Shown here: one piece after another, positions 1 to 64,000 of the stretch
Position numbering within the stretch: position 1 is the stretch's first letter
Layout of the letters: each line of letters starts with the position of its first letter
Source: Purpureocillium takamizusanense
Taxonomy: Eukaryota; Ascomycota; Sordariomycetes; Hypocreales; Ophiocordycipitaceae
Direction of reading: 5' to 3'
NCBI RefSeq assembly: GCF_022605165.1
Contig: NC_063069.1
Span: 2,728,001 to 2,792,000 of the forward strand
DNA length: 64,000 nt
Program-made: the position numbers and the translations under genes
Notes under the pieces: generated by a model
Seen by the model: the letters and a program-made list of their open reading frames with translations, nothing else
Told to the model about the DNA's origin: nothing
Database searches by the model: none

Positions 1-1116
1 ATGCAGGCTGTGCCTTCGGTGGCGCCCGCGGTTGCGGGTGCACAAGAAGGACAGTCGGCGACCATGACTGCCTCGACCACGGCGACTACACCAACAACAG
101 CAGCATCACCGGCCACGGCTCCTCCTCCTCCTCTTCATTCCACCGCAACGGCTCCGCACGAACGACCGCCGCCACCCGCGCCACCACCACTACCATCGCC
201 ATCGTCGCCTCTCATCATCATCCGCGTCGTCTTCTTCGGCCAAGGCGGCGGCGCTGCGACGCAGTCTCCACGTCTTTGGGTGCGCGTCGCCGACGCCGCG
301 TACGCCTCCGTGCCCACGGGCGCGCAGCTTCGCGCCGAGGCGGTCCGCCTCGCCGTCTGGGCTAGTCTGCCGGACCGGTGCGCGGAAACCGAGAACAAGA
401 ACGTGGATACGAAGCGCGCGACGCTGTACGTCATGAGAGAGGGGCCCGAATGCGCGCTCAGGATCGTGGCTGACGGGGGCGTCGTCGTGCCCGCCGCGGG
501 CGTCGAGGCCGTGGTGCCCCTGAAGGTCAGTGATGACGAATCGCCGCCTGTTGAGGAGGCATCGCTCCAGGAGGCGCTGGGTAGCGTTTTGCTACAGAAA
601 CAACATCAACAGCAGCACCAGCAGCAGAATGAATGTGAAGAGGGGCCTCGGCGGCACGTCTTCCTCGCTGTGGACGTGGACGACATGTGGATGGGCCCGG
701 CCGGCGGCGAGGCGCTCATTCCGCCCGCCGGAGGCTCCGCGTCAGAGCCCTCGGCGAAGCTCGATGTGCTGCCCCCGACGGCATCGCTACCGCCGTCGCC
801 ACTGCCGGCGCTGACAACGACGGTCACAGAGGGAGGGGATAACACCGAGACAGAGCCGGAGGAAACGGCCCCGGCGACGGCGGCGACATCGGCGGGTGTG
901 GTGGTGGTTACTACAGAAGGCCAGCGCGCGCCAACCTCCTCACAACCCCTGTCCCCCATACAGGAAGAGGAGGCCCACCAAGCCCTCGATGAGACCGAGC
1001 TCGGACCTGAAACCGACGAGAACGTGCTCCTCGAGCCGGCGGGCGAGGTGGAAGCCAGGGAAGAGGCACCGACGGCGGCGGCGGCGGCACAGGACGGTAA
1101 CGGAGGCGGCGAGTGA
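1..1116 (+). CDS. Hypothetical low-complexity protein (possibly 5'-truncated)
   Basis: I do not recognise this protein. The frame is open from the first base to a TGA at 1114-1116 (371 codons). Third codon positions are strongly G/C, as in the real genes here, which favours this strand over the overlapping antisense frame. The N-terminal third is Thr/Ala/Pro-rich. A more ordered stretch around residues 70-175 begins with a short beta-like run (IIIRVVFFG). A Gln/His tract lies near residue 200, and the C-terminal half is acidic and rich in Pro, Ala, Glu and Thr. The ATG at base 1 may be an internal Met of a longer exon, so the true start is unknown. No signal peptide or membrane segment is evident. 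Confidence 0.4.
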   Translation: MQAVPSVAPAVAGAQEGQSATMTASTTATTPTTAASPATAPPPPLHSTATAPHERPPPPAPPPLPSPSSPLIIIRVVFFGQGGGAATQSPRLWVRVADAAYASVPTGAQLRAEAVRLAVWASLPDRCAETENKNVDTKRATLYVMREGPECALRIVADGGVVVPAAGVEAVVPLKVSDDESPPVEEASLQEALGSVLLQKQHQQQHQQQNECEEGPRRHVFLAVDVDDMWMGPAGGEALIPPAGGSASEPSAKLDVLPPTASLPPSPLPALTTTVTEGGDNTETEPEETAPATAATSAGVVVVTTEGQRAPTSSQPLSPIQEEEAHQALDETELGPETDENVLLEPAGEVEAREEAPTAAAAAQDGNGGGE

Positions 1117-2199
1117 TCGTGGGGCGGGCCGTCTACGTGTACCGACGACGACGACGATGGTGATGATGACCCGTCGTCGTGATGGCGGTAGCAGCCAGCA
1201 AGCAGCTGGCTTCCTTCACGGACAATGGGGATGGGAACTCGCTGTGTTGCCATGACGAGGAGGGGGGATGCGGCGAGAGGCCAATCGAGGCTGAACTGGC
1301 TTAGCCAGAGGCGGAAACGGAGACGCCCAAGTGCAGCGTGGATGATGTAGGCTACAGCCTCATGGGACTGCTTTCGAGAAGTCTTCGAAAATACATACAA
1401 TACGGGCAGCCGTGGCTCACGGCGCTCTCGTTCGTCACAAGCCAGGCAGTCACAAAGCCGCGGTCCCTGCGTCATAGCAACCGCTTCCCTGTTTGAAATC
1501 AACCACCGCACATCTAATAGAACGCGTGGGCTCGGCGCCCCCGTGGTGGCTGACAACAATGGCCACCTCGACTCGCCGAGCTCCTGTCCGCCATGGGCAC
1601 CCGTAATAGAACGCTTTTATCGTACACAAACAACTCCGTTGCCCCCCAAATTAGAATCTCCCTCCTGTCTTGCCCAACCTCCCCTCGCGATGTGGATATG
1701 AAGAACACGTCAACCTCCCCCTGTCTCCTGGTCGAATGGCCGCCGCTTACCGTCCGTGGGGGGACGGACACCTGACTGCAGCCCTCAGTCCCCGAGGACT
1801 TGGACCGGACACGCAGCAACTCAGTTCCATGTCTGCAGAGTCGCCCTGATGCCAGTGGCAGTCACCGCGCTTAGACAGATGAGCCTCCCCACCGACCGCA
1901 CCACCCTGCCCGACAAAGAGTCGCGGGTACATTTTTGCACCCGCCAGTGCTGGGTATCAGTCGGGCCGGCGGCGCGGACGTAGTCCCCTCCACCCCATAT
2001 GAGAAAATAACAGCATAGCCCAAACAAACCAACCTCCACTCCCGTCCACAGGCTTTCCAAAGGCTGCGGGAATCGGAATCAGAAAACGCGAGTAACAACA
2101 GACGCCGCCATGCTACATGAGGTGAACATTACGGGCATGAGGTAGTGGGGGACATCCCGGCAGGGCATTATGATGCGTGGAAAGTCCCGGTGGCGTGCC
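1117..2199. other. Intergenic, between convergent 3' ends
   Basis: This interval separates the left-edge ORF from the 3' end of the LIM-binding protein gene. It holds only short overlapping frames without coding character. It is presumably the two 3' UTRs and terminators. I see no RNA gene or repeat in it. Confidence 0.6.
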
Positions 2200-4845
2200 T
2201 CATGACGGGTTTCCCTTGACCCTCTTGGGCATCCGGGGCGTTGGCGGTTTCGTGGGACGGTTCTGAATGCCGTTCACCTGGGGTCCGGACCCTGCAGGAG
2301 TGGGAGCCCCCGAGCCGTCCTCCTCCACCTTGACGGCCGACGGCCGACGACGCTTGTTGGACGCCGGGGACGTGTTGGCACTCGGCCCACTCGAGCTGGT
2401 TCCCTGCTGGCTTGGCTGTAGTTGCATGCCGGGAGCCTGCATCTGACCCGGGGCCGGGCTGCCGATGTGCGGTGATCCTGGCAGGTTCATGTGTGCCGCG
2501 GCGGGGCTGGCGCCCATCGGGAATTGTCCAAAGCTGGGCGTTCTCGGTCCTCCTCCCTGCGGCATGGGCTGTCCGTTCATTCCCGCCGGCGCACCGTTGA
2601 TGCACGTAGCGACGTACTGATCCAGAGCCATGTAGGGGCTGATGCCAGGGTTTGTGTGGCAGAAGGAGAAGAGGGGATTCATCTGGCACACGACCTCGAC
2701 CATCTGGAAAGCCTACGTTAGTATCCAGCGCGTCGACGCGACGAGGGACAGGAGTTTCCGCACCTCATGAAACTGGTGGACCGCCTCGGTAACGCCCTTG
2801 CTGTTCACAGCCGAGTCGGGCAGGCCCTCGAGAACCTCGGGAGGCTGTCGCTGAGGGGACTTGAGCTGCTTGGCCTTGCTCTTCTTGGACATCTCCGGCG
2901 ACTGCTTGCCGTCCTGCGTGTTGACCTGGTGCCATTCCTTGAACCAAATATGCGCTGGCTTGGCCGCCTCGATGACCTGCTTGCGTGGGATATACTCTTC
3001 ATGGCTCGTCGTGAGGAACTCGAGCAGCTCCAGCTTGAACTCTCCGTCGAAAGTCGCGCGAAGCGTGCCCGTGGCGACGACCTGTAATATCCAAGTCAGC
3101 CATGCAACGCCCAAGTCTGATGGCTGACAGCCAGCGGGGGACGAGGCTTACATGCGATCCAGACTCGTACCAGTATGTCAGGCTGGCTTTGGCGTTGTCG
3201 AAGCAATAAAAGTCTCCTGACAAAAGTCGCTCATTTCCACTCTTGTCCAGCGTCAACTGCATGCTCTTGACCCCGCTGCTGAAATGCGTGTGAAAGTATC
3301 GGGCTATGGCCGGGTACAAGATCTCGTATGACTTGTCCGAGGTGTCTTCGCCGTCGCTTATGTGTAGCGCGTGTCGGAACATGCCGCCGTGGGAGAAGAA
3401 GCGGTTCGCAAACGTGTTCCAATACAGCATGTCGTCCTTGCCCTTTGCGCCCTGACACACAAGTTAGCGACGATGTTGTGCCACGGCGAGTTCGGCTTCA
3501 CGTACTGGGAATGAGCTCAGGTGCTCGCTCAGCTGCAGGAGCCTCATCAGGCACTGCGCCTTGATGCTTTCCCTGCGCTGCTGCTGCTGCTGGAAGATGG
3601 AGGTTTGCATCGCAAACTGCTGCGCCGGGTTCATCTGCTGCTGGCCCTGTGGGTGCATCTGCTGAGCCTGCATCGGGCCCTGGCCTTGCTGCTGAGCCTG
3701 GGGGCCTTGCGCGGGGCCCGAAGCTGGCGTCTGCGCCGGTGTTTGTTGCCCGCTCGGTGCCGGGGTGCCTGCTTGCGACGACTGTTGCGGAGTTGGCTGC
3801 GGCTGCTGCCCAGGCTGCTGCGCCTGCGGTTGCGACTGAGGCTGACCCTGTCCCTGCTGACTGACTTGCTGCTGTGCACTCGCTTGGTTCTGCCCGCCTG
3901 CGCCGCCCATCTGGCTCTGCTGCTGCTGCTGTTGCTGATGCTGCTGCTGCTGCTGTTGCTGCGCCTGTTGTTGTTGCTGTTGCTGTTGCTGCGCCTGTTG
4001 CTGTGCCTGCTGCTGTTGCTGCAGCGCGGCCATGTTCTGAGCATTCATAGGCATGGGTTGACCATGATTGGGTCCGCCGGACATCTGCTGATTATGCGCC
4101 GCCTGCTGGGCGGCCTGCTGCTGGGCGGCCTGTTGTTGCTGGAGCGCAAGCTGTTGAGCCATGATGGCCTGGGGATTTGTGCCCTGCGACGACGGACCGC
4201 ATTAGCCGGAACAAGACGAGAGAGAAGGTGTCGTCGGGGCTGCGTTCTTACCGGTCCCATTCTGCCTCGGAGAGCCTGCAGCTGCTGCGGGTTAAGCTGC
4301 TGTAGCGGCATGCCCATGGGGATGCCACCACCGACGCCCATGTTGACTTGCACCTGTTGTGCCATCAAAGCTTGCCTCGCCTGCGCTTGCTGATGCTGTA
4401 GCAGTTGATGTTGCCGCATCGCGGCCACGGCACTGGGGTTCTGGACTGGAGAGCGTCACCGTCAGTCGAGAAGGGGTTCAGGAATGGCACACACGGGCGC
4501 GAGAAGACACGTACGTTGGTTTTGCAGCTGGTGCTGGTGCTGATGGAATAGCTGCTGCTGGGCAGGACTCAAATTGTGCAGCTGCACCTGCGGGTTGGCA
4601 CCGGGCGGCATCACGCCCATCATGGCAGGATTGACCTGACCGCCAGGGCCTGACACAGCCATGTGGGCGCCGAATTGCTGAGGCATCCCGCCGCCGGGCG
4701 CCCCTTGCTGTGCAGCATTGGGAGGCATGCCGGGGCCCATGGGATGGCCCGCGACAGCCTGGTGCCCCATAGCAGCTGGGTGCCCGGTGAAGTTTGGCCC
4801 CATACTTGCGGCCATCATTTCTGAGATCGTGGGTCGGCTATCCAC
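2200..4845 (-). CDS. ptaB: LIM-domain-binding transcriptional cofactor (PtaB/Mfg1 family)
   Basis: Six exons on the minus strand: 4845-4515, 4445-4252, 4183-3506, 3451-3152, 3081-2764, 2703-2200. All introns have GT/AG borders and the frame is kept throughout (774 aa). Residues 1-350 are Gln/Met/Pro-rich, with long polyQ runs coded by mixed CAG/CAA between about residues 180 and 250. The ordered core, about residues 370-610, matches the LIM-bind domain: MLYWNTFANRFF, then HALHISDGEDTSDKSYEI, then the ARYFHTHFSSGVKSMQL region. The C-terminus ends in a basic tail (NKRRRPSAVKVE, PKRVKG) that resembles a nuclear localisation signal. In Aspergillus, PtaB works with the LisH protein SomA, and yeast Mfg1 with Flo8, to control adhesion and development. 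That role here is inferred from the family. Confidence 0.9.
3905..4150 (-). repeat. Polyglutamine-coding CAG/CAA tract in the ptaB homolog
   Basis: On the plus strand this reads as imperfect CTG/TTG triplets. On the minus strand it encodes long Gln runs broken by Ala, His and Met. Mixed codons mean it is less expansion-prone than a pure triplet array. It also creates a spurious Leu-rich plus-strand frame. Confidence 0.9.
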
Positions 4846-7629
4846 CGCGTGGATGTCGACAGGCGCGTTGAGACTCTATCGCATGCGCATGCGGCGATCC
4901 TGACGTATGTATGTACTGCGACGTCGCGGGTGGTTCTGGGACGCAGTCGCGAAGGCGGCACCAGATTCGCGTCGCGACACCTGAGCGTCGTTTTCGGGGT
5001 GGCGGGCACGACTGAGAGGGAATAAAGCCGGGCCTCAGGGCGTCCCGGACAGAACGCGTGTGGTGACTAAACACCAGCGAGGCAGCAGGGTGCGAGGCCT
5101 GGAAGATATCGTGGTCGAAGAAGCGAAGCCTAGAAGCGTGACGGGAAGGAAAAGTTTGATTGTTGGTAATTGGAGGAGGCCTGGCGTTGTGATGCCAGAC
5201 GCCAACAACAGGCCACTGAGACGATGGGGGGGGTGGGCGGCAGACGGGGAGCCCGACGACTGCTAGTCCAAGCAAAGGCGACCGTCAGCTACAGCGAAAC
5301 CAAAAAAGCGACGAGACCGCGCGGGCGGCGGAGCGAGCGATCGAGGTGATTTGGAAGCCTGCCGAGTGCCGCCGGTAGAGCGAGGCCAGCGTTTTGGGGC
5401 CTTGGGGCGGGCGATGCGATGGGCAGTGGACGACTTGCAGCAGGCGTGCCGCGCGCAGCAGGGCCGTGGCTCGCTCGGGTCCTGTTTCCCTGGGTATGGA
5501 GCGAGGGCCGTCCGGAGCCCTGGGAGCGGCAACAAGAAGGCTCTGACCGGGAGGCGTCGAAGAAAAGCCTTATCGAAAGGACGGACGTTGGGCTGGCGGT
5601 GACGGAGGGCGGTCGAGCGCTTCGCTTCGGGGGGGGATGAGAGACGTCGCAGTGCAGCAGCCAGAGGCGTTGGATACGGCGACCAAGAGCCGGCGGGACG
5701 GCGTTGGGATCTTCCTGTTGCGTGGGTGGGTGGGTGCAGCAGCAGCGAGACCCAAGACGGGAGAGACACCAGGTGGCAGGGGGGGGATGGGAGGGACCCA
5801 GATCCAGTCGCGGGACGCCAGGCGACGCCAGACCTCGCAGCCGGTGGGTGGGGGGGCAAGAAATATGCAACTATCGGCGGCCTTGGGGCCAGGTCGGCGC
5901 AGAAAAACCAAGACACACGTGCCGTGGGCGGACGGCTGGAGTTGTTTGTGTCGATTCCAAATGGGTGGCTGGGGCGGGTGTGCGGTGGTGTCATGACTTG
6001 AGGTTAAAGGGGTCTGTTACGGGAGAAATGGGGCGGGGCTATGCGGTCATCGGGTCGATGCAAGGAACGGGGGAGCTGCGCACCAGAGCGGGCACAGGCT
6101 TTGCTGCCGCTGCCGTTGCTGCTGGCTGGCGCTCGCGGGACGAGGATCGTCCGTGGAGAGCGCTGGTTGGCGACCTCGCGTCTCGCGCAGCACGCCCGCC
6201 TGTGCAATTGCATTTGAGTTTTCTTCCACACGCCGACGACCGCATCGCACGCACACGATTTTTCTTATTTTTTATTTCAAAATCTGCGCACTGCCGAGGC
6301 TGCATGCGTCCGGACAACCATGCGGACTTGAACTCAGCAGTTGCGAAGTCCGATTTCACCACACTTATGCATAGCACTATCCTTCTCAATTCCAGAGGCG
6401 CTATTTTTGGCTGCCGGCCTCGTTCGGTCGAAGCTACTTCCGTTCCACTGGACGGCGGATCACGTGATACAATGTACAGTGTGTAGAGTGCCGAAAATTT
6501 CTTCTGCACTGTTGTCCAATATCTTCCATCGCGACGAGCTCCACACGCAGATTTTCTTCCTCGTCCTCATCGACCTTTGTCTCCCAGGCAGGTTTCTCTC
6601 CCCGAACGACTCCGGTTCTCGCCATTGCGCGGCGGGCGAGCTTCAAGAGCTGCACGAGGCGGCAGTCTGCTTCTATTTCGAGCCACTGCTTGCTGTCCCT
6701 CGACGCCCGGGCAATGGGGAGAACTGGTGGTCAGGTTGGCGATGCTACCTCGATGCTTCCTGCGGCGACTAACCTCCGGGAAAAAACGACGAAAGCTCTC
6801 GGACGCTGCCCAGCTCCAGGTACGGACGTCTCTCCCCTTTCTCCTGCATTGGCCTCTGCCCGGCCAATCTCGCCCCCCTCCACACACACTCTTTTACATG
6901 ATGACACAAATTAAATTGTCTTCTTTTCCCAACTGAATCGACCATGAACGAAGCTTTGTCTTCTCGGGCTTCGGCCTGTTACTTGCCAGTATTTTTTGTC
7001 TGACTACACATGCCTACTTTTGGTTTCAACATGGCGGCTTATGTGTGCCCTTCAGCTTTGCTAACACGCTGCTGCTCGACAGATGGACGGGACGTGCACG
7101 TCGACGGCTTGAATCCACGCTCAGCTCATCCACAGCACACGGCTTCGTGAAGTCTACATGTTGTGAGTCTCCCTAGCAGCACTCGTCGCCTCTCCCCTTT
7201 CATGATGAAATTTTCCATTTCTATTCGCAGTTTCCACTCGAGTCCCGTTAGAGCCTTTCTGGGATGCATGAGGGTCAAATTCTTCCTTGGATGTCTGATC
7301 TTTTTTCACACTTGACAATTTATTCTGCTCCACTTCTGGACAAGACAACGAGGCTAACTCGACAAAGATGTTTTTAGGTCCCACCGCGTGCATGTTTCGT
7401 AACAGCTATTCCAATGTTTACAAGAGAGAAGACAATAATCATGACCATTCAAGCCCAGTGTGCCTCTTGCGTGAACCTTTTACAACCGTGCTGCCTCTTA
7501 GTATTGGGCTTGCCTATCCTAGACCACAACTCCCCAAAACCATGGAATCTCGTAGTCATGCCAAATACAAAACAGACCGTCATCCCTGTCTCTCATACAT
7601 CACGTCGTGACACTTCGTAGTTGTCATTG
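4846..7629. other. Long gene-free interval (ptaB promoter / hbrB 3' side)
   Basis: About 2.8 kb without a supportable gene. The left part (4846-6250) is GC-rich with several G-runs and is probably promoter and 5' leader of the minus-strand LIM-binding protein gene. The part from about 6900 to 7620 is visibly more AT-rich, with T-runs, and probably includes the 3' flank of the hbrB homolog. Frames of up to 260 codons occur on both strands. They have no consistent G/C third positions, domain or splice structure. An unannotated noncoding transcript cannot be excluded. Confidence 0.5.
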
Positions 7630-10374
7630 TTAAATCACGCGCACCTCCTCTCTCAGGTCGTCCCGCCTCACGCGTCCGCCGACGATGCCCCTCCGGTTGC
7701 GGCCCGTCCTGCCCCTGCCCAGCCAATTGAGCTTGAGCATCTTGCAGAGCTCGACGACCTTCCTGTTGCCCTCGTCGTCGGCGTCGCCCAGGCTGCCCAG
7801 GCCGGACAGGACGCTCATGCACTGCAGCATGCGGCCGACCATGTCGGTCACCTGCTTGGAGTCGTCGACGTTTTGCTCGCGCACGCTGCTGAGGACCTGT
7901 ACGACGCCACTGCCACCGCCACCACCCGAGGGGGTGTAAGGCCGCACGGCCCCGGCGGCGGCGCCGTCGCTCCCGTGACTGCCAAAGCTGACGTTGCTGA
8001 CGGCGCGGCTGCGGCCGCGCTCGGAGCCGTCGCCCAGGAGGGTGGTGCTCGTGGAGTTGTAGGAGCCGACCGAGGGGTCGAGGGACATGGCGGTGCCGGG
8101 GCGGGCCATGCTCGTGAAGGACTCGGAAGGCGATGAGGAGAGGTTGTTGAGGTTGGCGTCGAGCGGGGGCGGGGAGGCGAGCGCCATGTTGGCGTACGAC
8201 GAGGGCAGAAACTCGAGCGACAGGCGCGAGAACATGCTCTTGAGCGAGTCGTAGCGGGGGAGGATGACGATGTCGCGGAACGCCGTCAGGACCAGGCGCC
8301 GGACGTCGAGGGCGCCGCCCGCGGGGGCGACACGCACCGGACGCCCCGCCGCCGAGGGAGCCGCCGTCACGATGCCGCCCCAAAAGTCACGGGCCTGCTC
8401 GGGCGTCATGATAATGCCGCGGCCGGAGACCTCGAGGTCGAGTGGCAAGAAGACGGACTGCATGTAGGGCAGGATGGAGGTGAAGGTGAAGAGCCACAGC
8501 TCCACAAGGGTCGGAACGAAACGGTCCTCGGGCGTCAGACGCAGTGTGCGGTCGAGGGACGAGAAGCCGGTGGCGAGGAGGTCGCGCATGTCGTCGAGCA
8601 TGCCGGTCGGGGACCTCTTGTGGATGCACCATTTGATGTGCATTTGCACCACGCGGTTGAAGTCCTCGACGGGGAGGCGCAGGTCCTCGCCCTCGAAGAT
8701 GACGAGCAGCTTGGCCTTGAGGTAGGGCCAGGCGTCGTCGAGGGACACGTGGTTCTGCAGCCCGAGCCTCCCCGGGTCGACGGGGTCGTACAGCGTCGAC
8801 TGCTGGGACAGGGACGGCAGTGCTCCGTCGCCCTGCAGACCAAAGGGAGACTCCGTGTCCATGCGGCTCTCCGACCGCTCCGCCAGCTTCTTGTCCTTCT
8901 TGGCCTTGACGAAGCTGGAGCCCCCCGGGGCGGGGCTGGCGGGGACGTTGAAGTTGTACAGGCTGCTGGGCGCGTTGGGGTCCGTCGGCTTCGAGTTGCT
9001 CGCCGCCGAGGACAGCGGGAGGTGATATTCATCCTTGAGCTTTTGCTTCTGCCGCGAGAGGAAGTGGTGCTTCTTCTCCTTCTCCTTGCCCTTGTCCTCG
9101 GTCAGAGAGTCGATGGGCCGGATTGTCGCTGAAGACGAGTTGTTGAGGCTGTATAGGGAGGGGTTCGGGGGGTCTACTAGGCTGCTGGTGCTAAAGTTGC
9201 CGCGCTGGAGGACGGAGAGGGCGCTGCCAATCTTGCCGGGGCTGGGCAGGGCCTTGTCCTTTGTGTCGCCCTTGGTGATGCTGATCTTGCTGGGGCGCGA
9301 GAAGAGCTTCACCTTTGACTTTTCCGGCTTGGGGAGCGGCTTCTCCTTGTCCGGCACGGGAGGAGGGATCTGTTGGGGGGGCATGGGCGGGAAAGGCTGG
9401 GGTGAGATCGACTTGTCCCTGGGCGAGTTGTGGCCAGATCGAGGGAAGACGACGTTGGCGGCCGCGGTGGCGGCGGGGGAGTGCGAGACGTGCCGGTCCT
9501 GGTATTGCTGGTGATGTTGCTGGTGGTGGTTGGCGGCGGCGGTCGCAAAGTACGAGTCGCGGGGGGCGCTCGCCTCTGTGAGGCTCAGGACGGGAGGGCT
9601 CATTGGGCCTTTGCCGGCGCTGCCGCGTCTCTGGGCGTCGTTGGGTTCGCCGCCGGGGAAGGGGACAGTCTGAGATCGCTGGCGCACGTGCGACGCGGTG
9701 TTTTGGTGCGACATGACGGCCGCCTTGGCCGCCATCTGGCTGGCGGAGAGGGACGAGGCGTTTGAGGACGCGGCCGCTGCTGCTGCCGCCGCCGCCGCCT
9801 GGCTCGACTGGGCCATGCTCAGCTGGGACAGGTTCGAGGTGGACGTCGACGGCAGGGTCGAGTCGAAGAGGCCCTGCGTGGCCGAGTGCTTCCTCGAGTG
9901 GCCCTTGAGCAGCGGCGCCGCGGACAGGCTAGGCGTCACTAGCCGCGCGCCAGCGGCAGCCGCAGGGCGAGAGAAGTTGTGGTGGTGGTGGTATTGCTGC
10001 TGCTGCTGCTGCTGTTGCTGCAGAGTGGAGGAGGAGCTGTTGGAGCTTGCAAACTGGCTGTATATGGGCGTGGCCGGGGAGTCAGCGCGCTGCCGGCGCG
10101 TCTTGGAGATGCCTAGGCCGCTGCTGTCGTCGCTGCCCGAGGAATCGATGCGCAAGGGAGGCGGACGTCGCGGGGGCCCTGACTGTTGCTGCTGCTGCTG
10201 CTGCTGCTGCTGGTGAGGGTGATGGTGATGATACGAGGAGAAGGCGGCCGACGAGGCCTGGACGGACGGGCTCGTGGGTCCGTTCGGCAAGGGGGAGAAG
10301 CTGCCGGGAGGCCGGTGCTGCGGCCGTGTCGACGAGGCCGACGGCGGCGGCGGCGGCTGCGGCTGCGGCTGCAT
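7630..10374 (-). CDS. hbrB: HbrB/Bit61-like TORC2 subunit
   Basis: A single 914-codon exon. Residues 1-520 are disordered: Pro/Gln/Ser/His-rich, with polyQ near residues 57 and 120 and a polyAla run near 190. The conserved HbrB domain starts at about residue 535 with SLDDAWPYLKAKLLVIFEGE and continues through the VQMHIKWCIHK and LWLFTFTSILPYMQSVFLPL segments to about residue 720. A Ser/Gly-rich insert of about 100 residues splits the domain from a final helical piece (MVGRMLQCMSVLSGLG, ELCKMLKLNWLGRGR). This family includes yeast Bit61, human PROTOR and Aspergillus HbrB, accessory subunits of TORC2 that affect polarity and branching. The gene is divergent from the GON7-like gene, about 1.5 kb away. 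Confidence 0.9.
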   Translation of the reverse strand: MQPQPQPPPPPSASSTRPQHRPPGSFSPLPNGPTSPSVQASSAAFSSYHHHHPHQQQQQQQQQQSGPPRRPPPLRIDSSGSDDSSGLGISKTRRQRADSPATPIYSQFASSNSSSSTLQQQQQQQQQYHHHHNFSRPAAAAGARLVTPSLSAAPLLKGHSRKHSATQGLFDSTLPSTSTSNLSQLSMAQSSQAAAAAAAAAASSNASSLSASQMAAKAAVMSHQNTASHVRQRSQTVPFPGGEPNDAQRRGSAGKGPMSPPVLSLTEASAPRDSYFATAAANHHQQHHQQYQDRHVSHSPAATAAANVVFPRSGHNSPRDKSISPQPFPPMPPQQIPPPVPDKEKPLPKPEKSKVKLFSRPSKISITKGDTKDKALPSPGKIGSALSVLQRGNFSTSSLVDPPNPSLYSLNNSSSATIRPIDSLTEDKGKEKEKKHHFLSRQKQKLKDEYHLPLSSAASNSKPTDPNAPSSLYNFNVPASPAPGGSSFVKAKKDKKLAERSESRMDTESPFGLQGDGALPSLSQQSTLYDPVDPGRLGLQNHVSLDDAWPYLKAKLLVIFEGEDLRLPVEDFNRVVQMHIKWCIHKRSPTGMLDDMRDLLATGFSSLDRTLRLTPEDRFVPTLVELWLFTFTSILPYMQSVFLPLDLEVSGRGIIMTPEQARDFWGGIVTAAPSAAGRPVRVAPAGGALDVRRLVLTAFRDIVILPRYDSLKSMFSRLSLEFLPSSYANMALASPPPLDANLNNLSSSPSESFTSMARPGTAMSLDPSVGSYNSTSTTLLGDGSERGRSRAVSNVSFGSHGSDGAAAGAVRPYTPSGGGGGSGVVQVLSSVREQNVDDSKQVTDMVGRMLQCMSVLSGLGSLGDADDEGNRKVVELCKMLKLNWLGRGRTGRNRRGIVGGRVRRDDLREEVRVI

Positions 10375-11000
10375 TGTAGGGAGTGTCGTAGTAGTGTCGC
10401 GGATGGACTGTGGGGCCTGTTACATTTTGACTCAGGCCGTTGATTGGGGACGAGGGCCGCCGAGATGCTTGGAGGCAGGGAGGAGGGAGGAGGGAGGGAG
10501 GGAGGGCGGGCCAGGCGTCGTGTGTGTGTGTCGAGGGTCACCCCGGACGGCGGCGGAGGCGGCGGCGGGCTGGCGCGCGCGCGCGATGGGCGCGAGAGGA
10601 GGCGGAGGCGGAGGCGGAGGAGGAGGAGGAGGGCCGAGGGGAGGGTGGCGAGGATGTGGGTAGCAGCCGAGTGTCTGAGGTGGTTAGGGATGGAGCGTCG
10701 ATGGCGGGGACGAGGTGTCGTTGGCGTCGTAGTACGCAGTAGTAGTAACAGTAGTGGTGGTAGTAGTACTAGGTAAGGTCCAGTAGTTGGTATTCATTTC
10801 CCGGAGCAGGAGCAGCAGTTGCTGTGCTGGCGGGCGTGTCAGCTGTGTTGGCGTTGTTGTGGTTGGGCGGTGTTGGTGGTGGTGGTTGGCACAAGCGAGC
10901 GAGCGGATAGGTATGAGAGAAAGGAATTGGAGGAACGCGGGCGGCCTTGTGCAAGTGTAGGCAGCTGGAGTTGTGCGAGGGGGAGGGGGCTGACACGAGC

Positions 11001-11025
11001 GAGAGAGAGAGAGAGAGAGAGAGAG
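11001..11025. repeat. (GA)n microsatellite
   Basis: An uninterrupted GA dinucleotide run of 25 bp in the hbrB upstream region. It could act as a GAGA-like nucleosome-depleting element, but nothing else supports that. Confidence 0.9.
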
Positions 11026-11385
11026 TTGTCGTCTAGGCAAACGATAAGAAAGTGACGACGACGACGACGACTATGGAGACGACGGATTGGGGATAAGCCT
11101 ACGACGTAAGAACCGGGCCCGGACTTGGCGGGAAGCTTGTTGATGACGGGGGAGGGACCAAGGGCAACTACTAACGTTACTGTGTTAGTAGGTTGGACAA
11201 GCCCTGGCGCATGCCCGCCATCCATCCATCCATCCATACCTACACGCACCTACGAATAGTTACGTACGTACACACTTTGCAATAAGGTACGCACTGTATC
11301 ACGTTCGTTCGTCCGCACATTTATGAAACAAGTAGTAATTTCAACTGGACTCTCAAATCTGGAGGGGAAACCCCCGGGGGGGCCC

Positions 11386-11387
<2 letters not shown>

Positions 11388-11423
<36 letters not shown>
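11388..11423. repeat. Pure (CAG)12 array in noncoding DNA
   Basis: Twelve perfect CAG units directly follow a C/G-run (CCCCCGGGGGGG). The array is not inside any supported gene. Its purity contrasts with the interrupted CAG/CAA tracts in the polyQ genes. Confidence 0.9.
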
Positions 11424-11425
<2 letters not shown>

Positions 11426-11854
11426 CTGACTGACGTATGCATCTATTTGACCAGCCTGTCAGCTCTGGCTGGCACTCAGCGCAGCCTGACTGACTGACAA
11501 CCCCACGTAACCCGCTGCTGGAAGGATTGCGACCCCCTGTCATCACTGCATCCATCCGCCTGGCTGGCAGGGAAATTCCAGCTTCTCACGGCACCAGACC
11601 TGGGGCCGGCACCGATCAGTCAGCTTTCGCCCGCCCCCAAGCAAGCCGGGGGAACAAGACCTGAACTCTACAGCAGCTCCACCAATTTTACACTACCTAT
11701 ACCCGCCGCCCAGCGATTTCAATTTCAACCACCCCACCACGAACCGTCCCTCATCTAAACGAACCTCACTTTCGTCCTTTATCCGCAAAGTCCTCCCTCC
11801 TCCTCCCCATTCTCTTTCTCCTCCTCATCCTCATACCCATCACCAATCGCCACA

Positions 11855-12244
11855 ATGTCCCACCCCAACTCCAAAGCCACGCCCACTCCCAAACCCCTCC
11901 TCACCGCGACATACTCCTCCCCCGCCAACGCGCCCTTTGCCCTCTCCAAGAGCATCGTCGCCCCCGTCCCCGCTGGCCCCGACGCAACAGCAGCTGCAAC
12001 AACAGCAACGACAACAACCGGCTCGTCTGCCGCCTCCGCCGCCGCCGTGGACGACAAGTCGCGCTACCTCGAGGCTCTGCGCCGGGCTGTCGCCGAGACG
12101 CAGGACCAGGTCAACAGGGAGCTGACGGCGCGCATGGACGAGGACAACAGGAACAACAGCAACAACAAGGCTCGTGAGCTCGCTCTCGACGAGGCCAAGG
12201 AGGAGGAAAACTACGGCGAGGACGTCCAGGACGACGAGGATTGA
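11855..12244 (+). CDS. GON7: Gon7-like subunit of the EKC/KEOPS complex
   Basis: A small single-exon gene of 129 aa. The ATG has a good context (CACAATG) and follows a pyrimidine-rich leader. The N-terminus (TATYSSPANAPFALSKSI) resembles the short strand-forming segment of Gon7 proteins. An Ala/Thr-rich linker follows. Then comes a helix (YLEALRRAVAETQDQVNRELTARMDED, about residues 68-95) and a strongly acidic C-terminus. Gon7 is a fungal KEOPS subunit that supports t6A tRNA modification and telomere functions. The fold is short and poorly conserved, so the call rests on the order of these segments and the size. It lies divergent from hbrB and convergent with VPS39, about 200 bp from its stop codon. 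Confidence 0.7.
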   Translation: MSHPNSKATPTPKPLLTATYSSPANAPFALSKSIVAPVPAGPDATAAATTATTTTGSSAASAAAVDDKSRYLEALRRAVAETQDQVNRELTARMDEDNRNNSNNKARELALDEAKEEENYGEDVQDDED

Positions 12245-12450
12245 GGCGAGCTTGGATGCCTCATATTTGCTGTCGTCTCCTTCGAGATACCGCCGACGAC
12301 GACTATGATGCTACTAAAAGCTCAACAAGCTGCGAAACGCGCAACAAACGGGTATCCCTGTATCCACCAGAAAGTCGCAACTGCCTCCCGGCTACGAAAC
12401 ATGCGCGCAAACGCCTAATGGCCAACTCTTCGTCCCCGCATACACGACGT

Positions 12451-15400
12451 CTAGAACCCCCTACCCCAGCTAGGAGCCCGGGTGCTGTCCGCCTTCTGCC
12501 CCGTCGCCCTGCTGAGGCAGCCGTAATGCACCACCGTATTGTCAGGCAGCACCGCGACGACGCTGCCGCCGATCCTCATGCCGCCGCCCAGCTTCTTGTG
12601 GCACACGACGCAGTGTCGCTCGTCGGTGATGGTGACGTGCCTGTTCCGCCCGCCTTGTCCGCCGTCCACGTTGTCGCCCAGGTGCAGCCGCGCAGCCGTG
12701 GATATGAACTCTGCCTTGCGCAGGCCGGCGACGATGCGCGATTCGTTGACCAGGCTGTTGGCCGATCTGATCCTGCCACGGAAGTAAGCTTCCAGCGCCC
12801 CCACCGGGAGATCGTCCGGGATCAGCCCAAGCGTGGATGTGGCCGGTAAACGGGATCCGTGCTTGGATAGGAGATCCAACGCCGGTTCGAGCTGAGCCTC
12901 GTGGGGTGGTGGTGGCTTGAGATAGAGTGATAGGAGGATGTGGTATATCGACTTCGTCGAGTCATCGGCAACATCCGACTTTTCGCTCTCCTCTGTGCTG
13001 GCGGCCGCGGCCTCTTGCTGCTTGTGCACGCGATTACAGTATCTGCATCGATTAGACGTCGTCTTTTAGTTGGGGGAAGATGGCGACATACTCCTCTGCT
13101 TTGCCATAGTCCTTCATCTTGAACACGAAGATATCAAGCGCCTGTCGGTGTGATCCCATGTTGCTGAGTACGACGGCCTGCGCCTCGTAGAAAGACGGAT
13201 CTGCAATTCGTCAGCGCCGAAAGCCAACAACCCATCCTGCGTTAAAATAGCACTCACCGTCTTTGGGAATCTGAGCGAATGCCCTCGTCAGGCCGTATAC
13301 CTGCCGCGAATCCCGTAAAAACTTGATAAACTTGTCCATGAGAGCATCGAACTCCTCTCCCTTGCTCATGCCAGTGAGATTCCTAACGTAAAGCTCCACC
13401 AGTCGATTGTGAAAGTCTGCCGTCATGTCGTCCAGCTCATTGATGATGTGTTCCAAATACAGCCTCTCAAGCTTGGTGTCGACCTCGCGGAGGAACGAGA
13501 TGACTCTCTCGCGAGGCAACGTCTCCGCATTCTCCGTGTCGCCCGTAAAGATCTCCATGGCGTAGTCGGGGTTGCTCTTAAGCGTCCACCCAGCGTACTC
13601 CAGCACGAGGTCGATTTCGGACGGAGGCAGGTTCTGCAGGTACTGAATGGTGCGGTCCGGCCCGTGGAGTGTTGGCGCTGCCTCGTCGGGCTTCGTGGTC
13701 GACCCGAACCTACGGAGTAGATCCAGAGCCTCCTTGTGCAGCCTCTTGCCGTAGAAGAAATCCACCAGCTCGTTGTACCTGTTGTGCTCCAGAAGTCTCT
13801 CGTTGACCACATCTGGGTCACAAAAGTTGGGGATTCGGAACAGCGAGCCTGCGAGAGATGGTTGTGAGAACATGTATGCGCGGAATAGGGTTGTGTCGAC
13901 GAGGCGAAACGTCTTTCGCAGCTCCTCCTCGAGTTTCTGCTCCGACTCATCCTGTGTCGTCCTCAGAAACCTCTCTGCTGCCTCTTCCGCGGAGCTGCCC
14001 TGGTCCGTCCGTGGCTTGAGCCTCCCTGTCACTGGGTCGATGACTCGCTGAAGCCGCGCGCGGGTTCCCGCGAGATAGCTATTCAGCTCCAACACCGCTT
14101 TCGTCAACTCTTTTCCCTGGAGCGGCTTATCCTCCGCAGGCGATTCCTTGGCACTTTCGGTGTCGTCCTCTTCCGTAGCGTCTTTCTTTGCCGACGTGAC
14201 GGAGGCAGCGTCCGATATGTTCTTCTTGTGCGCTCCCCGGAACAGCTTCGCGAAGCCGCCGACCATGGGCGGCGCAGCTTGCTCCGCGTCTCCGTCCGGG
14301 CTACTGGGTCTCGTCCCCCCAGTCTTCTTCGGCGGCTCCTCATCTGCGTCCTTGGCGTCCTGCACATGGGCCCAACGCGACAAGTCGCCCGCGATCTGAG
14401 GCGGGAATAGCCTCAGCACCCTTTCCGGAGGCGCGTGAACGTCGTCTTCATTCATCAAGTCCATGGCCTGGCGATACTTTTTCTTGGCGAAGAGCATCTC
14501 CGCCTTGAGCATCTTGACCTCACGGAGCGTCTCCGCCTTGTCCTTGAGTAATGCGTCCTCTAGCATGTTGAGGACGCTGATGGCTTCGTCAAACTTGCCC
14601 TTCGCGACCAGCTCTTCCACCTGCGAGTCGTAGTCGGTTGCGTCCATCTTCCACACGCACCGGTCGCTGGAGATGTGGAAGCCCTTGCCAGCATGTGCCA
14701 AGCTGACCGTCGGCGGCGGGAAATGCAGCTGAGCGGCCCCGGGGAGTGACATGCTCTGCAACAGCGACAGCGTGTCCGGGTTTCGTACCTCCAACGACCC
14801 CTTGGCCGGCGGCTGCAAGGCCACAATGTAGGGATAGGAGTATCCGATGGACTCGGGCGCAGAGAGCCATGGTATCTGCCGCCGTTCAAGTGGCTTCCCC
14901 TCATCATTCACGAACAAGGTATTGATGTCCTTGGCCAGTAAAAGTTCGCCGTCGGCCAGCTTCGCGGCCAGCGGTCGGGGCATGTACCCGCCGAGCCCCA
15001 TGTAGCCCATGCTCGCACTGCTAACGGCACCAAAGCGGCTCCCCTGGCTCGCGCCACCCACCGTGCCGGGGCTGACAATGTCGTCGATTTCGTGTGTCAA
15101 GGCATCAACCAGGACGTATCCCCCGTTCATGCCACACACGAGTTTCGTCGCATTGGCCCATGTGATGGATCGAATAGACTCTGACAGCACAACCTCACCG
15201 ACATCATCGCTCAGTTCGCTCTCATGCCAGCTCCAGAGCAGCAGCCGCCGCTTCACCGCAACCGCCAGACGGCTTATAATCTCGGGTATGCCGGTGTCGG
15301 GATCCTTGACGATGTTGGACGTGACGGCGAAGCAGGACGCGTTCTTGGACCGACCGAGCGTCTCGATCAGCTGGTACGTCTGCCAATCGTAGAGCGAGAC

Positions 15401-15830
15401 GCTGTAGTTGGACAGCGAGACGATGGTGTTTGCCTCCTTGATGATGGCGAGCTGCTCGATGGCGCGCGTCGAGAACCTCTCCACCTCGCGCAGAAGGTCC
15501 GTGGGCTTGCCGGACCGCGAGGTCGGGCGGTCGCCATTCTGGGGGGAGTTGCTGGCGCTGCCGGCTTGTGTTGCTGCGGACGGGGCCGGTTCGTCTTGGG
15601 CGGCGGCTGCGGTGGGCGGGGGCGGCTCGTTGAGGCGATAGACGCGCAGCGCGCCGTTGTTGAGGCCGACGAGGATTCGGTCGCCTAGGCTCAAGTGTTA
15701 GCGAGATGCGCTTCCCCGGTGACGGAGCAGATGACGCTAGATCTGTACCGTAGGCGAGGATGGTCTCGATCTTGGACTTGTCGCGCTGCCGGAACTCAAT
15801 GATGGGCCGGGCTGTGAATGCGGAGAGCAT
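12451..15830 (-). CDS. VPS39: HOPS/vacuolar morphogenesis protein Vps39/Vam6
   Basis: Four exons: 15830-15749, 15684-13258, 13200-13092 and 13042-12451, all with GT/AG borders and kept phase, giving 1069 aa. The start MLSAFTARPIIEFRQRDKSKIETILAYG and the following VGLNNGALRVYRLNE begin a citron-homology (CNH) beta-propeller, about residues 10-300. A central alpha-solenoid follows, including KFDEAISVLNMLEDALL and the YNELVDFFYGKRLHKEALDLL clathrin-like repeat region. The C-terminus holds the Vps39 zinc-finger-like domain HCVVCHKKLGG...VVHYGCLSR. This is the HOPS tether that binds Ypt7/Rab7 and takes part in vacuole fusion and vacuole-mitochondria contacts. An acidic/Lys-rich insert of about 90 residues around 420-510 is probably disordered. 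Confidence 0.95.
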
Positions 15831-16246
15831 GGCGCTAGCGGGCCAGCTCGAGGCTGTTTCGACTATCGTTGACAGACACGCATGAGACCGGTGGAGGTGA
15901 TGGAATCTTGTGCAGCAGCTTCAGCTCCAGCGCGCGACGTTGGATTCGTGTTGCTCCGAGCGAGGTTGCTGGTGGGATGCTGGGACCGCTGGTGCCTGCC
16001 AGGAGCTGCGTCGCGGCATTGCATCTGCTGGGCGGGTCAGACGACGTCAACGGCTATCCCAAGCTCGGGCACTTGCACAGTAGCACAGTGCTGCTCATAC
16101 GGCCGAACCATCAAGTACAACTTCGTACACGGCGTTTGCCATCCCGATGAGCTACATTTTTGGTCCAGTTGTCAGACTATCAATTATTATTGTACATGTG
16201 CGTCTATCAGGCGTCTTCGTGTATGCTTTTGCCGCTGCGCCATGCC
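15831..16246. other. Intergenic: VPS39 promoter and phosphate-transporter 3' flank
   Basis: About 416 bp between the start of the VPS39 homolog and the stop of the phosphate transporter; both genes are on the minus strand. No further gene is seen. Confidence 0.6.
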
Positions 16247-18944
16247 TCAGTCCAAACCTGCCACCTCCATAATGCCGTAGCCGAGCGTCAAGACAACCAC
16301 GAGCGTGATGATGCTGCTCGGCACGCCTCTACTGATGAAATGCTTCACACGGAGATACCTTTGACCCGCAGCGTCTTCCTTCATAATTGCGGCTGCGCCA
16401 TGTTAGCTGGTGTGCTCGAGCCGGACGAACAGACAACTTACTCATGTTGGGAAACCCGCTTGTAGGCAGGCCCATGGCCGCGCTGCACATGAGCACGCCG
16501 CCCATGACTAGCAAGTTGGGATGCGGCTGATCCATCGCCACGCCGACATCAAAGACCAAGGGCAAGAAGATGAGAGCCGCGACTGTGTGGCTGATAAAGG
16601 TCGCAATCACAAGGATCAGGGTCGAAAAGACCACGAGGACGCCGTAAAGGCCCATGCCCTCCACCTCGCGAGACACGAGCTCCGCGAGCGTGTGCAGGAG
16701 GCCCGACGACCTCACAGCTTTGCCGAGGGACAGGCCACCGGCGGCCAGGATGATGATGGTCCAAGGGAAGTTGTTAAAGTCCTCCTTGGTCAAGATACCG
16801 ATGCCAAAGAAGAGCACGATTGGGATGATGGCGATTACACCCATGTCGCCAAAGATGCCTTCCATCTGGTGGCTGCCACACCAAAGCGCGATCGTGGTGA
16901 TGGCCACAATGGTCACAAACCACTGAATGCCAGTAAACTTCTCCTTGAGCGGCCGGATGGGTGCGATAGAGGTACCCTTGCCCGGCTGAAACGTCACGAG
17001 CAGCAGGATCCAAATCGAGATGATCGAGACGACGCCGACGGGGATGACGATGAAAAACCACTGCAGCCACGTCGGCTCCGGTTTCATAATGCCCATGGCC
17101 ACCACGTTCTGCGGCGAGGCGATGGGAGAGAGCATGCCGCCAATGTTAGACGCGAGGGCAATGCCGATGATGACGGCCTTGGACATGTCCGAGTCGGACG
17201 GCAGAGTCCGCAGCATTGGTTCGATGATGGAGTAGCAAAGCACCGGCGCGGCAACGTTGCTGATCAGCATCGACGCAAAGGCTGCCACGAACATGTTGGC
17301 AACCAAGACCGTCCGAGGCTGTGTGCCAGCCTTGCTGAGGATGAGTGTAGCCAGTCGCTTGTCAATCTTGCACTTTGACAGAGCCGCTGCCAAAGTGAAG
17401 CCACCGAGAAGGAGCATGATGACGGGAGTCCACATGGACGCGAAGATTGCCTCTGTCGCCTCTTTGGAACTGAGCCGCTTGTGGTGCTTACCAGGACCCT
17501 CATCGCGCACGACGCGCAGAACCACTGACAAGAACGGGATGAGGAGGGATGTCACGAAGAGCGGAATCGTCTGCAGCAAGTCAGATCAACGGTCCATCCA
17601 TCGCAGCAAAAGCGGGCATGCTCACCTCTGTAGCCCAAAGCATGCTGACAAACACGAGCATGGCGAGGCAGTTTTGCTGCTCTGCCTTGTTCATCATGGG
17701 TACGAAGAGTATCGTGAAGAAGACAGCGACCGAGATCAAGAGTGTAAGCATAGATCCGCTCGCCAGCCAGGCGGGCAGCGACAGTCGGCCGAGAGGCGTC
17801 CGAATCTGCTTGACGGTCGGCCCCTTGTCGTCGTCACCCTGCAGTCTCTTTTGGACAGCGCTGGGGTCCTGGCCGAGGAGGGACTGGCCGAGTCGGGCAG
17901 CTTCGCCACGGCGCTCGATGCCGATGAGGTCACGCCAGACCGTGTTGCGCTCCCAGACGACGTGCTCACGGAGGTGAGAGCGGAGGTCTTTTCTGGCTAG
18001 GGCGGCGTCGCCTCCCGTGACGACATCGGCGTACGCGTTCTCCATCTTGGCAATGTTCTCCTCGAGGACTTTCCTAGTCTCATCCTTGAACGGGTACGCT
18101 GTGTCAACGTAGTTGCGCATGTACTCGGCCTTCAGCTCCTTGTCCAGAATCTTGTCAAACTTCTTAAGGACCTTGCTGAAGCCCGTTTTATTCAGCTGGG
18201 CATACGACTTGAGCTCGCAGAGCTGGACATAGAGGCTGATGATTCGCTTCTTGAGCATGATGCCGGACGAGTACAGCCCCATGGCAAAGACGGACTGATC
18301 GCCATAGTCCTCGTACGTCGTGCTATACCGGCGCGTGGAGCGGCCGAGATCCGACGAGGCTGCGAGGTCTGTGTGATGGCCAATGTTGGCAACCGTCCGC
18401 CTCCTGCCCGTGCCGCTCCTTGCCTTTGTGAGCCCTGTCGTCTCGTCGTCGTCGCTGTCTTCCATCCCATACTCGTCGTCAGAGGCGGGCCCAATGGAGC
18501 TCGAGGGTCTGCGATGGCCATTGCCGCGCTGGCCCTCAGAGGACAACCTATGCAGGGGCGCTACGCCATCAGTCGACGGGCGGTCGCCGACATCGCGAGT
18601 CAGCTGCGCGACTTCGTCGAGCAGCTCACCCTCCTTGGCAACGTAAAAGGAGCATATTTTTTCCAATTCGACGCCGAGGGCCCTGCTGAAGACCTCCTCG
18701 GGCTCCTCGTTGAGGATGAGGGGTCGCGATTCGGCGTCGCCGGCGGCGCGGCTCTGATGTACCGACTTTTCGAGATGGTAGATGCTGTGCACGTGGTGTC
18801 GGTCAGCATCTGCGCAAAGACTGCGGAGATTGTGCGCGCGTCTGGTGTGGGGGGCACTCACAGTTTCTTGAGGTTGCTGTACGCAATGTAGTGGCTGCTC
18901 CAGTCCGGAACAGCATTGAACTGGACGCTGTGCGAGAACTTCAT
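16247..18944 (-). CDS. SPX-domain low-affinity phosphate transporter (Pho87/Pho90/Pho91 family)
   Basis: Four exons: 18944-18862, 18784-17626, 17570-16442, 16392-16247; the predicted protein is 838 aa. The N-terminus is a complete SPX domain, starting MKFSHSVQFNAVPDW and SNLKKLIYHLEKS and ending near the basic helix TGFSKVLKKFDKILDKEL, where inositol pyrophosphates bind in this family. An acidic/Arg insert (residues about 110-190) lies inside it. The C-terminal half, from about residue 345, holds roughly a dozen hydrophobic segments of the divalent-anion/Na+ symporter type, including LWATE, IASPQNVVAMGIM and SHTVAALIFLPLV. The last exon (IMKEDAAGQRYLRVKHFISRGVPSS) was found by splicing and fits the family terminus. 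It imports phosphate at the plasma membrane or exports it from the vacuole (Pho91 type); sequence alone does not decide. Confidence 0.95.
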
Positions 18945-20301
18945 CTCGTCCTGCTCCTCCAGCCAGTGGAGTTTGTCCGCTCGCTTTTCTCGGCGTCGTC
19001 TCTCGCGCTCGTCGGCGGCTTGGCGCTCCTGTATGGCGCTGTAGTCGAAAAGCTCGTACGAGCCGGCGTCTTGTGGGTGGGCGAGGCTGGGGTCGCTCTC
19101 GCGGTGGGTGCTGCTGCTCCGGACACTCCCTCCTCCTCGCACACGATGCGCGCCAGTCGAGGTTCGGTTGCTGACGACGGCGACGCTTGGGGTGGGAGAT
19201 TCTGCAACGGAGGAGGGATTCTCGAAGCCAGCCGGGGGCGGAATTGTGGGCGGCGGGCTATCGCATGGAAAAGAGACCAAGTTTCGAGGTCGATGGGGGG
19301 GAGGCGAGGTTGCGCGCAAGAAGATGGCGGCTTGTTGATTAAGTTTGATGGGCGAACCTGCTGCCAGAGCGAACTTGATCAGGTAAGGTCACGGCCTCGT
19401 CGGCCACGGCCATGGAGTGGAGTGGAGGGGGGAGGTGGTGGCAGGCAAGCTTCGCTTCGCTGCTGCTGATGAGGTGCCACCATCGCCGCATGGGCGGGAA
19501 GCCTAGCGGCGGACAGCGGGTTCCCACCTCACACTGACAGCCGTAGGGGAGGAGGGCTCCGGCTGAGCTAGGCTGCACTGGAGGGCACTGCGCGGGTGCG
19601 TGCGTCCCTGAGGTGGGTGTTGGGGGGAGGGGGGACCTCCTGTAGGTACCCAGCGAATCATCGCCGCCCCATTCTTCGTCTGCGACCGCTCCCGACGGCC
19701 TCGTGCAGATGACACGGTGATACCACCCACCCACAACTCAATCCCAGCTCCCGTGACCTCGACGACAGCGAGCACGTTCCGACTTCACTGGCAACCGAGT
19801 GTCCGCCGCACAACCACGAGGCTGCACCGGACAACATCTACGCCTTCAGGTCTCGACCGCCGTGCTCCCGATGGCGCCTTCATCTGTGCTACTTATGCGG
19901 CTGCTCTCGTGACACGGACGGGCGTCGTACGAGTACGACCCGAATGAGGTTGCATCGTCTGCTTCGCACACTTTGCCCTGGTGCCCAGACGGTTATGGCC
20001 GTACGACTTCTCGTTACGGAGGCTTCCTACAGGCATATGCACAAGGTGCTCAGCGATGACGGGATGATCATCGCCACATCATTGACAGTTGCCCGCCCAC
20101 TCATCGTTACGGGGTCACCGTCACAAGCCAAGCCATGGCGCAATTTGAAGATGTGAAGATGCCGTGCCTGAAGCTTGGTGTCGCCAAAAAAACAGAAATG
20201 CTTTTCTTGCCCCTGTCTATATGCTATATGCTACCCAATCTATTAAAATATCGCTAATACAACACGGTGCCCCATGCGAGCCAGACCAGCTCTGCAGTTG
20301 C
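18945..20301. other. Intergenic: phosphate-transporter promoter / ABC-transporter 3' flank
   Basis: About 1.36 kb with no supportable gene. The part near 18945-19320 is GC-rich 5' leader and promoter of the SPX transporter. AT content rises from about 20190 towards the ABC gene stop. A GTAGGTACCC motif sits near 19642. Confidence 0.55.
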
Positions 20302-23300
20302 CTAGCCGTCAAGCATCTGCTGCAGAGCGTTGACCCTGTAGCTCTCGCTCCTCTCGACGAGCTCCTCGTGGCGGCCCTTCTCCACCACCTTGCCGCCTTC
20401 GACCACGAATATCACGTCAGCCTTGCGCACCGTGTGCAACCGATGTGTGATGGCAATGACGGTGATGCCGCGAGCCGCCCGCTCGAGGCCTTCCTGGAGA
20501 GCCTTCTCGCTCTCGGCATCCAGCGCGCTGGTGCTCTCGTCGAGGAGCAACAGGCGAGGCTTTCGAACCAAAGCTCGTGCAATCGCAAGCCTTTGACGCT
20601 GCCCGCCTGACAACCGTGATCCATTAGGTCCACACTCTGTGTCGTATCCCATGGGCATCGCCATAATGGTCTCGTGCATGTTGGCCAGCTTGCATGCCTC
20701 CTCAATCTCGGCATCCGTTGCCTCGTGATGGGGCCTGGATCCGAGCCCGACGTTGAACTTGATGGTGCCGTCAAACAGGGCGCAATCCTGAGGCACGACG
20801 GCAATGTCATTGCGGAAGTCTGTGCCATCATGGGCGCAGATGTCGACCCCATTGATCTCAACCGTGCCTCGAGTAGGGTAGTACATGCGCTGCACGAGCG
20901 ACATGATAGTGGACTTGCCCGCACCCGACGGCCCAACGAGGCCACAGAATTGCCCTGCCGGGATGGTGAACGACATGCCCTGCAGGATAGGCACGTCAGG
21001 TCTGGCAGGGTACGCAAAACCCACGTCTTTGAAGACGACCGTTGCGCCTCGGTTTCCCGAGCTGGATATTGGTGCTGCCTCTGCCACGGCCTCAACGTCG
21101 TCTCTCTTCTCGCTCTCACCACCCTCCTCGATCTTGGAATGCGACACATCCTGCGACGACGTCAGGTCCAAGAGGCTAAGAATTCGAGAACCAGCTTCTC
21201 GGGCCCGTGACACTTCCGGCGCCAGAGTAAACATGTTACCCCACAACTGCGCGCTCACAAGCATGGAGATAAGAATGACAAAGAACTGTGTAGGTGTGGC
21301 CTCTCCTTTGGTTATTCTTGTGGACCCCCACCAGTACGCGAATGCATAGATCATTGCGCCGCAGCTGTTTGAAATGGCGAGGAAAAGGTTGGCATGCGCA
21401 CTCGCGAGCGTCATCTCCTTCTGTGGCGCCCTCAGAGCCCGGCGGTAGCTCTCCAGAATCTCCTGCTCCAGTGACAGTGAAGAGACAGTCTTGAAGGAGT
21501 TGACAGCTTCGACTGTGATCCCGATGGCGGTTGAAAATGCGCCCGCGTGCTTTCGTTCGAATCTCGACAGCGCACGTAGTTGCAGGATGCCGGAACCCAG
21601 GAGAATAGGCACCGTGACCAGGCAGACCACCGCTATTTTCCAGTTGAGAATATGGCACACTGTGATGGCGATGACGAAGTTGACAACGATGGAGAACATG
21701 GTACCCATGATGGAGCCGCTAAAGCCTCCGATGGCCGCGGTATCGGCGGTGATGACGGATAGCAGCGTAGCTGGCGTCCGTCCGCCGGACTGGTGCCAGT
21801 CCAGCCCCTGTTCATACATTGAACGGAAGCAGAGCACGCGAAGGCGGTACAGCAGCTTCTCCGCCACGTAGCCAAAGGCTGACCAGCTGACGGAGTTTGC
21901 AATCAGCTCCACGCAGGCGAGCATGAAGTACAAGCCTCCAAAGAAGCGTCCTGCCCATCGAATGTGATCGGCCGTGTTGCAAGGGCTCAGACTGCCGACT
22001 GTGTTGCCAAAGATGAGACCTGATCCAGTGAAACTCGCACCAACAATGACACTGGCAAATATTGCAAAAACGATCCACAAGAGGTTGGGCCGGGCCATCT
22101 TGGCTAACTGTTTAATGATTTGACCAGTGGATTTGTGCGAGTCCAGCTCCTTGATGGCAGGTTCATTTGGCGTGCTCGGAGCATCTGGGTCTGCCGCAGC
22201 TTCGTTGGACTTTGTTTTTTCCGCCCTGAAAGCCTTCTCCTCCAGCAATGAATCCTTCTCGATGGCGTCCGAGTCCCCACGCGCGGTGCTCGCCATCGAG
22301 GGGGTATCGTCATTCTGCTTGGACTCAATGTTTTGCAAACGAACCATGCCAGCGTACGCGCCATTGAGGGCCATGAGCTGTATATGAGTCCCTTGCTCGA
22401 CAATCTCACCGTTGTTCATGACAATGATATTGTCTGCATTTTTGATAGTCGAAAGCCGATGTGCAATGGCGATGAGTGTTCTATCCTTTGCGATGGACTC
22501 AATGGCCATCTGGATGCGATGTTCGCTGGCCGAGTCTAGAGAAGCGGTCGCCTCATCGAGAATGAGAATCTTGGGATCTCGAATCAGGGCACGCGCGAGT
22601 GCAAGTCGCTGCCTCTGGCCTCCACTGACGAGTTTGCCACCAGTTCCGACCTGGGTTCCATAGCCGTTGTCGAGTCTATCGACGAAGCCGGACGCATCGG
22701 CCAGGGCGGCGGCCTCCCGAACCAACTTAACCAGGTCTACCATATCCTGGCCCTTAGACTGGGCAGCCTCATCCAAGGACTTACCGGCTCTGACGCTCGT
22801 GGCAACATCTGCCAAGTCCGTGCCAAGAATAACGGATTGGAAGCGCTGGTGTGCCGGCCATGGAGAATTGAGCAAACCCAGAGCGATGTTTTCCAGGATG
22901 GAGCGATCCAACAGCGACGGTTCCTGTTGCACTAAGCTCATGAAGCTCCGGAGATTCTTCACATTCAGTGTGCGCAGGTCATGGCCGTCCAGATAAACCG
23001 TGCCCTCGGTTGGGTCGTAGATTCTACAAGTGAGACCGGCAACTGTCGATTTTCCACTTCCTGACAGTCCAACTAGGGCGGTGTGCTTTCCGGCAGGGCA
23101 AGTGAAGGACACCTTCTTAAGTACCGATTGGTCGGGTCGAGACACATAGGCGAAGGTGACGTCTTGGAAATTGACCGTTCCAGAGATCGAGGTTGGGAGT
23201 CTCTCTCCTGTGTCGGCCTGAGAGTCAATGGCAGACGGGGCGTCGATGTCGGCGCGGAGCTTCTTGAAGGATGCGGCGGCATTACCGAGAAGCGGCAGAA

Positions 23301-24534
23301 GAGGAGCAATGGACCCAAGAATCACACAGGCTACCGGAAACAGTCAGGTTGGCAGCCCACAAGCACACGCGGACAGAAAACCTACCATCGACAATAAGAA
23401 AGACAACAGTATACACCCGACCGACTGAGACGTAGTTGTCTCCCTTCTCAACGATGTCGGCAATTTGCCTGCTGCCTTGCCAAAATGCAAGTGCATTGGC
23501 TGAGTAGGCAATGAAGTAGATGGATCCGGCCTGGACGGCGGCCGTAATGGCCTTCCTTACGCCGTGCCCTTGGGCCTGCAACATTCGGGAGGCGAACTTT
23601 CCTTCGAGGCGGGGACCAGCGCCAAAAGCCTGGACGACAGCGATATGCGACAGTGTTTCCTGGGCAACGGAGGACGCAGATGCAATAGCATCCGACATGC
23701 GAGTCGCGAATTTCGTCGTGAAGGTACTGCCAATGCCGGCCATGATGAAGAAGGCTGGAATCAGGCAAATGAGGATGGCGGCGAGGGTTGTGTCCCGGAT
23801 GAATGCAACGACGTATGCGGATATGAAGAAGGAGGAGCAGCCGATGCAAATGCCGACCTTTTCGGATGTGCCAGATTGCACGGCTTGTATGTCGGCGTTG
23901 AGCCTCGAGGTCAGCTCTCCAGCCTGACGCTTGTCGTAGAAGGTGGCATCCTGTCGAAGAAGGGCTCGAAAGTATCGATCTCGGATGCGCGCTTCGAGGC
24001 GACGGCTAAAGAGACCCCAGGAGACGGCGTAGATGAAGATGGATCCTAGGCTGCTGATGGCGATGTAGACGATGAGCAGAACCTTTTTGTTGGTGTCGGA
24101 CTGGATATCGCCAGTGGGCTGAGAGTTGTTGACCTCACAGGATGCCTTGTTGAGATTGTCGAGCAGGTCACCAAAGATGATGCCCATAATGGGGAAAGGA
24201 ACGCCGGAGCCGGCGGCGGCAATGGTGCCGACAACAAGGAGGAGGATGTCGAACCATGTCGGATTGGCGTAGAAGAGCAGGCGGAAGTAGGTAAAGAAGT
24301 CGCCCCGGGGCTGCTTTGTGTTCAACGCGACGTGTAAGTCGATGATGGCACGCGTCGCGAATACTGGGGACCTGGTAGACAACTTACAGACTTGTCGTCT
24401 TTGGCCGGTGCACTCGACTTGTCGTTGCCGTCGCCAACAACATTGACAGCGGTCGCCGATGTAGGCTCTGAATGGGCAAGCTGCTGCTCAACAGTGGCAG
24501 CAGCAGCGGCCTCATTCCTGGCGGCAGCACCCAT
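20302..24534 (-). CDS. Full-length ABCB (MDR-type) transporter, SitT-like, edge of siderophore cluster
   Basis: Three exons: 24534-24388, about 24313-23386, and 23330-20302, giving about 1367 aa. The first acceptor could lie 3 bp further in. Layout is TMD1 (about residues 70-370), NBD1, linker, TMD2 (about 765-1050), NBD2. NBD1 shows Walker A GLSGSGKST (about 445), signature LVSGGQRQR and Walker B ILILDEATASLD. NBD2 shows GPSGAGKST (about 1157), LSGGQRQR and LLLLDESTSALD. Both ATP sites look intact, so it should be an active exporter. The Aspergillus fumigatus siderophore locus, as I recall it, also carries an ABC transporter (SitT) next to sidD. The promoter shared with the FAD oxidoreductase has two exact SreA-type sites. 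A role in exporting siderophore or breakdown products is inferred; a general multidrug pump is the alternative. Confidence 0.93.
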
Positions 24535-25597
24535 GGTTGCTCACCACCTCAGGCAGGAGCTGTCGTTAGGTCAGCTGGGTCGGCAGGTCACCAAGCCAGA
24601 GACGCATGATCCCAAGAAGTGAAGAGAGGCAGGAGCGGGCAAAGAAATGGCCTGTGAGTGGACTGTGTGTGACGCATGGGGAGACCGACGGGACCGGGGG
24701 GGGGGGGGGCAGCTTTCGGCCGATGAGCTAGATGGGATGCAGGAGCGGTGGGCAGGCGGGCGGGGTGCCTGCCATTTGGTGCTTTGTGCAGAGGAAAGGA
24801 AGGAGCAGTTTGCGTTTGTGGACAAGACTGGAGGGATCTGCAAGGGAAGGAAACAACTCACGGCACAGCGGCAGAGCCGGTTGAGAGTGGCAATGAAAGG
24901 CCCAAGATAACGATACCGCACAGTTTAGTAGTATCTACACCGAATCACTACTAGGTACCTTTGCTGTTGAGGGCTGAGAAGGTCATGGTCACACGGCTCA
25001 ACTCGACGAAAGCGTCTTGCCCGCCGTCACAGTTGCGACGTGGACGATGGGCATCATAGCTCCAGCAGGAAGAGCGGCAGCACATGCCGAAGATTCCACC
25101 GCCTGCGCCCGCGCGCGCGAACTCTGCCGCCCAAGATGCGATACAGCATCATGCCCTACCCCCTGCCCTGACCCGTGCCCGTGCAACGAACGGCGTGCCG
25201 GCGGGCCAGCGTCGGACAAACGGGAACGACATACAAAAACAGTACCATGCATGGGGGGGCGGCGACGGGCACAGGCCCGTTCTCCCCGTGAAGAAGAATA
25301 CAGAGTGGGGCATCAGGAGAAAGAAAGCGAGAGAGAAAAAAATCAGATTAGATGAGATGTGCAGATGCCCAGGGAGGCTTATCGAGGGCAAGGTACCGGC
25401 GAGTCTCGCCTTGTACCGGCCGCGTCCCGCCACGCAGCAAGCCGCACCCCCCTCCCCTGTCTGCAGGTGGCGGGCTAGCTTCTGGTGTTGTTTGTCGGTC
25501 GCAGGTACCAGTACTTTCCCCGACGACGGCGTGTCTGGCTGGCTCGAGGGGCGGCGCCGTCCCGGAGACCGGGGCTTGGCGGAGGTGGGGCACTCGG

Positions 25598-25606
25598 ATC
25601 AGATAA
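25598..25606 (+). promoter_or_regulatory. SreA-type iron GATA-factor site (ATCAGATAA)
   Basis: An exact match to the ATCWGATAA consensus reported for SreA/SRE-family iron repressors. It lies about 1.06 kb upstream of the ABC transporter ATG and 1.7 kb upstream of the oxidoreductase ATG. Confidence 0.65.
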
Positions 25607-26352
25607 TTTCTCTCGGCGGTTTCAAGCTGCGCTGCGCTGCGCTGCTAGTGGTAGTCATCCGGCGCGTCCCTTGTCCCTCCGAGGAGTGCTCGCGGCGCCG
25701 CTCCTCCCCGAGCGGCGACCGACACGAGCGAGCGCAAGTTTCTCGCCAGCGGGTACGGTTGTGATGAGGGCCTGATTAGGAACCACGCAGATGGGGACTC
25801 TGCAAATATGGACCGGGTTCCTCAGGTATTGATCTCATTGTGCCGCTTTCCGACCCCCTTCCTCCCCGCCCGCCCAGGGAGCGCAGCGCGAACCATCGCC
25901 GACCGCAGCCGACCGCGGGTCCAGCGCCGCGTTACCACCCTGGCTCGGCCTGGCCTGGCCCGCACTGCTCGACGGATGGGGACCCTCTCGCCAACACAAA
26001 AAAAAAAAAAAAAAGTCCGCTGCGAAAATGGCTCACAGCTCGCTTCGGCCCGCGCAGTGTGCACAACGCTTGGCCGGCAGACACTCATCTTCATGCAGTA
26101 CGAACATACGTACGTACAATACGTAGTGGCACTTCGTAGTAACGGGCTCCCTCGTCACCGCCATCTGGGCCTTGCGCGCCCGATTCCGCCTGCACTCCGC
26201 CGCGCACGCGCAAAGTCATTGTGCCGCATGTCTCGCCCCATCATAGCTCCTCGGGTACTACTAACCCGTACGTGGTACGGTACGAACGTATGTACAAGTA
26301 CGGACAGCCACACCCGCAAGGGTTGCATGTGGTCTCATGTGCCAGCTGGCGG

Positions 26353-26361
26353 ATCTGATAA
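26353..26361 (+). promoter_or_regulatory. SreA-type iron GATA-factor site (ATCTGATAA)
   Basis: A second exact ATCWGATAA site in the same divergent promoter, about 0.95 kb upstream of the oxidoreductase ATG at 27300, or about 0.5 kb from the alternative upstream ATG at 26874. Confidence 0.65.
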
Positions 26362-27299
26362 GCTCCGGATCCACCACCACCACCGCCACCAACCAACCCC
26401 CTCATGCCCTCCCATCCTCGAAAAGTGGACAAAGATGTTTGCAACGCCTTATTGCGGCATAAGCGAGGGTCTGAAGTAAGCTCACAACCGTTGGCGGGGC
26501 CCCCCTCTTCCCCCGCCGTTCTGCTTCTCTGTCCCTTTATCATTACCGTATCGTACAAAGTACGTAGGCACAGTCTGCAGTAGGACTCCGCTGCCGGACT
26601 CGATACCTATTCTATTCCCTGTCCGTCGTCGCGCCCCCCGGCAAAAGGACTTGCTCCCGAATCCCAAACCCCTTGCCTAGGTCCTCATCCGACGGTTCCC
26701 GCCGTTGATGAGCTGTAGAAATACTTGTACTGGGTATCGTAGGGGTCCTTTGTCTGCGTGTATGTGTCTGTATATTGGGGCTCGCTCGGTCTCTGAGATT
26801 GTGCCCAGACGGAAGACGCGTGTGTCTCTCCGGGCATCAGCGTCTCATCGACGTGTCCAGAAAGGTCGCATGTATGTCGTCGTCCTTGCTACCCGCCGCT
26901 GCCATCCTCGGCCGGGCGTGCCCACGGCGCACAGCTCCGCGTGTCCTGGTACCGCCGCCACTGTCCATCAGCGCTACCCGACCCAGCAGTGGTGGTGCTA
27001 CTAGTAGTAGCAGTAATATCCCTACCCCCTCGGTGGTGCTCGCCTCCTACTGCGCCCGACCCTCGCTTCTCCCCCAGCGGCAGCGGGTTTTCCCTTTTCT
27101 GCAACGTTCCCCAAAGTCCTGTCGCGGCCGACGAGCATTGCATACTATTCCCATCACCCAGCCTCGCCTCTCTATAGCTGTTGCTGCTGCTGCTGCCGCC
27201 GCCGCTCACACCCCGTCGACTGTTTGGGATCCGCCTTCACGGGTCCGTAGACGGAACTTCGTCGCAGCTGCTGCCACCCCTTTTCGTCAGGGTTTCAAG

Positions 27300-28807
27300 A
27301 TGGGTTCCGTTCCGGACGCAAACGCGCCCACCGTCAAGGTGTTCATCGCCGGCGGGTCCTACTGTGGCTTGTCTGCGGCCGCCAACTTGCTCGACCTCGG
27401 CCAGGGCCTCTCCCCGCGCATGGCCCAAGAGGCCTATGTCCACCACGCCGACCTGCCGCGCGTCAACTGGGACATAACCATTGCCGATGAGAGGGACGGC
27501 TTCTGTAAGACATCGTCACTACCTGGACAATTGCGTCTGTTGTAACCCTGACTCCGCGCTCTGACCTTGACTTCTACACAAGTCCACCTGATCGGGTCGC
27601 CTCTGGCTCTCGCAGACTCAGACTACGCAAACAAGGCCTGGGTCAAGTTCCAGGACCTGGTCGGCCTGCAGGATCCCCAGATTAAGTTTGTCAACGGGGC
27701 CGTGACCAGCGTCGACTGCGAGGCCAAGAAGGCTACCACAGTTGACAACGTCACCAAGGAGGCCACCACGCACGAGTACGACTACTTCGTGGCTGCGACC
27801 GGCCTGAGGCGGGTGTGGCCCGTCGTCCCCCAGTCCCTCACCCGCAAGCAATACCTCCTCGAGGTCGAAGAGCACATACACGCCGTCACCAACGCCCAGC
27901 ATGGCGTGGTGGTCGTCGGCGGCGGTGCCGTGGGCATCGAAATGGCCGCGGAGCTCAAGCTGGTGCAGCCTGACTTGAAGGTCACCCTCGTGCATTCGCG
28001 GGACAAGCTCCTGTCCTCGGAGGGCCTGTCGGACGAATGCAAGGACAAGGCCCTCGAGCTCGTCCGCGAGGCCAACGTGGACGTGCTGATGGGTCACCGC
28101 CTCAAGAGCACTAACAAGGTCGAGACCCTTGACGGGTCGACCAAGTACGAGGTGGAGTTTACAAACGGGCACAAGATGTATGCCAGCCAGGTCATCATGG
28201 CCGTCTCCAAGAGCGTCACGACTTCGTCGTACCTGCCGCCCTCGGCTGTCGACGAAGAGGGCTACGTGAAGATTGAAACCAGGTGAGCTTCCTTTTAATT
28301 TTTATTTATTTTTTTAACACCTCTCTTCCATTTTTGCTCACACACCTTCCCCTCTGCAGTCTGCGCTTTGAGCCGGGCACGCCCAACCACGAGTACCACT
28401 TCTGTTCCGGCGACCTGGCCAGGTTCACGGGCATCAAGCGCTGCGGCGCAGCCATGCACGGCGGGCACTACGTCGCCCAGAACATCCACAAGAGCATCCT
28501 GAAGGAGAGGTGCGGCCAGGAGCCCGCCTTCATGGAGTTCCGTCTGGAGATTCCGCCCATGATCGGCCTCGCGGTCGGCAAGAAGGCGGTCGCGTCCGGG
28601 CCGGAGGGGACCGTCTTTGGCGAAGACGTGATGCAGTCGTACTTTAGAGACGACCTGGGTTTCACGAGTAAGTCACCGGCACCGTCCCAAGTGATCATTT
28701 GTAGCCCATTCGTCTGTCGGGTGTTGCTAACGGTAACGCGCGCACGAAAAGTCTGCTGGGACTGGATTGGCCTGGGGGGCCGCAAGCAGGAGAACCTGAC
28801 GGCTTGA
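27300..28807 (+). CDS. AIF/AMID-like FAD-dependent oxidoreductase in siderophore cluster
   Basis: Four exons from the ATG at 27300: 27300-27504, 27583-28282, 28360-28667, 28752-28807 (422 aa), all with GT/AG borders. The N-terminal Rossmann segment is VKVFIAGGSYCGLSAAANLL, with GGSYCG in place of the usual GxGxxG. YDYFVAATG follows. A classical second NAD(P)H-binding motif is VVVVGGGAVGIEMAAEL (about residue 205), and FCSGDLARF is the second FAD contact. This is the AIF/AMID/FSP1-like branch of the pyridine nucleotide-disulphide oxidoreductases. The gene lies between the ABC and MFS siderophore transporters, and its promoter has exact iron-GATA sites. A job in siderophore iron release or redox protection is my inference. 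The frame continues upstream to an ATG at 26874 (see findings). Confidence 0.88.
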
Positions 28808-29345
28808 TGATGATTCTAAGAGAGCGCGAGCCTAGAGGTATGAGGCATATTGGAAACGGTAGAAAATTTGGCGTTATTGGATCATGGGAGTTGATTTTTA
28901 CAGCTATGACACCGCAATAGCGTGTCAAGAACATCGGGAGCAATTATCCACATCATCCTCAGCGTTGGAACTGTGAATGTCTTGTGAACCCCCCTTATCA
29001 TAGCACCATTGAGTGCAAGCTTGTCAAGAGGTTGTCGCGTTTGCTCTGCGGGGGTTGTTACGCGGGGCCGCTGTATGCCCTGCCGTGCGACCCGGACCTG
29101 TGACAAGGTGAGTTTCGAGGGATCATGGTGCGCGTGCATTTAGTCTGGCGTAAGGTGGTCTTGACAGTTGTTTGGACACGGTTACTCACGGTGATCAGTA
29201 GTGTTCAGAAAGGGGATGAAAAGGCTTTGTTCATGACGCGTGTGCAATTGAAGCATCAATGCGCTCTACGTGATTATGCTTCTAAATCCAAGATTCGCCA
29301 TGCTTGCTTCTCATCAAAGTCATGATTAAATATGCTTCCCATCAT
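28808..29345. other. Intergenic between convergent genes
   Basis: About 540 bp between the 3' ends of the FAD oxidoreductase and the MFS siderophore transporter. No gene, repeat or site was seen beyond likely 3' UTRs. Confidence 0.6.
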
Positions 29346-31205
29346 TCAAATCACGTTGCCTCTCACTTGCTTCATGCTCTTGACATTGATGTCACGCCAC
29401 ATGGCCACCGCTACGAGCGCGATGATCAGGACCGACGTCCCCCCTAGGAGCATCATTCTCTGGCCGTCGCCGTACGCCCTTTGGATGGCGATCCGTGCCG
29501 GCGACCCAACAGGATACGACAGCTGGACGTCGAGCCGTCCGTAAATCTTGTCCAGGTTCCCGAGCTCCGACGCGGGGAGGTACTCGCGCAGCTTCCTCGG
29601 GAACACGGCCTGCCAGATGGCCGCGGCGACAGTCAGGCCAATGGCGGCGCCGAGGGCGGCGAACATGGACTCAACGGCGAGCACGACGGCGACGAACTGG
29701 TGCGAGGCGGCGGCGGCCATGACGGCCGTCTGCTCGCAGATGACGATGGTGCCGCCGGCCACGGCGATGAGGGCCTGGCACATGACCAGCCACCCGACGT
29801 GGACGTTTGGCTGGCGGAACCTGATCATCAGGCCGACTCCCACGATGAGGAGCGGGACGCCGACGTACAGGGCGAGCCACTTGAAGCGCCCCGTCTTGCG
29901 GATCAGCAGCCCGACGACGAGAGCCCAGAGGCACGTGCCGACGCTGTAGACTTGCCCTACGTAGCTCGCCTGCGTGACGGAGAGGCCGTTGACGACTTGC
30001 AGGAACGAGTTGAAGTAGGAATCCCAGATGTAGTAGCTGGTAAAGCTGACACAGGCGAGGATGCAGGCGCCGAAAACGGTCCGGTCCATGAGGAGGCTGT
30101 ACGGGATGAACTTTACGGGTGCGCATCGCCATTCCCATAGGGCAAATAGGACGAGAAGCACAATGCCAGTGACGAGGAACGAAACGATCATGGGCGAGCG
30201 CCAGCCCAGCTCCTGGCGCGAGTAGATGTTGAACGGCAGGAGAAACAGAGCCAGACCAATCGAGAGCAGCAGCACACCGACAAGATCGAACTCTTGCGCG
30301 TAGTGGACAAACGTCTGCGTTGGTCCCTGGCCGTGTTTCCTTTCGGGGATGAGGCCCCGCCGTTTGGCCTTGTGGTAGTTGTGCATGAACAGAAAGTACA
30401 GCGGCAGGGCGACGACGGGCGTGACCACCGCAAAGGTGGCAAAGCCCCAGCGGAAGCCGGGGCCGTTGAGAAAGGCCTCGGAGATGGGCCCGGACAGCCA
30501 CGCGGTGACCATGTATGGCGAGCTCGAAAAGGCAAAGACGAGGCCGCGGTTCCTCAGGGACGAGGTGTCGGCGACGAAGATGCTGAGGCAGTAGTCGAGG
30601 CCGTTGAAGCCGACCCAGTAGAAGACCTGCGCGGCGGCGTACGTCTCCACGTTTCGGCACGCGGCCATGGCGGCGAGGCCGAGGGTGGTGAGGACGACGG
30701 CGAGCAGGTACCCCTGGGGCCGGCCGAAGACGTCGAGGATCTTGGCGAGGGTGAGCTTGAAGACGCCGCCGACGATCTGGCTCATGAGGGCGACGGTCGG
30801 GGTGAGCGAGTGCTGCTGGAAGGCCGAGGTGACCCAGGGCGTGAGGGCGCTGGTGGCGCCCTGCTGGGTCGTGTTGACGAAGTAGATGACCCAGATCATG
30901 GCGTAGGCGGCCACCAGCGCGGTCTGGGTCCATGCCGTCGTCGTGGCCTCGATGCTCTGCACGCCGGCCTGGAGGGGCGGCAGCTGGCCGTCGTCGAGAA
31001 GGCGGTCTTGTTGCTCATCATGGTGTTGTTGTTGTTGTCGTTGATGGCTGCTGTCACCATCGTAGGTGTCAGCGCCGCCGGACACTTGTTGGCGCTGGGT
31101 ACATGAAACGCGAGCCGCACTCTTATCAGACTCTGATGGGACGGTGGTGCCATAAGCCCGGCCGTCCGCCTTGGGCAAGATCGGGGCGGCTTCGTGGTGT
31201 CTCAT
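29346..31205 (-). CDS. Siderophore-iron MFS transporter (SIT/Mir family)
   Basis: A single exon. The frame is open from 31358, but the first true ATG is at 31205 (MRHHEAAPIL), giving 619 aa. About 14 hydrophobic segments follow a soluble N-terminus of roughly 85 residues containing Gln/His runs. Recognisable family stretches are ALVAAYAMIWVIYFVNTTQQ (TM1), the loop DVFGRPQGYLLA, FYWVGFNGLDYCLSIFVAD, SLRNRGLVFAFSSSPYM, and the late loop PRKLREYLPASE before the last membrane segments. It should be a proton symporter at the plasma membrane that takes up ferri-siderophores. Mir/Sit subtype and substrate cannot be read from sequence by eye, but the neighbouring SidF, SidI and SidD genes favour fusarinine or TAFC. 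It shares a divergent promoter with sidF that carries two exact iron-GATA sites. Confidence 0.87.
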   Translation of the reverse strand: MRHHEAAPILPKADGRAYGTTVPSESDKSAARVSCTQRQQVSGGADTYDGDSSHQRQQQQHHDEQQDRLLDDGQLPPLQAGVQSIEATTTAWTQTALVAAYAMIWVIYFVNTTQQGATSALTPWVTSAFQQHSLTPTVALMSQIVGGVFKLTLAKILDVFGRPQGYLLAVVLTTLGLAAMAACRNVETYAAAQVFYWVGFNGLDYCLSIFVADTSSLRNRGLVFAFSSSPYMVTAWLSGPISEAFLNGPGFRWGFATFAVVTPVVALPLYFLFMHNYHKAKRRGLIPERKHGQGPTQTFVHYAQEFDLVGVLLLSIGLALFLLPFNIYSRQELGWRSPMIVSFLVTGIVLLVLFALWEWRCAPVKFIPYSLLMDRTVFGACILACVSFTSYYIWDSYFNSFLQVVNGLSVTQASYVGQVYSVGTCLWALVVGLLIRKTGRFKWLALYVGVPLLIVGVGLMIRFRQPNVHVGWLVMCQALIAVAGGTIVICEQTAVMAAAASHQFVAVVLAVESMFAALGAAIGLTVAAAIWQAVFPRKLREYLPASELGNLDKIYGRLDVQLSYPVGSPARIAIQRAYGDGQRMMLLGGTSVLIIALVAVAMWRDINVKSMKQVRGNVI

Positions 31206-31641
31206 GGTGACAGCGCGCGTCTGAGACCTGCCGTCGTCGTCGCCGCGGCGGCTGGGGGTTGACGGCGGCGCGTCCGTGTTGAAGATGTTGCAACCCTGGT
31301 TGGCCCTGCTGCGGCCACGAAGGATGCGCAGCAGCACACCCACTTGGTAGTCCCCCACGAGGATGAGTGCTACTCAGAGTACTACTGCATCACGCGTGCG
31401 TGCATGTCCTGTCCGCACTGGTGGGCCGGCCGGGGGGTGTCACTGTCGACATCGAGGGCTCGTCAGCCACCTCACCGCGCCGTTGTCGGAGCATAGGTGA
31501 CCTTGGAGAGGGCAGACCGGAACGGCACCAGCAGGTCTTCTTCTGCTAGTACTAGCAGGGGGCTAGAGCCGGGTGGACGGGATTCGCTGCGGCTGCTGGT
31601 CGGTGCACTACACTGACGAGGCGTTTACGTTGGTCCGGTCC

Positions 31642-31650
31642 TTATCAGAT
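31642..31650 (-). promoter_or_regulatory. SreA-type iron GATA-factor site (ATCTGATAA)
   Basis: An exact consensus match on the minus strand. It lies 437 bp upstream of the MFS transporter ATG at 31205 and about 1.5 kb upstream of sidF. Confidence 0.7.
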
Positions 31651-31752
31651 CAAAGGGGCGCCGGGATGAATGCAGGAGGCGTCTTGTTGGTCCGTGCGTA
31701 TGTACGCCATTTCGGCAAAAGTTCGCTCCTCCCACCAACAAGGTTATTATGG

Positions 31753-31761
31753 TTATCAGAT
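31753..31761 (-). promoter_or_regulatory. SreA-type iron GATA-factor site (ATCTGATAA)
   Basis: A second exact match, 111 bp from the previous one and in the same orientation. Paired sites at this spacing fit the two-site arrangement seen in many GATA-factor targets. Confidence 0.7.
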
Positions 31762-33196
31762 CCGCCGCCAGTTGCAGTACGTAACTCAGTACTAACAGTG
31801 TACGAAGTACACACGTGCAGTGCAGCAGCGCACCACCCCAACAACTTACCCGACCGTTCCCTTCCGATTACTTCACGTGCCCCAAAGACATACACTCGAG
31901 GCGCCATCCATCAGCGCTTCAACAACCTTCTGCAGCGAACGGGGCCTGCTGCTACAGTTCTCCGCTTTGGGGGCGCACGACAGTTAAGCACAGCACATAT
32001 GCTCTCCAGCATTAATGCGTTCCTCTTTTTTTTCTCCTTCTTTTTCGCCTTCTTTCGCGTAACACATCGGACGGTGAGCTTAATGCGTACGGTAGTATAC
32101 GCACATCCAGTTTACTCCACAGCTGAGCGGCTCTGAAGGGCTGGCGCAACTCGCTCGCTTTCTCACTTCCCTGTCTGTCTGTCTGCTTAGGCGCGCGTTA
32201 TTTTCTTTTCCCCCTCCTTCTCTTCTCTTCTCCCGGCTCCGTCCGTGAGGGAAATACGTACTTGGTTTTCTTCCTCCGGTCCAGGGTCGGCTTGCGCGGC
32301 GGATTTTTTTACAGCTTGTACCTGTACCTCGCTATCCGGCAGGCTTCATCCACGAACCCACCCCACTCTTGGAGAGATCCATCAGACCTTGGTAATTGAT
32401 GCCAAGGGGTGGGTGGGCAGGGCAGAGCAGGGGAGGGGGTGTGTGTGTCGTCGAGGGGGTGCGTCCGGCGAGTGAAAAACTTCCTTCGGCCGATGGATAC
32501 TTCGTATAGTACCAAGTACGTGACAACGGCCGCGCGGTGCGTGGATTCCATCCGAGTTGCATCGCTCATATGCCTGACTCCGTCGGACTTGCAGCGGCAG
32601 CAGCATCCATGCCATCCAGCGGCGTCTTTTTGTCGTCTCATCCGAGGTTCTCGATGCGGCCTTGCTTGCGTGCTTGCGCGCGCCCAGGACTCCCCACCCT
32701 CGATGCGTCGAAGATGGCGGCGATCCTCTCCACCACCCCTCGCTGGCACACACCGCGCAGTTGTAGGTACGAGTAATAGAGCCAGACCAGGCCCTGGAAC
32801 CTCCGGGCGTAGCTTCCTACGCTGGCTGGCTGGATACATAGGTGGTAGTAGTAGGAAGTCCCGAGCCGCCACAGCATGAGGCCACAGCAAAGGCCCCCGG
32901 GCGAGGCTCCATGTCGTGTCGTGTTGGTGGTGCCTGTGCTGGCGCTGGTAGTAATAGTAGAGTAGTAGTAGCAGCAGTACGGTAGCTTCGATGCTGTCAC
33001 AACGGACCCCTCCTCGTCAACATTGCCATCTTCTTCTGTTCGACAACTCCGTTTCTCTTCCCACCAATTGTTTTGTTGGTGTTGTTATCGTTGCTGTTGG
33101 TGGTTTAGGTGTGTCGTGTCGTCCAACGCCTTTTAGCAGTGTCAGCATCAACGTTGCGTTGCGTCCGTACCGAGGGGAACACCTCGATCCTACAAA

Positions 33197-33385
33197 ATGG
33201 CTGCCGCTCCCCTGGTGATCCAGCTGGCGTCTCTGTCCGCCGATGAGACCGTCCTCAAGCTGCCTCACCCGTACCTCACCGAGTACGTCCTCGGCAAGCA
33301 AGCCAGTCGAGGCGAGCTTCCCCTTTACCAGCTTCGCGAAAAGCCCACCACCACTGCGTCCTCCTCCTCGTCCTCCTCTCAGAAA

Positions 33386-33416
<31 letters not shown>

Positions 33417-34833
33417 TCCCCGGCAAGCTCGACAACCCCGCCCTCGCCTTCTCCGAGCCCGCGCACCTCAAGTCGAGCGAGCTCCCTCCCGCGTCCAACA
33501 ACGGCGCCTGGGCCCGCGCCAGGCGATCGCCATGCTCGACCGTCGTCTGGGACGGTGCTGATTCGTCGTCGCCGCCGCCGTCGCTGGCGCAGCTTTGGCT
33601 CCTCATCTACTTCCTCTTCACCGTCCGGCCGGCCGAGGAGCTGCTTCGCCTCGAGCTCAAGGGCCGCGATGCCTCGACCCTGGCCCGGCAGCTGACGGAC
33701 GTCCTTCTCGCCGTCGAGCACCCGCTGCCGCCCCGCGCGGAGAAGAAGAAGAGGGCCTCTTCGTCCACCGAGGCGAACGAGAGTGTCGTCGTCGTGGCTC
33801 TCCGGAGCACCTTTTGGCAAGGCGCCGGCTCGCCCTTTGGCCCGCGCCCCGTCTGGTGCCCCGACGAGTCGCCCAAGTCGCTGTCGGGAGGCCCGAACCC
33901 GCTGGCCTCGTACCCCCTCACGCCGCTGCACCACACCATCACCGTCGCCTCGGCCGGCGATCCGCAAGACCCCGAGCGCTGCCAGCAGTCGTGGCATCCC
34001 GTCCGGCCCGCGAAGCCAGCCCCGGGGGCCGTCGTGTACAGCCGCTGGATCCCTCATCTCAAGGAGACCTTCTCCATGGTCTCGCTCGACTGGGAGGACC
34101 CGGAGCACCTGAGGCTGTTCCACGAATGGCAAAACGACCCTCGCGTCTCCCAGGGGTGGAACGAGTCGGGCACCGTGGAGCACCATCGCCAATACTTGCG
34201 CAACATCCACGAGGATCCTCACCAGCTCGCCATCTTGGCCAAGTGGGACGACACCTACTTTGCTTACTTTGAGGTGTACTGGGCCAAGGTATGTGTGCGG
34301 TTTTCTCTCTCTCTCTCTCTCTCTCTCTCTTTTCTTCCCTCCTTGTCATGTTTCCCGCCTTTCTTTTTGCCTTGAGTGTTCCGTGCCTACCGGGCCGGCC
34401 AGCCAAGCCAAGCAAGCCAAGTCGCAGTGGACTCGAACTCTTTTGAGCTGACCGATGCGACGAACTGCAGGAGGATCGCCTGGGCGGCTACTACGACGCC
34501 GACGACTTTGACCGCGGCCGCCACTCTCTGGTCGGCGACGTGCGCTTCCGCGGGCCTCATCGCGTCTCTGCCTGGTGGAGCAGCCTCATGCACTACCTCT
34601 TCCTCGACGACCCGCGCACCATGCACGTCGTCGGCGAGCCCAAGGACACCAACTCCACCGTCGTCATGTACGACCTCATCCACGGCTTCGGCCTCGACAA
34701 GTTCGTCGACCTGCCCCACAAGCGGAGCGCCTTTGTTCGCTGCCCCCGCGGCAGGTTTTTCCAGCTGTGCCCCCTGGCCGAGAACGAGAAGGCGGTCGGA
34801 GGCATGCGCATCGGCTTGGTGCCCAAACTGTAA
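33197..34833 (+). CDS. sidF: N5-hydroxyornithine transacylase SidF (AlcB/IucB-type GNAT)
   Basis: Two exons, 33197-34288 and 34471-34833, with GTATGT/CAG borders, giving 484 aa. The ATG has an A-rich context (ACAAAATGG). Residues 1-280 are the less conserved N-terminal half, with a Ser/Gln tract near residues 55-75. The C-terminal AlcB acetyltransferase domain begins around [20 protein letters not shown]. It continues through [54 protein letters not shown] and [21 protein letters not shown]. In fusarinine synthesis SidF transfers anhydromevalonyl from CoA to N5-hydroxyornithine. The paralogue SidL (acetyl transfer for ferricrocin) is the alternative; the neighbouring SidI and SidD genes favour SidF. 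The C-terminus -PKL is a weak PTS1-like tripeptide. The 182-bp intron is unusually long for this locus. Confidence 0.9.
34305..34330. repeat. (CT)13 microsatellite in the sidF intron
   Basis: Thirteen CT units lie just after the 5' splice site of the sidF intron and make it unusually long. Three GCCAAG motifs (34402-34421) follow in the same intron. Confidence 0.9.
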
Positions 34834-35251
34834 GGGCCCGGGGAGGGACTGGAGGCAAGCAGCTGGGACAGGATGGGAGTTTTGTCTGTACAAGTCTCTG
34901 TGTGTGTGTGTTCATGTGTTTGTCGTTTTACACGGGGCCCGCGTTCAACAAGCATCCCGTCACAAGCAAATGAATGGGCTTGCTTCTACGCTACATACAT
35001 GTTGTCGACGTACTCAAGTTTACAAAACGGTGATGCCTAGATTGGATCAAATTGGAAGCTCTATTGCCATTGAAGTCTCTTTATGCCCAGTCTCGTCTAA
35101 ACTTTTCTGCACGTAGCTCCATACCAAGTAAAATATGAACAAGGAATCCCCCCCCCCCCCCCGCCTCAGTGTCCAAACCACCGTTTACGTACGTACAAGC
35201 AGCCGCGAGACCGATACTAAATCCCATCATGGCGAGCTCCGCTCCAGTCAC
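34834..35251. other. Convergent intergenic region sidF / sidI
   Basis: About 420 bp between two convergent stop codons. It includes a TG-rich run near 34900 and a C15 homopolymer at 35148-35162. There is no iron-GATA site here, as expected for a region with only terminators. Confidence 0.65.
35148..35162. repeat. C15 homopolymer
   Basis: Fifteen consecutive C residues close to the 3' end of sidI. The length may be inexact because sequencers slip on such runs. Confidence 0.85.
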
Positions 35252-37112
35252 TCACAGCTTGGCAGTCTTTCCCCGCTGGCGCAGCATCTCGTCGCCAAGC
35301 TTGGCCATCTCAAATTTGCGCACCTTGCCGCTGCCCGTGAGCGGCACGTCGGCCGGCACGCCCTCCTCGCCGAGCCAGAAGACGTGCGTGGGCGACTTGT
35401 GCTTGCCGAGCTGTGTGCGCACCCAGTCGCGCAGCTCGGCATCGCTCGGCCGCGCCCCGTTGTCGCTCCGCTCCACGAAGGCGCCCACCACCTCGCCGTA
35501 GTGCTTGTCCTTGAGACCGACGACGATGGCGCGCGACACTGACGGGTGAGCCATGAGGCGCTCCTCGATTTCCAGAGGATAGATGTTCTCGCCACCTAAT
35601 GCGCTATCAGACACATGCATTGAGCGCTCGTCGGGGTGCTTACCTCGGATGATTATGTCCTTGAAGCGGCCCGTGATGGTGCAGTATCCGTTCTCGTCAA
35701 ACACCGCCTCATCCCCAGTGTGAAGCCAGAGCACGCCCGCCGCGTCCCGCACCATGACCTCGTTGGTCTTCTCCGAGTTGTTCCAGTAGCCAGCCTGCAG
35801 CTGGTAGCCAGCCATACAAAGCTCGCCCCTGGTGCCTATGGGCACAATGTTGCCGTCCCGGTCTACAATCTTGGCCTGTGCGTGCGGCATCACAGTGCCG
35901 ACGGTCGTGAGTCTTGTGTCCATGGCGTCGTCGGTGAATGCGTTGAAGCATGTCGGCGACGCCTCCGTCAGGCCGTAACTGCTTGTGAACTCGGACATGC
36001 CAAAACGGTTCACCAGCAGCTCCATGAGATACCGTGGGACCGGGGCGCCCGCGATGATGCCCGTTCGCAGCCTATCGCAGCTGAAGCCGGGCGGGAGCTC
36101 CGCTTGGAAGAGTGAATCAAACATGGCCGGCACGCCGTGAACCGCCGTACAGCCCTCGTCGGAGATTGCCCGCAGCGTTGAGGGGATGTCAAAGACCTCG
36201 GCTGGGTAGACAATCTTGCCGCCATGGGTGACAATGGCCAGTAGGCCAAGGACGAGGCCGAAACAGTGGAACAGCGGCGGCGGGCAGCAGAGGATGTCCT
36301 CGGAGGTGAGGCGCATTCTATCGCCGATGAATCGCGAGTTGTTGACCAGATTGCTGAAGCCCTATCAGTCTTGAAATACCTCTAGTGCTAGATGCGCCCG
36401 GATTTTGTACATACTGATGCGTGAGCATGGCCGCTTTGGGCATGCCTGTCGTTCCGCTTGTGAACTGCAAGTTGACCACCTGGTGAGGTAGAACCCGTCT
36501 CATCGCCCGGTACAGCCGGTCGTGGTTCTTGCGACCGCTCGCCCGAGTAAGGTCGTCGTATGTCGTGTACCCGCTTGACTCGCCGCGTAGTATAAACACT
36601 TGGGGGCCTTTCCCTCCTTTCTTCTTTCCCCGTAGCTCATCCAGCAGCCTTGTGTTGTCGAGCTTGCCGATGGTCTTGGTTGTGAAAAACACCTTGCAGT
36701 CGGAAAACTCGATGCCGTACATGGCCTCGGTGGGCGTGTACGTGTTATTCAGGATGACGAGCACGGCGCCTATCTTGGCCACGGCGAAGAAGACGGCCGC
36801 GTATTGCTCGCAGTTGCCTGCCATGATGCCAACGCGATCGCCGACGCCGATGCCCATGTCGAGGAGGGCCTGGGCGAGCGAGGAACTTTGCTGGTTGAGG
36901 TCACTGTAGGTCCAGCGGGCCCCCGTCCAGGGGATGACGATGCACTCGTGCGTTCCATGCTGGTATGTCTGTAGCTCGAGGAGCTCGCCGAGAGTGAGAT
37001 CGACAAGAGGAGGGTCGAGGGGGCCGTGAACCAGAGAAAGGCGCTCGGTCACAGGGACTGTGTTGTCCTCCTGGTGGCGGATGGACGATATCGCAGTCGG
37101 TTGAGTAGCCAT
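35252..37112 (-). CDS. sidI: Mevalonyl-CoA ligase SidI (acyl-CoA synthetase) with PTS1
   Basis: Three exons: 37112-36415, 36353-35644, 35595-35252, all GT/AG and in frame, giving 583 aa. It is an AMP-dependent synthetase: P-loop VNLQFTSGTTGMPKAAMLTHH, then the CPPPLFHCFGLVLG segment, [49 protein letters not shown], and the catalytic Lys in GSGKVRKFEM near the C-terminus. It ends in -AKL, a canonical type-1 peroxisomal targeting signal. SidI activates mevalonate to mevalonyl-CoA for fusarinine/TAFC synthesis, and the enzymes of this branch are peroxisomal in Aspergillus. A generic medium-chain acyl-CoA ligase would look similar, but the position between sidF and sidD decides. Its promoter, shared with sidD, holds four exact iron-GATA sites. 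Confidence 0.92.
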
Positions 37113-37866
37113 GCTCGGGATGACGCACCGATTCTGGGCAAGGCCTGTCGGGAAGATATCTATTTACCTCTCGACGAGATGGTTCTGCGATCGGATGATC
37201 TGCTGTTGCAATTGTTTAAGCGCGGGTGATGTATCTGCAGAGCAAGTCCAAGCGAAAGAAAGGCTTAGGGTGAACCGACTGCCAATGGCTCCAAACTACG
37301 TAGCAGGTATGGGGGTCAGTGGTCCAGGATCGGCCCTGACGACAAGCAGCATGAGACTAGGCCCCTGATGCACGAGCTCGACTTATTTCCAGTCAGCTCT
37401 GTGCAAGGTACGTTGCCGCGCCGTAGGAGACCGTGGGGCCGCCGTATTGTACCGTTGCAAGTCAGACCAGGTCAACTTTCTGCAGGTCCCGCGAGCCCAC
37501 GTAATGCTCAAGACCAGCAAGGTGTGAGTAGAGTAGCAGTACAGGCTCAGCGATGCCCTTGAGTGTACGAATCTAGGCGAGTTGGGAAGTGTATGGTACC
37601 ATATGATGCAAGAGGCGAGCTTCGAAAGGTGACGATCATGCGTCGAGCAGCGTCCATCCTGCATCGAGTCGTTCAGCCGACCATTTTAGCCCCAGGCGAT
37701 CTCGCCGGCCCAGACAAGACAGAGGGGTATGGGGTGGTATCCATTGCCATTGCCCTGGACTGTACGTCATAGAATACCCGAGCTATGCCGAGGGGTCCTT
37801 TCGGCAACTTCGCGACGGCCGTCGGAGTCCTACTGGGCGAGTCCCATAGCCCCATCTAATCTGATG

Positions 37867-37875
37867 ATCAGATAA
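37867..37875 (+). promoter_or_regulatory. SreA-type iron GATA-factor site (ATCAGATAA)
   Basis: An exact match within a denser group, CTGATGATCAGATAAGATG, that also contains overlapping inverted TGATCA. It lies about 755 bp upstream of the sidI ATG. Confidence 0.72.
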
Positions 37876-38020
37876 GATGAGTATGTCGTTACGTTTCGCC
37901 CACCTCGCAATTGGAATCAACGGGGGTATGAACCTCAACAGTCGCGGTCGCCTCTCCACTCCGGCCTCGGCTGCAGCATCCTGAAAGAGCACAGAGCACC
38001 AGGAAGGGAGAAATTTTTTT

Positions 38021-38029
38021 TTATCAGAT
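38021..38029 (-). promoter_or_regulatory. SreA-type iron GATA-factor site (ATCTGATAA)
   Basis: An exact match on the minus strand, 154 bp from the previous site and about 0.9 kb upstream of sidI. It follows a T-run. Confidence 0.7.
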
Positions 38030-39120
38030 TCAAAGAATATGCGCCGCAAAGTGGGACGGCGCCGACAAGGGGGTCAGACGCAGACGCATCAGGCAGTGGG
38101 CACTCGGTACAAGTACATTGTACGTCACGGCGGCGTGAAGCTGCATACCTAGAGCGGGGTGGCTGTACGACTAGTTCTGCATGGGCGGCGGAGACGACCA
38201 TCTTCGCGTCCAGGTCCGAGCAAGCAGCGGGTCTTCATCTTGAGGGGTCCGTCGAGAGTAGCTGCCACCAAGACGCAGAGGGCGTCTTCTGGTGCGGCAA
38301 TTCTTCGACCCTTGAGGTCAACGGGTGCCCACTCCACAGCAGCAAAGCTGACTGTGAAGAAAAATAGCGGGCGGCGATGGATCTCGGCAGTGACACCGGC
38401 TCGTCATGTTGGCTTTGAACGCGTGTGGAGTGCCTGCGAGGGGATTTGTCGAAGGCTCGGCACGTAAGTTGGCCGAAACCGCCTCGCCCAGGCATGATGA
38501 TGAGCCTTTGCGTGGGTTTGAGCGGACTGGCAGACGGACGTGGGAGGACGAGCGCATGGCAGTGAAGACTGGAGGGGAGAAGACGATAGGTGATGGAGTT
38601 GAGGGGCTCCCATGAGGGGCACAGAGTTACAGTGGAGGAGCTCGAGGGGCAGCCAAGGCAGCGTAGCGCAACGAAGCACGGCAGGAGTGGGAGGGTGGTT
38701 CCTGCGCGCAACTCTGTGTGCTGTACTGTACGACTGTACTGTATTGTATGCATGTGCGTCATTCGCACCTGCCGATTGCTCAGGCCCGGATAATCTACAG
38801 TCGTGACTTGGTGGGTTACTTCGGTGAGTTTAGTAGGTACGTAGTGCAGTGCAGTGCAGTAAGCATCCATTTACTCTGTCTTTCGTACTTGGGTACCTGT
38901 TTCTGAGATACCTTCTCCATCGCATCCATCGCCCCCCTCGAGTCTCCGACAACACCTGGTCCCTGTCCGGTCGGAACAACATACTGTCAAGGTTTTCATT
39001 TACATCCCTTGCACCCGCCCTCGGTCGGGTATTTCGTCCCCCGCCACCGCCCGCAAACGCCCGCCCACCGACCGCGGCCTCGGCCTCGACCTCATCGTCG
39101 ACTGGCCTCGCTCGGAAGAG

Positions 39121-39129
39121 TTATCAGAT
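39121..39129 (-). promoter_or_regulatory. SreA-type iron GATA-factor site (ATCTGATAA)
   Basis: An exact match on the minus strand, 527 bp upstream of the sidD ATG. Confidence 0.72.
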
Positions 39130-39226
39130 CCGCGACCCCGCCCCAGCGTCACACGCAACGGACCCGCCCAACCCTTGCAAGCGCTGGCGCACTCCACATC
39201 GTTCCACGCCATCTTGCGCGCTCGCA

Positions 39227-39235
39227 TTATCTGAT
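39227..39235 (-). promoter_or_regulatory. SreA-type iron GATA-factor site (ATCAGATAA)
   Basis: An exact match on the minus strand, 106 bp from the previous one and about 420 bp upstream of the sidD ATG. The spacing is close to that of the pair upstream of the MFS transporter. Confidence 0.72.
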
Positions 39236-39647
39236 CCAGGAACTCCAATGTCCCTTCATTGTATCCTCCGGTCGCTATGATCTGATTCGCTTACGACCCC
39301 CCTTCGTGCCCGCCCATGTGCCCCTCGTTGCTACACACACACCATGACCTGGGTGGGCATGGAGGGGTCCTCTTTCATCATGCCCCGGCCTGGGTAAGGC
39401 CGAGAGGATGGCTCTGCGGAAGCTCAAGTGCGCGATGCGGGAGGATGGATGCAGGCCAGACGCAATGGATAGAAGTTGCCCACTGAGACGCGTGCTTCCA
39501 GGTCGGTCCACGCCTCGATTCACTTCACGTACGGCAAGACACTAGCAGCAGCAGCGCGACTCGTCGATGAGCGAGGAATACATGCCATCCGTTCGACCTT
39601 TGGCTTAGATCGGCGGCGGGGACAGTTTGCCTGCAACATTTCTCCAG

Positions 39648-42600
39648 ATGCCTTCCGTCGATGAACCAGCCGATGCTGGCATCGATGACCAGCGCAAATC
39701 TACCGTTCATATTCCAGAGTCGGACGCTCAACCTCTGGAACAGCAAAACGGAGCGGCATACCCCGTCGGAGATGACTTGGAAACAATATGGAGATGGAAC
39801 GAGGTCGTACCACCCCGGATGTCGATTTGCATGCACGACCTCTTCTGTCAAACCGCGGAGAAGCAGCCCGATGCCGTGGCGGTTCAGTCCTGGGACGGGA
39901 GTCTCACATACAGCGAGCTCGACAAGTTATCGTCCAAGCTTGCCAGACAACTGCGAAACAAAGGCGTCGAGATTGGAACCCCGGTGCCATTGTGCTTCGA
40001 GAAGTCCATGTGGACGGTCGTCTCGCTTCTTGGCGTCATGAAAGCAGGCGCAACGTTCTCCCTCACCGACCCAAGTCAGCCGGAGGCAAGGCTCCAGACA
40101 ATCGTTGAACAGACAGGCGCTCAGCTGGTCGTGACGTCTGTGCTGCAGAGCGAGCTCGGGCGGAGGATATGCGGAAGGGGTCAGGTTTTGGCGGTTTCAC
40201 AGGAGTATTTCGACCATAGCCCAGACTTCCAAGACGAAGCACTCCCGCAGGTGCCCGCCGCATCGCCCATGTACATCATCTTTACGTCTGGGAGTACGGG
40301 CAAGCCCAAAGGCGTCGTCATCTCCCACGAGAACTACACGAGCGGCGCCATTCCCCGTGCCGAAGCTGTGGGTTACAAGAGTAGCTCCCGAGTCTTCGAC
40401 TTTCCATCGTACGCCTTCGATGTAAGCATCGACTGTATGCTGTGTACATTGGCAACTGGCGGCAGGATCTGCGTCCCCTCGGAATCGGACCGGATGAACG
40501 ACTTGAGCGGCGCCATAAGAAAGAGCCAAGCCAACATGGTACACATGACTCCGTCCGTCGCCAGAGTCCTGGACTCGGACATCATACCCTCCCTAGAGGT
40601 CCTGGGCCTTGGGGGAGAAGCGGTTTCGGCGAGCGATGCTGCCGCTTGGGGCAAAACGACGAGCCTGGTCATTGCCTATGGTCCGTCCGAGTGCACTGTG
40701 GGCTGCACTATCAACAACACCGTTGGTGTTTCAACCGGTATTGGAAAGGGGGTTGGCGGTTCAACCTGGATAACCGATCCGGATAACCACGACATCCTCA
40801 TGCCGGTTGGAGAAGTCGGCGAGCTTCTGATCGAAGGGCCGGTGGTGGGGTTGGGCTACTTGGGCGAGCCAGAGAAGACTGCAGAAGTCTTTATCGACAA
40901 TCCAGCATGGTTAAGTCGTGGTCATGGCTCGCTTTCGGGCCGCGAAGGCCGCCTCTACAAGACGGGCGACTTGGTCCGCTACGAGGCCAACGGGCTGGGA
41001 TCTATCGAGTTCGTTGGAAGAAAAGATCAGCAAGTGAAGCTCCGAGGACAACGTGTCGAACTGACTGAAGTTGAACACCACCTACAAAGCTGCCTCCCTG
41101 CGGGAACCAAGGTGACCGCAGAAGTCATTAAGCCTGAGAACGGTTCGCCTACTTTGGTCGCTTTCCTTTCCGAATCTTCAACACCAGCCACAGCGCCTTC
41201 AGGCGACTTGATAACAGGGCCATCTTCGGAGCTGTCCGCGGCTCTTGCCTCCATTGACACCGCAATGGGTGCTAGAGTACCGAGATATATGGTCCCGGCA
41301 GTGTTCGTCACTCTTAGTACCATGCCGTCGTTGGTCTCAGGCAAGACAGACCGAAAGATGCTGCGTGAGATTGGTGCGGCTTTGCCACGTGAGCGACTTG
41401 CTGGGGCGGGCACCGGAGAGAGCCTAGAAGAGGATCCCCAAACAGACCAAGAAAGACTCCTCCAGCGGGCTTGGTACAAGGTGCTGGGCCAAGACACAAA
41501 GGTTTACCGCAACAGTAACTTTTTCGCCGTGGGCGGTGACTCTCTACGGGCTATGAGACTTGTCGCAGCTGCTCGAGACGAGGGCCTCTCCATCACCGTC
41601 GCGGACATCTTCACAAATCCTTCATTGGATATGATGGCAAGCCGCAGCAAGGACACATCGGCGGCCTCTGAGGACCACATCCCTCCATTCTCGATGTTGG
41701 AGCCAGACTGGGATATTGCCCGGGCCAAAGAAGAAGTAGCAAGCCTTTGTCAAGTCGATCAAAACTCGGTCGAGGACATTTACCCCTGCACGCCGTTGCA
41801 GGAGGCACTAATGGCTCTGTCAGCCAAGGTAAAAGAAGCATACGTGGCCCAGAGGGTTGTGGAACTCGAAGATGCTGCGGTGGCCGATAAGTTAATTGTG
41901 GCATTCGATACTGCGCAGCAGGATTGCCCCATCCTTAGGACGCGAATTGTTCAAGTCCGTGGTCGAGGGCTCGTCCAAGCTGTCATCAAGGGGAAGCTCG
42001 ATTGCTACTATGGAACGAATCTGGCCGAATATCTCGTTGCGGACCGAGATAACGATATGGACCTCGGAAAACCACTTGTTCGATATGCAGTCATCAACGA
42101 CAGCGTTACGGGCAAAGTCAGCTTCGTATTGACGATGCATCACGCGTTATACGACGGATGGGCAATGCCGCTGGTCGTCGAGCGCGTGAACAAGGCGTAC
42201 CGGAACGAGACTCTGCATCGTCCGGCAGAGTTTAAGCATTTCATCAAATATCTCAGCAGTGTCGATAAGGCGGTTTCAGAGTCCTACTGGCGCGAACAGC
42301 TTGCCGGTGCCAATGGCCCGCAGTTCCCAGCTGTGCCGTTTCAGGGGTACCAGACAAAGGCTGATTCCCTTCTCGAGGTTTATGTGCCTTTGGAAAGCCC
42401 TCCAGCGTCCAACGCCACTGTCGCAACTGTCATCCGGGCGGCTTGGGCGTGGGTGGTCTCTCAGTACATCAACAGCGACGATATCATTTTTGGGGAGACG
42501 CTGACCGGTCGCAATGCCCCCATCATCGGGGCGGAGGAGATTGAGGGGCCCATGATCACGACTGTTCCTGTTCGCATTCACGCAGACAAACAGATTCCCG

Positions 42601-44936
42601 TCGCAGAATACCTTCAATCCATTCAGGAGCAGACCGTGGCTCAGATTCCGCACGAGCACTTCGGCTTGCAGCACATTCGCAGACTTAGCCCAGACGCTTT
42701 GGAAGCGTGTGAGCTGCGTACAGGTTTGGTCTTGCATCCCAGTACAGAGGGAGAGCCGTCACAAGACGTGGATTTGCCTGCGAACCGACTTGTCCCGGCT
42801 GGAGATGCCGAAGCAGCGCAGGAAGCTCTCAAGTTCAACACCTATGCGCTGATGCTGGTTTGCTCCATTGACCCCAAAGGCTTCCTCGTCATGGCCAGCT
42901 TCGACTCCAACACCGTCACTTCACACCTGATGGAGAGGGTCCTGGACCAATTCAAGACAGTCGTTCAGGCACTGTGCGTTGAGACAAGCGAGCGACTTGG
43001 TGCCATCTGGGGCCTCACCGACAAAGACTACTCAGAAATCAAGTCTCATGTTGCCGCGACGAGGAATGCGGCGGTCGTTCGCGAGTACGCTGGCGCAGTG
43101 GCAGCCTATCTCGTCAACTCTCAAGTCCAAGATCAACTTGTGCCAGTCGGTGGTGTGGGTGAGCTCATCATCCATAGCACAGCTAAGCTCGACCTTCCCA
43201 CTCTTTCAGACCCGTCATGGATAAGCAAGATCGAGTCCAGCCAGCCCGAAGGCAAATTCTATAGGACAGGTAGGCTTGCCAAGTACAACGACGGTCAGCT
43301 CCAGCTCATCAAGGCTCATATTCCGGACGTCAACCGCCAACAGCACGTCAAGCGGGTATCGGCAACATCTCGTCGCCAAAGGAAGCTGAGAAGCCTCTGG
43401 AGTCGCGTGCTGCGCATCAATGAGGAGGATATCGGCCTCAACGACAACTTCTTCCTCCTAGGTGGCGACTCCATCACAGCCATGAAGCTGGTTTCAGAAG
43501 CACGTTCAGAGGGTATCAAGCTCACCGTCATGCAAATGTTTCAAAAGCGGTCTCTATACGACATGGCGAGCATCATGCAGGAAGACGTCGCCTCGGACGA
43601 GGCAGTTGAGGAGATTGCCGCGTTCTCCCTGTTGAATGTCCAAGACACTACCGAGTTCGTGGACACTGTTGTAAAGCCTCAGCTGGCGGACCCAAGTTGG
43701 AAAGTTTCCAACGTTCTGCCCACCCGACCCCTTCAACAGGTTGCCGTCAAGGGTACCACGCAGATGCCCAAGTTCTCCACACGTTACGAGCTCATGTACT
43801 TTGACGCCGCCGTCGACAAGTCTCGCCTCGCAAAGGCCTGCGATGAGCTCGTCTCTCGGAACGAGATTCTCAAGACGGTCTTTGTCGAGCATGCCGGCCA
43901 GGGCTATGGGGTCGTCGTGGAGGACCTGCGCGCCCCATTCGTCGAGTACACCACTGACATCGACGTCGAGACGTTCTCGAAACAGCTTTGCCAGCTCGAC
44001 ATCCTGACTAGCACACCGCTTGGGTCGTGCTTTGTCAAGTGGTTCCTCGTCGAGTCGGCAGCTGGACAGTCGTGCCTCATTTTCCGTATCTCGCACGCGC
44101 AGTACGACGAGATTTGTCTGCCGATTCTTCTGAAGCAGCTTTCTGCGCTGTATGAGCATACTCCCGTCGTCCCAGCCTCAATTCCGTTCTCGTCGTATGT
44201 CGGCCATGTCGTGAATCGCAGCGTCCCCGCCAGTATTCCGTACTGGCGCGACCTTCTCGCCGGCTCGGCCATGACGATCCTCAAGCCCGACAACATCCCC
44301 GTGGAAAAGACCAATCACTTTGCCATCCAAAAGTCGGTCGACATCTCGTCACGCCCCCGCGACGTGACCGTCGCGACGCTCCCCACGGCAGCGTGGGCCC
44401 TCTGCCTCGCCCGGCGCCTGGGCCTGCGGGACGTGGTGTTCGGCGAGGTCGTCAGCGGGCGCAACATCGACTTCCCCAACGCCGACGCCGTTGTCGGCCC
44501 GTGCTGGCAGTACGTTCCCGTGCGCGTGCGCTTCGAGCCCGGCTGGACCGTCCTCGACCTTCTCGCCCACGTCCAGCACCAGCACGTCTCGTCGGCGGCG
44601 CACGAGGCCGTTGGCCTCGACGACATCATGGCCCGCTGCACCGACTGGGACCCCGCCACCACGCCCGACTGGTTCGACTCGGTCGTCCACCAGGACGTCG
44701 CCCACGTCGAGTCCCTGCCCTTTGCCGCCGCCAGCGGCCGCATGGAGACGGTGTACCCCCACGAGGAGCCCCTCCGCGAGTGGAAGATCCAGGCCTTCAT
44801 CGATCCCGGCGGTGCCAGCATGACGCTCGAGATCGTCACCGTCGAGAGCTGGGCCGAGTACGCGGCCGGTCTCCTCGATGACCTGGCCGATGTGGCGGCC
44901 TTTTTGGTTGCTGAGCCGCACGCGCCCTTGTTTTAG
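39648..44936 (+). CDS. sidD: Fusarinine-type siderophore NRPS SidD (NPS6-like)
   Basis: A single exon of 1762 aa. The frame opens at a TTG at 39627, but the first ATG is at 39648. Module order is A-T-C-(A remnant)-T-C. The first A domain has YIIFTSGSTGKPKG (about residue 208), AYGPSEC (343), YKTGDLVRY (437), GRKDQQVKLRGQRVEL (456) and SGKTDRKML. T1 is FFAVGGDSLRAM (Ser near 630). C1 has the intact active-site motif HHALYDG (about 830). About 100 residues near 1135-1230 are a shrunken A domain retaining GGVGELII and YRTGRLAKY. T2 is FFLLGGDSITAM, and C2 carries SHAQYDE. This is the architecture of SidD/NPS6, which joins three anhydromevalonyl-hydroxyornithines into fusarinine C. The 3' end is more GC-rich than the rest of the gene. 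Confidence 0.94.
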   Translation: MPSVDEPADAGIDDQRKSTVHIPESDAQPLEQQNGAAYPVGDDLETIWRWNEVVPPRMSICMHDLFCQTAEKQPDAVAVQSWDGSLTYSELDKLSSKLARQLRNKGVEIGTPVPLCFEKSMWTVVSLLGVMKAGATFSLTDPSQPEARLQTIVEQTGAQLVVTSVLQSELGRRICGRGQVLAVSQEYFDHSPDFQDEALPQVPAASPMYIIFTSGSTGKPKGVVISHENYTSGAIPRAEAVGYKSSSRVFDFPSYAFDVSIDCMLCTLATGGRICVPSESDRMNDLSGAIRKSQANMVHMTPSVARVLDSDIIPSLEVLGLGGEAVSASDAAAWGKTTSLVIAYGPSECTVGCTINNTVGVSTGIGKGVGGSTWITDPDNHDILMPVGEVGELLIEGPVVGLGYLGEPEKTAEVFIDNPAWLSRGHGSLSGREGRLYKTGDLVRYEANGLGSIEFVGRKDQQVKLRGQRVELTEVEHHLQSCLPAGTKVTAEVIKPENGSPTLVAFLSESSTPATAPSGDLITGPSSELSAALASIDTAMGARVPRYMVPAVFVTLSTMPSLVSGKTDRKMLREIGAALPRERLAGAGTGESLEEDPQTDQERLLQRAWYKVLGQDTKVYRNSNFFAVGGDSLRAMRLVAAARDEGLSITVADIFTNPSLDMMASRSKDTSAASEDHIPPFSMLEPDWDIARAKEEVASLCQVDQNSVEDIYPCTPLQEALMALSAKVKEAYVAQRVVELEDAAVADKLIVAFDTAQQDCPILRTRIVQVRGRGLVQAVIKGKLDCYYGTNLAEYLVADRDNDMDLGKPLVRYAVINDSVTGKVSFVLTMHHALYDGWAMPLVVERVNKAYRNETLHRPAEFKHFIKYLSSVDKAVSESYWREQLAGANGPQFPAVPFQGYQTKADSLLEVYVPLESPPASNATVATVIRAAWAWVVSQYINSDDIIFGETLTGRNAPIIGAEEIEGPMITTVPVRIHADKQIPVAEYLQSIQEQTVAQIPHEHFGLQHIRRLSPDALEACELRTGLVLHPSTEGEPSQDVDLPANRLVPAGDAEAAQEALKFNTYALMLVCSIDPKGFLVMASFDSNTVTSHLMERVLDQFKTVVQALCVETSERLGAIWGLTDKDYSEIKSHVAATRNAAVVREYAGAVAAYLVNSQVQDQLVPVGGVGELIIHSTAKLDLPTLSDPSWISKIESSQPEGKFYRTGRLAKYNDGQLQLIKAHIPDVNRQQHVKRVSATSRRQRKLRSLWSRVLRINEEDIGLNDNFFLLGGDSITAMKLVSEARSEGIKLTVMQMFQKRSLYDMASIMQEDVASDEAVEEIAAFSLLNVQDTTEFVDTVVKPQLADPSWKVSNVLPTRPLQQVAVKGTTQMPKFSTRYELMYFDAAVDKSRLAKACDELVSRNEILKTVFVEHAGQGYGVVVEDLRAPFVEYTTDIDVETFSKQLCQLDILTSTPLGSCFVKWFLVESAAGQSCLIFRISHAQYDEICLPILLKQLSALYEHTPVVPASIPFSSYVGHVVNRSVPASIPYWRDLLAGSAMTILKPDNIPVEKTNHFAIQKSVDISSRPRDVTVATLPTAAWALCLARRLGLRDVVFGEVVSGRNIDFPNADAVVGPCWQYVPVRVRFEPGWTVLDLLAHVQHQHVSSAAHEAVGLDDIMARCTDWDPATTPDWFDSVVHQDVAHVESLPFAAASGRMETVYPHEEPLREWKIQAFIDPGGASMTLEIVTVESWAEYAAGLLDDLADVAAFLVAEPHAPLF

Positions 44937-45504
44937 GATGTCTACGTGCCGATGTGGCCATGTGGTCATGAGACGGGAAGACAGAGTACTCGTTGGACCA
45001 GATTGTATTTGCAGAGTAGGACAGAAACTCTCCTTGCCCATAGAGTAGCAGCACATTTTTCTTGTTGTTTATCTTTGGTAGTAGTACCCGTCTTCTACAT
45101 GTTCACATCGTCCATGCACAATCGCCGTGCCGTGTCTGGTGATGGGATCAAGACAGCTTGTTCCTCACCTCCAACGGGCAGCATCGCCGCTGCCCGCTTG
45201 TAGTATATGCATCACATGGACGGCACCATCAGTCAAGTCTCAAGTTAGGTGCACAGATGCTCGGCCCTCCCATGAGGACATGCGCTTAAATTCATTGCAA
45301 TGATAATGCTAGGTAGCCTCTCCTTCGCCACTCGCGCTGGGGTATATGCAATCAAGAACCCTGACCCGCCTACGTAACCCTCGTCTGAACCCTCTCGATG
45401 CTTCATGCTTGCCCGAATTACCACTGCTAAGCGCGCCGCAACTCCTGTTCCCAGATACGCCCATTCATGATACTGCTTGTTTCGACTTCTGCAGTGCTTT
45501 CCCA
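44937..45504. other. Intergenic between convergent genes
   Basis: About 570 bp between the sidD stop and the 3' end of the DUF4050-like gene. It marks the right border of the siderophore cluster. No gene or iron-GATA site was seen. Confidence 0.6.
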
Positions 45505-46905
45505 TCACAGCCTGGTGGCCTTCTCCTTCTCCGCATTATCGTGGGTGCCGGAGCCGACGTTGAATCCCAAGGCCCTCTGAAGACTTCGACGGATTCCCTT
45601 ACCAGTCCGCGAGTCTTCCTCCTTGCTGTCCTTCTCGCGGCCCAGGATGCCGAAGCTCATTCGCCTGGCGCCTTTGATGCCGCTGTCGGTGCCGGCCGTC
45701 GGGGCCCTCTTCTTCTTACGTGTACCGGCGATGGGGTCGGGAGCGGACGGCTTGGGTGGCCATTCTCCGTCACGCTTCCACCCCACCACGCAGGAACGCA
45801 GCATGTCAGACAAATTGACGGGGCATGCGGGCTGGAGGTTGTTAAGAATGACCTTATCATAGAGGCTCATGTAGACGTTTGGAGAGATGGAGGCCCGTAG
45901 CGGGTTGTTCGGGGGCAGCAGTGGCTGGCCGATCGGCAGCAGTGTCTCCACGGGGTACAGCTTGGCGGCCGCCATGTCTGAGACAGACGAGCCCTGTGTT
46001 CGGTGCCTCTTCAATTCCTTGTCGCTGGCATCCTTGGCCACCGACGAGGTATCAGACACGGTGCCAGACCCTTCGACGCTCGTCGCAGCCGCACTAGGGA
46101 CAGAGCTGGGCGGGGATCCAGACATGGAGTGGCGGAAGAAGAATCGTCGAGGTGAGCGCGGAGACGTGGCCGGCGGGCTTGCAGGTTTGCTTCGGACTCT
46201 GACGATCCTCGCGCTGGTCCAGGCATTGCGCCGGGCCTCAAAGCAAGCCAGGCCTTCATTCCACTGCATCTCCTCGCGCAGCGCCCTCCGCCTACGGGCG
46301 CGCTTCTCGAGTGCAGCGGGGGATGTGGTCGATTGAACGGAGTCGGTGCCGTCAAAACGAAGGTGGGCCGACGACGCGGGGGCTTCGTCGTCTGAGAGGT
46401 CAGATGTCCACTCCATGCGAGGGCGATAGTGAACTGCGTCCTCCGATACCACGCTGTACATCGACTTGGCGTCTTCGTCTTCGTCCTCGTCTACCTGGCC
46501 ATCGTCTGAAGGTGGCTGCTCAAGGTCCGAGCCTTGGTCCACCTGATAACCGTCATCATCACGGGTCTCGTCCTGAACCGGAACATGAGCCCCACTGCCG
46601 GCGCCGTCTGTTTGCGTGGCTGTCTGGCCATCACCGCCTTCGTCGAGGCCGCTGCCAGAAGGAACTGCACTGGACGCGTGGGGATGCGGCGGCCACGTGA
46701 ACTGCCAGTCTGTCTTGACCTTGTCTGCCAGGTAGCGTTTAACCGCCTCTTTCTGCTTGGACTTATCCTTGCTCAAGAGATCGGCGTACTCAGGGGCTCC
46801 CCAGTCTGGGGTCGCTGTAGGTGGAGGCGTCGGAAGCTGAGGGTGGTGATGGCGCAGCTTTGCCAAAGGGGAGCGAGGGCCCTTGTAGAAGTCGGAGAAT
46901 ATCAT
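45505..46905 (-). CDS. DUF4050 / Gag1-like fungal protein
   Basis: The core open frame from the ATG at 46905 (MIFSDFYKGPRSPLAKL) gives 466 aa. The conserved parts are the start, the segment WGAPEYADLLSKDKSKQKEAVKRYLADKVKTDW (about residues 35-75), and the late block SPNVYMSLYDKVILNNLQPACPVNLSDML plus SCVVGWKRDGEWPPKP (about 345-395). Between them is an acidic stretch and an Arg-rich helix (EKRARRRRALREEMQWNEGLACFEARRNAW). The C-terminus is basic. From memory this layout fits the fungal DUF4050 family, in which fission yeast Gag1 binds clathrin; I am only fairly sure. The frame stays open upstream and a good acceptor at about 47022 suggests a further 5' exon. Confidence 0.62.
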   Translation of the reverse strand: MIFSDFYKGPRSPLAKLRHHHPQLPTPPPTATPDWGAPEYADLLSKDKSKQKEAVKRYLADKVKTDWQFTWPPHPHASSAVPSGSGLDEGGDGQTATQTDGAGSGAHVPVQDETRDDDGYQVDQGSDLEQPPSDDGQVDEDEDEDAKSMYSVVSEDAVHYRPRMEWTSDLSDDEAPASSAHLRFDGTDSVQSTTSPAALEKRARRRRALREEMQWNEGLACFEARRNAWTSARIVRVRSKPASPPATSPRSPRRFFFRHSMSGSPPSSVPSAAATSVEGSGTVSDTSSVAKDASDKELKRHRTQGSSVSDMAAAKLYPVETLLPIGQPLLPPNNPLRASISPNVYMSLYDKVILNNLQPACPVNLSDMLRSCVVGWKRDGEWPPKPSAPDPIAGTRKKKRAPTAGTDSGIKGARRMSFGILGREKDSKEEDSRTGKGIRRSLQRALGFNVGSGTHDNAEKEKATRL

Positions 46906-47522
46906 GGCTGGCGAGATGGCGTGCCGGTGATGCGAGGGATGATGCGCGTGGACTGTTGCTGGTCCGTCCCGAGCCGCGATTCGCTGAGGCTGCCCGGGAG
47001 CGGGCTCTATGTCCTGGACGGCGTCTGAGGAGGCGAGGTTGTCAGTAAGGATATGAGCACAGATGGGCGGCAGCAACGCATGCGCTTTTACCCAGGCGGT
47101 GTGGTGAGTATGATAGCAGCGCGACAGGGTGAAGTGACGGGACGGGTGCAAAGCCACAGGCAAAGCAGTGTGGCTGTTGGTGAAAGCAGGTACTAGGTCA
47201 GGTGCAATTACTGTGGCAAAGATGAGATGCAGTTTGCGAGGCGTTGACCGCACAACACGCTTTGGCCTTGGCTTGCCCGAGGGGCCTAGTCGGCCTCTTT
47301 GCGGCGCAGAGGTGGTGCCGACCTGCCTGCCGTGTCGCGCGTCTGCAGTGCAGACGGTGCCAGCGCCAACAACAGCGATACGGCTTGATCCGGCTGGCAG
47401 GTGATGAGGAAGGCCTCGAGAGGCACCGGGTGGATGAGCGATGGGCGCGGGAGAGAGCGATGGGGTTAACCCGTTGAGAGAGGGGGGGGGGGGGATAGAT
47501 GGTTGGTGAAGGTGAGGCGGAT

Positions 47523-47554
47523 GGGCAGGCGGGCAGGCGGGCAGGCGGGCAGGC
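47523..47554. repeat. 8-bp minisatellite, GGGCAGGC x4
   Basis: Four perfect tandem copies of an 8-bp unit lie within the proposed long intron of the DUF4050-like gene. A 6-bp GAGACA-type repeat follows near 47866-47897. Confidence 0.85.
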
Positions 47555-48128
47555 GGCGAGCAGGTATACTGTATACTGTACAGCATAGGTGGAAGGTGGA
47601 CGGAGAGAGGCAGGGCGCCAGCTGCCGAGGGTAGGAACGACGGGAGCGCTTGCTCGCTCAAACGGGCTTGGGTAGATGTAAAATGCGAAATGAAATGAGG
47701 AGGCTGCGGTGTGACGGTGCCATGGAAGCTTGCCAGCAAGACCATGTTGCACGCTTCCGTGCTGTGCATGCCCTCTGTACGCACTCTGCGCTCGCTGCAG
47801 CATCAATCAATGCCTCGTGTGCCAAAGCCACCCGTGCAATCCTCAATCAACAAAGGCGCAAAGAGAGACAGAGGCAGAGACAGAGACAGAGACAGAGGGA
47901 GCGTGACGGTGGTGCCGCGCCGGGGTCGTCGTCGCCAATCATGCTGGTCTCTGGCCTCCAGAGCCGGGCCGATGATGCGAGGCCGGCCTGACGGGGAGGA
48001 ATGCACGGCGGCGCGCCGCTGTCGTGATGCGGAACAGCAGGCGTCGATGAAGCAGCGAGGGGAGAAGCAGTAGGGGAGCGAGCCGCAGATGCACACGTTG
48101 AACACGATGGAACAAGACAGGCCCAAAG

Positions 48129-48677
48129 GCACTTACCGTGGCTCTGAGCCGCACCGGGCGGGACGTGTCCCGTCGGCGGCCTATCGCTGCCTTGGTGCAC
48201 GATGTCGCCGGCGGGGCCAGCCGGTGTGTCGTCGACGAGGGGAGCTGCCGCGTGAGGCATGCGAGTACTCCCAGCAGAGGCAGGCAGGGCGTCGTCGTGG
48301 GGTTGTTGGTGGTAGTAGTGGTGGTTGTCGTCGTCGTGGTCGTCGTCGATGGTCGTCCCGCCGCTCGCCGTCGTCGGCTGAAGGAAACTGGCGGCGCCTG
48401 CTTCTCTTGGCCTTTTGCTTGCTGAGCCTGAGGCGGGACCTGGGCCTGGACCCGGACCTGGATCTGTACCTGCCGTCCGTCGACCTCGTCGGGGGTCTCG
48501 CGTGGCGGCGGGGGCAGTGACAGTAGAAGCAGCAGCACCAGCACCAGCAGTGGCCGTTGCAGTGGCGACCTCGGCAGTCAGGTCGACGACGGGCGAGGCG
48601 GCGGCTGCGACATCGTCATATAGTCGTATGGGGCCCGCGTCGTCGTTGGCCGCCAACAAGTCAAAGCCAGCAGCCAT
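48129..48677 (-). CDS. Possible 5' exon of the DUF4050-like gene (or separate small ORF)
   Basis: An open frame from an ATG at 48677 (MAAGFDLLAANDDAGPIRLYDD) runs 183 codons to a strong donor, CACG/GTAAGTG, at 48128. It would join in phase to an acceptor with pyrimidine tract and CTGAC branch-like motif (intron end near 47023, exon from 47022), making G|AC GCC GTC and leading into MIFSDFYKG. The implied intron is about 1.1 kb, very long for a filamentous fungus. The protein part is low-complexity (PGPGPGPGP, polyHis/Asp). It may instead be a 5' leader exon with translation starting at 46905. Confidence 0.3.
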
Positions 48678-48900
48678 TTACTAGCGGCGGCGGGGGTTGG
48701 CAGTGGCGGCGGCAACGGGGTGTGTGTGTGTGTGAGTGTGAGTGAGTGCCAGTTTGAGCGCGTGAGTGTGAGGGTGCGTCTGCGTCTGTGTAGCTGTGTG
48801 ACTGTGCTCTGGCGTTTTTTGCGTTTTGCGTGCGTTACCCTTGTGCGCCCGCCCGCGTGCCATTCGGTCGTTTGTTGGACTCAGCTTGCCAGGTCTACTA

Positions 48901-48955
48901 ATAAGGTAGAGAGGTACTACAGTTAACTATAGGTACCTACTAAGGTACTAAGGTT
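48901..48955. repeat. GGTAC/ACTAAGGTA-rich tract
   Basis: Several closely spaced copies of GGTAC and CTAAGGTA, including AGGTACCT palindromes, in an AT-rich island. A longer tract of the same style lies at about 61604-61700, and isolated copies occur near 24953 and 54503. Confidence 0.6.
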
Positions 48956-51370
48956 TCCAGCAGGGCGACAGGGCTGGGGCCGGATCGGGATTTCGCAGGT
49001 GGGTATTATAGCGGTTCCTGACGTGACACCTGCAGGGCAGTGCCTCGGTGTTGCCCTTTTGCTTTGGCCGTCTGGGCTGTAACTGTAACTGCTGCGCTGC
49101 AGCTAGTACATAGTAACACTCGTCGTGCAAGAGGGCCAGAAAGTTATATTTGCCATGGAACGCAGCCCGCTCCGCAAGGTACCGAACGCGCACACCACCA
49201 CGCCTCCAACGAGATGCAAAAATGCTGGGAGGAAAAAAGCAGCCGGGTTCACTAGCTACATAGCTTAGTAGCTAGCATGTTAGTACGTAGCTGACTTTTT
49301 CTCCCCCCCGGTCTGCTTTCTTCCCTTAGCTCTGCAGGTTGTGCACCCCGCTGCAGTCAGATGCCCGTCGCCGCACGCAGCAGCCAGCCCGTGGGCCCTG
49401 CCGAGTCGGAGGACCCAGCCGGAGAGGTGTGGTGGTGGGCGGGGAGGCGGGAGGGGGGAGGGGGGAGGGGGGGAAGGTGAGCTATGAGACGCTATGCTCG
49501 AAGCGTCCGTTTCTCTACGGAGCACGACGTAGTAACGTTAGTGGGAGGTTGCTTAGGTTGCCTTTTTGCCTTTGCCCAGTTGCCCAGCTCTCGCACGCCC
49601 AGCGCCTTTTGGCGTAGAGTCCTCCCCGTCCGTCTGTTTGTCTGCCTTGCCTCCCTCCCCCTGACAGAAAAGCCAAAAGGAAAGGGGGGCGGAGAGGGTG
49701 AATGCGACATTTCAAGCGCAAAGGACGAGCCGCCGTTGCTGCGTGTATTACTACATGTACAGGTGCCCGCCAGCAGCCAGCCCGTAGTGCAGTGTGGAGT
49801 GATGGGTGGAGCACCGCGGCTGGCAGGACCTGATGTGAGGCCACCACTCACTGATGACTGACTGAAATTGGTGAACAAGCTGGGTGTGGTCGTGTGACTG
49901 CATGAGCCCCCAGCCAGCAACGGCCCTCCACGGCTGTCGTGAACCCCTTCGACTTCTTCTTCCTCCTCCTCCTCCTTCTCCTCCTCCTGCTGCTGCTGCG
50001 TCTGCTGCTCCATCAATGAATCCAGGCGCAGGGCAGGGCAGGGGTAGGGGTCGGGGGTACGTAGTGGGGGAGGGCCTTTCTGTTGGAGTGAGACTCCCGC
50101 GAGAGAGAGGGGGGGGGGGAGGAGAGACAACCTACCTTAGGGCGAGCGAGCGACCCTTTCCCCCGCGTGCGCCACTGATGCAGCGTCAACGACCACTGGT
50201 CAATGGTTTCAATGGCGGCCCGCGGCGGGCGGGCCATCGTGCAGCACCGACAAGTTGCAGCGCCTGCATGGTCCCCCGGTCATTGCGTTGGTAGTTGATG
50301 AGGGGATGGGAAGGTGGGAGGGAAGAGGAGAGAGGTCGCGCACCACCTCGGCTCGTGCTTGCCGGGTGATTCGGGTCCAACTCCAATTACAATCGTGCGG
50401 GGGAACGCATCGCCCGCCCTGCTCAAGCAAGTTGGAGCTGTGAGGTGCCGTGCCGGACGCCAGACATGGCCCGACGGACGACCACGATGATGTCGTCGCG
50501 ACGAGGCCGCGTGACCGCCCGCCTCGCTGGGCGCGTGTGACGCCCTCCGCGCGCCCGCCGTACCGCCCGGACTACCATACCACCCGGCCAAGAGGTGGAC
50601 AAATGACTCCTCACCCTCCTGCTCACCCTACCCAACTCGCCGGAGAGCCGTTACGTATCGTGTGTTGCCCGCCCACCACGCGCGCGAAAACTTGCACTTC
50701 CTCGGAGTGGCCACCACCCCTCTCCCAAGACAGACAACTGCTCCCCGCACGCGCGCCCCCCCGAAGACGCACACATAACACATGGCGGTTCGCGCGCTCA
50801 CTTAGACATGCAGCGGCGTGCGTCATGTCCACACTTTCTTTGGCCTACAGTATCCCGTGCGTATATGTGCTGTAGGTACGGACGTAAGTATGTACGTGCT
50901 GCATCGGCAGTCAGCCCGTGCAGGCGATGCGTGCCTCCGTCTGCCCAACGTAGCGCCGGCGACGGCCGGGCTTCCTTCTCGAGTATACCTCACATGCTGA
51001 GTGCCATTAGTACCTAGCTGCTACTCACGGCAGGTAAACACAGCCAGCATGGCACTCGAGTCTAGTCCAAGACCCGCGCTCCTTGCGCCAGTTCGTTCAG
51101 GCTGTCGTGCGCTACAATGCAGGACGATGCCGTTCGCTTTATGAAAGCATCAAGACGCATGTGATAGACATAGAGCGCCGATGCATTATCAGGCGAATGT
51201 CGGGAATAAACGCCAAGCACAAGTCCGCTGAGCGAAAGGAGCATCTCCACAGAGCACGGCCAGTCTCCCATGGTCATACAAAGGCGTCCTGTTTGTTGCT
51301 GGATTCTAGTCATGGCGAAGAAAAGCCAAGGGAAAAAAGTAATGATACACGCGACAAGGCGGCGACGCGC

Positions 51371-52797
51371 TCAAGCCACCTCCTCCACCATCTTGCCCGA
51401 TTCGAGCCCGCCGCCTTTGGCAAAGACCCGACCCGCCGGCCCGTTGACAATGTCTTCCGGGACGGACACGCTGACGCCGCCCTTGGTGCTGACCCAGCGG
51501 ATGAAGAGGGGGTCCGCCTTGGGCTGGTCGTCCTCGGGCGAGCCCCCGCGCGCGGCGGCCGCGGCGGCCTTGCGGTTGATCTTGGGGGCTTGTTTCTTGA
51601 GGAGCTTGTTGATGGTTTCCATCTGTCGATGCTTGTGAGACGGTATGCCTTGGGGGCCACTGTGCCAGCAGGGGTGGGGGGTTAGTTCGACATGACGTAC
51701 TTTGACTTCCTCAGTTCTCTTCTCGCTAAGGTTACGTCGCCGACGGGCCATTTCCTGTCGACGCATGGAGAGTTCCTCGGCTGTGAAGTGCTTCTTGACC
51801 TGGACCTCTGCATCGGGATTGTCAGTGCTGCTACTAGGCGGTAGTCGTAGGCACGGTGCATCTTACCGTCGGACAGCTTCATGTACTCCTGAGGCTCCTC
51901 CTCGAACCGTGCTCGCTGTCGCTTGGTCATCTTGTTCAGGTCGGGACTGCCGGCCTGGCTCCCATCCTCATCGCTGTCGAGCTCTGCCGCCCGGGGGCGC
52001 CCTTCCCCGGCCTCTTCCTCCTCGACCTCGTCCTCGTCGTCCTCTTCCTCGCCGGCCACCTCAATCTCCTCGCCCTCAGCGTCCTCGTCGTCGTCGGCCA
52101 TTGTCTCGTCTGCGAAGCCCAGCGTCTGGTCGCCGCCATCGCTCTCACCAGGATCGCTGAGCTCCTCGTCGTCATCGTCGTCCTCCTCATCGTCCTCGTC
52201 GGCCACAATCTTGGAGGCGGCCGCCCGGGCGGCGGGACGGGTCGATGACGAGTGCGAGACCCGGATGGTGGGAGCGGTACGAACACCCATGTCTATGTCG
52301 CCGTCTGCGTCCTCACCCTCGGCATCTTCCTCGCCTTCGGCATCGACGTCTTCGCCCTCGGCATCAACTTCCATCTCCTCGCCCTCGGCGTCTTCCTCGA
52401 CGTCATCGTCGTCTTCCTCGGCGTCATCAATCTCGGCTTCCTCCTCCTCTCCCTCGTCATCGTCTGGGCTGGAGTCGATCACATAGTTCTTGCGCCCCCC
52501 GCGATTCCGGGTGCCCGTCACGATTTCGCCGCCCTCAAACTTCTCGGCGCGTCCTCTCGCCGTGCCGCGGGCGGCCTGTCGCGACCTAGATGTCGACGTC
52601 TTCACATTGACGCTGATGTTGGAGTCCTCAGGCGAAGACGGGGCATCGCGCAGCGCGGAGGCGCCCGAGGTGCGGCCAGATCTCCGTGAGGACATGGTGT
52701 TGCGATCAATCTTGTCAGATGCGTCAGCCCATCTGGCGTGCACGGAAATGGACTCATTGGCCCTGGTAGCGGCCGAGCGGCGCGGTCGCGACGCCAT
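51371..52797 (-). CDS. IES2: INO80 chromatin-remodelling complex subunit Ies2 (INO80B, PAPA-1-like)
   Basis: Three exons: 52797-51867, 51807-51701, 51622-51371, GT/AG borders, 429 aa. Residues 1-125 are Ser/Arg-rich, with GGRKNYVIDSSPDDDE around 105. Residues about 115-285 are almost wholly Asp/Glu, with repeated DAEGE units. The conserved PAPA-1-like block begins at MTKRQRARFEEEPQEYMKLSDG (about residue 290) and continues in exon 2 with VKKHFTAEELSMRRQEMARRRRNLSEKR. The last exon (METINKLLKKQAPKINRK...ADPLFIRWVSTKGGVSVSVPE) is the typical Ies2 C-terminal module. Ies2 binds the Rvb1/Rvb2 and Arp5 side of INO80 and is needed for its remodelling activity. It acts in the nucleus. Confidence 0.9.
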
Positions 52798-54819
52798 GCT
52801 GGGAGTTGAAGGCGCAGAGGTACAAGCAAGGTAGGTTCTGGACTGGGGGTCTGCACTGGCAGGCCCAGACCGGAGATGCAGGGAAGAAGGGGGGTGGGCG
52901 GTGGTGGTGAGGCCAGGCCAGGCCCGTCGTCGTTGTAATGCCGCAGCGGCCGCAGCTGCGGTGCGTTTGTCATGCGGGTTAGTTGGGTGGTGGTGGTGAG
53001 ACGAGGTTGAGTTAAGCTCGGGGCGTCGCGTCAGGGTAAGGAAGGGGGCACTTTGGAGCCCTGCTGGTGAGCCCTGACGAGCCCTTGGAAGTGAGGCGGC
53101 GGCGCTGCCGTTGCAGGACCAGACTCAAGATCATTGGTCGCCTTCGACGAGATCCAAGGCAACACGTGTACGGGACAAGTAGATGTTGCACAACCGCAGG
53201 CAGGCAGGCGGTCAAAATGCATCTCCGCCGTCCAACGACGCCCGCCGTCTCATCTCATCTCACCTCATCCCATTCCCCAACACATGCCAACATGACATCC
53301 CATTTGCCCGCGACGACACCCCGTCCGCCCGGCCAAGCCAGACACACAGCGGTCGCCCCAACGGCAGGAACCACGATGCGGCAATGCAATTGAAACGCAC
53401 CGACAGCTGAGCGCGACGACACACCATGACGCCAGCGACCACCCGGGATGGAGGAGGACACCCGGTAGCGGCGGCGAACGTGCGCAAACGGGAAAGCAAC
53501 GCCGCGGCGAGTGCGCGGCAGGAAGGAGCGGAGCGGTGGCTTACCTGTAAGCGGACCGACGACGAGTATATTTTATTCCTCTATCGCGCGATCACCGTGG
53601 CCGGGCTTGCGACGACAACAACGACAAGGGGTGGACGGCAGCGACGGTGGCCGCAGCAGCACGGCGCTGGTCAACCAGGTCGTGTATGGAGTGGATAACG
53701 AGCCACAAGGGGGGGGGGGGGGGGCTGGGCTTGTCTTTGCGGGCGAGGGCACGCTCCAGCAGCTATGACTCCAGCAGCTTTGCCTCACTCTCGTGGCCGG
53801 CACTGTGTCGTGCTGCAGACAGCCTATCCACGAGAGGCAGTTGGGTGTTTGGAACGCCCTCGTCTCCTTTGGGCGCGCGCGCACAATGCGTTAGTAGTCC
53901 ACGGGCGGCGCTGCGCTTGCGTATGTCGGTGAGCGACCGTCGACGGGGTCGGGCGTGAGCCAACAGGCCAGATGTGGGTGCTGGCGGATGCGAGAGACTG
54001 CCGAGGGCCCGGGCAAGCGTTGGACGCTGTGAGAACCGGCGACGATATCAGAGGCTTCAAGATGGGCAGGATGAACACTTTTGGCGAGGCTCACGTCGTT
54101 GGTTTGTCCGTCGCGCGCGGCTGGATTCGGGGTGCCCTTGGGGGTCCACTTTTCCGTTTCAGCGGATTCCGCCGCCCTGGAGCGACTACTAACAGCAGGA
54201 AGGGCGGGCTTGCCAGCCATTGCCTTATAGTACTTGGTTGCACCTCAGCTGCTTGGGGCTACAGCAGCTACTGGCAACTGACGGACACTACAGTTTGCTG
54301 GAGCGTCTCCCGTCCAGTTGATGGCGACGCGGGCATGACGGGCACAAAGAGCCTTGGAGTGACTGGAGCAACGGACTCGCGAACCACGACGTGCACTTCC
54401 GGCTACCAGGGATGGCCGCACAAGGTCTCGACCAGCACGCCGTGGGCATGCTAAGTACGAAGTTCGTAGCATGCAGGCCGGGAGTGACGGTTCGGCCTAG
54501 TTAGGTACTTCGTAGTCGCCAGCAGGGTGCTCAATGCTCCACAGCAGTCCGCCCGCCCGCCTTGGTAGTGACCACTCCACTGGCTGCCTGCCCTCGCCAC
54601 CTGTAAGTACCTGCGTGCGCTGGCGCCCGATCCCCCCCAGATATCCGGCCGGCTCCTGTGCCGAGGCATGTGGACGCCGCCGAACCTTTGCCGCCTTCCA
54701 CCCCGACCCGCCCCCGTTCGTACCAGACTACTACCTCCGGATCCGTTTCCATCTCGCAGGCGCGCGCGCGGAGGCAAGCCAGTCCGACTGATGCTCATGC
54801 TCATCGCCCGCCAGTAGCC
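52798..54819. promoter_or_regulatory. Divergent intergenic region IES2 / PEX14-17
   Basis: About 2.0 kb between divergent start codons. It has a G-run at about 53710-53723 and a GTTAGGTACTTCGTAG element near 54503. Short plus-strand frames (such as 53972-54454) lack codon bias or domains. No other gene is supported. Confidence 0.5.
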
Positions 54820-56029
54820 ATGGCTGACCCCGAAGACCAACAACAACAATCGCCGCCAGCCATCCCGTCATGGCAGCGCGATCGGGACTCCGCCGCCGCC
54901 GCCGACGCCGATGCTACGGGCGGCGGCAGTGACAGCCACCACCAGAACCAGGCGCCGTCGACGAACGCCCGGCCCGATGAGGACCAGTTGCAGGTCGCCC
55001 GCCGGTTTCTCGAGGCCGACGAGGTGAAGACGGCGTCGCGTGACACCAAGGCCGAGTTCCTGAAGTCCAAGGGCATTGGGGATGGCGACATCAGGAAGCT
55101 CCTCGGCGAGCCGACATCATCAGAGGTTGGCGCGCGCCGACTCACGCCCCATAGCCTCACATGCTAATGATTATCTGCTCTGCCAGGACCGCGACGAGGA
55201 CAGCGGCGCATCCCCAGACACCCAGCACACCCAGCAAGAAGCCACCCAAACCCCTTCATCATCATCACTATTATTACCCAGCGCCGGCGACCGCCCACCA
55301 GTCGTCACCTACCCCGAGTTCCTCACCAAGCCGCAGCGCCCCCCACCCCTCGTCACCACCGGCGGCCTCCTCAACACCCTGTATGCCTTCGCCGGGCTCT
55401 CGACCCTCCTCTACGGCACGAGCAAATACGTCGTCGCCCCCATGGTCGAGAGCCTGACCGACGCGCGAACCGACCTCTACGACACCTCGTCTAGGAAGCT
55501 CGACGCCCTCGTCGCCAAGCTCGAGAAGACCGTCTCCGTCATCCCCCCACCCAAGACCCAGGCGGCGGGCGGCGCCGTTTCCGCCGCGGCCGACGACGAT
55601 GCCGACGCGAGTGACGCCGAGGACCCCACCGAGATGTTCCATCGCGACATCGGCACGCAGACCACCTCCCTGCCCGCCAACCCCCTCGCCTCGGCCAAAG
55701 CCAAGGACGGGCAAGGGGTGGAGGAGCCCCCGTCGGCCCGACAGGCCGAGCGCCTTACCACACTGGCTAAAACGCTGTCCGGCATCAAGGACCAGTTCCG
55801 CACCCAGAGCGAGGACATGGATGAGATACGTACCCTGCTCGACGTTTTCCGCGACGACCTCGATGGCATGACGTATGGTGGTCAGACGCAGTTTGTCGGT
55901 GGCTACGACATGTACGGGACGGCCAAAAAGTCTGAGCCTGAGGACGAGATACGCAAAGTGAGAGACAATATTAGGAGGGTCAAGGGCGTATTGCTCAGCA
56001 CGAGGAACTTTCCTGCCTCGACTCGGTGA
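54820..56029 (+). CDS. Pex14/Pex17-type peroxin (Pex33-like)
   Basis: Two exons, 54820-55125 and 55187-56029. The donor is GTTGGC; the intron has a GCTAATGA branch site and CCAG acceptor. The protein is 382 aa. Residues about 48-95 (DEDQLQVARRFLEADEVKTASRDTKAEFLKSKGIGDGDIRKLLGE) form the three-helix Pex14 N-terminal domain that binds PTS receptors. A Ser/Gln-rich linker, then PPVVTYPEFLTKP, then one hydrophobic segment (GGLLNTLYAFAGLSTLLYGTSKYVVAPM, about residues 160-187) follow. The rest is coiled-coil-like (SRKLDALVAKLEKTVSVI; LTTLAKTLSGIKDQFRTQSEDMDEIRTLLDVFRDDLDGM). This layout fits the filamentous-fungal Pex14/17 (Neurospora Pex33) rather than canonical Pex14. It would sit at the peroxisomal import docking site. 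Confidence 0.78.
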
Positions 56030-56238
56030 AAACCACCACTATAATTCTGAAAGGGGTCTGTACGCTAAGCATACGACACGAACATCAACGTTGGTCCGCA
56101 ACCCGGGCCCTTTCTGTACATAGATGCTGTTCAACTTGACCGACCAAGCGCCCGTGGGCCTTAAAGTTCGCACTGACACGCTGCTATTCCACCCTAAAGC
56201 TCGTCCGTGTCCATCTCGAGGTGGCTGAGAGCAGCCCT

Positions 56239-59200
56239 TCAGACCTTCTTAGGATCATCGATTGCGTAGCGCTCGAACACAGGCTCCCAACTGGAGACTT
56301 GAATGTGACGGAACCCGCGACCTTCCTGGAGCTGCTCGCGATACCATTGCATTGTTGGCGTGAAGGTGTACTCGCACCGGCCACGTTCCCCGGCCTTCAG
56401 CTTCGCCTCAGCCCATGCATACAATCTATTTCCTGAGCCGTGCGCTCCAGGATGTTTGCCCGGCGCAGGTGGCGGTAGAAATATTGTCGTCTGTTTGACG
56501 GCTCCTTCATCGCCAATCTGGTCCGCATCTTTCATTTCGACGTCTGCCGGCATCGAATTCTGACTAGGCGATTCATTCGGCGTCTCTGAAGCCTGTACCT
56601 GCTTCCAACCCTGCTCCCTCAACTTGGGCAGTGGCAACGGCGCCCAGTATTTGATGTTGCCGCGAAGCTTGCGCAACCAGTCGAGCGTCATGTCCAGCGG
56701 ATGCGTGTACTGGCCAGCTGACTGCCCAGTAGAGTTGCCGCCCAGCCAAACTCGCGATAGTGGAAGTACCCGCGACCTACATTGAGCCTGCACCATCCGT
56801 ACAAGCACTTGCTGGGCCTCTATGAGATCGGTCACATGCAGCGATGCACTTGCAAAAGCTTTGTCGTGTGCTTTGACGTCCCATATGAGCAGTTCCATGT
56901 ACCTCCACGGCCTTATGTGTAGATCAACTGGTCGGTATATGGCCGCCCATGGACGACGGTTGGTGGTTCTGCCGCTCTTGGGACGCGTTTGATCGTCCCA
57001 AGACTCTTCTATGGTATAGAAGAATCCGCAAAATGAATTCACTCTTCCCTTCGGCTCCAGCCTCCCCCTTGGAGCCAGGAAATCGGTCAGGATCTTGAAC
57101 CATTTTTCGTAGCTGTGGAAGTCTGAGGTGTAGTCGCCAAAATGGAACGCCATGTTGACGTTCCAGTATGACACTGGTGATGTGTAAAATGCCATCGGAC
57201 AATACTCCATTTGACGGGCTTCCTCGTCCAGTTGCGTGAGAAAATCTCCAATGGCGACACCGTCGTCGTTGAATACCAACTTGAGTGCTGGAGGCTGATC
57301 GCGGTCATCATCATGAGCCTCCTCCTCCGCCTGGATTTGGATCTCAGCCTCGAAACGCCCGGGCCGGATAAGTCTGGTCATGCGATCCTGTCGTTGGTTA
57401 CTCGAACCAAGAACCGAAAATCTTCTCAGCTCATCCATGTGCTCCATGGACCACCAGCCGAACCAGTTGACCAAGCTTTGCTCGTCGTTTCCGTCTATCG
57501 TGTCTGGTGCGAAGACCACTCGGCTGTCGGCCACCTCGGATGACTCTGACATGAGCTGCTGAACCAGCCTCTGGGTCTTCATCCGGGCGTCCAACTCCCG
57601 CCTAGCGACGTGTTGGTTACGCTGTTGTTTTGAGTACAACTCGGCCCTCTCCATAGCCAGGTCCAAGATGTAGTCTTCAATACCCGCACACAGCACCAGC
57701 TTTCCCGGATAGTAAGTTTGGCTTGTCTGGGAGAAGTTCTGAAAGCCCCACTTGAAAAAGTTGTACGCTTGCTGGGGCTGCGAAACCAAAAAACTCGGTG
57801 TGACGAGAATCGCCGTCCCTGGACGTAGTATGGGGCGAAGCTCTGCACTGATGGCTCGGAGCGCCGGAACCATTTGTGGAAACCTTTCCGTGGACAAGAG
57901 CGGCCGACGAAAAAGCCAGAATGTGAAGTTGGACTTGGAGGCGTGAAGCACATCTGACAAGTGAGGAAATGACCGAATGGCCTCGAACGCCGTTTCGTGT
58001 ATCACCACGGTTCCTTGCTTCTGCTCGACAAAGGCAGACCAATCCCCCGGCTTCAAGCTGGACTTAACGTCACAGGTAGCTGCCGACGATTTCAACAATT
58101 GCGACATAAACAATGCCTCCTGCTCTGCCGACGGTGGAAACGCCAGGAAGAAAGAGGGCGACGATGAGGTCTCTTGGACGTGTTGAGATGTCGGGGGGGA
58201 TAGAAGGTTCAATGTGGTTCTGAAGACGAGATCGATGATAGGAATGCGCTCCTCAGGCGAAAATGCTGATGACTCAGGACGCTTTTCAGTCGAATATGTG
58301 ATGGGTGCAAGCATATCCGGGTTCAAAAGGGGCTGCGACTTGAACAAGACGAAGCTCAGCACCGAGTCTCCCCGGGGGGTCTCCCGATTTTGCATGGGAG
58401 ACCACTCTTCTGATCTGGACGAGAAGACAATGACATAATAGTCTCCCAAGTAGCACAGGTGGCCGAGCGCACCAATTCTGATATCATTCGTGATCCCATC
58501 AAGGGGGTCTGAGCCAGGCACTCCCTCAGCGTACCCGCGACACAGCTCCTCGCTACGCGAGTAAGCAGGGTTCAAGAAGTCCCTTGATGTGCAAGAGTGC
58601 GTGAATATTAGCTCATTGTTGTTCCTGAAATGAGCAGCCCAAGAGGCCTGCGTCTCCTCGCTAGGCACACCAACGAAGTTCATGCCCAGAGGCTGCGCCC
58701 CTTCGGATCCGAAACGACACTCCTTGCGGATCGGTGGCAGACTGGGTAGCGTGGGAGGTCCAGGGCTTGGGACGTATTTTGCTTCAACCTGCTCGGGTCC
58801 AGGGTCTGCCACTTGTGTGTCCACATCCAGCATTGGAGTGTCTTGCTCGACAAACAGGCTTTCGTGCTCATCAAGGCTCTCGAAATCTTTGACTTGGGGT
58901 TCGTCGTCGAAACGTACCGCTCGACTCCTTTTCTGAATGTCCCTGCGATCTTGGCTGAACGCCACAGAATTGCCGGCAGATCTTTCATCGCTCGTTTGTA
59001 GACTGGGTCCCAGACTAGTTCTGCGAGTGGTGTTTCCCACGTGCACTTCAGCGTCTCTGTCTGTATTTACATTGAACAGGGATACATCTGGCGCAGAACT
59101 CCGCCTCGTTGAAGGAGCAGTGTCGCTCCTCAAAGGCAGTTGTAAGCTCGGAGCGCGGATGCCTTCATTGTCCCTCAGTTGTTTCTGCGCTAGGTTCTGA

Positions 59201-60240
59201 TGGCGAAGACTGAACAGCCGGGGTTTCTTCGTTGCATCGGACACAGCTTCTGAGAGTCTCTTCCGGGCTCGTCTGACTTTGCCACCTGCGAATACGTTCA
59301 ATCCTTCTTCCGGAGATTGTGCACTTGGCTTTGGTCGATTTTCCGTGGCTCGCGTCGATTCAACAGCAGGTAAGCCCGAAGTCACAATGGGCCAGCTTGG
59401 CATTAACTCCTGGTGCTTATCGAATGTGTTTTTGGATCGTATCCCTGGAGATTTTGCCACATTCGATTTGACCGCCGGGGCGGATGATCTGAGGACCCTT
59501 TTTGGGGACAGGGGGAATTTAGTCTCCAGCTTTCGCTGGTTACCACCCGCACTCTTGGCCTTGTCGCTGCTGCTATCAGGTTTACCCCTCGAAGCCGAAA
59601 CATTGGCGACTCTCTCGTTTTTGGATCGGGCTGGAGCGATATCCAGAGTAGTCGGTTTGGTCCGAGGTTGCCGTCGCTCAACTTGACTCGACGAGCGCAG
59701 CTTGTCGAGCATGGTCATCCCATCGTCTGAACCGCTGCTATCGTCATTGTCGGCAGCCGACTGCTCGATAGGGAGTTGGTCATCATCCGGATCTATGGCC
59801 TCCACCATAGTGCTTTCAATGTAATCGAGTTCACCTTGTCGACTAGTGTTGGTGTCGGTTTGTGGCAAACCCAACAACTCTCGTTTCCGGTTTCGGCGAT
59901 TATGTCGTTCACGCTTTTGTCGAATAGCCTCCAGCACGGCATCTTTCCACTCTTGTACACGGAACCCCACAGCTGTTCTCCTCCTGGTAGATTTCTTGAT
60001 GTCTTCCCATTCCGATAATGTCACACTTTGGAAATTTTCCTCTGGCTCCCACGTTGCGTCATGTAGGGGGCAACCCTCCCACTCAACCAGATAGAGAGTT
60101 TCTTCCTGGAAAGAACGTTCAGCGAGGATACGCAGTAATCCATAGTCCTCATCTGGGTCGAATGTTTCCTCCAGGGTAGAAGCGACTGAAATATCATCGT
60201 CGAGGTCCTGGTGCAGGGAGAGTTGTTCAGAGGTTGCCAT
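56239..60240 (-). CDS. Large chromodomain protein
   Basis: A single exon of 1333 aa from the ATG at 60240; the frame opens slightly earlier at a TTG. A chromodomain lies at about residues 30-85: DYGLLRILAERSF, then YLVEWEGCPLHDATWEPEENF. Of the three aromatic cage positions known from HP1, the Tyr and the Trp of VEWEG are present but the third is Cys. A basic helix (RQKRERHNRRNRKRELLG) follows. Residues about 125-560 are Ser/Pro/Arg-rich and likely disordered. The C-terminal 770 residues look folded, with ordered Trp/Phe-rich blocks (FGDYTSDFHSYEKWFKILTDFL, PRGRLEPKGRVNSFCGFFY, LDMTLDWLRKLRGNIKYWAPLPLP) that I cannot assign to a family. No SET, helicase or chromoshadow domain is visible. It probably reads methylated histone H3. 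Confidence 0.85.
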   Translation of the reverse strand: MATSEQLSLHQDLDDDISVASTLEETFDPDEDYGLLRILAERSFQEETLYLVEWEGCPLHDATWEPEENFQSVTLSEWEDIKKSTRRRTAVGFRVQEWKDAVLEAIRQKRERHNRRNRKRELLGLPQTDTNTSRQGELDYIESTMVEAIDPDDDQLPIEQSAADNDDSSGSDDGMTMLDKLRSSSQVERRQPRTKPTTLDIAPARSKNERVANVSASRGKPDSSSDKAKSAGGNQRKLETKFPLSPKRVLRSSAPAVKSNVAKSPGIRSKNTFDKHQELMPSWPIVTSGLPAVESTRATENRPKPSAQSPEEGLNVFAGGKVRRARKRLSEAVSDATKKPRLFSLRHQNLAQKQLRDNEGIRAPSLQLPLRSDTAPSTRRSSAPDVSLFNVNTDRDAEVHVGNTTRRTSLGPSLQTSDERSAGNSVAFSQDRRDIQKRSRAVRFDDEPQVKDFESLDEHESLFVEQDTPMLDVDTQVADPGPEQVEAKYVPSPGPPTLPSLPPIRKECRFGSEGAQPLGMNFVGVPSEETQASWAAHFRNNNELIFTHSCTSRDFLNPAYSRSEELCRGYAEGVPGSDPLDGITNDIRIGALGHLCYLGDYYVIVFSSRSEEWSPMQNRETPRGDSVLSFVLFKSQPLLNPDMLAPITYSTEKRPESSAFSPEERIPIIDLVFRTTLNLLSPPTSQHVQETSSSPSFFLAFPPSAEQEALFMSQLLKSSAATCDVKSSLKPGDWSAFVEQKQGTVVIHETAFEAIRSFPHLSDVLHASKSNFTFWLFRRPLLSTERFPQMVPALRAISAELRPILRPGTAILVTPSFLVSQPQQAYNFFKWGFQNFSQTSQTYYPGKLVLCAGIEDYILDLAMERAELYSKQQRNQHVARRELDARMKTQRLVQQLMSESSEVADSRVVFAPDTIDGNDEQSLVNWFGWWSMEHMDELRRFSVLGSSNQRQDRMTRLIRPGRFEAEIQIQAEEEAHDDDRDQPPALKLVFNDDGVAIGDFLTQLDEEARQMEYCPMAFYTSPVSYWNVNMAFHFGDYTSDFHSYEKWFKILTDFLAPRGRLEPKGRVNSFCGFFYTIEESWDDQTRPKSGRTTNRRPWAAIYRPVDLHIRPWRYMELLIWDVKAHDKAFASASLHVTDLIEAQQVLVRMVQAQCRSRVLPLSRVWLGGNSTGQSAGQYTHPLDMTLDWLRKLRGNIKYWAPLPLPKLREQGWKQVQASETPNESPSQNSMPADVEMKDADQIGDEGAVKQTTIFLPPPAPGKHPGAHGSGNRLYAWAEAKLKAGERGRCEYTFTPTMQWYREQLQEGRGFRHIQVSSWEPVFERYAIDDPKKV

Positions 60241-61966
60241 CACGACCACGACGCTGTGCACGCCGTTCGAGGCGATCCCGTGGTACACCGCCGTGAGTCC
60301 CAATGCAATTGTTCAACGTGGCAGCTCATTCATCGCGGGTTAGGTTGAGCTTAACGTGTAGGCAGGCGAGTTGGAGACCGGCGAGGTCACCAGCCGGGAG
60401 TAACTAGAGACCGACGCTGTAACAGCCTCACCCCAGAGGCGTGGAACCAACCCAGATCGAAATCATTCACAGTGGGGGATGCCCATCAATGGCGAGAGTG
60501 CAGGTGTCTGATCCTCGGTCCTGGTGGTGTTGGTCTTCCGTCAAGCGGTCAGCAAGCAGGCAGCGCGCGCTCCTCGTAAAGGCGGCGTACAGTGCGTCAA
60601 GGAGGTAGTGCGTACCGTGTTCCAAGTAGGGATGACGCGCCTTGATTGTGCGTTTCACGCGTTTTACGGCCACAATCTATCTGGCAGACCGTGCAGAATT
60701 TGGTCGTGCACTCGTGCGTGTAACCATGAGGGTTTTCTGCGGCTTGAAGGAGAAAAAAAACGAAAGTCAGGCTCGCAAACGGGGGTGCAGCAAGCCCTGC
60801 TTGAGTTGCGTGTCCTCCGTGAAACGGCTACAAGCATCATTCACGCCGCGCTGTTTGGGCCAACAAGGTCACGAGGGAGTCGGTCCATGGGCACCGTGTC
60901 TGATTGGGGACTGGGCGCCACAGTGCCTATAAATGACGACGCGGCGGCTTGCCCCCAAGTGGCACGATGGTCCCGCGCAGGGAGCCGCAGCTCTGGTCTG
61001 TTGCATTGTTCTCGTTGGCCACACTCGATTGCCACGCCGATGGAAGGCATAGAAAGAAGGTGCACTGGAAGGCGGGCGGACACGGCCACCCACAAGCGCC
61101 GCTCTCGTGGCGGAGAGGGCTGCTGCAATCCCTTGCGTGCGGGCTGGCTTTGCGAGCTCTCGGAATAGTTTTCCTGACTCGGCTGTACAAGCAAAAGGTC
61201 AGGTTCATCAAAGTGAGGTGTCGTGGTCAAGGGTAGGCCTTCATCCCATCTTTTAGGCACCAAGCAAGCCTGTTAGCATTTCGCGGACGGGCTTCTCGTT
61301 GCGTTTCTTTGGCCCCGGTCTGGCAACCGTAGAGACATTCGCCCATGGGTGCTAGGTAGGTGCTGCTGTCGGTGAATTCCTTTGGTGGGCAGCACAAGGG
61401 CAAGGCAGGTTGCTCCTGAAGGTGTTGAATCCTCACGACGACGCTGTGCCTCCTCGCACAATAGTATCATTGACCTGAGGCTGAAGGTCAGGCGCCGTAC
61501 TCTGGATGTTAGTGGATTCGGCAGTGGATCAGGCCTCCATTCCGCTACACTGTGGGTGCCCTGCCACTGGACTCCCCGTTCTGTCGGCATGGCGCCGGGC
61601 TGCTAATAACCTACTAGGTACGAAGTACTAAATACCTCTAACTCACCTATTAAGGTACTAACCTACCCAGGTACCTTTCCTACCTGTAGGTACCAAGGCA
61701 GGCACCTGCAGCCTGGCGGGCACCCACCCTCGCTCCAGGCTGTACTAGGTAGTCACAGCTCCGCCTGGGCTACACGTCTCCCTGTCCACGGGCAAGGGGT
61801 AGCCTTTTGAAACCGCAGCCGAAGAGCAGCCTGTTTCTTCCCCCTCCACATCCATACGTCTCCAACCCGCATCACCATCCGCCGGGAGCCACACGCCAGC
61901 ATTCATCCCCGACAACTCAATATCCGCGTTCACAGCCGTCACACAACCCCGAGACGATCCGCCGCC
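60241..61966. promoter_or_regulatory. Divergent intergenic region chromodomain gene / YPT31
   Basis: About 1.7 kb between divergent start codons. The stretch at 61604-61700 is an AT-rich tract dense in GGTAC and CTA motifs, followed by a pyrimidine-rich leader before the YPT31 ATG. A 214-codon frame at 60524-61168 has no coding character. Confidence 0.55.
61604..61700. repeat. GGTAC/CCTA-rich tract upstream of YPT31
   Basis: About 100 bp with repeated ACTAGGTA, TTAAGGTACTAA, CAGGTACC and GTAGGTACC units in both orientations, about 270 bp upstream of the YPT31 start. It resembles the tract at 48901-48955. Confidence 0.6.
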
Positions 61967-62872
<906 letters not shown>

Positions 62873-63658
62873 GCCAGGTGACGGCGCAGTGTTGCGGCTT
62901 CACAACTTGGGAAAAGATACCAGACGTCTCACATATTCGCCCGAAATGTTCGTCACTTTAGGAGAGACTATGGCGCAGCGTTTAGGAGATCAGGAAGAGT
63001 GGTACCTCCTTTTGATACGGGAGGGCGCAGACACCTTGGGCTTTCCTTTGTGGTTTGTTTGTCATGAGGGCTGCGAGGCTTGATGCGTCGGACGATCACT
63101 ACGAAACCGTCCCTTTACGTAGCTGAATGAATTCCTTAATGATCGCACGTTGGCACTACACCGAACGTACCTCAAGTGCTGTCACAGGAGTTGATGATAA
63201 GCACACCTGTCCAGTGCTGGGCGAGGGCGGCCACGCCCACCTGGGACGAAACGCCGCTCATGCCGCCACTGGCCAGCTTGCTCTTCCCCCTGCGTCCCTT
63301 GCATATCAATAGGGTGCTAGTACGCCAGCATGTTTGGTTTCACGGCTGGGTGCTCGGACATGAGCCTTGCGCCAGAGCACATGTGACGGCGAGCGCGCGC
63401 GGTGGGCTCTGGCTTAGGAGTCTGAGACTTGAGCGTGGTGGGGCCGGGGCTTGTATGCACATTCACGGCAACCACTCGCGATTGACGCATTGTCCCCACC
63501 ATCACTGCCCAGCTTATCGATAACATGAAAGTCCCTGGAGCCAAATTTTTTGAGAGCGCAAGCAGAACCACCATCTTAACCAACCATCGCCAAGTCGTAA
63601 ATATATCGGCCAGCCCACCAAGAGACACTCGCCGGTCATCCTCGCAAGGCCACTCGAC
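62873..63658. other. Intergenic YPT31 3' flank / BRX1 promoter
   Basis: About 790 bp between two plus-strand genes. There is a TTTTTTG-rich element about 110 bp before the BRX1 ATG. No gene is supported. Confidence 0.6.
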
Positions 63659-64000
63659 ATGGCCGCCGTGTACAAGTCTCTGTCCAAGAGCGGGACACAA
63701 AAGGCCGAAGCGCCTAGTAATGGCGTCAAGAAGAACAAGCAGCGGGTGCTGATCCTGTCTTCCAGAGGCGTCACATACAGGTAGGTGGCCGACGCACAAA
63801 CTCTTGACCCTGCGCGGCTCTAACGTCTATGATCTCCTAAAGGCATCGTCACCTCCTAAACGATATTGCGTCAATGCTGCCGCATAGCCGAAAGGACGCC
63901 AAGTTCGACTCCAAGTCACGCCTCAACGAACTCAACGAACTCGCCGAGCTCTACAATTGCAACAATGTTCTCTTCTTCGAGGCGAGGAAGGGGAAAGACT
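63659..64000 (+). CDS. BRX1: Ribosome biogenesis protein BRX1 (5' part, cut by window edge)
   Basis: Exon 1 is 63659-63780 and exon 2 begins at 63843 (GTAGGT/AAAG borders) and runs off the right edge. The visible part is about 93 residues. MAAVYKSLSKSGTQK and a Lys-rich lead are followed by KQRVLILSSRGVTYRHRHLLNDIASMLPHSRKDAKFDSKSRLNELNELAELYNCNNVLFFEARKGKD, which is the start of the Brix domain of Brx1. Brx1 works in the nucleolus in assembly of the 60S subunit. The 3' part is outside the window. Confidence 0.92.

Follow-up and report, generated by a model that had tools for sequence, protein, structure and literature searches.

Predicted SreA-type operators in the divergent promoters of a SidD-type siderophore gene cluster of Purpureocillium takamizusanense

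Is a fungal siderophore cluster placed under direct iron control through its own promoters? This question is raised by a block of six genes in the window, i.e. the whole stretch of 64,000 nucleotides of Purpureocillium takamizusanense contig NC_063069.1 that was analysed. The original prediction held that exact copies of the iron-GATA word ATCWGATAA lie in the three divergent promoters of this block only, and that iron directly represses every one of the six genes. The six genes are a SidD-type siderophore cluster and encode an ABC transporter, an AMID-like FAD oxidoreductase, a MirB-like MFS transporter and homologues of SidF, SidI and SidD.

The ABC transporter gene (20302..24534, minus strand; exons 24534-24388, 24313-23386 and 23330-20302; 1,367 amino acids) was modelled with the Pfam domains ABC_tran and ABC_membrane in its last exon. 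The FAD/NAD(P) oxidoreductase gene (26874..28807, plus strand; exons 26874-27504, 27583-28282, 28360-28667 and 28752-28807; alternative start at 27300) was modelled with Pyr_redox_2 in exon 2, and its relatives are named AMID-like. The MFS siderophore-iron transporter (619 amino acids) is encoded at 29346..31205 on the minus strand. Gene models were also obtained for the SidF-like N5-hydroxyornithine transacylase of the GNAT type (33197..34833, plus strand; exons 33197-34288 and 34471-34833; 484 amino acids; Acetyltransf_8) and the SidI-like acyl-CoA ligase (35252..37112, minus strand; exons 37112-36411, 36361-35644 and 35595-35252; 587 amino acids; AMP-binding in exons 1 and 2). Both a SidF (Acetyltransf_8) and a SidI (AMP-binding ligase) are present in the cluster, identified by domain and position and not by a tree. 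The SidD-like siderophore NRPS (39648..44936, plus strand; 1,762 amino acids; gene model and Pfam) contains one AMP-binding, two Condensation and two PP-binding domains, arranged as a complete A-T-C module plus a second module, T-C, that lacks an A domain. This layout agrees with the description of MrSidD of Metarhizium robertsii (PMC8656255). Three of the 120 listed relatives of the NRPS bear the name fusarinine C synthase, the others carrying unrelated names. A published description of the Clonostachys cluster containing 'ccp10' was sought in the literature, and none was recognised among the papers listed.

A computed scan of both strands of the 64,000 bases returned exactly eight matches to ATCWGATAA, at the predicted start positions (25598, 26353, 31642, 31753, 37867, 38021, 39121 and 39227) and nowhere else in the window. 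All eight lie inside the three divergent promoters, which together span 6,865 bp, and the two gaps between convergent genes (538 and 418 bp) contained none, as had been claimed. The estimate of about one chance copy per 64 kb proved too high: 100 dinucleotide-preserving shuffles of the window gave a mean of 0.30 matches (maximum 2), and the complete list of 169 sites in the 35.57-Mb genome likewise corresponds to 0.30 per 64 kb. The enrichment is therefore stronger than had been proposed. With this cluster excluded, other 13.6-kb stretches of the genome never held more than 5 sites, and random placement of the 169 sites under a uniform model put 8 inside 13.64 kb in 0 of 20,000 runs (largest number, 5). 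When the letters of the word were permuted (840 arrangements, the original counted), no other arrangement occurred more than twice in the three promoters. Judged by the rest of the window, 23.7 copies of GATA were expected there and 30 were found; HGATAR was found 13 times (7.8 expected) and WGATAA 10 times (1.9 expected), eight of the 13 and eight of the 10 being the ATCWGATAA sites themselves. Since generic GATA words were enriched just modestly, the signal resides in the extended word. A genome-wide search for the paired form ATCWGATAA-N9-ATCWGATAA gave no matches.

The ABC/FAD promoter carries ATCAGATAA at 25598..25606 (plus strand), 1,064 bp from the ABC start, and ATCTGATAA at 26353..26361 (plus strand), 521 bp from the FAD ATG at 26874 or 947 bp from its alternative start. 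In the MFS/SidF promoter, ATCTGATAA is present on the minus strand at 31642..31650, 437 bp from the MFS start, and at 31753..31761, 548 bp from MFS and 1,444 bp from SidF. The SidI/SidD promoter contains ATCAGATAA at 37867..37875 (plus strand; 755 bp from the SidI start), beside which an additional half-site ATCTGAT lies at 37859, and ATCTGATAA at 38021..38029 (minus strand; 909 bp from the SidI start). Towards SidD, ATCTGATAA follows at 39121..39129 (minus strand; 527 bp from the SidD start) and ATCAGATAA at 39227..39235 (minus strand; 421 bp), with a half-site ATCTGAT nearby at 39280.

All eight sites match exactly the SreA consensus published for Aspergillus fumigatus (Schrettl et al. 2008, PMC2610380). 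In that account the upstream regions of 49 putative SreA-regulated genes were 5.4-fold enriched in the motif, and the SreA set includes SidD, SidF, the ABC transporters Afu3g03430 and Afu3g03670, HapX, FetC/FtrA and Afu1g17180 (PMC2610380), the last being annotated as AMID-like (PMC10455693). The 9-base motif and clustered genes are common to that regulon and the present locus (PMC2610380), and the shared target classes are sidD, sidF, siderophore MFS, ABC, an AMID-like-annotated gene, hapX and fetC/ftrA. The A. fumigatus genes are distributed over several clusters and their regulation was followed by microarray, whereas here a single hypocrealean six-gene cluster is predicted to be regulated. 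A gene for an SreA-like factor was found at C7:1948063-1948620, read from one open frame, unspliced. It encodes two GATA zinc fingers flanking a cysteine-rich stretch (spacing C-x5-C-x8-C-x2-C), and two such fingers with an interjacent cysteine-rich region are hallmarks of the SreA family (PMC2610380). Two of the 11 GATA-finger matches in the genome fall in this gene. ATCWGATAA was absent within 4 kb of sreA itself and of the other GATA-factor genes (0/9).

For the search beyond the cluster, five iron genes were chosen by homology, not by motif, and distances were counted from the matched part. ATCWGATAA was found 606 bp upstream of FTR1 (ftrA) and 654 bp upstream of the HapX gene. SidA, also of the five, has four copies, but at 3.15-3.60 kb. 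No site lies within 4 kb of the SidL-like gene or of the C1 paralogue of the FAD gene. Homologues of the cluster MFS transporter carried a site within 2 kb upstream in 11 of 16 cases and in 11 of the 12 best; those lacking one in that range were the second-best, C3:948813, at 55% identity, and the four weakest. None of the nine control MFS_1 genes scored, out of 443 candidates, had a site upstream. The word is enriched ahead of the genome's iron-acquisition genes, and its recurrence at hapX, ftrA and most close transporter homologues would place the cluster in a genome-wide iron regulon. Among the 11 multi-site places inspected of 19 listed, five were iron-related in appearance (L053, L054, L055, L058 with L052, and L060). 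Another five had no evident iron role: L056 (a fungal transcription factor plus what looks by eye like an MFS), L057 (TLC domain), L059 (Zn2Cys6), L062 (HECT) and L063 (no family). L061 gave a weak sucrase/ferredoxin-like match under the curated cut-off. As five of the 11 adjoin genes without an evident iron role, several sites together are no proof of an iron gene.

The description of the sites as SreA-type iron-GATA elements is strongly supported by the published motif, the SreA-like factor and the occurrence of the word at hapX, ftrA and most close transporter homologues. With a probability of about 0.88, the eight sites are operators of an SreA-type GATA repressor through which iron would directly repress the cluster.

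Fusarium graminearum belongs to the order Hypocreales. Its FgSreA was reported from ChIP-qPCR to occupy ATCWGATA promoters, and SIDA, SIDC and SIDD are down under iron excess, inhibited by FgSreA (PMC10602907). That system is experimental, whereas the P. takamizusanense counterpart is predicted from the genome. A near-identical gene set was described in the sidD cluster of Scedosporium apiospermum, with the sitT-type ABC, sidF, mir, sidI and sidD as CDS2801, 2803, 2804, 2805 and 2806 (PMC5932178). By these locus numbers sidF precedes mir, whereas MFS precedes SidF here; sidL is close by in S. apiospermum (CDS2796), whereas here about 500 kb of the contig separate the cluster from the other Acetyltransf_8 gene that passes the cut-off. 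The sidD, sidF, sidI and sitT-type ABC orthologues of the matching Scedosporium cluster respond to iron, and its mir gene showed no significant induction by iron starvation (PMC5932178). The mrsidD cluster of M. robertsii contains sidF- and sidI-like genes (MAA_05336 and MAA_05335), as does the present one, and this coprogen/dimerumic acid cluster was found via altered transcription in iron deficiency (PMC8656255). Its product was identified, whereas the cluster here is known from its genes; the terms GATA and SreA do not occur in the main text of that paper.

The core GATAA would also suit other GATA factors, and such GATA-finger genes are encoded in the genome besides the SreA-like one. That the sites serve AreA-type nitrogen regulators or light regulators, with an incidental link to iron, is nevertheless improbable. 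The enrichment lies in the extended word, HGATAR falls to 5 occurrences against 7.8 expected once the eight sites are removed, and the word stands at ftrA, hapX and 11 of the 16 transporter homologues and at none of the nine control MFS genes. AreA-type control as the main reading was rejected on this HGATAR count. It might be considered whether an AT-rich word has clustered in these promoters by chance, as the backward reading of the pattern, taken as a control word, is more frequent genome-wide (293 against 169), so words of such make-up are not rare as such. The shuffles and the letter permutations, neither exceeding two, and the random placements, none reaching eight, already contradict chance.

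A more substantial alternative, although still doubtful, is that SreA acts directly on the MFS, SidI, SidD and FAD genes only, and that ABC and SidF are controlled via HapX or indirectly. These two genes have distal sites only (1,064 and 1,444 bp from the start codon), the first kilobase upstream being free of them, and HapX is encoded in the genome. Against this, the sidF and sitT-type ABC orthologues in Scedosporium are iron-responsive and the cluster mir is not significantly so (PMC5932178), and transcription starts may be distant, as with 807 and 346 nt in A. fumigatus sreA (PMC2610380). In the promoters, neither CCAAT (5 against 7.7 expected) nor the CBC-HapX word CSAATN12RWT (1 against 0.6 expected) was enriched; HapX co-control was not supported by these counts, although it may still operate, the word being a loose one.

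In the SreA reading, the factor would bind ATCWGATAA in the three shared promoters when iron is sufficient, its cysteine-rich stretch being thought to sense iron. Bound SreA would lower synthesis (SidD, SidF, SidI), uptake (MFS), the ABC transporter and the AMID-like oxidoreductase. Under iron scarcity the repressor would be inactive and the cluster expressed. The cluster is very probably turned off under plentiful iron, as in related fungi. Direct repression of each of the six genes is a prediction only, because the promoters are shared and the sites are not assignable to a single gene.

The functional element may, tentatively, be longer than the 9-mer, namely GATCWGATAA, in many cases accompanied by a further GAT half-site no more than about 6 bp away. 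Binding of a compound site by both zinc fingers, or by two molecules, would lead one to expect such an element. In 85 distinct flanks out of the 169 genome sites, closely paired sites not being independent, a G preceded the motif in 23 of the 33 flanks labelled iron-linked and in 19 of the remaining 52 (p 0.004), and in 16 of 25 iron-linked flanks with the window sites left out (p 0.03). Any extra half-site was present in 20 of 33 iron-linked and 9 of 52 other flanks (p 6e-5). The test was devised after the flanks had been inspected and the iron-linked label was assigned by the analyst; the pattern is a lead, not a result. If true, the extended form would distinguish genuine iron operators from incidental occurrences of the word, and the iron regulon would be readable from DNA alone.

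The predicted regulation is of a type known from other fungi, and represents ordinary biology that is cleanly visible; the accepted model of fungal iron regulation is left unchanged. A hypocrealean SidD-type cluster, including its ABC transporter and AMID-like oxidoreductase, is placed under predicted SreA control. In this genome a single exact 9-mer flags most of the close homologues of the siderophore transporter, and the outcome is a short, testable list of regulon members.

The entire 64-kb window was scanned for the SreA-type iron-GATA motif ATCWGATAA, and exactly eight copies were found (25598, 26353, 31642, 31753, 37867, 38021, 39121 and 39227). All of these positions had been named in the original prediction, and zero further copies lay beyond the cluster block, as had also been claimed. 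Dinucleotide-shuffled windows contained 0.30 copies on average and two at most. In the whole genome (35.57 Mb, 14 contigs; window at C2:2728001-2792000) the motif was counted 169 times (69 ATCAGATAA and 100 ATCTGATAA). This corresponds to 0.30 copies per 64 kb, so the earlier figure of about one copy by chance was an overestimate. The maximum per 13.64-kb stretch beyond the cluster was five (C4:2819622-2824845), and uniform random placement in 20,000 trials never reached eight sites in 13.64 kb, the largest number being five. The reversed pattern outnumbers the motif genome-wide (293 vs 169); each copy of the rarer ATCWGATAA is thus more telling.

Intron-containing gene models were constructed manually from the sequence. 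Judged against these models, all eight sites were located in the three divergent promoters (ABC/FAD, 24535-26873; MFS/SidF, 31206-33196; SidI/SidD, 37113-39647) and none in the two convergent gaps of the cluster, in agreement with the predicted confinement. Distances from site to start codon were 437 and 548 bp for MFS, 421 and 527 bp for SidD, and 755 and 909 bp for SidI. Only distal sites were present for ABC (1,064 and 1,819 bp) and SidF (1,444 and 1,555 bp). For the FAD oxidoreductase, the distances were 521 and 1,276 bp from ATG 26874, or 947 and 1,702 bp from ATG 27300. The reading frame of this gene stays open 5' of ATG 27300 (26874-27299), and a start at ATG 26874 would provide an arginine-rich leader resembling, as judged by eye, a mitochondrial presequence; some relatives are likewise longer, at about 490 to 620 aa. 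Of 840 words obtained by permuting the letters of ATCWGATAA, only the motif itself occurred more than twice in the three promoters. Generic GATA words, with the eight sites excluded, were not enriched there (HGATAR, 5 vs 7.8 expected). Including the eight full sites, 11 of the window's 12 ATCWGAT half-sites fell into these promoters.

Pfam searches, performed with exons instead of spliced proteins, detected ABC_tran, ABC_membrane, Pyr_redox_2, MFS_1, Acetyltransf_8 and AMP-binding domains in the cluster. The NRPS carries one AMP-binding domain and two each of the Condensation and PP-binding type, a layout that agrees with SidD as described for Metarhizium. Among the 120 NRPS relatives listed, 3 were named fusarinine C synthase; others were named brevianamide F synthetase, surfactin synthetase etc. 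Some MFS relatives were named siderophore iron transporter mirB, and the best relative of the FAD protein (91%, Purpureocillium lavendulum) is called AMID-like. Near locus tags suggest that cluster genes are co-located in other Hypocreales and relatives too (FAD and NRPS, UV8b_05080 and UV8b_05077, jhhlp_001567 and jhhlp_001563; FAD, MFS and NRPS, Fc.00g031000, 031010 and 031040; FAD and MFS, E4U21_007439 and 007438). The motif was absent from two neighbours outside the cluster, encoding an SPX-domain protein and a Gag1-clamp protein.

Iron genes elsewhere in the genome were located by homology and checked for ATCWGATAA, with distances measured from the matched part. The motif co-occurs with several of them: it was found 606 bp upstream of FTR1, with a FetC-like multicopper oxidase further along, and 654 bp upstream of HapX. 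Four copies at 3.15 to 3.60 kb from SidA are too distant for certainty. At this locus (C3:2236500-2243400), sidA and an aconitase-family exon are widely spaced, and the sites lie between them, about 3 kb from either; the interval may contain a gene that was not modelled or a long 5' UTR. No copy was detected within 4 kb of the SidL-like gene, sreA or the C1 FAD paralogue. The densest group outside the window (C4:2817000-2826900, five exact sites) is spread around genes for a Pyr_redox_2 oxidoreductase, a siderophore-type MFS transporter and two proteins with CFEM domains; this is likely a second iron or heme uptake locus. Three exact sites separate a siderophore-type MFS gene from a divergent second ABC transporter gene (C1:362000-367400). 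Two more are located 5' of an open frame (C8:1223500-1228500), possibly an unrecognised iron-regulated gene, whose sucrase/ferredoxin-like match is weak and falls short of the Pfam cut-off.

Homologues of the window's MFS gene gave 24 matches, merged into 16 places, of which 11 carried the motif within 2 kb upstream. The binomial probability at a uniform rate (approximately 2e-19) is a guide only, as promoter base composition may differ from that of the genome. With a cut set after the result was known, 11 of the best 12 homologues had a site (10 of 11 if the gene in the window itself is left out). Those lacking one within 2 kb were the second best (C3:948813) and the four weakest. No site was found for nine control MFS_1 genes (scored from 443 candidates; one of the nine is also the second-weakest homologue) or for nine other GATA-factor genes.

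PF00320 matched 11 places in the genome. Two matches (C7:1948063 and 1948543) belong to a single open frame that encodes two GATA fingers separated by a C-x5-C-x8-C-x2-C stretch, the layout given for SreA proteins in PMC2610380 (two fingers and a cysteine-rich region between them). From published work, we infer that at iron sufficiency SreA would bind ATCWGATAA in the cluster promoters and would repress the cluster, though perhaps not each of its six genes, given the distal position of the ABC and SidF sites. The motif is 5.4-fold over-represented 5' of 49 putative SreA-regulated genes of A. fumigatus, including SidD, SidF, HapX, FetC/FtrA, the ABC transporters Afu3g03430 and Afu3g03670, and Afu1g17180 (PMC2610380), annotated as AMID-like (PMC10455693). 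In F. graminearum, ChIP-qPCR places FgSreA at ATCWGATA promoters, with higher occupancy when iron is in excess (PMC10602907). Scedosporium has a near-identical gene set, with the mir/sidF order swapped by locus number; a response to iron is seen for its sidD, sidF, sidI and sitT-type ABC orthologues, but no significant one for the mir of the matching cluster (PMC5932178).

The motif, its regulator, the classes of regulated genes and a near-identical gene set have already been published. Of the 11 papers found by a literature search on the motif string, none names Purpureocillium in its title; the present analysis adds the species and a count for the whole genome. Seven of the eight cluster sites have the form GATCWGATAA. 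Among 85 distinct flanks, labelled iron-linked or other by the authors, iron-linked sites more often had a preceding G (23/33 vs 19/52) and an extra GAT half-site (20/33 vs 9/52). This extended-flank test was post hoc, but no other lead has the potential to extend the published motif.
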